Source: Spirodela intermedia
Lineage: Eukaryota > Streptophyta > Magnoliopsida > Alismatales > Araceae
Length of the DNA stretch: 64,000 bases
Direction: 5' to 3'
Assembly: GCA_902729315.2 (NCBI GenBank)
Contig: CACVBZ020000045.1
Span: 1-64,000 of the forward strand
Within the stretch, counting starts at the first letter, position 1, and every line of letters starts with the position of its first letter. Below are positions 1 through 64,000 of the stretch, one piece after another. Position numbers and translations under genes: made by a program. The notes below the pieces were generated by a model. The model was not told the DNA's origin and did no database searches. It saw nothing but the letters and a program-made list of their open reading frames with translations.

Positions 1-18
1 ACCCTAAACCCTAAACCC
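1..18 (+). repeat. Telomere repeat block T0 (C-rich strand) at window start
   Basis: The window opens with two and a half units of CCCTAAA and then degenerates into the 5' leader of LINE copy 1. The C-rich strand reading 5' to 3' at the left edge is the orientation expected at the left end of a chromosome. Only this short stretch is present, so whether it continues into the true telomere cannot be seen here. Confidence 0.85.
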
Positions 19-23
19 AAACC

Positions 24-370
24 ATCGCCATTTGCTCAACTTTTTTCTCTCTCCTCGCGAGAGCTTCTCTCTCCTCACGATCAGCGAAATGGTGAGATCT
101 CCTTCGTGTGACCTCAGATCGCGCTGAAACCTTTTCCATTCGATTCGGAAGGCCGACAGCTATCGGTTTCGAGCTTTTACGCATCGAAAACGGTGGATTA
201 AAGCCTTTGTTTCGCAATTTCCTCATCGCGAAGGTAAACTACCGGAGTTTTCACTCCAAAGGTAATATCTTTCTATTGACTGGGTGAAATTTCATTATTT
301 TTAGTTCAATAGAATCGTATTTGCCTCGTTTACCATTCTCTCTTCTATATCATTTTTATTTGATGCTTAG
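24..370 (+). promoter_or_regulatory. 5' leader and likely internal promoter of LINE copy 1
   Basis: Non-coding leader of about 350 nt before ORF1. It opens with a pyrimidine-rich stretch containing the palindrome TCGCGA, followed by GATC-containing sequence and an AT-rich section just before the ORF. LINEs usually carry an internal Pol II promoter here; that role is inferred. The first bases match the outer leader module of copy 2 and the following bases match its inner module, so copy 1 looks like a version with one module lost. Confidence 0.5.
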
Positions 371-3142
371 ATGATGAGTAGTTCACAGATTTCATCGGGT
401 GACCTCCGTCGCCCAGATGAAAAATCGCCCGACGAATGCGAGCGAACAGGAGGCCGACACGTGGCAGTAACGGCCTCCTGTCTTCGCCTTCTCTCTCCGC
501 CGGTTGATGTAACCGAGGAGACGGCCGTAACCGAGGAGCTGAACGGTCGAACCACGGACGTCCGTGATTCGCCATCAGCTGGCGTCTTCCCGAGACCCGA
601 ATCGGAGGGGACAGCAGTTGACGCCGTCCACTCTCTCTTCGGGAACGAGGCGACGGCAGGCGAAGAGGCCCCCTCTGATCCAACCATTGATCGTATGATC
701 AATGGTCAGAATCAGCCGGCTATAAAGGCGTCAACAGCCGTTACCGAGGCACCGCCCTCGGACGGCCACGGCCATAACGCCGAACCAGATCCAACCGTTG
801 ATCTTGATATCAACGGAGGGGATCACGTGGCCATAAAGGCGCCGCAACTTTTTGCGATCGCCGATGCCTCGGCTGGGACGCTGGTGACGTCATCAACGTC
901 AGACACGGTGGACGTAGCGCCACCTGAGGTCGCTTTAGCCCAGGTCATGCCGGCCCAGCCCAGCGAGGCTGCGCTGGCTCAGGACGTACAGGCACAGGCC
1001 CAGGTGGCCCAGGCCCAGGCCCAGGTGGCCCAGGCCCAGGCCCAGGTGGCCCAGGCCCAAGCCCAGGTGACCCAGGCCAAGCCTGAACAGCCGGCTCAGG
1101 CTGCACCGGTCCAATCTCTTGCCCAGGCAAGGGGCAAGAGCCTGCGGCCCAAAAAGAAGATAGGACGCCGACTTTTACGTCCCCCCTCGGCTACGTCCTC
1201 TAAGCCTACCTCGAGTCAACAAATCGAACCAACTAGGATCCCAACACTAGTTGAGACACCTATATTGACCCCAAACGCATCCATTGGGCACACTATTACA
1301 CCTAGTGGGCTAGACTCTACTGTGCCCCATAGGCCAAACCCGACTATACCCACTAGACACCTATCATGGGCGCAACGAGTGTCTAACCCCTTTGTCCCCT
1401 CCACAGAGACTGTCACACCACAGGAACCGCTACGTCATGTACTATTCCCAATCTATGATACCACTGTCCCAGTGCGAAGCTATAGCGATGATGATGGGAG
1501 GAGGACAATAGCTTTTACTTATGAGGAGGTCTCCCAGATGGCAGCTGCATTCCAATATACCTTAGTTGGTCGTTTCACTACGAAACGACCAACCATAGGT
1601 GACATAGAGAAGATTTACATGGCACCTGGAAATTTTCAGGGCCGAGTCTCCATCGGAGCTCGAGATTATCGTAGCATATACATCCGCTTTGAGCTAGAAG
1701 CGGATTATCGCCGAGCATGGAGCCGACCCACTTGGAGAATGGGGGAGTCTACCCTCCATACCCACAGATGGACACCACAAAATGACATAGGGCACCAAGC
1801 ACATCAGTCTCATGTGGTTCCATTATGGGTGGGCTTCCCTGGCCTACCTGCCCATTTATTTACGCCAAAGGCACTTGAGTCTTTGGCAAATGCGGTGGGA
1901 ACATTCATATGCCTTGATCCAGGCGTAAAAATGTTCAACCGACCCGGATATGCACGAGTTTGTATAGAGGTGGACCTAATGGCTCCCCTCCAGAGGACTC
2001 TCGTTATACGTAGTGGAGATGATGAACTTTATCAGCCCATCATTTATGAGAGACTACCGTATTTCTGCACACACTGTGCGATCTTGGGCCACACTGTCAG
2101 CACATGCCGTCAGAAGGCATGTACACCACAGACGACCACACGAGCCTTTCTAGTACCGATCTCATATGACGATTACCTCGTCGAAATGAGAAAGGATGCT
2201 CAGAGTGCTCGTCATCCTCAGAGGTCGATTGCCCCTATGGCGGCTCCACCTTCCTTACCTCGGAAGGCACAGGAGAAGCCTAGCTCACTGATTGAGACAC
2301 AGCATACACGGCGAAAGCCGGCAGCTGGACGCCCTTCTTCCACCTACACAGGGGGGAAGAAAGGAACACGAGAGGCTACACCTTCCCCTTTGAGCAAGGG
2401 AAAGCAACCCCTAACCTCAAACACCTTCGAGGTCTTAGGGGCTTTAGATGAGAGAGACTTTGAGGGACCTGCACAAAGGGGAACTAGGCCTTCCAAAGGG
2501 CTAGCATCCTCCACTACGAGGGACTCACCTAGTCCAACCCCCCATACTAGATCCCCCCGGGTTATCCGACCCCCCATACTCACCCACCCCACTCCACCCA
2601 TTAGTGTCTCTCCACCACCCAGCTCCTCCCCGCCCATTCACTCGTCCCCACGTAGAAGGAGTCCTTCACCTCTTAGTCCCCACCGACCGAGGTCTACCCC
2701 TTTCTCTGAGGGTATAGGCTTGGGCCCTATCCATCCGCCTCAAATCCCCGTTGATGATCTATTAGGAGGGTCTACCCCCAGCATACTTCCTATTAGTACA
2801 TCTTACATAGCCCCCCATTCTGATTCTTATACCCTCCCCCCCTCTCCCCTATTACAACCGTCAGATCAGTTTCCTATACTTGATCCACCACCCGCTGATT
2901 CTAGGGAGAGCCCCGATAGAGGACAGTGCTTAACGAATCGTCAAGCACCACACCCATCCTCCTCATCTAGTGCTCATGATACTACGGGCCACACGACTAG
3001 TACCCATGAGGATGGTAGCTCTGAGACTGACATTGAGACTACCTACCCAGAGGAGGGATATCAGACGGAGGTTAGGACCACACGACTCACTAGACGCTCA
3101 CCTTACTCCACGAGATCTAGGACTCGTGGGGCCACTCACTAG
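371..3142 (+). CDS. LINE ORF1 protein, gag-like RNA-binding (copy 1, intact)
   Basis: A 923-residue protein expected to bind the element RNA and form the retrotransposition particle. An in-frame TAG directly precedes ATG 371, so the ORF cannot start earlier; a second ATG follows at once. Residues 1-200 are acidic and low in structure. Residues about 206-236 are four copies of the heptad QAQVAQA. A DUF4283-like domain covers about 375-545. A zinc knuckle follows with Cys566, Cys569, His574 and Cys579 (C-x2-C-x4-H-x4-C). The C-terminal third is rich in Pro, Ser and Arg. DUF4283 plus a CCHC knuckle is the usual layout of plant L1 ORF1 proteins. The stop codon TAG lies three bases before the ORF2 ATG, in the same frame. 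Confidence 0.88.
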   Translation: MMSSSQISSGDLRRPDEKSPDECERTGGRHVAVTASCLRLLSPPVDVTEETAVTEELNGRTTDVRDSPSAGVFPRPESEGTAVDAVHSLFGNEATAGEEAPSDPTIDRMINGQNQPAIKASTAVTEAPPSDGHGHNAEPDPTVDLDINGGDHVAIKAPQLFAIADASAGTLVTSSTSDTVDVAPPEVALAQVMPAQPSEAALAQDVQAQAQVAQAQAQVAQAQAQVAQAQAQVTQAKPEQPAQAAPVQSLAQARGKSLRPKKKIGRRLLRPPSATSSKPTSSQQIEPTRIPTLVETPILTPNASIGHTITPSGLDSTVPHRPNPTIPTRHLSWAQRVSNPFVPSTETVTPQEPLRHVLFPIYDTTVPVRSYSDDDGRRTIAFTYEEVSQMAAAFQYTLVGRFTTKRPTIGDIEKIYMAPGNFQGRVSIGARDYRSIYIRFELEADYRRAWSRPTWRMGESTLHTHRWTPQNDIGHQAHQSHVVPLWVGFPGLPAHLFTPKALESLANAVGTFICLDPGVKMFNRPGYARVCIEVDLMAPLQRTLVIRSGDDELYQPIIYERLPYFCTHCAILGHTVSTCRQKACTPQTTTRAFLVPISYDDYLVEMRKDAQSARHPQRSIAPMAAPPSLPRKAQEKPSSLIETQHTRRKPAAGRPSSTYTGGKKGTREATPSPLSKGKQPLTSNTFEVLGALDERDFEGPAQRGTRPSKGLASSTTRDSPSPTPHTRSPRVIRPPILTHPTPPISVSPPPSSSPPIHSSPRRRSPSPLSPHRPRSTPFSEGIGLGPIHPPQIPVDDLLGGSTPSILPISTSYIAPHSDSYTLPPSPLLQPSDQFPILDPPPADSRESPDRGQCLTNRQAPHPSSSSSAHDTTGHTTSTHEDGSSETDIETTYPEEGYQTEVRTTRLTRRSPYSTRSRTRGATH

Positions 3143-3145
3143 ATC

Positions 3146-6100
3146 ATGATACCTAGCATCATATGGAATTGTCGAGGTATAGGTAACCTCGAAACCCAAT
3201 TCTATATAGCTAGCCTTATCAGACAGTATCGACTAGGTATAGTAGGCCTCATTGAGCCTATGATATCATCAGATCGTATCCAACCCTTACTTAGGAGGTT
3301 AGGTATGGATCATTTTCACTCCAACCCCACGAATCATATTTGGATCTTTTGGACTAGACCATACTCTATGGAGTTGCTAGTCGAGGGACCCCAGCATATC
3401 ACTATGACGGCTCGAGATCTCACCCAAGAGTTCACCTTCTCGGTCATCTATGCATCACATAGATCCGAAGAAAGAGAAACTCTTTGGGCGGACCTAGTTC
3501 AATACGTGAGGGACTACCCTACACTAGTTGAGTCTCCTTGGTACCTAGCAGGTGACTTCAACTGTGTCCGTAATACTAGTGAACGTCAAGGTGGGCGAAT
3601 CCCTAGGGCCCGTAATATGGAGATGTTCAATGATTGTATTTTTCGATTAGCTCTTATTGAGCCACCTACATCAGGCAAGGCATGGACGTGGAGCAACAAT
3701 CGAGGGGACGCTTTGATTTATGAGCGTATCGATCGTTGTTTCATCAACAGCATCGCCATGATGCGACATCCCATATTAGTCACGATATTACCCCGTTATA
3801 GGTCAGATCACACCCCGATCCTTATACTCCCTAAACAGAGTATGAGCACCCACAGACCCCCCTTCAGATTTCAAACCATGTGGCTCCAACATGAAAACTT
3901 TCAGAGTTTCGTACGGAATCACTGGTACGGACAGATCTCAGATTCTCCTATGGAGAACCTTAGCTATAGGTTAAGGAATCTCAAACTCCACCTTAAATGG
4001 TGGAACCGACATATCTATGGGAATGTCCATACCCAAGTTGATGCATTGCAAAAAGAGTTAGCAGAAGTTGAAAGACTACTGCAAGCTAGATATTCAGATG
4101 CTGCTTGGGAAAGGAGGAGTAGAGTGAGTGACCAGCTTGATGAGGTTGTGCGACGACAGGAGTTATTCTATCTCCAGAAATCACGCATCCAGTGGTTACA
4201 AGAGGGTGATAGAAACACTCGTTTCTTTCATGTCTCGGTCGCTCATCGCTCACGTTCAGATTATACCTCTCTTTTAGAGACATATGATCATGACCTTTCT
4301 CGCATGCAGGAGGCAGGGGTTGAGTACTTTCGTACTCTCTTAACCTCTCAGCCGATTGAGATTTCTGATGATATGCTCACTTCGATCCCATCATTGGTCA
4401 CTCACCGTGAGAACTCTCTCATAACAGCCATACCCACGGGAGAAGAGATCAAGGAAGTAGTTTTCTCTATGAGCAGACATCGTGCACCCGGGCCAAATGG
4501 TTTCTCAGCTGATTTTTACATTTCATGTTGGGATATCGTTGGCACTGATCTCATCCAGGCCATCAAGGAAATCTTTCGTCGTAAAGTCTTTACACGAAGT
4601 TGGAAGGCCACCTTCCTTGCACTTATACCAAAGGTGACTACCCCAACCTCATTTAGAGACTTTCGACCTATCAGTTTGTGTAACGTGTGTTATAAAGTTG
4701 TATCTAAGATCGTTACACGTAGATTGAGTAGTTTCTTTGATAGACTTATATCTCCAGAACAATGTGGATTTGTCAAGGGACGGTACATTCACGATAACAT
4801 CATGCTAGTACATGAACTAGCACAGTCCCTTGGCCATGATTGTCGAGGCTCTAACATCATCATCAAATTAGACATGGAGAAGGCCTTTGATAGGATAGAG
4901 TGGAGTTTCCTCATTAAGGTTCTTAGATGCTTTGGGTTCACCGACGACTTCATTGACTTAGTCGATGCATGTGTTAGGGAGAATCATTTCTCTTTATTAG
5001 TGAACGGTAGCTCCACACCATTCTTCACGGCCACGAGAGGTCTACGACAGGGCGATCCACTATCACCCACCCTCTTCATCTTAGTTGAAGAAGTCCTCAG
5101 TCGATCCCTCACCCGAGCGATCAATCAAGGACTTATCCGACCATACTACTCGAAGAGGGGTTGCCCGATCATCTCACACTCCCTCTTTGCTGATGATGCG
5201 ATACTCTTCCTCAATGGAGGTGAGACATCCATTAGAGGGCTCATGAGTATTATCTCGAGGTATGAGCGAGCTGCAGGTCAACTCGTAAATGCCTCGAAGA
5301 GTAGTTTCATAGTAGCCCCTTCTACTCCCATAGGGACCATACGACGCATCCAGGGCCTAACAGGGTTCTCTCGTGGACACTTACCTTTTGACTATCTAGG
5401 ATGTCCTATCTTCCTCGGCCGTAGGCGCATACACTATTTTGACGCCCTAGTGGGCAAGTTAAGGAAGAAACTAGCAGGATGGAAGTTACAACTTCTATCC
5501 CCTGGAGGACGGATCCAGTTGATACGCCATGTCCTCATGAGCATACCATTACCTTTTGGCAGTCCATGAGGTACCAGACACCGTCTTACAGTCTATTAGA
5601 CGGATATGTACGTCCTTCCTTTGGGATGGACAACTTGAGGGACCTCGTCGTCAACGCCGAGTTTCTTGGGAGAAAGCATGTCGACCTACGGATGAGGGTG
5701 GCCTAGGTATTAGGCGCCCTCAAGATGTACTTAACATGCTTCAAAAGAAACTCATTTGGAGGATGAGGACCACACCATCGGTGCTAGGTACTTTTGTGTC
5801 AGCCAAATATGGTGAGTGGGCTCGACAGCCGGCTGACATCAAAGGAGTCAAATGATGGGTAGACTGGCAGCGACATTGGTTGGAGATGGTGCCTCTTATT
5901 CGTTGGCGAGTGGGGCGAGGCGAGATCAGTGCCTGGTACGACACTTGGCTAGAGGACACACCATTGGCCTGTTTTACCACTTTCACATCTTCTTGGCCTC
6001 GCTTGACGGTAGCCCAGCTTCTCCAAGGAGACACTCGTCTACTTATTGAGAGGCATGGACTACCGTCGGACTTGTTACCAGCCATCACCATGATTGAGAT

Positions 6101-7220
6101 GAGTTTTACTGAGGACCAACCCATCTGGACACTTACCATAGATGGCAGTTTCTCTTGTAGCTCCTCTTGGGAGCACTTTAGAAACCGCTCCCCAAAGACA
6201 TTTTGGGGAAATCTCATATGGCATCCGGCCATCACACCTCGTGTTTCGTTCTTCCTGTGGAAGTTCATGCACCGAGGACTACCCACCGACGATCGAGTGA
6301 TTGTCACCGATCAAGAGGTGGAAAGGAAATGTCATTGTTGCTCCATCACGACAGACGAAAGTATGGAACATTTATTTTTCCATAGTGATATCGCTGTCGA
6401 GTGTTGGCGTCAACTTCTAGCGAATTGGCTTCCAATGCTCTCGTACAGACCTACGAGACCACCACTAGAGGTCTTTAGGAGAGTCTTTGACTCACCGACG
6501 AGTGTCAAGGTTTGTCCTTTCATCCGTATCTCCATAGCATATATGTTATGGGAAATATGAAAGGGACGTAACTCATCTCGATATGCAGGCCAAGTGATGC
6601 GTGCCACAGAGATTATGAGGCACGTAACACAATGGCTTCGGAGTACTCATTCCTTAGTGCCAAATAAAACGAAACGCTCGCGTTCTGTTTGTGAGGCTTT
6701 TGGGCTTTGGGGACTCCATATCATACCTACACAGACCTGGACTACTGTCCGATCTATTAGATGGACACCACCGAGGGCTGGACAGTGGAAACTCAACGTC
6801 GACGGAGCATCTCAAGGCAACCCAGGATCATCTGGAGGAGGCGGTATCTTACGCGATAGTACAGGATGCATTCTCTTTGCCTTTTCGAACTTTTATAATA
6901 TACAAACTAATACTGTGGCAGAGGCTATGGCAATACGGGATGGTTTGCTTCTTTGTGAGAAGCAAAATATTACTAATATTGTCTTAGAATCTGATTCCAA
7001 AGTGTTAGTGGACATGTTACGTGCAGACTCTTGTCCTCATTGGAGGCTCAAGAATATCTGGGCAGACATCATGCGATGTCGAGGACGCATCACAACCATT
7101 ACGCATCAGTTCCGAGAAGGGAATCAGACAGCCGACACCCTTGCTACGCATGGAGTCAGATCGTGTCGGAGGACAGTCTTCTCTTTTTGGCAGGACATGC
7201 CAAGCCCGAGGTGCTCATAG
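3146..7220 (+). pseudogene. LINE ORF2 (endonuclease-RT-RNase H), copy 1, broken
   Basis: This is the same polyprotein as ORF2 of copy 2 but inactivated. The first 800 or so codons (3146 to about 5550) are open and carry the APE endonuclease and RT domains. A 2-nt loss near 5551 shifts the frame. In the following frame there are nonsense codons at 5853-5855 (CGA to TGA) and 6558-6560 (TGG to TGA), both transitions compatible with decay of methylated cytosine. A further small deletion near 7200 changes the C-terminus. The RNase H motifs are still readable in the 6594-7220 segment. The RT core itself is intact, so a truncated endonuclease-RT protein could still be made, but the zinc-binding and RNase H parts are cut off. 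Confidence 0.9.
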
Positions 7221-8436
7221 ACTTGAGCGACTCGACAACACGCAGGCCTCTCCACGACAGTGGCGTATTGCTTGGAGGAGATCAGGGGTGGTTACTATTG
7301 GCCGCTGAAGACCACAATGGAGATACATCGTACTCTACACAATCATTACTCTCCTCATAATCACATCACATCTACTATCTATCATGCTCAAGTAGTGAGG
7401 ACATAGAACTATCAGCATATGTTGGCATCGGCCCACTTTTGAACTATAGGTCTATAGCACATCAGACCTGCTAAACTAGTTGTGAATCGGCAACCTAGCA
7501 CCTCTCTCAAGATCTTATTAGTACCATCAGCCAGCTTGAACCCATGAGAAGGTAAAGATCTATATCCATAGGATTGACCCTCTCTCCTCTCTCTCTCTCT
7601 CGATTCTCTATTTCTTTCTCCCTCCCTTTCTCTCTCTAGGGAAAAAAAAAAAAAAAAAGACAGCCTACTTCTTTTCCCGGAATCACTAGCCCATCATAGA
7701 CAATTAGTGGAGGGTGAGGGAAAGGGCCCTAAAACCAAAAAAAAAAAAAAAAAAAAAAGGGCAACCTTTTTCCCTTCCCTTAATCACTAGCCTAATGTAC
7801 ACCAAATAATGGGCATTAGTGGAGGGTAAAAGAAGAGGCCCTCAAGGAGAGAGAAAGAAGAGAGAGAGAATAAGAGAAAAGAAAAGAGTTAGAACCAGAG
7901 ACCAAGTCATTCCTCGTGGGGTGAAAGGTCCCTTACCTACTTAGAGGAAGTACGGCAACTGATGATACTAACAAGATCTTGGCCAGAGGGATTAGGCGCG
8001 TGCAACACTAGCAAGGCAAGTTCATATTTGGGCTTATTGTCATGCTTCAGCATAGTTCTATCCTCCTCACTGCCCTAATCACTCTTTTCTCACCACTTTA
8101 TATCAATTTATTTATCTCTTAGAACCACTTACTGCAGCAAACTCTTGTCTTGCAGGAACATTGCATGGCGCACAACATGGAGCTCTCGTCCTACTCCTGT
8201 TGAGCAGATCTTCCAACTTTCATGAACTCAAAGGCTTTTTCAACCCAATGCAAATCAATCACCTTCCTCAAATATGATGAACGCCTTGGAGTCTATCTCC
8301 AGTATCATCACATCCCCTCTTCAAAAGAGGTCTTTCATTCTTCATGTCATCCTCGCCCCTTGTGCGAATGAGATCCCACTTATGTAACCTCGGAATGAGG
8401 TCAAACTTTTATCACTCAATCAAATTTCTTTTTCTT
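7221..8436 (+). other. 3' non-coding region of LINE copy 1 with internal A tracts
   Basis: About 1.2 kb between the ORF2 end and the A tail. It contains a CT-rich stretch (about 7578-7639) and two related blocks of about 100 nt. Each block starts with an A tract (about 7640-7658 and 7737-7758). Each then carries AATCACTAGCC, AGTGGAGGGT and a terminal CCCT in the same order. The two blocks are therefore a diverged tandem duplication. The last 700 nt are non-repetitive and end in a pyrimidine-rich run just before the tail. The same structure is present in copy 2. Confidence 0.7.
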
Positions 8437-8462
8437 AAAAAAAAAAAAAAAAAAAAAAAAAA

Positions 8463-8497
8463 CCCTAAACCCTAAACCCTAAACCCTAAACCCTAAA
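8463..8497 (+). repeat. Telomere repeat block T1, five perfect CCCTAAA
   Basis: Five perfect CCCTAAA units stand directly between the A tail of LINE copy 1 and the leader of LINE copy 2. The junction is A-tract then CCC, in phase with the AAACCC step of the repeat. Confidence 0.97.
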
Positions 8498-8500
8498 AAC

Positions 8501-9041
8501 CCCCTCCACCATCGCCATTTGCTCAACTTTCTGCCTCTCTCCTCGCGAGAGCTTCTCTCTCTCTCTTCAGCGCATGGTGAGATCTCCTTGCGTGTGGCAT
8601 CTATCTCTAAAGAATGTGCCTGAGAGGCACCAAAGTGCTTGGGCATGTGAAGTACCGCCTCCCGAGAAGTTCGGCCCAACTTCTCTTCTTACCGACCGCA
8701 TTTGCTCAACTTTTTTCTCTCTCCTCGCGAGAGCTTCTCTCTCCTCACGATCAGCGCAAATGGTGAGATCTCCTTCGTGTGACCTCAGATCGCGCTGAAA
8801 CCTTTTCCATTCGATTCGGAAGGCCGACAGCTATCGGTTTCGAGCTTTTACGCATCGAAAACGGTGGATTAAAGCCTTTGTTTCGCAATTTCCTCATCGC
8901 GAAGGTAAACTACCGGAGTTTTCACTCCAAAGGTAATATCTTTCTATTGACTGGGTGAAATTTCATTATTTTTAGTTCAATAGAATCGTATTTGCCTCGT
9001 TTACCATTCTCTCTTCTATATCATTTTTATTTGATGCTTAG
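8501..9041 (+). promoter_or_regulatory. Extended 5' leader of LINE copy 2 with duplicated module
   Basis: The leader holds two related modules. The motif ATTTGCTCAAC occurs at 8517 and again at 8700, 183 nt apart. Each is followed by the same pyrimidine-rich stretch with TCGCGA and then by ATGGTGAGATCTCC. The intervening 100 nt are unique. Copy 1 has only one such module, with its first bases like the outer one and the rest like the inner one. Repeated 5' monomers are known in some mammalian L1 promoters; a promoter role here is inference. Confidence 0.6.
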
Positions 9042-11797
9042 ATGATGAGTAGTTCACAGATTTCATCGGGTGACCTCCGTCGCCCAGATGAAAAATCGCC
9101 CGACGAATGCGAGCGAACAGGAGGCCGACACGTGGCAGTAACGGCCTCCTGTCTTCGCCTTCTCTCTCCGCCGGTTGATGTAACCGAGGAGACGGCCGTA
9201 ACCGAGGAGCTGAACGGTCGAACCACGGACGTCCGTGATTCGCCATCAGCTGGCGTCTTCCCGAGACCCGAATCGGAGGGGACAGCAGTTGACGCCGTCC
9301 ACTCGCTCTTCGGGAACGAGGCGACGGCAGGCGAAGAGGCCCCCTCTGATCCAACCATTGATCGTATGATCAATGGTCAGAATCAGCCGGCTATAAAGGC
9401 GTCAACAGCCGTTACCGAGGCACCGCCCTCGGACGGCCACGGCCATAACGCCGAACCAGATCCAACCGTTGATCTTGATATCAACGGAGGGGATCACGTG
9501 GCCATAAAGGCGCCGCAACTTTTTGCGATCGCCGATGCCTCGGCTGGGACGCTGGTGACGTCATCAACGTCAGACACGGTGGACGTAGCGCCACCTGAGG
9601 TCGCTTTAGCCCAGGTCATGCCGGCCCAGCCCAGCGAGGCTGCGCTGGCTCAGGACGTACAGGCACAGGCCCAGGTGGCCCAGGCCCAGGCCCAAGTGGC
9701 CTGGCCCAGGCCCAAGCCCAGGTGACCCAGGCCAAGCCTGAACAGCCGGCTCAGGCTGCACCGGTCCAATCTCTTGCCCAGGCAAGGGGCAAGAGCCTGC
9801 GGCCCAAAAAGAAGATAGGACGCCGACTTTTACGTCCCCCCTCGGCTACGTCCTCTAAGCCTACCTCGAGTCAACAAATCGAACCAACTAGGATCCCAAC
9901 ACTAGTTGAGACTCCTATATTGACCCCAAACGCATCCATTGGGCACACTATTACACCTAGTGGGCTAGACTCTACTGTGCCCCATAGGCCAAACCCGACT
10001 ATACCCACTAGACACCTATCATGGGCGCAACGAGTGTCTAACCCCTTTGTCCCCTCCACAGAGACTGTCACACCACAGGAACCGCTACGTCATGTACTAT
10101 TCCCAACCTATGATACCACTGTCCCAGTGCGAAGCTATAGCGATGATGATGGGAGGAGGACAATAGCTTTTACTTATGAGGAGGTCTCCCAGATGGCAGC
10201 CGCATTCCAATATACCTTAGTTGGTCGTTTCACTACGAAACGACCAACCATAGGTGACATAGAGAAGATTTACATGGCACCTGGAAATTTTCAGGGCCGA
10301 GTCTCCATCGGAGCTCGAGACTATCGTAGCATATACATCCGCTTTGAGCTAGAAGCGGATTATCGCCGAGCATGGAGCCGACCCACTTGGAGAATGGGGG
10401 AGTCTACCCTCCATACCCACAGATGGACACCACAAAATGACATAGGGCACCAAGCACATCAGTCTCATGTGGTTCCATTATGGGTGGGCTTCCCTGGCCT
10501 ACCTGCCCATTTATTTACGCCAAAGGCACTTGAGTCTTTGGCAAATGCGGTGGGAACATTCATATGCCTTGATCCAGGCGTAAAAATGTTCAACCGACCC
10601 GGATATGCACGAGTTTGTATAGAGGTGGACCTAATGGCTCCCCTCCAGAGGACTCTCGTTATACGTAGTGGAGATGATGAACTTTATCAGCCCATCATTT
10701 ATGAGAGACTACCGTATTTCTGCACACACTGTGCGATCTTGGGCCACACTGTCAGCACATGCCGTCAGAAGGCATGTACACCACAGACGACCACACGAGC
10801 CTTTCTAGTACCGATCTCATATGACGATTACCTCGTCGAAATGAGAAAGGATGCTCAGAGTGCTCGTCATCCTCAGAGGTCGATTGCCCCTATGGCGGCT
10901 CCACCTTCCTTACCTCGGAAGGCACAGGAGAAGCCTAGCTCACTGATTGAGACACAGCATACACGGCGAAAGCCGGCAGCTGGACGCCCTTCTTCCACCT
11001 ACACAGGGGGGAAGAAAGGAACACGAGAGGCTACACCTTCCCCTTTGAGCAAGGGAAAGCAACCCCTAACCTCAAACACCTTCGAGGTCTTAGGGGCTTT
11101 AGATGAGAGAGACTTTGAGGGACCTGCACAAAGGGGAACTAGGCCTTCCAAAGGGCTAGCATCCTCCACTACGAGGGACTCACCTAGTCCAACCCCCCAT
11201 ACTAGATCCCCCCGGGTTATCCGACCCCCCATACTCACCCACCCCACTCCACCCATTAGTGTCTCTCCACCACCCAGCTCCTCCCCGCCCATTCACTCGT
11301 CCCCACGTAGAAGGAGTCCTTCACCTCTTAGTCCCCACCGACCGAGGTCTACCCCTTTCTCTGAGGGTATAGGCTTGGGCCCTATCCATCCACCTCAAAT
11401 CCCCGTTGATGATCTATTAGGAGGGTCTACCCCCAGCATACTTCCTATTAGTACATCTTACATAGCCCCCCATTCTGATTCTTATACCCTCCCCCCCTCT
11501 CCCCTATTACAACCGTCAGATCAGTTTCCTATACTTGATCCACCACCCGCTGATTCTAGGGAGAGCCCCGATAGAGGACAGTGCTTAACGAATCGTCAAG
11601 CACCACACCCATCCTCCTCATCTAGTGCTCATGATACTACGGGCCACACGACTAGTACCCATGAGGATGGTAGCTCTGAGACTGACATTGAGACTACCTA
11701 CCCAGAGGAGGGATATCAGACGGAGGTTAGGACCACACGACTCACTAGACGCTCACCTTACTCCACGAGATCTAGGACTCGTGGGGCCACTCACTAG
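9042..11797 (+). pseudogene. LINE ORF1 protein (copy 2, frameshifted in heptad array)
   Basis: The same protein as ORF1 of copy 1, split by a net 16-nt loss inside the GC-rich heptad-repeat array near 9695-9720. The first part ends at TGA 9723-9725 after about 227 codons. The second part is open from about 9722 to 11797 and keeps the DUF4283-like domain, the CCHC knuckle and the Pro/Ser-rich tail. Loss of part of a short tandem repeat suggests slippage. Apart from this the two ORF1 copies differ by only a few substitutions. Confidence 0.9.
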
Positions 11798-11800
11798 ATC

Positions 11801-14800
11801 ATGATACCTAGCATCATATGGAATTGTCGAGGTATAGGCAACCTCGAAACCCAATTCTATATAGCTAGCCTTATCAGACAGTATCGACTAGGTATAGTAG
11901 GCCTCATTGAGCCTATGATATCATCAGATCGTATCCAACCCTTACTTAGGAGGTTAGGTATGGATCATTTTCACTCCAACCCCACGAATCATATTTGGAT
12001 CTTTTGGACTAGACCATACTCTATGGAGTTGCTAGTCGAGGGACCCCAGCATATCACTATGACGGCTCGAGATCTCACCCAAGAGTTCACCTTCTCGGTC
12101 ATCTATGCATCACATAGATCCGAAGAAAGAGAAACTCTTTGGGCGGACCTAGTTCAATACGTGAGGGACTACCCTACACTAGTTGAGTCTCCTTGGTACC
12201 TAGCAGGTGACTTCAACTGTGTCCGTAATACTAGTGAACGTCAAGGTGGGCGAATCCCTAGGGCCCGTAACATGGAGATGTTCAATGATTGTATTTTTCG
12301 ATTAGCTCTTATTGAGCCACCTACATCAGGCGAGGCATGGACGTGGAGCAACAATCGAGGGGACGCTTTGATTTATGAGCGTATCGATCGTTGTTTCATC
12401 AACAGCATCGCCATGATGCGACATCCCATATTAGTCACGATATTACCCCGTTATAGGTCAGATCACACCCCGATCCTCATACTCCCTAAACAGAGTATGA
12501 GCACCCACAGACCCCCCTTCAGATTTCAAACCATGTGGCTCCAACATGAAAACTTTCAGAGTTTCGTACGGAATCACTGGTACGGACAGATCTCAGATTC
12601 TCCTATGGAGAACCTTAGCTATAGGTTAAGGAATCTCAAACTCCACCTTAAATGGTGGAACCGACATATCTATGGGAATGTCCATACCCAAGTTGATGCA
12701 TTGCAAAAAGAGTTAGCAGAAGTTGAAAGACTACTGCAAGCTAGATATTCAGATGCTGCTTGGGAAAGGAGGAGTAGAGTGAGTGACCAGCTTGATGAGG
12801 TTGTGCGACGACAGGAGTTATTCTATCTCCAGAAATCACGCATCCAGTGGTTACAAGAGGGTGATAGAAACACTCGTTTCTTTCATGCCTCGGTCGCTCA
12901 TCGCTCACGTTCAGATTATACCTCTCTTTTAGAGACATATGATCATGACCTTTCCCGCATGCAGGAGGCAGGGGTTGAGTACTTTCGTACTCTCTTAACC
13001 TCTCAGCCGATTGAGATTTCTGATGATATGCTCACTTCGATCCCGTCATTGGTCACTCACCGTGAGAACTCTCTCATAACAGCCATACCCACGGGAGAAG
13101 AGATCAAGGAAGTAGTTTTCTCTATGAGCAGACATCGTGCACCCGGGCCAGATGGTTTCCCAGCTGATTTTTACATTTCATGTTGGGATATCGTTGGCAC
13201 TGATCTCATCCAGGCCATCAAGGAAATCTTTCGTCGTAAACTCTTTACACGAAGTTGGAAGGCCACCTTCCTTGCACTTATACCGAAGGTGACTACCCCA
13301 ACCTCATTTAGAGACTTTCGACCTATCAGTTTGTGTAACGTGTGTTATAAAGTTGTATCTAAGATCGTTACACGTAGATTGAGTAGTTTCCTTGATAGAC
13401 TTATATCTCCAGAACAATGCGGATTTGTCAAGGGACGGTACATTCACGATAACATCATGCTAGTACATGAACTAGCACAGTCCCTTGGCCATGATTGTCG
13501 AGGCTCTAACATCATCATCAAATTAGACATGGAGAAGGCCTTTGATAGGATAGAGTGGAGTTTCCTCATTAAGGTTCTTAGATGCTTTGGGTTCACCGAC
13601 GACTTCATTGACTTAGTCGATGCATGTGTTAGGGAGAATCATTTCTCTTTATTAGTGAACGGTAGCTCCACACCATTCTTCACGGCCACGAGAGGTCTAC
13701 GACAGGGCGATCCACTATCACCCACCCTCTTCATCTTAGTTGAAGAAGTCCTCAGTCGATCCCTCACCCGAGCGATCAATCAAGGACTTATCCGACCATA
13801 CTACTCGAAGAGGGGTTGCCCGATCATCTCACACTCCCTCTTTGCTGATGATGCGATACTCTTCCTCAATGGAGGTGAGACATCCATTAGAGGGCTCATG
13901 AGTATTATCTCGAGGTATGAGCGAGCTGCAGGTCAACTCGTAAATGCCTCGAAGAGTAGCTTCATAGTAGCCCCTTCTACTCCCATAGGGACCATACGAC
14001 GCATCCAGGGCCTAACAGGGTTCTCTCGTGGACACTTACCTTTTGACTATCTAGGATGTCCTATCTTCCTCGGCCGTAGGCGCATACACTATTTTGACGC
14101 CCTAGTGGGCAAGTTAAGGAAGAAACTAGCAGGATGGAAGTTACAACTTCTATCCCCTGGAGGACGGATCCAGTTGATACGCCATGTCCTCATGAGCATA
14201 CCATTACACCTTTTGGCAGTCCATGAGGTACCAGACACCGTCTTACAGACTATTAGACGGATATGTACGTCCTTCCTTTGGGATGGACAACTTGAGGGAC
14301 CTCGTCGTCAACGCCGAGTTTCTTGGGAGAAAGCATGTCGACCTACGGATGAGGGTGGCCTAGGTATTAGGCGCCCTCAAGATGTACTTAACATGCTTCA
14401 AAAGAAACTCATTTGGAGGATGAGGACCACACCATCGGTGCTAGGTACTTTTGTGTCAGCCAAATATGGTGAGTGGGCTCGACAGCCGGCTGACATCAAA
14501 GGAGTCAAACGATGGGCAGACTGGCAGCGACATTGGTTGGAGATGGTGCCTCTTATTCGTTGGCGAGTGGGGCGAGGCGAGATCAGTGCCTGGTACGACA
14601 CTTGGCTAGAGGACACACCATTGGCCTGTTTTACCACTTTCACATCTTCTTGGCCTCGCTTGACGGTAGCCCAGCTTCTCCAAGGAGACACTCGTCTACT
14701 TATTGAGAGGCATGGACTACCGTCGGACTTGTTACCAGCCATCACCATGACTGAGATGAGTTTTACTGAGGACCAACCCATCTGGACACTTACCATAGAT

Positions 14801-15997
14801 GGCAGTTTCTCTTGTAGCTCCTCTTGGGAGCACTTTAGAAACCGCTCCCCAAAGACATTTTGGGGAAATCTCATATGGCATCCGGCCATCACACCTCGTG
14901 TTTCGTTCTTCTTGTGGAAGTTCATGCACCGAGGACTACCCACCGACGATCGAGTGATTGTCACCGATCAGGAGGTGGAAAGGAAATGTCATTGTTGCTC
15001 CATCACGACAGACGAAAGTATGGAACATTTATTTTTCCATAGTGATATCGCTGTCGAGTGTTGGCGTCAACTTCTAGCGAATTGGCTTCCAATGCTCTCG
15101 TACAGACCTACGAGACCACCACTAGAGGTCTTTAGGAGAGTCTTTGACTCACCGACGAGTGTCAAGGTTTGTCCTTTCATCCGTATCTCCATAGCATATA
15201 TGTTATGGGAAATATGGAAGGGACGTAACTCATCTCGATATGCAGGCCAAGTGATGCGTGCCACAGAGATTATGAGGCACGTAACACAATGGCTTCGGAG
15301 TACTCATTCCTTAGTGCCAAATAAAACGAAACGCTCGCGTTCTGTTTGTGAGGCTTTTGGGCTTTGGGGACTCCATATCATACCTACACAGACCTGGACT
15401 ACTGTCCGATCTGTTAGATGGACACCACCGAGGGCTGGACAGTGGAAACTCAACGTCGACGGAGCATCTCAAGGCAACCCAGGATCATCTGGAGGAGGCG
15501 GTATCTTACGCGATAGTACAGGATGCATTCTCTTTGCCTTTTCGAACTTTTATAATATACAAACTAATACTGTGGCAGAGGCTATGGCAATACGGGATGG
15601 TTTGTTTCTTTGTGAGGAGCAAAATATTACTAACATTGTCTTAGAATCTGATTCCAAAGTGTTAGTGGACATGTTACGTGCAGACTCTTGTCCTCATTGG
15701 AGGCTCAAGAATATCTGGGCAGACATCATGCGATGTCGAGGACGCATCACAACTATTACGCATCAATTCCGAGAAGGGAATCAGACAGCTGACGCCCTTG
15801 CTGCGCATGGAGTCAGATCGCGTCGGAGGACAGTCTTCTCTTTTTGGCAGGACATGCCCCTGGAAGCCCGAGGTGCTCATAGACTTGAGCGACTCGGCAT
15901 ACCCTCTTTACGCATACACCGCACTCCACTACCGGCCTCTCCACGACAGTGGCGTATTGCTTGGAGGAGATCAGGGGTGGTTACTATTGGCCGCTGA
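11801..15997 (+). CDS. LINE ORF2 polyprotein: APE endonuclease, RT, zinc-binding, RNase H (intact)
   Basis: A 1398-residue protein that would nick target DNA and copy element RNA from the nick or end. The APE-type endonuclease covers about 1-225, with Asn8, Glu37, GDFN (Asp137, Asn139), RIDR (194-197) and SDH (220-222). The reverse transcriptase covers about 430-760, with Asp576 in KLDMEKAFD and FADD (Asp683, Asp684). A zf-RVT-like region lies at about 1005-1090, with Cys1063, Cys1066, His1076 and His1080. Type I RNase H covers about 1213-1340, with Asp1220, Glu1260, Asp1284 and Asp1331. A C-terminal RNase H is known only in some plant L1 lineages. The ATG lies three bases after the ORF1 stop and in the same frame, suggesting reinitiation or stop readthrough. 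No visible catalytic residue is missing. Confidence 0.93.
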   Translation: MIPSIIWNCRGIGNLETQFYIASLIRQYRLGIVGLIEPMISSDRIQPLLRRLGMDHFHSNPTNHIWIFWTRPYSMELLVEGPQHITMTARDLTQEFTFSVIYASHRSEERETLWADLVQYVRDYPTLVESPWYLAGDFNCVRNTSERQGGRIPRARNMEMFNDCIFRLALIEPPTSGEAWTWSNNRGDALIYERIDRCFINSIAMMRHPILVTILPRYRSDHTPILILPKQSMSTHRPPFRFQTMWLQHENFQSFVRNHWYGQISDSPMENLSYRLRNLKLHLKWWNRHIYGNVHTQVDALQKELAEVERLLQARYSDAAWERRSRVSDQLDEVVRRQELFYLQKSRIQWLQEGDRNTRFFHASVAHRSRSDYTSLLETYDHDLSRMQEAGVEYFRTLLTSQPIEISDDMLTSIPSLVTHRENSLITAIPTGEEIKEVVFSMSRHRAPGPDGFPADFYISCWDIVGTDLIQAIKEIFRRKLFTRSWKATFLALIPKVTTPTSFRDFRPISLCNVCYKVVSKIVTRRLSSFLDRLISPEQCGFVKGRYIHDNIMLVHELAQSLGHDCRGSNIIIKLDMEKAFDRIEWSFLIKVLRCFGFTDDFIDLVDACVRENHFSLLVNGSSTPFFTATRGLRQGDPLSPTLFILVEEVLSRSLTRAINQGLIRPYYSKRGCPIISHSLFADDAILFLNGGETSIRGLMSIISRYERAAGQLVNASKSSFIVAPSTPIGTIRRIQGLTGFSRGHLPFDYLGCPIFLGRRRIHYFDALVGKLRKKLAGWKLQLLSPGGRIQLIRHVLMSIPLHLLAVHEVPDTVLQTIRRICTSFLWDGQLEGPRRQRRVSWEKACRPTDEGGLGIRRPQDVLNMLQKKLIWRMRTTPSVLGTFVSAKYGEWARQPADIKGVKRWADWQRHWLEMVPLIRWRVGRGEISAWYDTWLEDTPLACFTTFTSSWPRLTVAQLLQGDTRLLIERHGLPSDLLPAITMTEMSFTEDQPIWTLTIDGSFSCSSSWEHFRNRSPKTFWGNLIWHPAITPRVSFFLWKFMHRGLPTDDRVIVTDQEVERKCHCCSITTDESMEHLFFHSDIAVECWRQLLANWLPMLSYRPTRPPLEVFRRVFDSPTSVKVCPFIRISIAYMLWEIWKGRNSSRYAGQVMRATEIMRHVTQWLRSTHSLVPNKTKRSRSVCEAFGLWGLHIIPTQTWTTVRSVRWTPPRAGQWKLNVDGASQGNPGSSGGGGILRDSTGCILFAFSNFYNIQTNTVAEAMAIRDGLFLCEEQNITNIVLESDSKVLVDMLRADSCPHWRLKNIWADIMRCRGRITTITHQFREGNQTADALAAHGVRSRRRTVFSFWQDMPLEARGAHRLERLGIPSLRIHRTPLPASPRQWRIAWRRSGVVTIGR

Positions 15998-17175
15998 AGA
16001 CCACAATGGAGATACAGCACAACACGGACAACAAGGCACATCGTAATCCACTCGGGTACATTACTTCCAATCATTACTCTCCTCATAATCACATCACATC
16101 TACTATCTATCATGCTCAAGTAGTGAGGACATAGAACTATCAGCATATGTTGGCATCGGCCCACTTTTGAACTATAGGTCTATAGCACATCAGACCTGCC
16201 AAACTAGTTGTGAATCGGCAACCTAGCACCTCTCTCAAGATCTTATTAGTACCATCAGCCAGCTTGAACCCATGAGAAGGTAAAGATCTATATCCATAGG
16301 ATTGACCCTCTCTCCTCTCTCTCTCTCTCGATTCTCTATTTCTTTCTCCCTCCCTTTCTCTCTCTAGGAAAAAAAAAAAAAAAAAAAAAAAAAGACAGCC
16401 TACTTCTTTTCCCGGAATCACTAGCCCATCATAGACAATTAGTGGAGGGTGAGGGAAAGGGCCCTAAAACCAAAAAACAAAAAAAAAAAAAAAAAAAAAA
16501 GGGGCAACCTTTTTCCCTTCCCTTAATCACTAGCCTAATGTACACCAAATAATGGGCATTAGTGGAGGGTAAAAGAAGAGGCCCTCAAGGAGAGAGAAAG
16601 AAGAGAGAGAGAATAAGAGAAAAGAAAAGAGTTAGAACCAGAGACCAAGTCATTCCTCGTGGGGTGAAAGGTCCCTTACCTACTTAGAGGAAGTACGGCA
16701 ACTGATGATACTAACAAGATCTTGGCCAGAGGGATTAGGCGCGTGCAACACTAGCAAGGCAAGTTCATATTTGGGCTTATTGTCATGCTTCAGCATAGTT
16801 CTATCCTCCTCACTGCCCTAATCACTCTTTTCTCACCACTTTATATCAATTTATTTATCTCTTAGAATCACTTACTGCAGCAAACTCTTGTCTTGCAGGA
16901 ACATTGCATGGCGCACAACATGGAGCTCTCGTCCTACTCCTGTTGAGCAGATCTTCCAACTTTCATGAACTCAAAGTTCAACCCAATGCAAATCAATCAC
17001 CTTCCTCAAACATGATGAACGCCTTAGAGCCTATCTCCAGTATCATCACATCCCCTCTTCAAAAAGAGGTCTTTCATTCTTCATGTCATCCTCGCCCCTT
17101 GTGCGAATGAGATCCCACTTATGTAACCTCGGAATGAGGTCAAACTTTTATCACTCAATCAAATTTCTTCTTCTT
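15998..17175 (+). other. 3' non-coding region of LINE copy 2
   Basis: Equivalent to 7221-8436 of copy 1. It contains the same CT-rich stretch, the same pair of A-tract blocks (A tracts about 16369-16393 and 16470-16500) and the same pyrimidine-rich end before the tail. A-tract lengths differ between copies. There is no sign of a third ORF on either strand. Confidence 0.7.
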
Positions 17176-17196
17176 AAAAAAAAAAAAAAAAAAAAA

Positions 17197-17210
17197 CCCT
17201 AAACCCTAAA
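17197..17210 (+). repeat. Telomere repeat block T2, two CCCTAAA
   Basis: Two perfect CCCTAAA units, then a C run (17211-17216), stand between the A tail of LINE copy 2 and the 5S-headed retroposon. Confidence 0.93.
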
Positions 17211-17516
17211 CCCCCCTAAGTGGGAGAGTTGCCACCGGATCCCATAAGAACTCCGGAGTTAAGCGTGCTCGGGTGGGAGCAGTCACCGGATGGGTGACCT
17301 CCCTGGGAAGTCCCAAGGTACGTGTGCATGCGTTGCGAGACGCTTGCTGTGCATGTGCTGAAAGGCACCGCTGAGTTTCGAAGAACGTGCCAAGAGGCAC
17401 CCCTGCCACCATTGTGCATTATGGTGGAATGCAATGGTGCACACTAGTGATTCTACTAGTGACAATGGTGCATTATCCCATAAGATAGTTATCCCAAAAA
17501 AAAAAAAAAAAAAAAA
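17211..17516 (+). mobile_element. Short retroposon with 5S-rRNA-like head and poly(A) tail
   Basis: About 285 bp plus a 21-nt A tail (17496-17516), lying between two telomere blocks. Positions 17232-17314 match the central and 3' parts of plant 5S rRNA, including CACCGGATCCCAT, AAGTTAAGCGTGC-like and GGATGGGTGACC segments. The first 24 or so nucleotides of 5S are replaced and the 3' end diverges. The remaining 180 bp is unrelated sequence rich in CAATGGTGCA-type motifs. A Pol III head, an anonymous body and an A tail is the layout of a SINE; 5S-derived SINEs (SINE3) are known in fish. The Cassandra TRIM family also carries 5S sequence, but no LTR pair is visible here. It was probably mobilised by the LINE machinery, although its 3' end does not resemble the LINE 3' end. 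Confidence 0.75.
17256..17313 (+). promoter_or_regulatory. 5S-type internal Pol III promoter (A box, IE, C box)
   Basis: An A-box-like segment lies at about 17256-17273 (GAGTTAAGCGTGCTCGGG). An intermediate element and C-box-like segment lie at about 17288-17313 (GGATGGGTGACC, then CTGGGAAGTC). The spacing is close to that of plant 5S genes, with one extra base in the C-box region. Whether it is active cannot be told. Confidence 0.6.
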
Positions 17517-17554
17517 CCCTAAACCCTAAACTACTAGTGACAATGGTGCATTAT
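17453..17554 (+). repeat. 24-bp direct repeat flanking the A tail and T3
   Basis: The sequence beginning CTACTAGTGACAATGGTG occurs at 17453-17476 inside the 5S-headed element. It occurs again at 17531-17554, directly after telomere block T3. The two copies are identical over 24 bp and then diverge. The inner copy may be the start of a 5'-truncated relative of the same retroposon body. Confidence 0.85.
17517..17530 (+). repeat. Telomere repeat block T3, two CCCTAAA
   Basis: Two perfect CCCTAAA units follow the A tail of the 5S-headed retroposon. Beyond this block no further telomere repeats were seen, so it marks the inner edge of the telomeric series. Confidence 0.93.
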
Positions 17555-17813
17555 TCACACATTCTAGTGGCTTTTCCACAATTTCTCACAATTAATGACA
17601 TGTGTCAGCCATTAGTTTTTTTATTTATTTGACGCACCATTGTATTTGATGAGGTGGCACCATGATTATTTTATTCAAGCTACAATTACGTGGAATGCAA
17701 GAAGAGTGGACAAATGTATTATGCGGAATGCGAGAATATGAGGTATCGCATGTGAACAAAAGGCAAGAAAACGTGGACTACTAGTTGATGATTGTTGTGA
17801 CTCTTATTTCAGT

Positions 17814-18020
17814 GGTTAAGGACGTCTTGTCACTATAAGCGACAATTAAAGACATCTCTTCTCCTTAATCATCAACTTTCGGTGGTTAACAATGTCTTGT
17901 CACCGTAAGCAGCGATTAAAGATGCCTCTTCCCCTAAAACATCAGCTTTCAGTGATTAGGAACATCTTGTCATTGTAAGCAGCAGTTAAAGACATCTCTT
18001 CTCAACCATCACCTTTCGGT
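17814..18020 (+). repeat. 70-bp tandem repeat, three diverged copies
   Basis: Units start at about 17814, 17884 and 17954, with a final edge near 18021. Each carries the order GGTTA, CTTGTCA, TAAGC, TTAAAGA, CTCTTC and CTTTC near the end. No coding potential is seen. Confidence 0.75.
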
Positions 18021-20789
18021 GGTCCTTCTGCAGTGGAGACACCCATTCAAAAACCTAGATGTCTCCATCTTTTACGATAGATATCTAACAATCTTGTCGG
18101 AGTTTAAAGCCTAATTTTTTTTGGCACGAGCTTCAAGATTTGCTCTTTGCATCCCCAGATTTGAAATGACAAATCGGTATCAAGAAAGTTGTGTAAATCA
18201 AGGAGAAGAGTGAAGAGTCTTTTGAGAAAGGGCTAAGGGTATTTTGGGAAAATAAACTACTTATATGTATTCTCTTCACCCTCTTTCCTTCTCATCTTTT
18301 TGGAAGGAGCCCCAATAGTGATCGGCTAGAGTGAAACAACTTCTACTCTAAAGATTCATTATTTTTCCCTTTTTGTGTAATCTTGAGTGATCAAGAGAGG
18401 CCTTGAGGGCAAAGTTGAGTGTTGAGGATCAAGTTGTAAAGAGTAAAGTGTTAGAGATCAACCTGTTAGAGGAAACTACCTAGCTTTGGCGAAAAATAGA
18501 GGCTCATGTTGAGTAATCTTCTTTCTTTTACTTACTTGTCTCCTTTCATTCTTCCTAGGGTAAAACCTAGGGTTTTAGATAGGTTCTTAGTAGTTAGATT
18601 ATTTCTTTTCAACCTCGACTACTCTTTCTCATTAAATTACTTTCAAAACTTCTTTTCTACAAACCCCCTAGGTCAACCCTGATTTAGGATTTTCTACATT
18701 ACATTCCATTTTACCCATATTCCTCATCTACCACTCATCTCTCATCTCTCTTTCTCTTGTTCATATTCTAACCTATTTCTTCTCATTACTTAGAGTTTCC
18801 TGAGATCATTAGCTTTTCTCCTTGTGATTCGACCCTTATCTTACCCTCTCTACTCATTAGATTGATTAGAATAGTGAAAATATAAATAATTTTTCATAAC
18901 CTCACTTAGGACCTACAACATCCCAAGTCTAGAGTTATCAATTAATACTAACTTAAAGGCCCACGACACCTTAAGTATTGGATTATCAATAATGGGATAA
19001 TCTTTACTCCACAAGATCAATAAAGTTTCCCTAAATCTATTAGGGAGGCACTGAAATCCACTAGTAGAGAGATAAAATCTCAAAAGATGAAAATTTTAAC
19101 ATATTAGACTAAAATCTTCAAGTAGTATAATGTGGCCTTTAGATAGGCCTAAACTCTATTATAGTGTTCTTTAAAAATGGGTCTATTATGATGATGCTTT
19201 AATTTTGAATTAAGATACATTTAAATAAATTCAAATGACTAAAAATAGAAAAAAAATAAAAAGTAAGAAAGTTATTTAATGATGCATTTAAGATGTGTTT
19301 TATTATTAATCACACTATTTAATGAGTCATTTTGGGTAAGTAGTCCAATTTTCATGCTTCTTGAGCTTATAGTTCACTTTAATTAGGCAGTGGATGGGCT
19401 ATATCCTTTTTAGTATAGTATAGTTTTATCTTTGAATTTTTTGGTTTGCATCTAATGGAAATAATGAGTACATAAGGAAGATAAAACAAATGATGCAGAA
19501 ATCGCACTATCAAAAACTCAAGAAGAAAAAATCTGAATTAGGCTCAAAATCATCCACAATTAAGAAAGCAGGTCTAAGATCTGATAGTTTAGGGAAATTA
19601 TCAGACGTAGGGTGCTTGTAATTAATAATAAAAATTTGACTTATCACTAGGTATGATCATTCAATGTGTAAAAAGTAGTTATCCTATAAGAAGTATTTAA
19701 CGTGACAACAATCACAAGAGGAATATTTTAAAAGAGTAGAGATTATTAGGCATAAGATGCAAGAGAATTAGTCATGGAAAGAAACCCAAGAGACCTTGGT
19801 TGTAGAGGGTTGACTATTGACAATTGACTGATGACAATTGACTCTTGACTGTTGATTGTTGACAAGGCTGAATGGGCCGATCACATTGACTGGCTTGATC
19901 TAGTGGGGCAGCTAATGTGGACTAGGTGGTCCGGCAGAAACCTGACCAATGGGAGGAGCTGGTTTGAACCAGGGGCCCAAGATGGTTTGGGCCGGGATAT
20001 GGTTGGGCTCGGACCAGGCAGTCAAGTCGGTTGGTCTCGGACCAGACGGTTGGACCTTCGGTTCGCAGTATCACCAACCGGTGGGCTTTAAACCTAGCAG
20101 GTGGGAAGTGAGAGGGCGCACGACCGGGTCGTGCGGGCGGCACATGGGGAGGCGGCGGCAGCGGCAGCAGAACAGGCGGAGGGGAACCGCAGGGACGGTG
20201 GCAGCGGACCGCAGTGGCGATAGCGGTGACGGGCGAAGGTTGGGCGACGGACGGCGGCGACACGGTTGTGCAGAGGTGGCAGACGGCGACAAGCGGCTAC
20301 GGCCAATGGAAGGGCGGCAGACGGCGGCATTGGCGGCAGCGATGATGGGGAGTGGTGACTGGGGCAAAGACAGAGGCGGCGGCTACGAGCAGTGGAAGGT
20401 GACGTGACGGGGTCCTGACGACCAATCCTAGTTAAATCTATTCTTCAAATTCTAGTCTCCTTCCTCTAGGATGACGGATCAGACCTTATATGGGCCCTAC
20501 AACGGAAATAACCAAAATAAGCAAGTGAAGAAAAGGAAAGTGACAAAAAGAAAGCCCACTAAGCGTGCCCACTATGCCCGAATTGGTCCCTCGTCCTGCG
20601 TCAGCAAGAAAGCCTGGACCTAAATCTCCTTGTAGATGCTAGTGGGGCACCAATATTTCCCATTATTCCTCACTCGCATCCTAATTCTTTGTGGTGCTAG
20701 AGAACAGGGACAGTCCCCGTCTGGAGAAGTCTTCGCGCCATTACTCTCTGGCGTCAGCGAGTTTTTTTTATCCGCTCTCTGCCCATCGG
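18021..20789. other. Subtelomeric region without a recognised gene
   Basis: Mostly AT-rich sequence with no long ORF. A pyrimidine-rich stretch with a TATA-like TTATATGTATT near 18260 could be the edge of an old LTR, but no pair was found. Around 19800-19860 there is a short run of TTGACT/TTGAC-type repeats. Positions about 19950-20400 are GC-rich and open in several frames on both strands, which is compositional rather than evidence of a gene. Confidence 0.5.
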
Positions 20790-20871
20790 ATCAGAACTGA
20801 CGTCGAGGCCTCTTTTGCTTGTTGCATTCTATCCGCTTTATCATACTCGTGACTGTAGCACGCCGCGTCAT
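20790..20871 (+). repeat. 82-bp direct repeat, left copy (before lipase gene)
   Basis: It matches 23899-23980 over 82 bp with five differences, all transitions. The two copies are 3.1 kb apart in the same orientation and bracket the phospholipase gene. Length and TG/CA ends do not fit a known LTR. Confidence 0.85.
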
Positions 20872-21323
20872 GGCCGCCCAAACATGGAGCTAGGTACGCT
20901 TGATGGCCGCTCTCCGACAAGGGGATCCGTACGATTGCATCTTGCGAGCCGCAAGGAGGGGTCGTTGTCGTTTGGAAATTGGAACGTGCGAGAATTATTT
21001 CCACCTTTCCCGGTTCCCCAGATTACACGCTAAACGCATACCGAGAGAAGGCTTCCCCGTTGACTTGGGTATCGGAGAAACATGGATCACCTCACGAGGG
21101 TCCTATCGGCATTCTTCATGCCAAACAGGGAAAGGAGTTGAGTTTTGTACACGTTTCTCAATCTGAGGAGAGATAAGAAAACCGACGGTCTACATCCCTC
21201 TGGGTCAGACCCGAACACGACTCTATTTTATGCTCCGCTTCCTCTGCGGCCTTGAAGCTGTAGGTAGTCAACCCCCACGAGAAGGGGAAGAGAAGGTCCA
21301 GAGGAAGGGGTCGCAGCAGACCT

Positions 21324-22793
21324 ATGGACCTGGCGCGACTGGCACACAGACATCGCTCAAACACCGCCGCAGAGGGCGAACCCCGGGAGCATAAGAGGGG
21401 CCACGGGATCCACCTCCCATCCACTATCTCCAACGTTCTGCAGCTGCACCTCGAACCTCACTTCCCATCCCCCCTTCTCAGGATACACCATCGCGGCGAC
21501 GACTCCACCGACTGCTCTACCGCCCGCAGGAACACCCCGATCCCATCCGCAAGAAAGTCCATCGGCTTCAAGTGGCGGGAGTTACATGGCGCCCATGACT
21601 GGGACGGCCTCCTGGAGCCCTTACATGAGTGCCTCCGCCACGAGCTCATCAAGTACGGGGAGCTCACTCAGGCCACGTACGACGCCTTCGACGCCGAGAA
21701 GCACTCCCGCTACCGCGGCAGCTGTTTCTATGGTCGCGACCGTCTCTTTCCGAAGCTGGGCCTCACGCGACATGGTTACGAGGTCACCAGTTACCTCTAC
21801 GCCATGTCCAACATCGACATACTCGACTGGGTTGTGCGCCCCGAGGTCGCCGGGCCGTGGAGCACGAAATCCAACTGGATGGGTTACGTGGCCGTCAGCA
21901 ACGCCGAGGAAACCAGTCGGATTGGCCGGAGGGACATCGTCGTGGCATGGCGCGGCACCGTCAGGGTGTCCGAATGGTACAAGGACGCGCAGATCCTTTT
22001 CAAGCCTCTCCGAGGAGACGCAAAGGTGGAGCATGGCTTCCTGAGCCTCTACCACGACAAGGAACAGTCCAGCCGCTTCAACGAGGAGAGCGCCTCCGAG
22101 ATGGTAATGAGGGAGATCAGACGGCTGGTGAAGATCTACGGCGAGCGGGACGAGGAGGTGAGCTTGACCGTCACGGGGCACAGCCTCGGGGGTGCGCTGG
22201 CGCTCCTGAGCGCCCACGAGGCTGCGGCGGCCGCCATCCCCGGCCTCTCCCACGTCAGTGTCATCTCCTTCGGGGCCCCACGGGTTGGGAACCGGGAATT
22301 CGTGAAGGAGCTGGAGGATCGGGGCGTTAAGGTGCTCCGCCTAGTGAACAAGCAGGATCTGGTACCAAGGATGCCCGGGGCCGTCTTCAACGAGAAGGTC
22401 GGGAAATTCCTCCACATGGATAGGCTCAAGTTGTGGTACGCGCACGCAGGCGTGAAGCTGAAAGTAGATGCGAGTGTGTCACCGTTCCTGAAGCACCACC
22501 CCCACGGTCCCCAGGACTTGGCTGGTTTCCACTGCCTGGAGACGTACCTGCACCTGGTAGACGGGCTCCACAGCCTGCGGGGGGGCTTCCGAAAGGATGC
22601 AAAGAGGGACATCGCGCTGGTAAACAAGTGGGGGGCGGCGTTGAGGGATGACCTGCACATTCCATCGGGATGGTTCCAGGCGAGTATGAAGGAGATCCAA
22701 ACCGATTCCCGCGGCCTGCTGGTGGCGCGCAGGAGGGAGCCCGAGGACGTACCCCAGCCACCGCGCTCTCCCTTGACGGCACCGTGCAACTAA
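21324..22793 (+). CDS. DAD1-like phospholipase A1, class I (probably plastid-targeted)
   Basis: A 489-residue alpha/beta-hydrolase of the lipase class 3 (DAD1-like PLA1) family, which removes the sn-1 acyl chain from glycerolipids. Members in plastids feed linolenate into jasmonate synthesis. The lipase box GHSLGG holds Ser287; Asp345 (NKQDLVPRMPG) and His403 (GFHCLETYLH) complete the triad. The fold starts near KWRELHG (84-89) and includes AWRGTV (209-213) and ISFGAPRVGN (314-323). The C-terminal DIALVNK motif (429-435) is typical of the family. The first 80 residues are Arg/Ser/His-rich with few acidic residues and may be a transit peptide. The gene is one exon, as is common in class I PLA1 genes. 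It is strongly GC-rich, unlike its surroundings. No frame breaks are seen; the exact paralogue is not assignable. Confidence 0.93.
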   Translation: MDLARLAHRHRSNTAAEGEPREHKRGHGIHLPSTISNVLQLHLEPHFPSPLLRIHHRGDDSTDCSTARRNTPIPSARKSIGFKWRELHGAHDWDGLLEPLHECLRHELIKYGELTQATYDAFDAEKHSRYRGSCFYGRDRLFPKLGLTRHGYEVTSYLYAMSNIDILDWVVRPEVAGPWSTKSNWMGYVAVSNAEETSRIGRRDIVVAWRGTVRVSEWYKDAQILFKPLRGDAKVEHGFLSLYHDKEQSSRFNEESASEMVMREIRRLVKIYGERDEEVSLTVTGHSLGGALALLSAHEAAAAAIPGLSHVSVISFGAPRVGNREFVKELEDRGVKVLRLVNKQDLVPRMPGAVFNEKVGKFLHMDRLKLWYAHAGVKLKVDASVSPFLKHHPHGPQDLAGFHCLETYLHLVDGLHSLRGGFRKDAKRDIALVNKWGAALRDDLHIPSGWFQASMKEIQTDSRGLLVARRREPEDVPQPPRSPLTAPCN

Positions 22794-23571
22794 AATGGCT
22801 GCCGAGAGACTGCAACTTCTTGAGCAAGCCGACGCAAGGAACATGACTCGTCGCCAGTTGCATCTTGTCATCGTAGAAAAGCACAAAATCTGAGTGACCA
22901 ACTTATCGTTCTAACGCCCCCGCAGCTACTTCCAGCACCGCTGACTCAAAATGCAGGGGTGTATTTCCTCACTGTCTATTGCGCAGCAAAGATGAATTTC
23001 ATTACAGTTGTATTTGCTTCCTTTCAGATAAACCTTGTTAATACCTCACAGTATATGCCTCAATGGAATTTGTTTCCTCACTCCTTCGCCAAGTTTCTTA
23101 CAATCCGAGTGGAAATGGCTTCGGCGACACGAAGAACGAAACCAGGGCGATCTCTGGCCTTTCCGAGCGAACAGTGGCCGGGCCACAAGCATCACGGGAC
23201 TGCTAGCTCCCCACGAAGAATGGAACCCATCTGTCGTTAAGAGAGAATCAAATGCCCGTCGAGGACCTTGGGATCGGACGGGGCCACCCCCCCGAATGAA
23301 AAAAGCCCTGCCACAAGTTAGCCATCAATTGGCGGTTGGCGAAAGGGGGCGGGTCTGCTGTCCTTCAGACCGTCTAGATTACAGGATACTACTTAGACAT
23401 CATACCCTTTAAGGGGGAATTTGAAGAAGAAGCGTTTCTGTCATCCGCTTTCCCACCCACCACCGAAACCGTAGGAGCCGGCTTGACAACCGGCCAGGGT
23501 TAGAGCTAGGTTAACCACGCCTTGCTTCTGGATTCTCAGCTTTTCCGATTTTCAGACTGATGTCACAAACA

Positions 23572-23619
<48 letters not shown>

Positions 23620-23898
23620 TTATCTTTGGTTAACTTAGTTTTCAGTTTGATAAAAGCAGGGATAAGTTAAGCAGGCTGGGTTCTCACTATTCGATCTTCT
23701 TTGTGGGAGCAACTTCATCCAAGTTCATTCTTAAATGGGCTCCACGTTACTTGTTCATCAGATTCAAAGGTTGACTCTCCCTCAAGATAGTGTATTAAAT
23801 GCTCGGGCACCGGGGCCATGGAGGATGACTATGACGGCGCACCAATCGACTAGTTGGGTTGACCTGGTCATAATTTTTGCAAAAGTCAAACTTGTTGC
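22794..23898 (+). other. Downstream region of the lipase gene with CT microsatellite
   Basis: It probably contains the lipase 3' UTR, though no clear AATAAA was found close to the stop. A CT dinucleotide run occupies about 23571-23614. No second gene is supported; the ORFs of 70-125 codons here have no recognisable domain. Confidence 0.5.
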
Positions 23899-23980
23899 AT
23901 CAGAACTGACGTCGAGGCCTCTTTTACTTATTGCATTCTATCTGCTTTATCATATTCGTGACTGTAGCACGCCGCATCAT
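23899..23980 (+). repeat. 82-bp direct repeat, right copy (after lipase gene)
   Basis: Partner of 20790-20871, with five transition differences. Its right edge abuts a 5'-truncated LTR (23981-25081). Confidence 0.85.
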
Positions 23981-25081
23981 TGTTGAATGATTATAGATAA
24001 AAGAATCGCAAATCTATTGAGTAAATCATCTCCGATTGATAGATGAATAAACTATTGTCGGGAAGAGGACGATTTACTAAGAGATGAGTCGTTATCTCTT
24101 AAGAGTGTACCAGATGTGATGAAGAGCCTCCTCATACTATAAGACATGAAGATGAAGCTCTGTAAGATGCATGCCACCTCCATCTAGCTCATCTCCCTTA
24201 GGTGACAGCCTCTGGAGAATTACAAAGTCGTCATTTTTTTACTCCGCCAAGTGACTGCTGCCGAAGATGACTCAATGACTCATTTCATTGATTCCTAAAC
24301 TTTGCAAGAAGATCTAGAGATTGTCCGCGTCGTCTTTGTCTAAGAAAAGTTTTTGAAGTCGTGGACATTGTACAATAATCCTCTCAAATGCTCAACATTC
24401 TGACGCATCACTGACACATTGCTATCGTGACGTCGGAACTCTATTTTACTATTTTTAACTAGTTTAACTTCCACCATCATTTTCGAGACTTCGAAAGAAG
24501 ATTGAGCAAATGTCTAAGTTGTCTATGTCTAAAGAGAGCCCTTGAGGCTGTGGGCATCGCACAATAATCATTTCAAACACACAAAATTCTAGTGATCGCT
24601 ATCGTGAGGCCAGAACTTTGCCTTGTCTACTTTAAACTTACTTTTGCTTAATTTAATGATACTTTGTTTGATTTTAAGTTTCACTTTTTTTTTCATTTAA
24701 TTACGATTCTTCTCACTTTTTTATTAAATTATCTATAATCACTTACATAAGAATCATCGAATATAACTCTATTTTCTCTTAATTTACATTTGTTAGGGTG
24801 TTGATGTCATTTTGACATCTACACCCTTATTTCCCTTTTTCACAAATTTTTAAATATATTTTATATTCATCATTTAGTCTAAAAATCATTAAAAATTATA
24901 TTATTTTAGAAAAAATTTAAAATATTACCCGATATTATCTTACATCCTTGTGATAAACTTATAATTTTTTTACTATTTTTAGAATGTTTTATCAAATTAT
25001 AATTGATTTATCTATTCTAAAATTTTAGTTTTATAAATTTTAAATTTGTGTGATTTATTATACAACGACTAAGTCACGTCA
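23981..25081 (+). repeat. 5'-truncated LTR of the Athila/Tat-type family (F)
   Basis: It matches the 3' two thirds of the solo LTR at 36956-38599, sharing segments such as AAATCATCTCCGATTGAT and GATGTGATGAAGAGCCTCCTC. It shares the same end, ACAACGACTAAGTCACGTCA. The first several hundred bases are missing, and no primer-binding site follows. Confidence 0.85.
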
Positions 25082-25330
25082 AAAGAGTACATACAAAGAG
25101 ATTATCTGAAGAATTAGAATGATAAGGCAACAAGAGGTGAATCAAGTTCAGATAATGTTGTAAAGGTTGAGAATAGTGATAGTAGAGAAGTCTATTCTGC
25201 CCTAGATGTGGTTGAGAAGTCAATGAACACATGAATTCTTGACTCCAATTTGTCTTATTCTATGTGACATGTGTTGATTGGTTTGATTCCTATAAGAGCG
25301 CGACTAAAGTTATTTCTATAGAGAAATAAT
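25082..25330 (+). pseudogene. Copia protease fragment (plus strand), left half
   Basis: Degenerate gag-protease reading. Near 25231-25255 the codons give MNT-stop-ILDS, corresponding to the Copia protease core W-I-L-D-S with Trp changed to a stop. After a frameshift the next segment reads DWFDSYKSA, which follows that core in many plant Copia polyproteins. The reading continues at 27388 beyond the solo LTR that split it. Confidence 0.7.
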
Positions 25331-27387
25331 TGATGGTGAGCGGGACCCGTCTCCATCAGCTTAGGAGACACTGGCAGTCCGAGTTCAGCCCGATCGACGC
25401 GCAAAGGCGAAGGAGCCTGGCTTTCACTACACGGCCTAGCCCTTTGGGATGACGACATTCCACCTCCGCGATGACGACGGGCTCGAGCTCACCCTTATCT
25501 TTCTTTGTATTTTCACGTTGACTTGTTGGGCCTCGCGTTTGTGTGTTAGCGGGCGCAATTCTATGTGTGTGTTGTTGTTTGTGTCTCCCTTTCTTTAGGG
25601 TTTTATTGGGTCTCTCTTTTGAGGCCTAATTTAAACCCTAAGGAGGGGGGACCTATGCTTCTTTCCTTTTGGGTCTCTTTTGGGGCTTATTTGGGTCTTC
25701 ATTTGAGGCCCACTTAAGCACCAGGGCCCTCCTCTTTCTCCTTTTAGGGGGAGCTTATTGGGTCTCTCTTTTAGAGGCCCAATAAGCCCCTTTTGTAGCC
25801 TTTTTGTGGCTTATGGGCTTGAGGGCCTCAAGTGGGCCCCATATAAGGGGAGGTAGGACCGCCCCTCAAGAGAGTGGCGAATCTAGTGAGAAATTATCGT
25901 TGTGAGATACCTTCTTCGTGACCTAGGATAAGGAGGGAAGGAGGGAGAGGAAGGCCGTCGATACCCCCTCTGAGGGCTTCGTTCGTCATGACGCTGCTGC
26001 CTGAGAAGTCCCACCGCCGCCTGAGACCACTGCCACCGCCGGACATCTCATTGCCACCCGGGAGATCGCCGCCGTCACCGGACGAAACGGTCGCAGTTGC
26101 CGCTGCAACCACCGCCGCCTCTGCTGGAACCCCGTCACGCCGTCGTGACGAAAGGGGCTTGCTTCGCCTCCTTACGAGCCGTCGCCGAGCACTCTGCCGG
26201 AGTCTCTCGACTCCTGGTTCGACTGCCACCTCTTCCTCCGGAACTCCACCATAAACTCGCCGGAGCCGCCATCCACCACTCTGCCCAGTCGCTGGCCGTT
26301 CGCCGACGAATGCCTACCTGCTGCCAACGTCGGTCCAGCAGCCGTGCCGACGAGCCAGATCCAGTCCAAGCTCCGCACAGGCCCCCGCCGGAGTTTCCCG
26401 ACGATCCGCCGCCGTCGCGCCGTTTCCGGCACAGCCTAGACCAGGAGGGTTCAACCCTCCCTGATATCGTCGGCCAGGATCATCTCCTTCCTCTGCTCCG
26501 CTTCCCAGCGCCGCCAGAGAAGGCCGATCCTTCTGGTGACGGTTGGGGCTTCCACCCAACCGCCAACGCTCGGCATTCCCGCTGAAGCGTCGCTGACGCT
26601 CGGCCTTCCCGCCGAAGCGCTGCTGACGCTCGGCATTCCTGCCGAAGCGCCGCTGACGCTCGGCATCCCACCGAAGCACCGCCGCAACGCGCACCCCGCG
26701 CGCCGGCTCCTGCGGCCCGTGCGCCCACCGGCGCCGCCGCCCGTGTGCCCTAAGGCACGCCGCGCGGCTTGCCGCGCACGCCCCGCTAGCATGCCCTTCG
26801 GCCCACCAACAGGCCCACACCCACGCCGACTATGCCACGCCTTACGATGACGACTACGGCGACTTCTCGACCAGGACCGACCATCAACGCTGAGCATCGC
26901 TCTTCCCCAGACGTCTCTGTTTACGTCGAGTCTCCGCTCTGTCACGACCCGCCGGGCTATGCAGCCCCAAAGGTTAGCTCCGTACCCCTTCCTCTTAAGT
27001 TCAATTATCTTTCGAAAGGTTTTCTCGGCTCGTTCCCACCACCATCAGGAGAACGTAGATAAGATGGGACGGGTTATCAGGTTGTGACTTCTGATGGTAC
27101 GCCAGACTCATCACCGTTCGTGAGCTGCAGCCCTAGGCTACTTCACGACGACTGTTCTGCCGTCTGTCTAGACGTGGACCGAGAGGGGCCCACACTTATC
27201 ATCGTCAAGTGTCTCCCCAGGTCGTCTTGAGTTGATTGTGCATATTGGTACGCCTGCCTGTACTTAGGTTATGTGGTCAGACCTAGAGTCTAGGGTCCAT
27301 ACATTCTTATCGGATCGGTCCGACTGCCCCTTCCCGGGTCTTGAGTTTCATTGATCAGGTACAAGGATTCCCCCCCGTCTTGCATCA
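25331..27387 (+). repeat. Solo LTR, family G, with TSD ATAAT (copy G1)
   Basis: A 2057-bp sequence starting TGATGGTGAG and ending TTGCATCA, flanked by ATAAT at 25326-25330 and 27388-27392. It is GC-rich in its second half. A second copy lies inverted at 48764-50797. No internal domain is attached, so it is a solo LTR left by recombination between LTRs. ORFs of 88 codons (25988-26254) and 162 codons (26097-26585) lie inside it. Both have homologues in the second copy, but several frames are open here because of base composition. The superfamily is not identifiable without its internal region. Confidence 0.9.
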
Positions 27388-27470
27388 ATAATGCTCCTTG
27401 CAAAGTGGTGCCTATTGATTCGGTGAAGGTTTAGATGTTCGATGGGTAATTTGAGAGCTTGGAAATAGAA
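27388..27470 (+). pseudogene. Copia protease fragment (plus strand), right half
   Basis: It continues the reading interrupted at 25330. The codons give NNAPCKVV, then SVKV, then a stop followed by MFDG, matching the usual Copia stretch G-N-x-APCKVVGIG and KMFDG after the protease core. Joining across the solo LTR restores the expected order, which confirms the insertion. Confidence 0.7.
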
Positions 27471-27523
27471 ATCTATGCCATGTACCAACATTGAGCCATA
27501 ATTTGATATCACTTAAAGTTTTT

Positions 27524-27666
27524 GTTGATACGAGAAGAGAAAACCCTAGAATCTATAAAACCTCAAAGTAGAATACATGACTCTTATATATAGGAGAGAG
27601 GAGAGATGAGAAGAGAGATAAATAATGGGCCCTAGTGGGTTGAGAGTCCGATACCACTATCCAACA
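27524..27666 (-). repeat. Short Copia LTR (143 bp)
   Basis: Read on the minus strand it starts TGTTGGATAGTGG and ends TATCAACA, giving a 5-bp inverted terminal repeat TGTTG/CAACA. A TATA-type sequence TATATAA lies at about 27584-27590. The polypurine tract TTGAGGGGTAG directly precedes it on the minus strand (27667-27677), as expected for a 3' LTR downstream of the Copia RNase H at 27667-27882. Confidence 0.8.
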
Positions 27667-27882
27667 CTACCCCTCAAGCTAGAACATATAAGTCAAACAT
27701 GTCCAGCCTGGTACACGTAGCATCATAGGAGATGTCGACTAGACTCTTTGTGAAGACATCTATAAGCTAATGAGATGATGTCACATGAAGAGTAGATATA
27801 AGTTTAAATATAACCTTATCTCAAATATAGTGGCAATCGATATCAATGTGATTCGTACGTTGATCAAAGGTGGGATTGTCGA
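27667..27882 (-). pseudogene. Copia RNase H C-terminus and polypurine tract
   Basis: The minus-strand reading begins DNPTFDQRTNHIDIDCHYI and continues to VFTKSL and LDMFDLYVLA. This is the conserved end of plant Copia pol (NPVFHERTKHIEVDCHF, DIFTKAL, LGMLDIY). Three in-frame stops show decay. The upstream half of the same element is at 42650-43755; everything between was inserted later. Confidence 0.85.
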
Positions 27883-30063
27883 TGTTAAAGCTAGATTTAT
27901 GTGTTTTAATTAGTTTATTATTTGATTTTCAGAATAAATATAGGATATATTAATAATTTTAAAAGTCTAAAATTAAAATACAACATAATTTTTTATTATC
28001 AAAATAAAAATAATAAAATATAAAAAAAGCTTCCACCTACTAACAAGCTAGCACTCGGCAGCTAACTCGGAGGGGGGACAGTGGTTGAGCGAGTAGACCT
28101 AGACCGAGGGAGCCACAAGTTGGGCTCAAGTGGCGAAGGCCTCGCTCTGCGCACGTGTGTGTTGCTCCCCTTCCATGTCCCAGTGGCCAACTGGTCGTGC
28201 AGAAAGGAGTGCCCATACACACGTGCGTGCGTGAGGGTGGACCACCTTATTGCCTTCTCCCAAGATAATCATGGGCATTATTTTATTTCGAGAAAAGGGA
28301 TCTCTACTAAGAGACTGTAGTTTTGGTTTATATTTGATGCATGCGTCTGAAATATTTTCAATGTGGGACTAAAAATTTTCATCTATTTCAGCACAACCAT
28401 CTAGAGCATAGTGTGATCTAGCTGTACGCAATGAACCACATCATCAGATTAGCCAGATCTTGTGGTTGGCAAACTGCCACGATACCAAATTCATAAAGCG
28501 ATCCATCAACGGTTCACGAATCCAACAGCGCTCAGCATGCACATAGCCTTAAAGGATGATTTGATGGATAAGGAGGGGCCATGGTACTAGGAACTTAAGT
28601 TCCTAATCGACAACAATTCGTGGCGGGTTGATCCTACGTCGCACGTCATGTGACCAAGCATATCCCATCTAGTGGCTTGCAAAGTGCCACGATATGGGGA
28701 ACTTAAGTTCTTAGATATATCATTGTTAGAGATATTAAGATAATAATCAATTATTGTCTGGTAAAATAAACATTATGGATTATCAAAAAAATCTTGACAA
28801 TAGTCACGAATACGGCAATCCATTCTTCCCTCCTACACGATCGACATCTCTGGCAATCGGCAAGCTCATTCCTTCCTCCCTTGACTGCACTCAGAGCTCC
28901 GGTGAGTTGCCAACTCTTCCCTTCTCCCCCCAGACGACGGTGACAACATGGTCAACCCCTCTTTTGGTGGATCTCACCGGCAAGTGCTGTAGCACTTCCA
29001 GATGATACTTTTGCGACTTCCAACGTGGTGTGGCACGTTCAGATGAAACCAAGATGCCACACCAATGTCTTCAGTTGCTTAGGAGGTAGACTAAACTTGG
29101 GCAACAATTTGTTTCCTGCTTTTAGTACTTACTTACCTGCTTTTGTCATTTGTTTATATTTTACGACAAGTTATTTCTATTTCATGCATGTTTAGATTGA
29201 AATGAGTAGAACTAATTTAAAACTAGATGAATGATCTTCATTCTTCTTTTGAATCATTTGAAAATTGTCTTAGATTAAGCTAAGATCATTTCCAACTTAT
29301 TTTATATTGATTTTCGTAGTCGAATCTCAACATATTCATGTTCCTAATGTTCTGCGAATAATGAGTATTTTTCTGTTTTCGAACATGAAATCACTGGGAT
29401 TAAAGGTTAATTAATAAGCTTTCAATGATTAAAACAAGCTGAAGACATACACGGCTGACCTCATGTCATGTGTGTGAATCTTCGAGCACACATTCATCTG
29501 AGAAAATGGGTTGACCATATTTCTCTCTTTCTTCATTTTTGTCTTATTTCTCTCTCTCCCTCTCTCGTGAGACCTCTCTTCTCTCTCTATTTCTCATGAG
29601 ATCTCTCCCTTTCTCTCCCTCTCTCTCGATTGATCTCCTTCTCTTTCTCTCTCATATGAGATTTCTCTCTTCCTCTCTTTTACTCTCCCTTTCATGAGAG
29701 ATCTCATCTTTTCTCTCTCTCATGAGAGTTTTCTCTCCTCCTTTCTTTCTCTCTCTATTGCGAGAGATCTTATCTTGTGTCTCTCTTGTTAGAGCTCTCT
29801 CTTCTCTCTCTCTTTTTCTCCTTTGTTTTCTCTGCTTTCCTTCTTTTATTCTTCTCACCTTACCCTTTTATTTTATTATTTCAATTAAATATTAATAAAA
29901 TACTAAAATCACTTTATATATAAATTAAATTAGTTTTCATGACGGATTAATCAATCTCCCTATGTTCGACTTGAGACTTACTTCTATACTAATATTTTAT
30001 TAAGGCTTAGTTATAAATATTATTAGATAGTGTGCATTTAAACACAACGACAAGTGCACATCA
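27883..30063 (+). repeat. 5' LTR of Athila/Tat-type element 1 (LTR A)
   Basis: Starts TGTTAAAGC and ends near CAACGACAAGTGCA(CATCA). It shares a central block with LTR C (CCCCTTCCATGTCC, GTGGGACTAAA) and the late CTCCCTATGTTCGAC motif seen in Athila-type LTRs. A long TCTC-rich tract occupies about 29520-29830. It is followed by a primer-binding-site-like sequence. An inverted relative (LTR B) lies at 33723-35993. The LTR boundary is either 30058 or 30063. Confidence 0.8.
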
Positions 30064-30069
30064 TCTTTC

Positions 30070-30087
30070 TAGCACCATTGCTAGGGA
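30070..30087 (+). promoter_or_regulatory. Primer-binding-site region of element 1
   Basis: TAGCACCATTGCTAGGGA matches TGGCGCCGTTGCCGGGGA, the sequence that follows the 5' LTR of Athila/Tat elements. All differences are G to A or C to T, as expected from decay of methylated cytosines. It fixes the element as plus-strand. Confidence 0.8.
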
Positions 30088-31760
30088 GATTTGTTTTTAA
30101 CCATGTTAATTGATTTAGTTTTATATATTTTAGTGATTTTTTTAAAAAAAATAGATTTTATTATTTCATTATTTTCATTCAAATAGTATTTTGAAAAAAT
30201 AAATAAATTTATTAAGCTAATTTGATTTCTATTTACATTTATTTCATAAGTTAGAATTTTAAATCTTTAGTTTCTATTTATTTACTTGAATATTTTAAAT
30301 TTCACATTGATTCTATATTTCTCTTTCACATATTTATTAGAATCATATATTCATGTCATGATCATTGCTAGATTAAATAATGAAAAACCTGATTTATGAA
30401 TGGTAGACTCAGCTTGTAACCAATCTTAGAAAACCCAACTACCAACCAATCTAAGAATTTAGGGGCAGAAGAAAAACGAATTTTACCACCCGTATTAGAG
30501 AATCCATCAATAGAAAAAGGAAAAAAAATCATCTTCTATAGTTGTATAATCACCTAGGATGGATCATCCAGCCCAAGAGAGTGAGAATATTGAATACTTA
30601 ACCTTATAAACCTATGTGTGATTATTATACACCTGATTTATATAGACCTACTTTGTAGATTAGACCTCCTATTTTGTCAAATGTTCATTTTGATATTTGT
30701 CATAGCACTTTACAAATACTTCCTAAATTTCGTGGGTTAGTTAATGAGAAGCCACATCAACATATTCTTTGATTTTTAGCTACATGTGAACTTATTCATA
30801 TTCTTAATATTCTTTAGTCTCTTTCCATATTCATTACATGATAAAGCAAGAGATTGGCCACATCATTACCACATGAGATCACCACATGATTAGAAGTAGA
30901 GTAAGTATTTTTGAGAAAATTTCATCCTATTGGCAAGACTCATGCCATGCAGAAAGCCATTCTTCAATTTACTCAAAAATCTAGAGAAGTATTCTATGAA
31001 TCTTGGGAAACATTCAAGAAGCTTCAAAGGAGATGTCCACATCATGGAATTGTCAAATGGCAATTAAATTGTGTATTTTATGATGGTGTATCTGAACATC
31101 ACAAGAACACTATAAATGCAACATGTGGAGGCACATTCATAATAAACGTGAATCTTTTGCTTTATATGATTGCAACAATAGTGAAAATAAAAGGGGAATG
31201 TTTGAGGTTCAAAATCATGATGCATTAGACATTAGAAATGAAGTTAGTGAAGTTTATCAAAAGTTGAATATTTTATATGATCATTTTCTGCATAAAAAGG
31301 ACCTATATAACCTGCACAACATTCATATTCTAGATGTTCATCATGTGGTAGGACTGATCGTTATGAATCTCAATGTCCAAATTCAGATCAAGAACATACA
31401 CATACACTTCATGATCATATGAATCAATCAAATCCTCCTTGAAAAAATCAGAACAATTTTTCAAATTCACAAAATAATGTCATAAATTCTCAATCATTTT
31501 CTAGACCTAATCATACATGTAGACCTCCTCAGCAACCACAATATAATGCTAAGCCCTCTTTTCATCAAAATACTCATAATTTCTAACAAGGTACTCATCA
31601 GCCACCAGCCCACAATTTTACCCATTCTTCTTCAAATTTAGTCTCCAATTTCAGCCCATAATATCTTAATTCATATCAAAATCAATATGATATGAATTCT
31701 AATTTGATGCAACAATTTATAGGGCAAATGATGCAGTAATTTCAGGAAACAAACATATCT
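30088..31760 (+). pseudogene. Leader and broken gag of Athila/Tat-type element 1
   Basis: The first 470 bp are AT-rich leader. Gag remnants start near 30558. The best-preserved stretch (30911-31228) reads KFHPIGKTHAMQK, FYESWETFKKLQRRCPHHG and ATCGGTF. This matches the Athila/Tat gag pattern K-F-P-T, FYESWERFKELLRKCPHHG and IDATCGGTF. Several frameshifts and stops interrupt it. Confidence 0.8.
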
Positions 31761-33101
31761 ATGATGAAGATGATGGAGCAAATTAGGCAAGAAAATCAAC
31801 AAACATTCCTTAGGCTAGAAAAAGAGATAGATAAACTAGCCTTGGCCCATTCAAAATGTAAAATAGGTCATCTTCCTACTCAGTCAATCATGAACCCACG
31901 AAATCAACCTTCTAATAGCCATGAACCATCTACATCTCAAGATTTTGAAAATGTAGAAGCGGTGACCACTTTGAGGAGTGGAAAGCAACTCAAAGATTCA
32001 TATGCACCAGAATTTTTAGAAAAACAAGTTCATGATGATGAAGATTTGAATGATCATGATAATGATCATAAGAATTTATTTTCTGATGATGAGAATTTGG
32101 AGGAAGAAAAAAAAAAATCAAAAGAAGAAAAATACGAAGTACCACCCATTCCTATTTTATCACAGCAAGATGAACTTAAAAAAATAGTCCCCTTTCCCAT
32201 GGCATTAGAACCAAAACTTAGGAAAAGAGCTGAACCTAATGAAGAGCTTATGGAAATATTTAAACAAGTTCACATCTCTATTCCTTTGATAGATGCAATC
32301 AAACATATACCTATGTATGCAAAAAATTTAAAAGAATTATGCACACCTCATAGGTCACCTTGGAAGATATCTTTATCTGAAGAGGCTAGTGCCATTATTT
32401 CTCATTTTTTGCCTAGGAAATGTAAGGATCTAGGAGCATCTCTCATCTCATGTAGAAATGTGCTCTTAGATTTGGGAGTAAGTGTTAATTTATTACCTTT
32501 GGCTGTTTTTGAAAATTTTGAATTAGGAAAATTAAAACCAACTTTAATAGAACTTCAGCTAGCTGATAGATCTTTTAAAACACCTAAGGGTCTCCTAGAA
32601 GATGTCATTATTCATGTTAAAGGATATAGATTTCTAGTGGATTTTTTGATTTTACATATTCCTATTTTAGATAATCTTACTCATGCACCAATCATATTAG
32701 GATGCCCATTTCTTGCCACAGCCAAAGCAAATATTGATTGTGAAAATGGGATTATAAATATGAAATATGAAGGTCAAAATATCTCTTTAAATGTTTTTAA
32801 AAGTTCAAGATTTCTACATGAAGATAATGATAATTATGAAGATATTGATGTGATTGATTCATGTATAGAAAAAATGAATTATGTTCAGCAAGTTGATCAA
32901 TTAATTCTTCCATTTCATGTTCATGCATTAGATCAAAAATATTATAGGAAAGAGGCATTAGATTATGACATAACATTTATAGAATCATCTTTAGAGAATC
33001 CCCCAAGTTTAGAATTAAAACCTCTTCCTCATTTATTGAATTTTTTTTTTTGGACCAAACCAAACCTTACCTATGATTATCTCTACCTTATTGACTTCTG
33101 A
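31761..33101 (+). pseudogene. Gag C-terminus and aspartic protease, Athila/Tat-type element 1
   Basis: A 446-codon open stretch. It reads from the gag tail (ENQIDKL-like, then AVTTLRSGKQL) through an acidic linker and the conserved PFP...KELCT segment into the retropepsin domain. The catalytic region is LLDLGVSVNLLP with Asp237 in DLGVS, where most relatives have DLGAS. ADRS, APIILGCPFL and AKANIDCENG follow as expected. The open frame is by chance retained; the RT that should follow is interrupted, so the element is dead. Confidence 0.85.
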
Positions 33102-33722
33102 ATAGGGAAAGAAAATATTAGAGGTTTTACAAGAACATAAGAAAGCAGTAGGGTGGACGATGGCTGATCTCAAGGGGATCAGCCCATCAATTTGCATGCA
33201 TAGAATATATACAGAAGATAATTCAAAACCATCTAGGGAAATGCAACGTAGGTTCAACCCAAAAATGAAAGTAGTAAAGAAAGAAATCATTAAATGGTTA
33301 GATGCTGATATTATTTATCCTATTTTTGATAGTCAATGGGTCAGCCCGACACAAGTAGTTCCAAAGAAAGCTGGATTGACGGTGATCAAAAATGAAAAAG
33401 AGGAAGAATTACAAACAAGACTCACCATAAGATGGAGAGTATGTATTGATTACCATAAGCTTAATGCAATGACAAAGAAAGATTATTTTCCTTTGTCATT
33501 TATTGATCAAATTTTAGAGAGACTTGTAGGTCAAAAATATTTTTGATTCTTAGATGGATTTTCAGGATATAATCAAATAGCAATATTTTCAAAAGACTAG
33601 GAGAAAACAACATTCACATGCCCATTTGGAACATATGCATTTAAATGCATGTCGTTTGGTTTATGCAATACACTTGCCACATTTTAGAGATGCATGATGT
33701 CTATATTTACTGAAAGATGGTA
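33102..33722 (+). pseudogene. Reverse transcriptase, first part, element 1
   Basis: Readable motifs are GWTMADLKGISPSICMHRI, RRFNPKMKVVKKEIIKWLDA, WVSPTQVVPKK, RVCIDYHKLNAMTKKDYFP, LDGFSGYNQIAI and CPFGTYAFKCMSFGLCN, in the order of Athila/Tat RT. Stops occur after FF, after SKD and after ATF. The reading is cut by LTR B inside the sequence for MMSIFTE. Confidence 0.87.
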
Positions 33723-35993
33723 TGCACTTGTCATTGTGTTTAAATACACACTATTTAATAATATTTATAACTAAGACTTAATAAAATACTAGTATAAAGT
33801 GATTAATCCGTTGTGAAAACTAATTTAATTTACATATAAAGTGATTTTAATATTTTATTAATACTTAATAGAAATAATAAAATAGAAGGGTGAGGTGAGA
33901 AGAATAAAGGAAGGGAAGTGGAGAAAAGGAAGGAGGAAAAGAGAGAGAGAAGAGAGAGAGAAGAGAGAGAGAAGAGAGAGCTCTCATGAGAGAGAGAAGG
34001 GATGAGATCTCTTGTGAAAGGGAGAGAAAGAGAGAGGAGGAGAGAAATCTCACATGAGACGGAGAGAGAGAAGGAGAGAGATCTCATGTGAGATGGAGAG
34101 AGAGAAGGAGAGAGATCTCATGTGAGATGGAGAGAGAGAAGGAGAGAGATCTCATGTGAGATGGAGAGAGAGAAGGAGAGAGATCTCATGTGAGATGGAG
34201 AGAGAGAAGGAGAGAGGATGATTGATCTAGAGAGAGAAAGAGAAGGAGATCGATCGAGAGAGAAGGAGAGAAATGGAGAGATCTCACAAGAGATGGAGAG
34301 AGAAGAGAGGTCTCATGAGAGAGGGAGAGAGAGAAATAAGATGAAAATGAAGGAAGAGAGAAATATAGTCAACCCATTTTCTTAGAGGAATGTGTGCTCG
34401 AGGATTCACACACATGACATGAGGTCAGCCGTGAATGTCTCCAACTTGTTTTTATTGTTAAACACTCATTAATCAGCCTTTAATCTCGGTGATTTTACAT
34501 TTATTCATTAAATGTTGAGAACGTGAATATGTCGAGATTTGACTGCAAAAATCAATAGAAAACAAGTTGAAAATGATCTTAACTTGATCTCAGATGAATT
34601 TCAAAAGATTCAAAAGAAGAAAGAAGATCATTCATCAAGTTTTGAATTAGTTCTACTCATTTCAATCGAAACGTGCATGAAACGGAAATAACTTGTCATA
34701 AAATGTAAATAAATGATAGAAGCAAGTAAGTAAATACTGAAAATAAGAAATAAATCATTGGCCAAGTTTAGTCTACCTCCTGGGCAATTAGAGACACCAG
34801 TGTGGTGGCTTGGTTTTGTCCGAACGTGCCACACCATGATAGAAGTTGCAAAAGTATCGTATGGAAGCGTTATGCCGCTTGCTAGAGAGATCGGCCGAAA
34901 GAAGGGTCGACCATGCTGTCACCATCATCTAGGGGAAGAAGGGAAGAGCTGACCACTCGCTAGAGGCCTTGAGTGTAGTCGAGGGAAGAAGGAAGAAGTT
35001 TGTCGATTGTCGAAGAGTCGATCATGCAAAAGGAGAGAAGAATGGATTGTTGTATTCGTGACTACCATCGGGATTTTAAAGATAACCGATAATATCTGTT
35101 ATATTAAACAATAATCAATTATTTTCTTTATATCTCTGATAGTGATATGTGTGAGAACTCAAGTTCTTGGTATTGTGGCGCTTCGAGTGCCATTGGATCA
35201 AATGAGCTTGGTCACGTGGCACTTTGAGCAATGCAGGATCAACCCACTGTGAACCACTATCGATCAAGAGCTTAAGGTCCGATACCGTGGCACCTCCATA
35301 GCCGTTGGATCAGCCTTTAAGGCCACGTGCATGCTGAGCAGCATTGGATTTGCAAACTGTTGATGGATTGCTTTATGCAGCTATCATGGCGGTTTGCCAG
35401 CTTCAAGATCTAGCTAATTTGATGACGTGCTCTTGCGTACCGTTGGATGACATTGTGCTCTAGATGGCTGCGCTGAAATAGATAAAAATGTTTAGTCCCA
35501 CATTAGAAATATTTCGGAACATATGCTGAATATAAACTAATGTTACGATCTCTTAGCAGAGATACCTTCTCCCAAAAAAAATAATGCCCAGAACCATCTT
35601 GGGAGAAGGCAATAAAGTGGTCCACCCTTGCACGTGCACGTATGTACAGGTCCTCCTTGCCCCTTGATCGGTTGGCCACTGGGACATGGAAAGGGAGTGA
35701 CGCACACATGCGTGGAGCGAGGCCTTCACCACTTGAGCCCAGCTTGTGGCGCCCCTAGTTTGGGTTTACCTACTCGACCACTATCCCCTCTCTAGGTCAG
35801 CTACTGAGTGCCGACTTGCCAGTAGGTAAAAGAATCTTTATATCTTATTATTTTTATTTTAATAATAAAAAATTATGCTGTATTGTAACTTTAGACTTTT
35901 AAAATTAACAATATATCCTATATTTATTCTACAAGTTAACAAAATAAAATCAAATAATAAAAATAATTATAACACATAAATCTTGCTTTAACA
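33723..35993 (-). repeat. LTR B: inverted relative of LTR A inserted in RT of element 1
   Basis: About 2.27 kb, the reverse complement of the LTR A family. On the plus strand it starts TGCACTTGTCATTGTG and ends GCTTTAACA. It interrupts the RT reading. The flanks carry a longer duplication than usual: TCTATATTTACTGAAA stands at 33700-33715 and again at 35994-36009, and similarity continues for several more bases. Confidence 0.83.
34057..34216 (+). repeat. 34-bp minisatellite inside LTR B
   Basis: About 4.7 units of 34 bp. Each has a GA-rich half and the near-palindrome GAGATCTCATGTGAGAT. The units are nearly identical. Surrounding sequence (about 33890-34350) is a purine-rich tract, the complement of the TCTC tract in LTR A. 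Confidence 0.88.
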
Positions 35994-36950
35994 TCTATAT
36001 TTACTGAAATGATTGGTAACTTTTTAAAAGTCTTTATGGATGATTTTTCTGTATTTGGTGATTCATTTGATATATGTCTAAATAATCTTAAGAAAGTAGT
36101 TAAGAGATGTGAAGAAACCAATCTAGTTCTTTGTTTGGGAGAAAAGTCATTTTATGATTAGAGAGGGTATTGTTTTAGGGCATATTGTGAGTGAAAGAGG
36201 AATAGAAGTAGATAGAGCAAAAATTGATTCTATTATTAATTTACCTCCACCTACTTCTGTCCATCAAATTAGATCATTTCTAGGACATGCTGGTTTCTAT
36301 ATAAGATTTATCAAAAATTTCACAAAAAATTGCTAGACCTCTTACAGCCTTACTTGCTAAAGATGTCACTTTTAATTTTGATGAAGAATGTTTAGAAGCT
36401 TTTTCTACACTAAAGAATGCATTGACCAAAGCACCTGTTTTACTATCACCCACTTGGTCAATTCCTTTTGAAATCATGTGTGATGTTTCAAATCATACAT
36501 TGGGTGCTGTTTTAGGTCAACAAATTGATAAGAAACCAGTGGTAATTTATTATGCAAGTAGAAATATTTCTGATGCACAAATAAATTATACTACTACGGA
36601 AAAAGAATTATTTATAGTAGTTTTTGCCTTAGAAAAATTTAGATCTTACATCTTAGGATCTAAAGTTATTGTATATTCAGATCACACAGCCCTAAGATAT
36701 TTGTTGACTAAGAAATAAACAAAACCATGTCTAATTGGATCTTATTATTGCAAGAATTTAACTTAGAGATCCAAGACAAGAAAGGTGTAGGAAAATGTAG
36801 TAGCTGACCATTTGTCTAGAATTGAAGGGCAAGAAAAGGTTGAATTAAATGATTTATTTCCTAATGAACATATTCTTGCCTTGCATAGTAAGCTCACACC
36901 ATGGTATGCACATATAGTTAATTATTTAGCAATTGGCAAAATCCCATCAC
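35994..36950 (+). pseudogene. Reverse transcriptase end and RNase H, element 1
   Basis: Resumes the RT reading with SIFTEMIGNFLKVFMDDFSVFGDSF, which holds the RT active-site MDD. It then reads GHIVSERGIEVDRAKID and FLGHAGFYIRFIKNF. RNase H starts near 36479 (CDVSNHTLGAVLGQ, then YYASRNISDAQINYTTTEKE and SDHTALRYLL). The frame shifts near 36150 and 36330 and breaks after 36718. The reading ends at PWYAHIVNYLAIGKIPSH, where solo LTR C entered. Confidence 0.87.
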
Positions 36951-36955
36951 ATTAG

Positions 36956-38599
36956 TGATAAGTCTTCATTATCATGAGTTAATAATTAGTAAATAATATA
37001 GTTTTAGCCTTAACTCATGATAAATAGACTTATATTTGTGTTAAAGTGTGAAAAGTGGTTTTCAGTTGATTAATGTGATTTTTTGGGTAATTATGTGATT
37101 TTATACAAATTTATATGATTTTTACAGTCTTACTTTTGAGATAAATGAAGAAAAAGAAATAAAACTAAAATATTGCAAAATGGGGGGGAGACCCACCAGC
37201 CAGCCAGGCTCGCAAGTGGGTCGGAAGTGCAGTCGGGGAGTAGCCACGAGCAGGGGCTCGAGTGGCTTGGACCGATAGGGGCACGTATGTGCCACTCCCC
37301 TTCCACGTCACCGGTGGCTAGCCGGCTGTGGGGCAAGGAGTGGTCGTACACGCGAGAGAAGGAACTTTGCTTTGAAAGCTAACATTACTATATATTCGCC
37401 CGAAAAATCGGCGCACAACCGATGTGGGACTAAACCCGCGTCACACCTTCCTCAGAAGAGGCGGGCGACCGGCGCGGGTTCGAATCCTCCCAAAGTCAAA
37501 AGTCATATATTTTTATCTGATTATCGTGACTTTCCTACAGATCGCCGGTGAAGGATTAAGCAACGAGAATCGCTAGATCATTGGCGAAAATCTCGTCAAC
37601 GCGATTCGCGAAGCATTGGTACTAAAATTTCTGAATGATTCACGATAAAAGGATCGCGAATCCATCAAGTAAATCATCTCCGATTGATCGACGAACAAAC
37701 CATCGTCGGAAAGAGGACGATCCGCCGGGAGACGAGTCACCACCTCCTGAGAGCGTATCAGATGTGATGAAGAGCCTCCTCTTGCTGCGCGGACCTGAGG
37801 ATGAAGCTCCCTAACACGCGCCCCACCTCCATCCAGCTCCTCTCCGTCTGGTGACAGCCGCCGGAGAGCCGCAAAGTCGCCGTTTTTCTGCTCCGCCGAG
37901 TGACAGCCGCCGGAGACGACTCGACGACCCATTCTATTGATCTCTAGACTTCGAAAGGAGATCTAGAGATTGCCCACGTCGTCTTTGTCCAAGGAGAGCC
38001 TTCGAGGCTGTGGACACTGCACGACAATCCTCTCGAACGCTCAAGATTCTGGTGCATCGTCGACGCATCGCCGTCGCGACGCCGGAACTCTGTTTTCCTG
38101 CTTTCAAACTTACTTTACGCTTCATTTAGTGATACTTTTTGTGATTTTAATTTACCAAAATATACTTTGTTCTATTACGATTCTTCCGGCTTTTACAGAT
38201 CTTAATTTGATTAACTAAATCATCTGTAATCGTTTTCGTAAGAATCACCAGGCGGAACTCTGTTTTCGCCCGATTCGCGTTCGCCGGGCGCTGACGTCAT
38301 CTTGACGTCCGCACCCTTATTTTCTTCTTTTTCGTGAATTTTAAATATATTTCCTTTTCATTTCCTAGTACAAAATTCATAGAAAATCGTATTCATTGAG
38401 AAAAGTTCTGAATAATTACTAGATATTATATTACATCCCTATGATCGACCTGGAAAATTATCGCTATTTTTGGAAGCTTTATTGAATTATAATTGATATA
38501 TTTTTTCAGAAATACTTCTAAATATCCAAAAATTCGTATTTTCTAGTTTTATAAATTTTAGATTTGCGTGATTTAATATACAACGACTGAGTCACGTCA
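36956..38599 (+). repeat. Solo LTR C with TSD ATTAG
   Basis: A 1644-bp LTR starting TGATAAGTC and ending GTCACGTCA, flanked by ATTAG at 36951-36955 and 38600-38604. It sits between the RNase H and integrase readings of element 1. The central part is GC-rich with a TATA-like ACTATATATTCG near 37386. It is the best-preserved copy of this LTR family; relatives are F, D, E and H in this window. Confidence 0.92.
37466..37486 (+). promoter_or_regulatory. Perfect Pol III B-box-like motif in LTR C
   Basis: GGTTCGAATCC fits the tRNA B-box consensus GGTTCGANTCC exactly. A convincing A box at tRNA spacing was not found, and the flanks do not fold into a clear tRNA. Decayed versions of the motif are present in LTRs D and E prime. 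Confidence 0.4.
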
Positions 38600-38604
38600 A
38601 TTAG

Positions 38605-39824
38605 GAAAAGAATGAACACGAATGATTCTTTGCTTGTGTTAAATATTATTTTTGGGATGACCCTAATTTATTTCATCTAGGTTTAGATCAAATTTTATGA
38701 AGATGTATTCCTAACGAAGAGAAATTTTAAATTTTAGAACATTGTCATTATGATGGATGAGGGTCATTTCACAAGTAAGAAAACAGTAGCAAAATTTTTG
38801 CAATGTGATTTCTATTGGCCGTCTTTATTTAAAGATGCTCACATATTTTATAGGCAATTTATCAAATGTCAGGCTGCCATTAATATCCAAAAAAGAAATG
38901 CAATGCCTTTAAAATCAGTAATTGGTCTTGAAATTTTTGATGTTTGGGGCATTGATTTTATATTACCCTTTCTTTCATCTTGAAGCTGTGAATATATTTT
39001 GATTATGTGTCAAAGTGGGTAGAAGTTATTCCAACAAGAACAAATGATCACAAAGTAGTTACCCAATTTGTCCAAAACAATATTTTTACACAATTTGGAT
39101 GTCCTAAAGCAATAATTAGTGATGAGGAAACTCATTTCACTAATCATTACTTTAGAATTTTACTTAGAAAATATGTTGTTGATCATAGGATAGCTATCCC
39201 ATATCATTCTCAAACAAATGATCAAACAGAATTAGCCAATAGAGAAATAAAAAAATATTTTACAGAAAGTTGTCTCTCCCAATAGAAAAGATTGGTCTGA
39301 AAAATTAAATGATGCATTATGAGCATATAGGATAACATACAAAGCTCCTTTAGGTGCATCAACTTATAGATTAGTTTATGAAAAATCGTGTCATTTACCA
39401 ATGGAAGTTCAACACTGTGCATATTGGGCTATTAGGAAGCTTAATATAGATACAAAAAAATCAGGCCATAAGAGATTTTTACAATTACATGAATTAGATG
39501 AAATTCGTAATGCAGCTCACAAGAATTCTCTGATTTATAGGGCTAAAGTTAAGGATTTCCATGATAAACATATCACTAGAGAAGTCTTGAACCAGGACAA
39601 AAGTTTGATTGTACAATTCTAGATTAAAATTATTTTTTGGAGAATTAAGATCTAGGTGGGATGGTCCATATCTTCTTGAGACTATTGATCAATATGGGGC
39701 AGCAATGATCAAAGATCTAAAAACAGTTGTAAGTTTTAAAGTTAATGGGTATCGGCTCAAAACATACTTAGAACCTAAACAAGAAAAAGAAATTGAGAGA
39801 GTAGATTTGTTAGGATTGATCTAA
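38605..39824 (+). pseudogene. Integrase, element 1
   Basis: Continues directly from the sequence before solo LTR C. The reading runs through a degenerate zinc-binding region (EGHF, then FIKCQ) and the catalytic core: GIDF (first Asp), ISDEETHFTN (second Asp), HSQTNDQTELANREI (Glu). It continues into the C-terminal FHDKHI and [11 protein letters not shown] region. Stops and frameshifts split it into at least five open pieces between 38750 and 39824. It is not functional. Confidence 0.87.
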
Positions 39825-40085
39825 GCTTACATGTGCCTAGCTCAAGACGTTAAACTTAACGCTGATTGGGAGGGAACCTAATAATTTTATTTTTGCAGAA
39901 TTTAATTTATGTTTTGTAGTTAATAAATTTAGAATTTCGTTGCTCCTTATTTCATTTTAATCTTGCCTCATACATTTTTGTTTTATCATGTTATACTTGC
40001 TGATTTATGAGTATATATCTTTTGCTTCATAATTTAATTTTATAATATATTTCATATCATTGGGGAAAATTCTGATTTTAATTAG
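39825..40085 (+). other. 3' non-coding region of element 1, ending in a purine tract
   Basis: It contains the post-integrase phrase corresponding to the G-W-E-anchored segment of Athila/Tat elements (GATTGGGAGGGAACC near 39862). It ends in TTTTAATTAGGGGGA, which resembles a polypurine tract. Solo LTR D is inserted at this tract. Confidence 0.6.
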
Positions 40086-40090
40086 GGGGA

Positions 40091-41833
40091 TGGTGCAACT
40101 TAGTCATTGTATAATAAATCACACTAATTTAAAATTTATAAACCTAGAAAATACTAATTTACAGATATTTAGAAATATTTCTTAACAAATATATCAATTA
40201 TAATTCAATAAAACTTTCAAAAATAGTGGTAATTTTCCAAGTCGACCATAGGGATGTAATATAATATCAAGTAAGTTTTCAAAATTTTCATCAAAGAATA
40301 TAATTTTTTCTGAATTTTATACTAAGAAAGAAAAATAAAATATATTTAAAATTTGCAAAAAAGGGAAATAAGGGTGCATATGTCAAGATAACATCAGCAC
40401 CCAACGAATGTGAATCAGGCAAAAATAAAGTTCCACCTAACGATTCTTACATAAGTGATTATAAATGATTTAATTGATCAAATTAAGATCTATAAATGCC
40501 AAAAGAATCGTAATTGAATGAAGTATAGCTTGGTAAATTTAAATCACACAAATTATCACTAAATGAAGTGGAAATTAAGTTGAAAATAAGAAAATAGAGT
40601 TCTGGTGTCGCAGTAGTGATGCGTCGGTGATGTACTAGAATCTTAAGTGTTTGGAAGGATCGTTGTGTAATGTCCACAACCTCAAAGGCTCTTCTTGGAC
40701 AAGGATGATATAAGCAATCTCTAGATCTCTTTGTGAAGTCTAGAGATCAATAAAATAGGTCGTCAAATCGTCTCTAGCAGTTGTCACCTGGCAAAGCAGA
40801 AAAATGATGACTTTATGGCTCTCCGGCAGTTATCACCTGACAAAGAAGAGCTAGATGGAAGTGGGGAGCGTGTCAGGGAGCTTCATCCTCAGCTCTACGC
40901 AGCAAGAGGAGGCTTTTCATCACATCCAATACGCTCTTAAGAGGTGACAACTTATCTCCCAGTAGATCGTCCTCTTCCTAATGACGGCTTGTTCGTCAAT
41001 CAATCGAAGATGATATCCTCGATGGATTCATGATCCTTTTATCGTGAATCGTTCAATAATTTTAGTAACAATACTTGGCGAATTGCATTGATGAGATTTT
41101 TGCTGATGATCCAATGATTCTAGTGGCTTAATCCTTCACTGACGATCTACAAGAAAGTTGAGATAATCAGATAAAAATACGAGTTTTGGCTCTAAGACGA
41201 TTCAAACCCACGCCGGTTGTCTGCCTGCATGAGAGAGATTAAAATAAGTACTTTAATGCCCTTATCAAGTGATGTCATCATGGTATATCTCTGTATAACA
41301 AAGGGATAGTTTAGGTATTCAAATCATCAAAGCCTTTTGGGGGAAGGTGTGACACGGGTTTAATCCTACATCATTTTTGTGTCAAAATTTTGGGTGAATA
41401 TATAGTAATATCATATTTAGAAGTAATGAGTCCCTTTCTCTCGTGTGTACGACCATTCCTTGCCCCACAACCGACTAGCCACTAGTGACGTGGAAGAAGA
41501 GTGGCGCACACATGTCCCCATCGGTCCTAGCAACTCAAGCCCTTGCTCAAGGGTCCCCCTGACTACATTTTCGATCTGCTTGCAGATCTGACTAGCCAGT
41601 GGGTCCCCCATATTTTGCTTTTTTTTTAAATTTCTTTTTCTTCATTTATCTAAAAAATAACACTATAAAAATCATATAAATTCATAGAAAATCATATAAT
41701 TACCAGAAAAATCACGTTAATCAATTGAAGCCAATTTTCACACTTTAACACAAATATAAATCTATTTATCATGAGTTAAGGCTAAAATTATATTATTTAC
41801 TAATTATTAACTCATGATAATGAAGACTTATCT
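40091..41833 (-). repeat. Solo LTR D, inverted, with TSD GGGGA
   Basis: A 1743-bp reverse complement of the LTR C family. On the plus strand it starts TGGTGCAACTTAGTC and ends GAAGACTTATCT (the final A of the expected CA is mutated). GGGGA stands at 40086-40090 and at 41834-41838. Because it follows a purine tract it looks at first like the 3' LTR of element 1. The duplication and the opposite orientation to LTR A and the primer site show that it is a separate solo insertion. Confidence 0.85.
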
Positions 41834-41838
41834 GGGGA

Positions 41839-42649
41839 GCAAAGAAAATTCAGTTAGATTTATTTCATGAATAATTAGTATAGAAGGAAAATTTAAAACT
41901 AGTATTGATGAATTCATAGATTTCTACATTTTTTCTATAGGATGGTAAATTCATTTAAGTATGAAGATTAAAGTGTGTTAGATTTAGTGACTTCAAGTGA
42001 TAGAAAAAAAAATATAGTACATTGAAGGATGAAATATTTTCAGAATATATCTTGATGATCATGATCCATATGTTATGAATTCACATTTTGAAATAGTAGG
42101 ACTCATGAAGATGGATGTGATGAGGTTGAAATTTTATAATAATTATTGGAAGCTAGACATTATTAGTATGAGGAATCCTAAGTAGTTGATCATTTGTCTT
42201 ATATATATAGATAGAAAAAAAAAAAATCATCATATGGTAGAGTGTAAGACCCAACTCATGAAAAAATATATATATGGGGATTTCTCACTTGTCCCATAGA
42301 GACGTTTCTATATGTGAGACTAGGACAAGATAAAAAAAAAGTGAGTGCAAATGTTTCTATGGAGATTTCCCACTTGTCTCGTGGAGGCTTTTCACATGTG
42401 AGATTTAGACATGAAAAAGAAGCTATCTAGGGAAGCTACCTACCTATGATGTTTATAATAAAGAAAAGAAAAGAAAAAAAGAAGAGACAAATGGAATACG
42501 CTACTTGGGTGCACAAATCTAGAAGAGAAGGCTGAAGATAGTTTGAAAACTTGAGTAAACTTCTGATCATTTAATTAGTGATTTCTGAAAATGAAATATG
42601 TTGAATTTCATGCATTCAAGAGAATGAAAGTTAAGATGAATATATTTTG
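41839..42649 (+). other. Residual 3' part of the element 1 insertion
   Basis: About 800 bp of AT-rich sequence continuing after solo LTR D. It includes two related blocks near 42250-42430 (GGGGATTTCTCACTTGTCCC and GGAGATTTCCCACTTGTCTC, each followed by a TGTGAGA motif). A 3' LTR matching LTR A was not found. The right edge is set by the return of Copia sequence at 42650. Confidence 0.45.
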
Positions 42650-43755
42650 AAAGGTGGGATTGCCGACAATGAAGATGGTGGCTTGATTATCGCAATACAT
42701 GGACATTGGAGAGTGAGAAGTAATGTTGAGATCGTCAAGAAGTGATCAAAGTCATACCATTTTCCACGTTGTCTCAACCATGACTTGATACTCGGATTTT
42801 GCACTAGAGCAAGACATCACCTTCTATTTTTGAGACCGCTAGGTGATTAGGTTACTGCTGACGTATGTTCAATAACTCGTAGTAGACTTCCAGTCGCCTT
42901 TGTCACCTGCATACCTAACGTTAGAGTAGGCTGCAATGTGGAGATGACCATGTCACTAATAGATGAGTCCTTTCCCTAGGGCTTGTTTGATATAGGCGAG
43001 GACTCATAGAACTCCCTCCCAATGAACTTGTCGAGGCTCCTACATGAACTGGCTCAGAACACTAACTGTGTACACGATGTCAAGACGAGTGATAGTGAGA
43101 TATATCAACTTGCCAAACATTCACCGATACCAGTTAGCATCCTCGAGTAGGGGAGATGAAGTGTCTTAGAATTCTAAGCGAGCTTCCATGGGCGAAGTCT
43201 CTAGTTTGCACCCAAGGAGGCCTATATTTTGAAGCATGTCGAGGTCATACTTCTATTGAGTGAGGGCGAGCTTTTTGTCCTGATATGCAAACTCGATCTC
43301 AAGGAAATACCACGGAGTTCTCAAGTCACGAATGTTGAGATACTGTTACAAGTAGGCTTTGGTAGCAGAGATGCTAGCCTCATTAGTTCTAATCACAAGA
43401 ATGTCATCGACATAGACTGCAAGGATGACAAGGCCATCCTTTATCTTCTTTGTGAGTGATGATGGGGTCTGCAGTGCAGGAGGTGAAGCCAAAGGTGGTG
43501 AGTAAACCATTAAACTTGACGAATTAAGCACATGGACTCTACTTGAGCCTATAAATAACATGTCACAAGAGACACACCTTCAATGACTGCTCCTGAACAA
43601 CATACCTAGGAAGTTACTTCATAAAGACCTGCTCCTCGAGATCACTATAGAGAAAGACATTAGAAACATCTAATTAGTGGAGAGATCATGTATGATTCAC
43701 TATGAGAGAGAGAACCACATAGACAGAGTTGAGGTGAACAATAGGAGAGAACTCA
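42650..43755 (-). pseudogene. Copia reverse transcriptase and RNase H (minus strand)
   Basis: Minus-strand reading from about 43755 down. It gives EFSPIVHLNSVYVVLSL, LDVSNVFLYSDLEEQVFMK, YVDDILV (the Copia RT active site), then GLLGCKLETSPM, NVRYAGDKGDWKST, VMSCSSAKSEYQVM and MYCDNQATIFIVGNPTF. This is the conserved order of plant Copia RT and RNase H. Many stops and several frameshifts are present. The reading ends at NPTF, where it resumes at 27882, so it was split by element 1. Its upstream part is missing at 43756. Confidence 0.87.
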
Positions 43756-46249
43756 TAACATGCTAATTATTGTATTAATGTTATGAATTTCACATGTATA
43801 TTTTTATTAAAATGATCATCTATGCATGTTGTCATAGCTTAAAATAATTAATTCTATTTTTTAGAATGATTATATCATTTTTTTAAACCTTTTGGTCTTT
43901 CTACAGAATTGTCTGATATTGGATTCATAAAGAAATTACTTTTACAAGTCGGAATATATTCTCTCAGACTATCATAAAGAAAATGCGATAGTGACAATTA
44001 AAGGGTACATTTCCAGCTCATTTTGTACTACTGGAAATAGATTTTAATGGAGAGTTTTATGTTGCCCCAATCATCCTAAGGAGACCATTTTTCATACAAC
44101 AAAGATGAATATTGATTTTTCCACAAGTATTGTGTAAATTTCATATGGACATCAATCAGTAAAAAAAAAAATTTTGAGGTATCAAATGATCTTAAGAAAT
44201 CCCAAGTATATGATTGTCATACTATATATCTTTTAGATAATTTTGATGATCCATATATTATTGATGATTGTGTGCTAGAAGAATTAGAGGGAATAGAAAA
44301 TATAAATTTGGGAGAAAAGAAAGAGGAAGATCATCCGAATTTAGAGTTGAAACCTCTTCCCTCAAAGAAAAGAAAGAGGAAGATCATCCGAATGGTGTAT
44401 TTCTGTAGGAAAATAATTCATTTCCTATTATTATTGCAACTGATTTGAGTAATGAACATGAAGAAGAATTATTAGATGTACTTAGAAAAAATAAGAAGTT
44501 TATTAGCTACAAAATGGATGATCTTAGGGGCATTGATATGAGTGTATGCATACATAGTATATATCTAGAGGAAGGGTCTAGAACTCACAGGGAACCATGA
44601 GGAAGATTAAATCCTAACATGATGGAAATTGTAAAAAAAGAAATTTTAAAGTTGGTGGTTGCTGATATTATTTATCCTATTTCAAATAGTAAATGGGTTA
44701 GTCCTACATAAGAGGTGCCAAAAAAATCAAAGATCAAGGTTATAAAAAATTAAAATGGGGATGAAATACAAACAAGATTAACTACTAGTTAAAGGGTTTG
44801 CATTGATTATAGAAAATTAAATTCAGTTACTAGAAAAACTCATTTCTCCTACCATTTACTGATCAAATTCTAGAAAAATTAGCTGGAATTTTTTATTTTT
44901 ATTTTCTAGATGAATATTATGATTATAATAAAATTTATATAAATCATTTAGATCAAGAAAAAATGACTTTCACTTGTCCATTTGGTACTTTTTCTTTTAA
45001 ATGCATACCTTTTGTGTTGTGTAATGCTGTAGCTACATTTCAAAGATGTATGCTGTCTATTTTTTCTGATATGCATGAAAAATGCATGTAAATTTTTATG
45101 GATGATTTTTCTATTTTTGGTGAATCATTTGACAAATGCTTAAATCATTTACAGCATGTACTTGAGAAACGTATAGAGAAAAAAATAGTTTTGAGCTGGA
45201 AGAAGTAATATTTTATGATTAGAGATGGAGTTGTGTTGGGTCATAATGTGAGTGAAAGAGGGATAGAGAAAAAATTGAAATTATATCTAAAATGTAACCT
45301 TCAAAGTTAGTAAAACAAATTAGATCTTTCTTGGGTTATGCAGATTTTTCAAAAATTTCTAAACCTCTTACCATGTTATTATCTAAAGATGTGCTTTTTA
45401 ATTTTGATGAGAAATGTTTTGAGTTTTTTTTTGAAAGAAAAAGATTACTTACTGAGGTACCCATTTTATAAGCCCTTGATTGGTCTCTTCCCTTTGAAAT
45501 AATGTGTGATGTATCGAATTATGCAATGAGAGTCATACTAGGACATAGAAAAGAGTCAAAACCCATAATAATTTCATATGCTAGCAAAATTATATCCGAT
45601 GCTCAATGAAATTATACTACAACTAAAAAAGAGTTGCTAGCTATAGTATTTTCATTAGAAACATTTAGATCATATATTTTAGGTGTTAAAATTATCATTT
45701 ATATTGATCATGCGATATTAAAATATTTATTAAATAAGAAAGATGCAAAGTCACGTTTATTAACATGAATTTTATTGTTGCAAAAAAGTGACATAGAAAT
45801 AAAAGATAAAAAAGGTTTCGAGAATGTTGTTATTCACCATTTTTCTAAATTAAGTGATACAAAAATAAATGCAGAACCTTTACAATATAGATTTTTTAGA
45901 TGAACAATTGATGGCACCTCAACATCAACCATCACCATGGTATGCACATATTGTCAATTTTCTAGTTTTTGAAAAGAATCTAGAACAGTGAGATAAGAAT
46001 AGAATAAAATATTTCTTTTCTAAAATTAGAAATTATTTTTGACATGATTATAATTTATATTATTTAGGCAATGATCAAATTTTAAGGAGATCTATTCCTG
46101 AAGAAGAATATCATAACATTCTTAACATGTGTCATTCATCTAACTATGAAGAATATTTTTCTAGACAAAAAATAGCTGCAAAAAATTTTCAATGTGGATT
46201 TTATCGGCCTACAATCATTAGAGATCATATAAAATTTAGTAGAACATGA
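43756..46249 (+). pseudogene. Protease, RT and RNase H of Athila/Tat-type element 2
   Basis: Heavily decayed pol. A protease remnant lies near 43900-44160. RT starts near 44490 (KMDDLRGIDMSVCIHSI, WVSPT, RVCIDYRKLNSVTRK, CPFGTFSFKCIPF, FMDDFSIFGESF). RNase H follows near 45480 (EIMCDVSNYAMRVILG, YASKIISDAQ, NYTTTKKELLAIVF). Stops occur every 30-80 codons. Motifs agree with element 1 in order but differ in sequence, so this is a separate family member. No LTR or primer site is seen at its left edge. Confidence 0.83.
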
Positions 46250-47036
46250 ATGTCAGGTCAATCTATAGGTAACATGAATAAAAGAGATGAAATGCCCATG
46301 AGTAACATGTTAGTAGTTGAAATTTTTGAGTTATGGGATATAAACTTCATGGGTCCTTTCCCATCATCTGAAAAATATGAATATAGTTTTCTTGCTGTTG
46401 ATTATGTATCTAAGTGGGTGGAAGCTATTCCTACTAGAATTAATGATCATAAAATCATGATGAAATTTTTGTCGGAAAATAGTTTTTCAAGATTTGGATG
46501 TCCTAGAGTGATTATTAGTGATGAAGGAACACATTTTATAAAGAAACATTTTTTAGAACTATTAAAAAAGAATGTAGTGCACCATAGAGTAACCACTCCA
46601 TATCATCCCAAAACAAATGGGCAAGCTGAAGTAAGAAATCAAGAAATTCAGAGATTTTTGAGAAAAATAGTTAGACTTGATAGGAAAGATTGACCCACGA
46701 AATTACAAGATGCATTATGGGCTTATAGAATAGCTTATATAATAGCTTATAAAAATCCCATAGTTATGTCCCCATTTCGTCTCATTTTTGAAAAACTATG
46801 TCATCTTCTTGTGAAAATAGAGCATAAAGTATTATGGGCTATAAAAAATTTATGTATGCATGAAAAATCAAGTGATGAGCAAAGAATTTTTCAGCTACAT
46901 GAATTACAAGAGTTGAGGAATAAAGCTTATGAAAATCATAGAATATATAAAGAAAAAACTAAAATCTTTCATGATAAATACATTAGCAGAAATTTTTTTG
47001 ATGTTGAACAAAAACTGTGGTGATATGATTCTAGGT
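46250..47036 (+). pseudogene. Integrase of Athila/Tat-type element 2
   Basis: The best open part is 46250-46693. Core motifs are LWDINFMGPFP (first Asp), VSKWVEAIPT, FGCPRVIISDEGTHF (second Asp) and PYHPKTNGQAEVRNQEI (Glu), so the DDE triad is visible. After a stop and short loss the C-terminal part is open again at 46766-47023, ending near FHDKYI. The N-terminal zinc-binding part is broken. Confidence 0.87.
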
Positions 47037-47574
47037 TGAAACTATTCCCAAGAAAATAAAAATAAAAATGGACACCGACTTTTGTGATGGAAGATACATA
47101 TGATCATGGGGCTGTAATTATTAAAGATCCTAAAAGTGATCAAAACTTTAAAGTAAGTGGACAGCGGCTTAAACATTACATGGAACATGAATGTCTTGCA
47201 AAAAATATATATTATTATTAAAATAAATTAAAGAGTAAGATTAATATGTTCACCTCGAGATATTAAATTTACTATTGCATGGGAGGCAACCCATAGTTTT
47301 TATTTCATTTTACCTTTTTTAAGTTCTGTTTTTCTTAGAATTTTATAGTATTTTTTTTTGTATTTGTTTCTTTTTTTCAAAAACAAAGTGTAAGATGAAG
47401 TGGAAAATTAAAATGAGCTTGAGGTAATGTTTTTCTGAATTTTATCCTTTATAACAATATTTTTAGTGCTTAATTTTAGATATATGCATGATTCACTTCA
47501 AAATTCTATTTTCTACATAGTTTGTACTAATTATTTTGTGTCATTGAGGACAATGTCATTTTTAAGTTAGGGGG
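47037..47574 (+). other. 3' non-coding region of element 2 with polypurine tract
   Basis: After the integrase tail it carries GCATGGGAGGCAACCC (near 47278). Near 47540 it carries CATTGAGGACAATGTCA followed by AAGTTAGGGGG, a phrase typical of the 3' part of Athila/Tat internal regions. Confidence 0.65.
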
Positions 47575-48361
47575 TAATCTGACTTAGTCGTTGTATAATA
47601 AATCACATTAATTTAAAATTTATAAAATTAGAAAATGCTAATTTTCAGATATTTAGAAGTATTTCTCAACAAATAAATTAATTATAATTCAATAAAAGTT
47701 CTAAAAATAATGAGAATTTTCCACGTCAACCACAAGGTAATATAATATCAAGTAAGTTTTTAGAATTTTCCTCAAAGAATATAATTTTTTATAAATTTTA
47801 GATTAAGAAATAAAAATGAAATATATTTAAAATTCACGAAAAAAGGAAAATAAGGGTGCGGATGTCAAGATAACATATGTGCACGATGAATGTGAATCAA
47901 GCAGAAACAGAGTTTCACCTAGTGATTCTTATGTAAGTGATTACAAATGATTTAATTCATCAAATTAAGATCTGTAAAAATTGAAAGAATCGTAATTGAA
48001 TCAAAAATAATTTGATAAATTTAAATCGCACAAATTATTACTAAATGAAGCAAAATATAAGTTGAAAGTAGGAAAACAGAGTTTTGACATCATAGTGGCA
48101 ATTCTTTAACAATGCACTAGAATCTTGAGCATTCAAGAAGATTCTCGTGTAGTGTCCATGGGCTCAAAAGCTCTCCTTGGACAAGGATGACGTAGAAATC
48201 AATGAAATGGGTCGTCGAATTGTCTCCGGTGGCTGTCACTTAGTGGAGTGGAAAAATTATGATTTTGCAATTCTTCAATGGCTGTCACCTGACATAGAAG
48301 AGTTGAATGGAGGTGAGGTGCGTGTTAGGGAGCTTCATCCTCATTTCCACGCAGCAAGAGA
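47575..48361 (-). repeat. Truncated inverted LTR E
   Basis: Reverse complement of the LTR C family, beginning at TAATCTGACTTAGTCG and stopping in the middle of the LTR at GCAGCAAGAG. It lies directly after the purine tract of element 2, like LTR D in element 1. The other half is missing, and the sequence turns round into LTR E prime four bases later. Confidence 0.82.
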
Positions 48362-48365
48362 CTAT

Positions 48366-51300
48366 TTGAGTACTTATTAACTCTCTCTTATGCAAGTGGA
48401 CGACCGACATGGGTTCAAATCTTACTAGAGTCAAAACTTATCTTTTTATCTGATTAAATTGTGACTTTTCTGTAGATCACTAGTGAAGGATTAAGCCGTC
48501 AGAATCACTAGATCATCGGCGAAAAGTTCGTTAACGTGATTCGCAAAACATTATTACTAAAATTACTGAAAGCTTTACAATAAAAGAATCACAAATCTAT
48601 TGAGTAAATCATCTTCAATTGATCGACAAATAAGCCGTCATCGGCAAGAGGACAATCTACCAAGAGACAAATTGCTACCTCCTAAGAGTATACCGGATGT
48701 GATGAAAAGCCTCCTCTTGTTGCGCAGACTTGAGGATGAAGCTCCCTGACACGTGCCCCACCTTGATGCAGGACGAGACGAGAACCCCCTGTACCTGATC
48801 AATGAAACTCGAGACCCATGATGAAACAGTCGGACCGATCCGATCAAAATGTATGGACCCTAGACTCTAGGTTTAACCACATAACCTAAGTACAGGCAGG
48901 CGTACCAATATGCATGATCAATCCAGAACAACCCGGGGAAACACTCAACAATGGTAAGTATGAGGCTCTCTCGGTCCACGTCTGAATAGACGGCGGAACG
49001 GTCGTCGTGAGGTAGCCTAGGGCTGCAGCTCACGAACAGTGGCGAATCTGGCGCAGCGTCGGAAGTCACGATCCGATAACCGTCCTATCTTGTCTACGTT
49101 CTCCTGATGGCGGAGGAGACGAGCCAAGAAAACCCTTCAAGAGATAATTAAACTTAAGAGGAAGGGGTACGGAGCTAACCTTCGGAGCTGCGTAGCCCGG
49201 CGGGTCGTGACGGAGCGGAGATTCGACGAAGGCAGAGACGTCCGGTGAAGAGCGATGCTCAGCGTCAACGGTTGGTCCTGGTCGAGAGTCACGGAAGTCG
49301 TTGTCTTAGGGCGTGGCACAATCGGCGTGGGTGTGGGCCTGCAGGTGGGCCAAAGGGCACGCTAGCGAGCGTGGGTCCGCTGGTGGGCCGAACGGCACGC
49401 TAGCGGGCGCGGGAGGCAAGCTGCGCGGCGGCCTTAGGGCACGCAGGAGCCGGCGCGCGGGGCGCGCGCGGCGGCAGCGCGTCGGCGGAAAGGCCGGGCG
49501 TCGGCGGCGCTTCGGCGGGAGGGCCGAGCGTCGGCGGTTGGGGCGGAAACCCAACCGTCGCCGGAAGGATCGGCCTCTCTGGCGGCGCCGGTAAGCGGAG
49601 CAGAGAGGAGACGATCCTGCCGACGATACCAAGGAGGGTTGAGCTCTCCTGGTCTAAGCGGCGCCGGAAACGGCGCGACGGCGGCGGAGCGTCGGGAAAC
49701 TCCGGCGGGGGCCTGTGAGGAGCTGGGACTGGTTCTGGCTCGTCGGCACGGCTGCAGGGTCTCTCCCGACATCGGCGGCAGGTAGGCGCTCGTCGGCGAA
49801 CGGCCAGCGACTGGGCGGAGCGGCGGAGGGCGGCTCCGGCGAGTTTATGGTGGAGTTCCGGAGGAAGAGGTGGCAGACGAACCAGGAGTCGAGAGACTCC
49901 GGCGGAGTGCTCGGCGACGGCTCGTAGGGAGGCGAAGCGAGCCCCTTTCGTCACGATGGCGTGACGGGGTTCCAGCAGAGGCGGCGGCGGTTGCAGCGGC
50001 AACCGCGACCGTTTCGTCCGGTGACGGCGGCGAACTCGCGGGCGGCACTGAGATGGCCGGCGGCGGCAGTGGTCTCAGGCGGCGGCGGGACTTCTCGGGC
50101 AGCAGCGTCACGAGGAACGAAGTCCTCGAAGGGGGTATCGACGGCCTTCCTCTTCCTCCTTCCCTCCCTATCCTAGATCACGGAGAAGGTACTCACAAAA
50201 CGATAATCTCTTTCAAAAATACGGCGCTCTCTTGGGGGGGTCCTACCTCCCCTTATATGGGGCCCACAAGTGGGCTAGGGGGAGGTGGGCCCAATTGAGG
50301 CCCTCAAGCCCATAAGCCACAAAAGGCTACAAATGGGCTTATTGGGCCTCTTAAAGAGAGACCCAATAAGCTCCCCTAAAAGGAGAAAGAGGAGGGCCCT
50401 TTTACGGTGCTTAAGTGGGCCTCAAATGAAGACCCAAATAAGCCCCAAAAGAGGCCCCAAAGGAAAGACACATAAGTCCCCCCCCCTTAGGGTTTTAATT
50501 GGGCTTCAAAAGAGAAACCCAATAAAACCCTAAAGAAAGGGAGACACAAACAACAACACACACATAGAATTGGGCCCGCTAAAACACAAATGCGAGGCCC
50601 AACAAGTCAATGTGAAACTACAAAGAAAGATACAGGTGAGTTCGAGCTCGTCGTTGTCGCAGAGGTAGAATGTCGTCATCCCAAAGGGCTAGGCCGTGTA
50701 GCGAAAGCTAGGCTCCTTCGTCTTCGCTCGTCGATCGGGTTGAACTCGGACTGTCGATGTCTCCTGAGCTGATGGAGACGGGTCTTGTTCGCCATCACAC
50801 CTCCATTCAGCTCCTCTCCGTCAGGTGACAGCTGCCAAAGAGTTACAAAGTTACCATTTTTTTGCTCCACTGGGTGATAGCTACCAGAGACGATTCGAAA
50901 ACCTATTTCATTAATCTCTAGACTTTGCAAAAAGATCTAAAGATTGCTCACATCGTCCTTGTCTAAAAAGAGCTTTCGAGACCATAGACACTACACAACG
51001 ATCCTTCCGAATGCTCAAGATTCTAGTGCATCACCAATACATCGTCACTATGACGCCAAAATTCTATTTTTCTACTTTCAACTTAATTTTCACTTCATTT
51101 AGTGATAATTTTTCTGATTTAAATCTATCAAATTATTTTTCATTTAATTACAATTTTTCCAACTTTTACAAATCATTTATAATCACTTACGTAAGAATTG
51201 CTAAGCGGAACTCTATTTCTGCTCGATTTGCATTCGTCAAATGCAGATGTCATCTTGATGTCTACATCCTTATTTCTCTTTTTGTGAATTTAAAATATAT

Positions 51301-51546
51301 TGTATTTCCATTTTCTTAATGTAAAATTCATAAAAAATCATATTCTTGGAGGAAAATTCTGAAATATTACCTGATATTATATTACATCCATGTGATCTGG
51401 AAAATTCTTACTATTTTTAGAACTTTTATTGAGTTATAATTGATATATTTCTTTAGAAATACTTCTAAATATCTAAAAATTAGTATTTTCTAGTTTTATG
51501 AATTTTAAATTTGTGTGATTTATTATTCAACGACTAAGTCATGTCA
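48366..51546 (+). repeat. LTR E prime (plus), split by solo LTR G2
   Basis: Plus-orientation LTR of the C family, 5' truncated, starting near AGTACTTATTAACTCTC. It is present as 48366-48763 and 50798-51546. The second part ends ACGACTAAGTCATGTCA. Joined across the insertion, the parts fit LTR C through CCCCACCTCCA without loss. Confidence 0.85.
48764..50797 (-). repeat. Solo LTR, family G, inverted, with TSD CACCT (copy G2)
   Basis: A 2034-bp reverse complement of G1 (25331-27387). On the plus strand it starts TGATGCAGG and ends CGCCATCA, with CACCT at 48759-48763 and 50798-50802. The 88-codon ORF of G1 is present with the same length at 49845-50111 on the minus strand. It inserted into LTR E prime, so it is younger than that LTR. 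Confidence 0.9.
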
Positions 51547-51963
51547 ATGATTTGCTGGGAGATGAGTCACTACCTCCTGAGAGTGTACCAGATGTAATGA
51601 AGAGTCTCCTTTTGCTGCGCGGACCTGAGGATGAAGCTCCTTAAGATGCACCCGACCACCATCTAGCTCATCTTCATCAAGTGACAGCCACCAAAGAGCT
51701 GTAAATTTTGTACTTTTTTTTATCTACTAGGTGACAACCCCCAAAGATGATTTGATAACTCACTTCATTGATTTCTAAACTTCACAAGAAGATCTACATC
51801 CCTATGATCAACTTGGAAATTCTCCACTATTTTTGGAACTTTTTATTGAATTATAATTGATTTATTTGTTCTGAAGTATTTCTAAAAATCAAAAAATTAA
51901 TATTTTCTAGTTTTATAAATTTTAAATTTACATTATTTATTATACAACGACTAAGTCACATTA
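51547..51963 (+). repeat. Internally deleted LTR fragment
   Basis: A C-family LTR piece directly after LTR E prime. It begins at GCTGGGAGATGAGTCAC, lacks the middle after AAGAAGATCTACATCC, and ends ACAACGACTAAGTCACATTA. It looks like a second, shortened end of the same LTR. Confidence 0.75.
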
Positions 51964-51966
51964 GTG

Positions 51967-53363
51967 TACGATCAAAACACATCTAATATGCAAGAGGCAA
52001 GAATTGCATACTTTTGTTCCCTTCTTTCCTTCCAACCAATTGAGATATCAGAGTATATACTCTCATCAATCCATCCCTAGTCAACCCACCAAGAGATCTT
52101 TGCCATTACGACTATACATACTAGAGAGGAGATTCACAATCCAATCTTCTTGATGAGTAGGAACCAAGCACCTGGACCTTATGGTTTCCTAGCTGATTTC
52201 TATACAGCATGTTTGGACATCATTGAAATATATCTAGTTCACGTCATCAAGGAATTCTTCTACTACAAAGTCTTCCCATAAAGTTAAAAAGTCACTTTTA
52301 TTCAACTCATGTTGAAGGTGGCTAATCCAACTTCATTTAGAGACTTTTGGCCCATCAATCTTTGTAATGTATGCTACAAGATTGTATCTAAGATCATTAT
52401 AGCATGACTTAATATTTTTTTTATAGGCTCATATCTCTAAAGTAGTGCGAATTTGTTTAGGGACGGCACATTCATGATAACATCATGTTAGTTCATGAAC
52501 TAGCAAAGTCCCTTGACAAGGGCATCCGGGGTTCCAACGTCATCATTAAACAAGACATGGAAAAGGCTTTTGATAAGATCGAGTGAAATTTCCTCACTGA
52601 AGTATTTCAATGCTTTGGATTCATCGACAAGCTCATTGACTGAGTTGATGCATGCATTAAGGAGAATCACTTCTCCCTATTGGTGAATGACACTTCCACC
52701 CTTTTCTTCATAGCCATGTGAGGTTTATGGCAAGGTGATCCCTTATCACTCACTCTCTTCATATTTGTTGAAGAAGTCCTCAGTCGAACCCTCTCCCAAG
52801 TAGTGACATGCGAACTTATCTAACCATATCATTTGAAGAGAGCCTACCTGATCATATTACATTTCTTGTTTGTTGATGACGTGATACTTTTTCTTCATAG
52901 ATGCAAAGCATCCATCAAGGGACTCATAACTATCATTTCGAGCTACGAGTAGGTTGTAAGTCTACTCATTAATTTCTCGAAGAGCAGCTTCATGGTAGCA
53001 TCTTCTACCACCATTAATATCATATGACGCATACATGATCTAACAGGGTTCTTATGTGGACATCTACCATTGATTACTTTGGATGCCCCATCTCCTTCGA
53101 ATGCACTTTGGTTCATTATTTTGATGCCCTTTTGTGTACGCTGAGGAAGAAACTTGCTACATGGAAACTTTGGCTTCTATCCTTAGGGGGTCGCATCCAA
53201 TTGATACGTCATGTTCTCATGAGTATGCCATTGTACCTACTTGCGGTACATGAGGTACCGAACATCATCTTACGATTTGTGAGACAGATATGTACCTCCT
53301 TCTTGTGGGATAACCAACTCAATAGGCCTTATCACCAATGTTGAGTTTTTTGAGAGAAAGCAG
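51967..53363 (+). pseudogene. Decayed LINE ORF2 fragment related to the telomeric LINE
   Basis: It is colinear with about 12937-14333 of LINE copy 2 over its whole 1.4 kb, with many substitutions and few indels. Readable pieces include FQPIEISEYILSSI, MSRNQAPGPYGFLADFY, FRDFWPINLCNVCYKIVSKII, YFGCPISFECTLVHYFDAL and MSMPLYLLAVHEVPNIIL. It covers the end of the linker, the whole RT and part of the thumb region. Neither a 5' part nor an A tail is present. Numerous stops show that it is old. It is the only member of this LINE lineage in the window outside the telomeric series. Confidence 0.88.
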
Positions 53364-54639
53364 GGGCTAGCAAGTTGTGAGGCAAAGAGTAGTCGTACAA
53401 AAGTAGATATATGAGAGAAAAATATTGAAAACAAGAAGAGGTAGAGACATATGTGTCCCATATTTTGAAAAATAGTCCATGTGAGACTAAACTTATGTTA
53501 GTGTTCATTGATAGGTTTTTAACATTTTTATACTAAAAATGTTAGGAAAATACCTCCATGGCATCATTGAGTTAAAAACATACAAGTAATTTTCTAACTC
53601 TCTCATAGAAGCAAGCAATCAGCAAAGATTAGAAACCCGTTACATAATGTTAGTCGAAGATTAAATTGCTCAAATTATTCTCCCTAGAATGAAAATTTCA
53701 TCAACACTATTTGTGGATCATCATTAGCAATTGATTAAGGATTTTAAATATAAAAATTACAGATTATTCAAGAAAATTATCTCCAATTGATTAACAAATG
53801 TGCCGTCATTGAAAATAAGACAATCTATTAGAAGATGAACCATCCTCTCCTTAGAGCATATCAAATATGAGGAAAGACTTCTTTTTGTTGCATGTACTTG
53901 ATGATGAAGCTCTTTAAGATGTATTTCACCTCCATCGAACTCATATCTCCCGGTTGATAGTTGTTAGAGATCTAAAAGTCATTGAACTTCTGCTTTGCTA
54001 GGTAATAGCTGTCAAAAATAATTCATTAACTCACTTCATCAATTTCTAGACTTTGCAAGAGGATCTAGAGATTACTCATGTCAACTTTATTGAAGAAAAG
54101 CCTTTGGGGTTGTGAACATCATACAATAATCTTCTTAAATGCTCAAAATTTCAATGATCACTTCCGCAACATCAAAGCTCTATGTCACTTGTTTTGAACT
54201 TGTTTAGCTTTTAATTTAATGTCATTTTGTGTGATTTTAAGTTTCAAAAATCTTATTTAGTCAATTATAATTCTTTTTGGCTTTTATAAATTTTAATTTA
54301 ATCATTTACACAAGAATCATTGGGTGGAACTTTGTTTTCAACCAAATTGAGTTCATCAGAGCGCTGACGTCAACTTTACAACCACACCCGAATTTTCCTT
54401 TTTTGTGACTTTTTAAATAGATTTTATTTTTATCATTTAATCTAAAAATCATAAAAAATCGTATGCTTCAATAATAATTTTAAATTTTTATCTAATATTA
54501 TCTTACATCCTTATGATCTATTGTAAAAAAATTCACTATTTTTGAAGCCTTTTATCGAATGATAATTGATATATTCATACTCGATATTTTTTAAAAAATC
54601 AATTTATGTGATTTATTATACATTGATCAAACCACGTCA
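53364..54639 (+). repeat. 5'-truncated LTR H
   Basis: A C-family LTR from GGGGCTAGCAAGTTG to the end ATTGATCAAACCACGTCA. It is more diverged than C or E prime. Its left edge coincides with the broken edge of the LINE fragment. Confidence 0.78.
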
Positions 54640-56250
54640 AGTAACTTAGAAAATATACACGAATATATAATAATTAAGCTAGCAAGGAGAACATGCTCTC
54701 ATGAAATCTACAACCTCTTTGAAATGATAATCATTTTGTAAGACACAACATAGCTATAGATAAATTCAAAAGATATGTGTTGGTTAGTGTAAGGAAATAG
54801 GGCAAAAAATGACAACTAAAAAGCATCTAGAGATCAAACTAGCAAAAATGTATGAAAATCCAACCAATGCCCATTGGTCATGGGCTGCATTTATTTCTCA
54901 CTAATCAAATGAATCATTGTGTTAAATCAAATTATAGATTGCATCTACAATTGCTACCTCTCCAACAATATCTTTCACTATTTCTTTGCTTTGGGTGGCT
55001 CAGCTTTTATGATGCAACTTATTAGAATTCACATAGGATATCTCACTTTTTAGATTCACCTTTTCCTGACACAATGCCCTTGGGTAGTTAGCTGCTACAG
55101 ACAAGTGTATGTCATGCAAACCTATGTAAAAATACTAAATATATATACTATATAAATTCTCTTAAAACAATGCTAAGAATGAAAGTAGCCACATATGGGG
55201 CTCCACATGAGCCTCATATTTTAAGAGAAAAACAGGTTGTAGGACTAAGTTGATACATATGTGATTTCCAAAACATGATAGTAAAGAATGAAAAAAGCTG
55301 GACAGATGACTTTGGAAAAGGCTTATCTTTCCATTTCTTGCTTCCTTTTCATGAACATTGGGGATTTATACAAGCTCATAAGAACCTATAAAATAAAGAT
55401 AGTATAAATAGGTTCATATTTGTAATTATAGAAATATATATGAGATTAAAATGATAACAATGATCTAATTATTGCTAATTGGTTTTCAATTTTAATGGCC
55501 CAATAACTCTAATAGAAGAAAATTGAGGAGATAATCAAATTCATAACCACTTCCTGCTCATGAATTATTAATTCACAAGTTTACTATAAGTCCATAATGA
55601 TGATAAATATATGATTGTTTCAACTCTTTAAAGATGTTAGAACAAATGAATTACATTAGCAAGCACAACAGCTGATGTTGTTAGTTAAACACAAGTCTCA
55701 TTGAGAAAACTCTAATTGTCAAGTAATGATAAATAATAATTAATTATAATATTCTACAATTTTACCTACCTCATCTTATTTTACAATTTTCAAAATGATA
55801 ATCATTAAATATCTAACCAATTAGCAGAAACTTTTTTCATGTAAAACCAAGTGCTAAAAAGGTAGTATGTTTCCCACTTTCAACAGGTCACTTCTTCAAC
55901 CAAAGCTAGTTGCAAACATTCTAATTTTCTTTTATACCATTATTTGCTAAAAGCATCATAACAAATGGGCTGATGCAAACATTCTAATTTTCTTTTATAC
56001 CACTAATTTTCTTTTATACCATTATTTTCTTTTAGAATGTATATCACGTAACTCAAAATTTTGAAACTTTCCACAACACCACATTGAAGCATTCAAGGCC
56101 AACTAATGGGCTGATGCTGATGATCCTTTATTCCACAAGATGGATAAGTGACTACATTGTGTTTTATTCAAGCTAAGCCCTAAACATTTGTGGCTTAGTC
56201 CAATAGTGTCGGATTAAACTTCCTGAATTGAGGTGATGCTGCAGCCAATA
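54640..56250. other. AT-rich intergenic region, nothing recognised
   Basis: No ORF with a recognisable domain and no LTR or LINE motif was found. A short tandem duplication with a 63-bp step lies at 55911-56036: TGCAAACATTCTAATTTTC occurs at 55911 and at 55974, with an extra part-copy near 56000. Confidence 0.5.
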
Positions 56251-56775
56251 ACACCTGTCCATCATCATAACTCATATTCCTTCCAAACGTATTTTGAGAA
56301 GAAAAAGTCTTCCCTACCAACACCTCAGTGTCATCGTTGGAAGAATACCACGAGGGTTCTTTATAGGTGACCAATCGTTCTTCACACCTACAAGGGGAAG
56401 AACTTCCACATTGAAATCGCCACTATGCTACTCCCACTTTATTGACTCAGACTCCGCACGAATCTTCTTCGGACTAGTGTTGCTAAAATTATCGAAGCAT
56501 GCGAGTTAATTCCTTGAAAATGAACAAGAGCTTACCTCCGGCAACTTCACTAGATGCCTCCACCCAGGCAGCAGATCAGAAAGTGCACCGTCACGGAAGA
56601 AGACAGTCATGGACCAAACTCCAAACCACCCCCGGCCCCTTTCCCAGCCCTCCGCGTTCTGCTATCCACTTAAAGGAATGACCGGATGCCATGTTTTCTC
56701 AGCAACTCGGCGACAAAAAAGATTACAAGTTTTTCAGCTCCTGTACAGTCAACGCGGGAGACATTATGCAGTGTA
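56251..56775 (-). other. Region downstream of CUL4, probably including its 3' UTR
   Basis: The CUL4 3' UTR should begin at 56775 going left. Farther left (56290-56500) there are short open stretches on both strands, none with a domain I recognise. They could be a gene remnant. No poly(A) signal could be fixed with confidence. Confidence 0.4.
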
Positions 56776-59700
56776 TCACGCGAGGTAGTTGTATATTTGC
56801 GGGTTGTTCTTGTCCCGCTCAAGGTACTCCCTGTCGATGAGGCTCTCGATCCTCTTCTTTATGTCACCCGGTTTTATTGGGAACTTCAGCTGCAAACCAG
56901 CAGAGAAACAGCACACACCCGCGTATATCTGTTATGGAGACTGCGCTCAAGAAGGGGGAGCCTATGAGAGGCAAGGGAGATGAAGGCTACCTGCTGAAAG
57001 AGCTCAGTTATCAGGAGCGTGTGGCTGAGTATCTTCCTCGTCTTCATGATGCGGACAATGGCCGCGTCCACCTGAAGGAAAAATCCATGTCAGCACTTAA
57101 GTGCCCAAGATAGATGCACACCAATGCCAAAAGACAGATGGCAGGCCATTCGTGTGTGGTATCACTTCTTTCCTCCAGCGGGCTTCTGGCGATCATGATG
57201 ATTAGGGTGAAGATGATAGTGATAGTTTAGGCAGATCATATGGGGTGCATGGAGATCAATGGGAATCAATCATAATGGAAGAGGAGGACCTGATACTGTC
57301 GGTCCTGGAAAACCCTCTCAGTTGTGCTCGCATTCTCTTCAACTGTCTCCTTCATCTGTATCGCATTGATCTGACAGCACAGCCAGTTAGACTGCGAACG
57401 AGGCAAATATATTAAAGAAAATGACTTTCGGTGGAAAGGTGGCTTACCTTTATGCGGTAGAGAGGAGCGCTGAACTCCTCATTGAACACAAATTCATCAT
57501 CATCCTCCACTTCTCTTCCTTTAGGGTTCTGAGAAGCATTCCCAAGAAGAGAATTCACTCTACTGTAATAAAATGCAGATCCCAACGCTGATATTTAGGA
57601 GGAAAATAATTCACCTTCTGAAGCACACGAACTTTGCCGCATGCAAGGGACTGCAGGGTCCTGCGTAATTCCTTATCCTCTATGCTGGTTGAGTCCTTGA
57701 CGTCTTGGAAAGTGAGCTTTTGGGCATCGTTGAACAGCATCAAAACGACAGTCTGCAACATGCAAGGAACCGATGCTTGATTTTTTTCATAGCGACAATC
57801 CTCCATGCCATTCCAATCACATCATCCCAACTTTACCTGGAATAGTGAGACTGCCAATTCCTTTTTACCCCTGGGGAAATGGGCTTTCAGCACACAATGG
57901 CCCAAGGAGTTCTGCCACATCAGGCGTCTGCCACTGTGCTTACTCAAGTAGAATTCCTTGAATATATCCTGTCATGTCAACAAGTATGTGTTGAGGAGAC
58001 AAAAAACAGGAGCCGGAGAAACACTGAAGAATGGCCAACAAAGTATTCATAGACATACCTGGTAAACATTAAGCTCATGAGGAAGCCTAACGTCCATCGG
58101 TGGATATGTGGGCCAGTACCTGCCGACACGTCTCAATGGAGAGTGAATGCAGCAGAGAGGAAAATGTCGTCCCAGAATAGTAATAATAACCATAGACCAA
58201 TTGTAGAAAATATGGAAGGGGCAACAAGTAAACATACCCAGTTGTTAAAACATGTACGCTCATCTCAATACCAGAAGGAAGCTTCGTCCTCGCTTGAGAT
58301 GACTGTTTAAAAGAATCATTGATTTCTTTTGACAATTCAATGTCCTGTAAAAGCATTCGCGAGACGTTATATGAGCTCAAATTGGACGGAGAATAATAAT
58401 AAATATTTTAAAATCAAACAACTTGATGGTAAATCCAAAACATACACACAGATAATTAGGATACTACCTCTTGATTCTGCTGCACTAATGCAGAAAAAGT
58501 AGACGCTTTCTAAAAAGACTGCGGTTGCCTGGGGGCCAGAGACAGGGCTAAGGTAGATACTATCCTTACTGGACGAGGACAATTTAAGGAAAACTTTGGA
58601 AAGAGAGGAGTCAGAACATATTTAGAACACAAGTGACACCAGCATCCGATTATTGCCGGGTCTAGGACAGAGTGAGAAGACAGATAAGAAAGGCCACCCA
58701 AGCAAGAAGAGAGGTTTCATCCAAAGAATAGTCGATTATGTGAGGCAATTTTGTTCAATACGCCCATCTATTGTTTTTCTTAATGGAGTGTGCCAAGGTA
58801 AACACGAAGATATCTTAAGGCAAAACGAAACAGATTCCCATGAAAATAAATTAGAAGAACATATACAGAGGATGACAGGATGAATGTCCAGAACACAAAA
58901 AAGATGCCAAAAATGGAGGGAATGATATTTCTAAGACCAAAAAACAGCGGAAATACTGCACCCCAAATTCTTAGATTTAATAAGATGGCAGACAATAGTA
59001 CAAAGTCAGGAAATACCCATAAAAGCAAGCAACCTCAATATTTCTGCAAATAAAAAAATTAAAATAGACATACGAATAAACATCAGAGGTCAAATAAACG
59101 ATCTTGAAGAAGCCTACACATTGTATGAATGATTTCCAGGTTTTGTCAGATTAATTTGCTTGCCAGAATATTCCCCTAAAGTTATAGTAATCCTTTACTT
59201 TTTACAACGTTTACATTCGATCAAGTGTTCATCGTGTACAAAGGCCCACCTTCCACAAAAATAGGTTTTACGGTGAATTTCTGAAGCCAATTCTGTACCT
59301 TCCATTACTGAAACAATCATAGCTACCTAAGAATCACCCCATTGTTTCCTACTTCTGGTACAATTCATCGACTTCCTTCCAGGCAAGAAGAACATGGGTC
59401 ATCGTCTTGCACAACATAAAAAAATCGTGTCCCTCCATTTTTTACTTTTCTCCTAAACTGAAATGACTGATCCTCAGGCATCCAAGGAAATGACAATTTT
59501 ACAACACAGTGACAGCCCGCTTTTGATATACAGATCAAGAAACTCCAAATTATATGTCCTAGTTCCCATTTGATTTTAACTTTGAAGTGTAGACTGTTTG
59601 TCAATGAAAACATGCATCAATTAGAGTTTTTCATAGGATGATTTGGCCAAATTTTCCATGGAGTCATATAGAATTTATATCAATTTTATCTTAGAAAAGT

Positions 59701-62700
59701 AAACATCCATATTTATCGTTCTCAGGGTAAAGAATGAAAAAACTCACAAAAAGGAGCTATACAAGGAAACCTATAGGCATTTACTAAATAACTAAATGTC
59801 GAAGTCATAAAACAATGGCAATTAGAGGCCTAAAAAAGCTCTTATAATACAAAAATCCTTTGTCAACAAGTCCTGCACAGAAAGTTATAAGCATTTACTA
59901 AACATCAACAAGGACCAGATTCATAATAATAAATATGTCAAAAGACAAAAAAATACGTAACAGTGTGTAGATGTTAGAAAAACATTACCAAAAATAATTA
60001 TTATTCCTTCAAACATTACCAAACATTTGGAATAACTTCTGAGATTCCAAGGTTGACTTGAATTTTCCAAAGCTCATCACAATGATGGCATTGCATCCCG
60101 AGGTCAACAAGAAGAGGATTTCTGAAATTTATTTCACTAATTTCATCCGAATTCCTCTCTCTACATATAAAACTCTAATCTCACTGAGCTCGGACGGGAG
60201 GGGGTTTCCTAACTCAAAAGGGGGAAACCTTGTATTCTTCTGTGGGTTAGTTCCTACTGCCATCCCAATTAATGCAAGGGGAGTGATAAACAGAATCACA
60301 ACAGTTTCCAATACTTCTGATTCTAATCAATTTTGAAGCTAACCATACACAAATTTAACATACTACTAGTCTTTTTTTTCTGTATCTTGACTGGATTTAG
60401 AGTAATCAGGCAAAAACTTTTGGGACAAGGAGGAAGGACTCATACCCTCGGTGAATGAGAAAGCTTCATATGATTAACAGTAACCCCTTGTAAGGTATGG
60501 AGTAATAGAATTAAACCCTTGTAATATGAGTAATAAATAACAGGGAACGTAAGGATTATATAGAAAAAGGGTATCGTACCAAACTAAAAAAATCCAATAA
60601 AAAAGGAGAAGAAATTATAGACATTCAAACCTTAAACATCCCCTCCAATTTATTTGTAAACTGGCTGCCACACTCCGCTTTGAGCTGAAACAGGGAAAAA
60701 ATTAATGCAATGAGAATTTCCTGAAATTTCTTATTTTCTAACCGTGAAAAAATTTCTGAAAATATAGATTACTTTGGATATCATTGACTTCTCAGCATCA
60801 ATGGAGGCACTCTTTCCCAACAACAACCGTTTAGCAAGATCCTTTTTATAGAATGCCTCAAACACATCTTTACCCTGAATAACATAAAAGACGAAACGTT
60901 TAGCAAAAGAAAACGCAAGAAAGAAGTAGAAAACAATACAAAAGTAAATACCTCTGACTTTTCATGGGGAAAAAAATTATTTCATATTTCATTACAGCTT
61001 CAATAAAAAGAAAAAGAAAAACAGCGAAAAGCGCATTAAAGTGGCTTACTTGTATGAATCTGAATAAAACTAGAACTTTATCAAGAGTTCCTTCCAATTC
61101 TTCTTCAGATGTACCTTTGTTACCAGCCCGAAGCTTCTCATCGAGAAACTTAGCAATGAGTTCTGCTGGCCGGTTCTAATTTAAGGAACAAGAGATGCAA
61201 TCATTAGTTGAATCAACACTCAGAAGACAGCAGCATACAGCACGAGTAGATCAACAATGTAGTTTGATAATAGAGATAACCAACCCAGGACAAGCTAAAA
61301 CAACTATACAAGAACATGCAACGTTCTCATTGTTGGTGTGTAGAAGGCTCATGCCACAAAAAATCGATTGAAACACAGAAGCAAAAATTGAAAGAACATA
61401 AGCATAACTAATATTATCAGGACGAAAGAGTAAATATTTTTTCACGAGAGATCAAACATATGCATGAATACTGAATAGATTTTTCTTTGTGCTACAGAAA
61501 AATACAAACACGATAAAGATCGGAAATTATGCAGATGCTGATGGCATCCAGAGAAAAAAGAATCTGTATATTGAGGGAATCAATGCCTCCTGATTCGGAT
61601 TGTCCTGTGAGCCAACATATAAACAATCACAAAACGAAGTAAAAAATGTACACAAACTTTATAAAAGTCATAGCTTACAAGGAATAGCTTGCACCATCAT
61701 TGGGTGATTTTTAACGAATTGGAAAACTCCTACAATTAGGTGCAGCAGGAACCAAACGAAGATCTATATGATACAGCACAAAAACACTTCCTTCAATTCT
61801 CCTGAAATAATCTACAAAACACGAAGATAGGAGCCAATCATGCTTACCTAATGTCGAGCACACATGATTTCCAGACTCAGACAATTCTAATCAGGATAAG
61901 GCATCCCAATCCAATTCAAGCCAAGTATTGGATCCTCATGAAAGATTGATACGAAAAAGGAAAGGACAGAATCATCTGGAAATTGACTAATCTCACTACG
62001 GCCAATTTTGTGCTATGCCTCTCACAGAGTTCCTTGTACCATCAATATCATGATTAGAAAAAAAGAACTAAAGGGCCCCATTTGCAGCTAACAATGAAAG
62101 AAGAACAGAAGAAAGAGCGGTACTAGCAAAACAAAATGGAAAAGTGTGGGGGGAATAATTACTCAATAGCCATTTTATTAGAATCATTTCTAAGTATACG
62201 CCAAAAATAGTCACATCCCTAGGGAAAGCTGAATTGGCCATCTGATCAGATCCATACGTTGAGCTGGCAGATCCACATGACAGTGGTGCTACAAGATTCA
62301 CAAATATGATATATTTACGATTCAAAATGTAGATAGTGATTACTAAATATATATTTGACTTTAGCAAAAGTTGAGCTTAATTCGATTAGACAATGAAATA
62401 TAGTAGGATAGATCAAAGATTAGGATCAACATGATTAAAAGTTGAAAACTGTTATTATCATACATGTAAACGAAAACATGAACGAAAAAAATCTACGAAA
62501 GAACAATGGATGGATTTTCTACGGTAAAATTGCACATTAAAAAATCTGGAATGACCTTTGTTTACAGGTCTTTGCAAACAATGGAAACGAAAATGTAGCT
62601 GGACCAAATTTCACCTCCAAAAATTACTTCAGAATCAAAAGGCGCGATTAGAATTCTCAATTAGGACTTTGAGTAGCTATTTTGCCCAAATACCTCAAAT

Positions 62701-63670
62701 GTTTCTTGAATATCAAATTTTTTAACTCAAATAGAGTAGAAACCCATTCCAACAGAAGTTGGGTAAGCAAATAGAATAAAAAGATTAAAAATAGAAGGAA
62801 AGAAATATGGCCCACCTGACGGAGATTGATGAGATGCTCAAATGCATCCTTTATTGTGTTGGAAAATGATTCATTTCTGAAAAAACCTTCCTCCCAAATA
62901 GTATCAACAGTAGCCTTAAAGTCTAGGAGACAGGAAACTAAGTCCTTATCTTTTTCTTCATCCATAACAATTCCCTGTCCAGTTCCCCGGATGTAAGAGC
63001 TGAGGGCTTGTCTTAATAATTCCAAGGCATTAACCCTCGAAAACAAGTTATACATTCGTCGGAGATCATCAATGCGACTTCCATTCATCAGCACTGTGAA
63101 TCCCTAGACAACAGAAAAGTATTATCATAATTAAAAGAAATGTTTCAAGAGGGAAAGTGTAAATAAGGCAACGTAGGGCTGTTCACCTTATCAAGAATTG
63201 CAGATACATGGCAAGAAAGAAGTTGCCTTTCAGCAGTTGCCACCAGAGGCTTTCCCGTACTTCCATCTAGGTAGAGCAAGCATCTTTCATGCTCTTCATG
63301 TAGCCTCAACTGTTTACATACATTACAATGTTTCTTTCGAATCAAAACTTAAGCTTATGATGTATGATTTATGTGAAAAAAGTTACAAATATTCTATCAA
63401 ATGAATAAAAAAGTAAAGAGATGAGAATGAAACATGACGTAAGCACTGAAATCATGAGAAACATGATAAATCAACTCTGAAGAACGCACCTCCACATGTT
63501 TCAAGTAATCAGGAACATCCGATTCCTGCATGTATTTCACACCTTCAGAGGCATAAAATTCAGAAGTGCATTCAAGAAATGGTTTTTCAAATCTCTCTGT
63601 GTAGATTCCTATGGCAGTAAACATCTTCAATAGATGATTGAGAAGCGTTCTATCAACCGCTTCACCTGAT
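56776..63670 (-). CDS. CUL4: Cullin-4, CRL4 ubiquitin ligase scaffold (3' two thirds)
   Basis: CUL4 holds DDB1 at its N-terminus and RBX1 plus E2 at its C-terminus in nuclear CRL4 ligases acting in light signalling and DNA repair. Exons (minus strand, in order): 63490-63670, 63187-63309, 62816-63103, 61050-61175, 60773-60874, 60631-60684, 58238-58344, 58059-58119, 57837-57968, 57615-57752, 57448-57528, 57290-57370, 56991-57071, 56776-56889. They join in frame to 555 residues ending [10 protein letters not shown] and a TGA. Diagnostic stretches are [57 protein letters not shown] and [12 protein letters not shown]. The neddylation site is the Lys in IVRIMKTRK (exon 56991-57071). The C-terminal winged helix is complete. 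Introns are GT-AG; the largest are 58345-60630 and 61176-62815. The sequence is far closer to CUL4 than to CUL1 or CUL3. The first exon edge could be 63665. N-terminal exons lie beyond the window. Confidence 0.95.
58345..60630 (-). other. Large CUL4 intron
   Basis: A 2.3-kb intron between the exons coding for GMFK and DIELSKEI. It is AT-rich, with no recognisable transposon domain or additional exon. Typical plant cullin introns are shorter, so insertion of an old element is possible but not shown. Confidence 0.6.
61176..62815 (-). other. Large CUL4 intron
   Basis: A 1.6-kb intron between INLRQ and NRPAELI, phase 0. It is AT-rich and without recognisable features. Confidence 0.6.
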
Positions 63671-64000
63671 CTGATATACATATCGAAACCAAATGAGCAC
63701 ATAGACTGTGAAGCAATGATTACAAAGTAAGAGAATAAATTACAACCAATCCGCTAAGATTTAAAGCAAAATACCCAGCATTCATAAATACATTAAAAAA
63801 GGAAATCAGTTTTACTAAACCAACTGTTGAAACGTCTCTCCCTGGTGTTACAGTTATAATCAGGCTATTTTTAATCTGATTTAAGTCTCTAGGTAACTTT
63901 GAATTAACTTTAGAATATAGCAAGAATCATGAATGAGAGAAAAGAAATACAAAATTAGAAGATAAAAAGATAATTCAATATTTAAAAGATTATACAGAGT
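63671..64000 (-). other. CUL4 intron running out of the window
   Basis: Upstream of the exon starting near 63670 there is no further cullin coding sequence in the window. The acceptor reads TATCAG on the minus strand. Confidence 0.6.

What the first reader, a model, noticed from the sequence alone, without database searches (positions are those of the whole stretch)
1..17530. Tandem series of poly(A)-tailed retroelements interleaved with telomere repeats
Three elements in a row (two full-length LINEs and one 5S-headed retroposon) are each followed by an A tail that runs directly into CCCTAAA repeats. The sequence shows this at 8437-8497, 17176-17210 and 17496-17530. Telomere-specific non-LTR elements are established in insects (TRAS and SART in TTAGG arrays; HeT-A and TART at fly chromosome ends). 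I am not aware of an equally clear case in a flowering plant. The inference is that this LINE lineage targets telomeres or chromosome ends and may add to end length.
Basis: partly seen in the sequence, partly recalled or inferred. Interest (0 to 1): 0.93.

Follow-up and report, generated by a model that had tools for sequence, protein, structure and literature searches.

The report
Jumping genes lodged in plant telomeres
In a plant genome that is probably the duckweed Spirodela intermedia, most chromosome ends carry copies of a jumping gene or of its small 5S-derived hitchhiker joined by their poly(A) tails to telomere repeats, an arrangement well known in insects and fungi but which a 2025 review did not know from plants.

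Summary
Genome-wide, A10 joined to CCCTAAACCC occurs 68 times (reversed-pattern control 0). Of 65 on chromosomes, 60 lie within 60 kb of an end (1.6% of sequence), on 28 of 36 ends. RT copies of at least 90% identity: 22 of 30 terminal, 22 of 22 with the 5' end outward. Tails running into TTTAGGG were not found (0). The best-scoring 5S-headed SINE copies show the same bias (35 of 41; 35 of 35 outward). Two host messages also sit at such junctions: eL34 at a chromosome end, and an intronless U1A/U2B''-type copy 361 kb inside C1.

The LINE is a plant L1, not telomere-exclusive: by 3' ends 18 of 40 copies are interior. None of 18 sampled interior 3' ends has telomere repeats; five have 12-16-bp target duplications. 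Terminal and interior copies intermix in a tree. A TERT domain is present.

Best reading: poly(A) RNAs reverse-transcribed from the telomeric G-strand, telomerase adding repeats outboard. End-priming versus endonuclease nicking is unresolved; a role in telomere maintenance is not shown. The third element in the window is composite.

The parts
1..28 (+). Telomere repeats and short filler directly before LINE copy 1
   Evidence: CCCTAAACCCTAAA exact at 2-15; element start CATTTGCTCAAC at 29, at or near the start of interior copies
29..8436 (+). LINE copy 1 (plant L1), ORF2 interrupted
   Evidence: 98.8% identical to copy 2; ORFs; domains
371..3142 (+). ORF1 frame of copy 1, stop to stop (DUF4283; zinc knuckle below cut-off)
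3143..5569 (+). First part of ORF2 of copy 1 (APE-type endonuclease, RT)
8437..8462 (+). A tail of copy 1 (26 A)
8463..8497 (+). (CCCTAAA)5 telomere tract
8508..8698 (+). LINE 5' fragment (8508-8596) plus SINE-like piece; the C8 right-end copy has the same SINE-to-LINE joint
   Evidence: joint compared by eye
8699..17175 (+). LINE copy 2
11798..15997 (+). Open ORF2 of copy 2, 1399 aa: endonuclease, RT, zf-RVT, RNase H
   Evidence: best named relatives are plant proteins
17176..17196 (+). A tail of copy 2 (21 A)
17197..17210 (+). (CCCTAAA)2 telomere tract
17211..17413 (+). 5S-headed SINE, head part only (right limit approximate)
   Evidence: 5S rRNA model match 17208-17326; genome copies
17453..17476 (+). 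24-bp direct repeat, left copy
17477..17530 (+). 54-bp insert: 19 bp of SINE 3' end, A21, (CCCTAAA)2
17531..17554 (+). 24-bp direct repeat, right copy

Best explanation
This is a plant L1-type LINE whose machinery writes poly(A) RNAs into telomeres. The RNAs are its own transcript, a 5S-headed SINE and occasionally host mRNAs. The poly(A) tail is copied from a 3' end of the telomeric G-strand (ending in TTTAGGG or GGGTTT), so each copy points its 5' end at the chromosome tip and its A tail runs into CCCTAAA. Telomerase then adds repeats outboard, and repetition builds alternating chains of telomere repeats and retrocopies. The same element also inserts at interior T|A sites with 12-16-bp duplications, so its endonuclease works in the usual way there. 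Shown: position, orientation, RNA origin, and the ordinary interior mode. Inferred: priming by the G-strand, and telomerase capping. Two sub-modes are possible, priming at or near the physical end (HeT-A-like) or at a nick inside the array (TRAS-like, first rival below); I think the first is somewhat more likely.
For: (1) 68 exact A10-CCCTAAACCC junctions, reversed-pattern control 0; 60 of 65 on chromosomes within 60 kb of an end (1.6% of sequence), on 28 of 36 ends. (2) Orientation: RT copies of >=90% identity 22 of 30 terminal, 22 of 22 outward; best-scoring SINE heads 35 of 41 terminal, 35 of 35 outward; A10 followed within 7 bases by GGGTTTAGGGTT: 0, while the similarly strict A12-(CCCTAAA)2 gave 134 forward and 45 reverse overlapping matches. 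(3) The last kb (835 bp for C3) of all 18 right chromosome ends holds a TTTAGGG array (8) or LINE/SINE (11, C4 both); the displayed hits are all 5'-outward. (4) RNA origin: at C12's right end the eL34 3' part with A23, which the source gene lacks (C8:5891452, 97%); an intronless U1A/U2B''-type copy between telomere-like tracts, source gene in 4 pieces on C1; a 5'-truncated LINE directly after telomere repeats (L064). (5) Within the 30 loci: telomere repeats after the A tail in 15 of 17 distinct terminal copies and 0 of 11 interior (read by eye; Fisher p 3.6e-6). (6) 5' side, by eye: telomere-like sequence directly upstream in 11 of 15 terminal copies (one more unclear) and 0 of 5 interior. (7) Interior target duplications in 5 copies. 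(8) Terminal and interior copies intermix in a tree. (9) A TERT domain is present.
Against: By 3' ends only 22 of 40 copies are terminal. Some junctions were spread by exchange between ends: C4R, C5L and C14R share an identical 3' end and A22. Five of 65 chromosomal junctions lie away from ends and one of the 60 terminal ones points inward. RT copies of 75-89% identity: 16 of 19 near ends but only 12 of 16 outward. Two of 17 terminal copies have no telomere repeats after the tail (L060, L067), and three of 15 terminal 5' ends have none upstream. The insert at 17477-17530 seems to carry its telomere repeats with it. The identified U1A/U2B''-type junction is 361 kb from the chromosome end. The priming step is invisible in sequence, and no raw reads were checked.
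Confidence: 0.82

Rival explanations
1. TRAS-like sub-mode of the explanation above: the L1 endonuclease nicks the telomeric G-strand at GGGTTT|AGGG inside the array and starts target-primed reverse transcription there; no free end is needed.
For: Interior copies show ordinary insertion at T|A targets, e.g. GGTT|AG and GTTT|AC. Scored with those five sites, the best position in the telomere repeat is GGGTTT|AGGG on the G-strand (2.93; best C-strand 0.31), which predicts the observed polarity. If the endonuclease really preferred GGTTTAG or GGGTTTAG, telomeres would hold 51% or 84% of all sites. At least 24 of 29 distinct junctions in the listed part (my reading) have the GGG(T)n phase, against 4/7 by chance (p 0.003).
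Against: The 2.93 score is below the random 99th percentile of 3.98. The five interior sites share only a loose TT|A; if TTA(A/G) or TTTA(A/G) sites were used equally, telomeres would get about 0.5-1.2% of insertions (from site density in the window and an assumed 3 kb per end). Tracts next to A tails are short (median 22.5 bp in 60 pieces), whereas a nick at random in kilobases of repeat should leave long tracts unless they shrink later.
Confidence: 0.35
2. Subtelomeric recombination or break-induced replication spread a few insertions to many ends; the element has no preference for telomeres.
For: C4R, C5L and C14R share an identical LINE 3' end and A22; matches in the right ~83 kb of C1 and C6 lie at equal distances from the end; the U1A/U2B''-type copy has relatives at C1:11382106 and C18:4491738.
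Against: A-tail lengths run from 10 (the pattern's minimum) to 57, there are several LINE 3' variants and upstream poly(A) sites, different 5' truncations, and 68 junctions of at least three RNA classes.
Confidence: 0.1
3. RNA-carried repeats: read-through RNAs ending in CCCUAAA pair with the G-overhang, as described for Terminons (PMC12477314 passage), so the telomere repeats after the tail come partly from the RNA.
For: The insert at 17477-17530 has (CCCTAAA)2 inside a 24-bp duplication; interior junctions at C11:952752, C11:8289456 and C6:5653532 (the last an old LINE) also have exactly two perfect repeats; two is the commonest number of perfect repeats, 31 of 68 (32 after correcting L183).
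Against: 0 of 18 sampled interior LINE 3' ends carry CCCTAAA. The eL34 source gene has no telomere repeats after its poly(A) site.
Confidence: 0.15
4. Assembly artefact: telomere repeats joined to LINE ends by misassembly.
For: Chromosome ends are hard to assemble; C1 and C6 share a terminal block; six of the contig starts fetched read N.
Against: The same arrangement recurs on 28 ends with different sequences; an intronless retrocopy and tails absent from the source gene would not arise by misjoining.
Confidence: 0.04

Closest known systems
Zepp (Chlorella vulgaris)
   Same: LINE accumulated in the telomeric region of a green alga (named in PMC10088271 passages; Zepp of Coccomyxa classed LINE/L1 in PMC11005252 passages)
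   Different: Green alga; no SINE partner or host-mRNA copies at the junctions known to me (recalled). Here the host is a flowering plant and interior copies are common.
TRAS and SART (Bombyx, Tribolium)
   Same: Non-LTR elements inside telomerase-made repeats (PMC10088271 passages)
   Different: R1-type families; PMC10088271 says SART and TRAS insert in opposite orientations. Here nearly all copies have one orientation, and the L1 element also inserts elsewhere.
HeT-A/TART/TAHRE (Drosophila)
   Same: Head-to-tail arrays, 5' end toward the tip, A tail inward (recalled)
   Different: Telomerase is missing in Drosophila (PMC10088271 passage); here a TERT domain and TTTAGGG arrays are present.
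MoTeR (Pyricularia) and FoTeR (Fusarium)
   Same: Telomere arrays of elements separated by short interstitial repeats. MoTeR stable tracts have at most two repeats (PMC7367193 passages); FoTeR 3' ends run into 3-7 repeats (PMC12857005 section 19; up to 8 for one truncated form).
   Different: Fungal; FoTeRs are described as uniquely at chromosome ends (PMC12857005 abstract); MoTeR belongs to another LINE clade with a different endonuclease (recalled).
Endonuclease-independent L1 at mammalian telomeres (Morrish 2007, seen only as a reference in PMC4700185)
   Same: L1 machinery using a telomere end as primer (title; details recalled)
   Different: Shown in repair- and telomere-deficient cultured cells (recalled); here natural and genome-wide.
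Athena/Terminons and Selaginella Penelope-like elements
   Same: Attach to G-rich overhangs (Terminons); telomere-associated elements in a land plant (Selaginella), both from PMC12477314 passages
   Different: Penelope-like, not LINE; Selaginella is a spike moss.

Membership tests
Plant L1 LINE | ORF1 with DUF4283/zinc knuckle; ORF2 with APE-type endonuclease, RT, zf-RVT, RNase H | tested here: met
   (zinc knuckle 23.8 and 24.6 bits, below its cut-off of 27); named top homologues with the same domains are plant proteins (Nicotiana, Coffea, Macadamia) at 31-35% identity
Plant L1 LINE | A tail, 5' truncation, target-site duplications at ordinary sites | tested here: met
   5 interior copies with 12-16-bp duplications, four by script, one by eye, two of them with filler bases; a full-length interior copy at C5:2698582-2712923 showed none by eye; L066 was not testable, its match beginning inside the element
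Telomere-associated non-LTR retrotransposons (as a kind) | A tail or 3' end joined to telomere repeats at chromosome ends in one orientation | tested here: met
TRAS/SART (telomere-repeat-specific) | Insertion essentially only in telomere repeats | tested here: not met
   18 of 40 3' ends interior
HeT-A/TART/TAHRE | Host without telomerase, ends made of the elements alone | tested here: not met
   TERT RNA-binding domain at C1:8638861, 109 bits; TTTAGGG arrays at 8 of 18 right ends. Telomerase activity itself not tested
HeT-A/TART/TAHRE | Extension by priming on the physical chromosome end | not testable with these tools
   sequence cannot separate end-priming from a nick in the array
5S-derived SINE (SINE3 type) | 5S rRNA-like head | tested here: inconclusive
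   5S model 37.5 bits, E 2.6e-6, full-length but just below gathering 38
5S-derived SINE (SINE3 type) | A tail, many dispersed copies | tested here: met
   41 SINE junctions with an A tail (corrected), most ending in an AAGACAGTTATC-like sequence; 85 matches

The most novel reading that the evidence does not exclude
A flowering plant with telomerase in which an ordinary L1 machinery patches chromosome ends: G-strand ends prime reverse transcription of whatever poly(A) RNA is bound, including host mRNAs, so chromosome ends are built jointly by telomerase and retrotransposition, and SINEs and retrogenes are born there.
Probability: 0.4. Interest if true: 0.95.

Novelty: new variant of a known kind. 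Interest (0 to 1): 0.88.

Why it matters
A 2025 review states that in plants no telomeric retrotransposons like those of flies have been found so far (PMC12477314, passages). This genome has a LINE or its SINE next to telomere repeats on at least 28 of 36 chromosome ends, in an aquatic plant whose likely genus is called mainly asexually propagating (PMC7645714 abstract start), with a TERT domain present, a SINE partner and at least one terminal host-mRNA copy in the same position. Because the same element also inserts normally elsewhere, it shows how an unspecialised L1 can occupy a telomeric niche. If the host is a duckweed, end-priming, telomere length and LINE activity become directly testable in a fast-growing laboratory plant.

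Tried and rejected
Idea that CCCTAAA is just the LINE's own 5' end (telobox in a promoter) with tandem insertion: rejected, because five interior copies start at or within about nine bases of CATTTGCTCAAC without telomere repeats, and tails meet CCCTAAA also where a SINE or other sequence follows. Sequence preference of the endonuclease alone: insufficient with the loose motif seen in five interior sites, though a strong preference for GGTTTAG would suffice. G-quadruplex strand bias: weak (4 antisense against 0 sense G3 motifs in one copy), not used. A tree to find a telomere-only lineage: none (7 label changes, shuffled mean 8.8, 68 of 500 shuffles as low; 14 of 23 inner branches open). Rfam at gathering found nothing in the window. 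Seven pieces fetched to find more interior element ends missed them or gave only simple-repeat matches (L126-L129, L133, L134, L140).

Counting notes: the orientation of the A-CCCTAAA junctions is partly forced by the polarity of telomere arrays, so the RT, SINE and opposite-polarity counts carry that claim. The opposite-polarity pattern needs 12 telomere bases, the junction pattern 10. The class counts (SINE 39, LINE 19, other 10) were corrected by hand to SINE 41, LINE 18, other 9: L149 is the U1A/U2B''-type copy, L183 a SINE, L165 a SINE by eye. RT counts use the first 59 rows of the capped list (2 on C30; 30, 19 and 8 by identity band). In the 19-mer count the C30 copies and the C6 copy of the C1 terminal block were dropped. 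The SINE, LINE-3' and LINE-5' DNA searches scored only 40 of 160, 108 and 61 candidates, so copy numbers are lower bounds. Junction events are not all independent, so the binomial value is only a guide.


Full report
WHAT IS IN THE WINDOW. The window is contig C30:1-64000 of a held genome of 136,496,439 bases in 32 contigs. Two 98.8% identical LINEs lie head to tail. Their tails (A26 at 8437-8462, A21 at 17176-17196) run into (CCCTAAA)5 and (CCCTAAA)2. Domains are those of a plant L1, and copy 2 keeps an open 1399-aa ORF2.

WHICH ORGANISM. The assembly has 18 large contigs (C1-C18) and 14 small ones (lengths). This fits Spirodela intermedia (n = 18; clone 8410 assembled with Nanopore/Illumina, all 18 pseudomolecules ending in telomeric sequence; PMC7645714, passages). 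That paper puts 45S rDNA about 83 kb from a ChrSi01 telomere and a second locus on ChrSi06; here matches in the last ~83 kb of C1 and C6 lie at equal distances from the end. The identification is an inference, and I did not look for rDNA. C30 is unplaced; that it is a chromosome end is also an inference.

GENOME-WIDE CENSUS. A10-CCCTAAACCC occurs 68 times (31 forward, 37 reverse) and the reversed pattern never. Three are on C30 and 65 on chromosomes: 60 within 60 kb of an end, on 28 of 36 ends, 59 of 60 with the element's 5' side outward. The five others are C1:11086279 and C1:11105369 (381 and 361 kb from the end), C6:5653532, C11:952752 and C11:8289456; the inward one is C9:29355. Within 50 kb the count is 59 of 65. 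The 60-kb zones are 1.6% of the sequence; binomial tail about 1e-101, a guide only since events are not all independent. Because telomere arrays have a fixed polarity, I also searched A10 followed within 7 bases by GGGTTTAGGGTT: 0. RT matches with at least 90% identity: 30 on chromosomes (2 more on C30); 22 lie near ends (within 50 kb), on 17 ends, and 22 of 22 point outward. For 75-89% identity it is 16 of 19 near ends but 12 of 16 outward, which may reflect later rearrangement; under 75%, 5 of 8 near ends, 5 of 5 outward. Of 31 listed pieces under 60% identity, 8 are near ends, 6 of these in the C1 terminal block. Five RT matches lie in a stop-free 1399-aa frame: C2 right, C8 left, C14 right, C18 left and C30. 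In the last kb of the 18 right ends, 8 show TTTAGGG arrays and 11 show LINE or SINE (C4 both), so all 18 show one or the other; the displayed hits are all on the minus strand. The left ends were not fetched in the same way, and several contig starts read N.

RESULTS AGAINST A PURELY TELOMERIC ELEMENT. By an exact 19-mer of the LINE 3' end, 22 of 40 copies are within 90 kb of an end (21 outward; 20 of 40 within 50 kb) and 18 are interior. In the 30 loci (17 distinct terminal, 2 duplicates, 11 interior), telomere repeats follow the tail in 15 of 17 terminal and 0 of 11 interior copies (by eye; Fisher). With seven more interior 3' ends the interior count is 0 of 18; one interior LINE end with two repeats, C6:5653532, is known from the junction pattern. 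Five interior copies have target duplications of 12-16 bp: L043, L046, L047, L048 and C5:2.49-2.50 Mb (by eye). One full-length interior copy at C5:2.70-2.71 Mb showed none by eye. A tree of 28 3'-UTRs mixes terminal and interior copies. So this is a generalist L1 with a strong telomeric habit, not a telomere-only lineage.

THREE KINDS OF RNA. Of the 68 junctions, 41 are SINE, 18 LINE and 9 other (corrected and one by eye). The SINE head resembles 5S rRNA; its 41 best chromosomal places are terminal in 35, all 35 outward; the six others are C11:548549, C18:1187894 and four on C1, one of them 83 kb from the end. Two of the nine others are host messages. At C12's right end lie the last 31 codons and the 3' UTR of ribosomal protein eL34, then A23 and (CCCTAAA)17; the gene copy at C8:5891452 (97%) has no A run or telomere repeat there. 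At C1:11105369, 361 kb from the end, an intronless copy of a U1A/U2B''-type protein gene (best match U2 snRNP B'') lies between telomere-like tracts; its source on C1:8544038-8546655 is split in four pieces, and partial or whole further copies lie at C1:11382106 and C18:4491738. The other seven are unidentified. On C5 left a 5'-truncated LINE (from element position 3978) directly follows about 150 bp of telomere repeat.

MECHANISM. Shown: RNA origin, polarity, position, ordinary interior insertion, presence of a TERT domain. Inferred: the telomeric G-strand primes synthesis on the A tail. A 3' end in GGG, GGGT, GGGTT or GGGTTT gives the same A-CCCTAAA junction. Eleven of 15 terminal 5' ends (one more unclear) have telomere-like sequence, often plus a few odd bases, directly before the element; three have other sequence; of five interior ones none has (by eye). 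This is what one expects if telomerase or repair caps the new end. With the loose TT|A motif of five interior sites, telomeres would receive about 0.5-1.2% of insertions; a real preference for GGTTTAG or GGGTTTAG would raise that to 51% or 84% (3 kb per end assumed, site density from the window). So either end-priming, tethering or better survival at ends is needed, or a sharper endonuclease taste than the five sites show. Tracts after the tail are short: median 22.5 bp, 5 of 60 reaching the end of the piece read. In the sister species S. polyrhiza telomeres average 3 kb (PMC8825320 passages). In the blast fungus, stable interstitial tracts between MoTeRs have at most two repeats and longer ones break (PMC7367193 passages). 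The commonest perfect-repeat number here is also two (31 of 68), so shrinkage of longer tracts is a fair alternative to insertion at short ends.

THE THIRD ELEMENT. At 17477-17530 a 54-bp piece (SINE 3' end, A21, two telomere repeats) is flanked exactly by a 24-bp duplication. The left copy is not preceded by CCCTAAA, so the repeats came with the insert, perhaps from read-through RNA of a telomeric SINE or from telomerase acting on the primer. This does not fit the simple model and is left open.

PRIOR WORK. Full-text searches: Spirodela/telomere/LINE/retrotransposon, telomere-specific/non-LTR retrotransposon/plant/TTTAGGG (23), telomere/LINE/Zepp/Chlorella, telomeric retrotransposon/chromosome ends/angiosperm/LINE (50), duckweed/telomere/subtelomere/retrotransposon, 3 of 4, 5S rRNA/derived SINE/plant/SINE3, LINE retrotransposon/telomeric repeats/plant genome/inserted into telomere, 3 of 4, Spirodela/Lemna/telomere/LINE element, 3 of 4, endonuclease-independent/telomere/LINE-1/retrotransposition. 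From the listings and the passages I opened I saw no report of this in a flowering plant; I did not open every listed paper. A 2025 review says no telomeric retrotransposons similar to those of flies have been found in plants (PMC12477314 passages), while naming Penelope-like elements in Selaginella and subtelomeric Retand in Silene. PMC10088271 (passages) lists known cases, including Zepp1 of Chlorella. Other papers seen as passages: PMC4700185, PMC11005252; PMC12857005 abstract and one section. The library is open-access only, so subscription papers could have been missed.

Noticed in passing
17453-17554: 24-bp direct repeat flanking a 54-bp insert that itself contains A21 and (CCCTAAA)2; suggests a telomere-repeat-bearing RNA or a telomerase-extended primer.
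   Followed up: partly
21264-22790: Open frame with a class-3 lipase domain (PF01764, 2.6e-32), on the chromosome side of the array.
   Followed up: no
52168-53311: LINE fragment, 73% identical to the telomeric LINE.
   Followed up: no
23979-54622: Many inverted and direct repeats of 71-88% identity (e.g. 25331-26632 against 50797-49465, 27881-29721 against 35995-34164).
   Followed up: no
L019 (C1:11103865-11106890): Telomere-repeat and SINE cluster about 360 kb inside C1 with an intronless U1A/U2B''-type retrocopy; possibly a former chromosome end.
   Followed up: partly
L051 (C8 left end): An inverted LINE fragment follows a LINE tail and a short telomere tract.
   Followed up: no
L142 (C11:8289360-8289580): Interior SINE tail, two telomere repeats and what looks like a LINE 5' fragment, about 950 kb from the end.
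   Followed up: no
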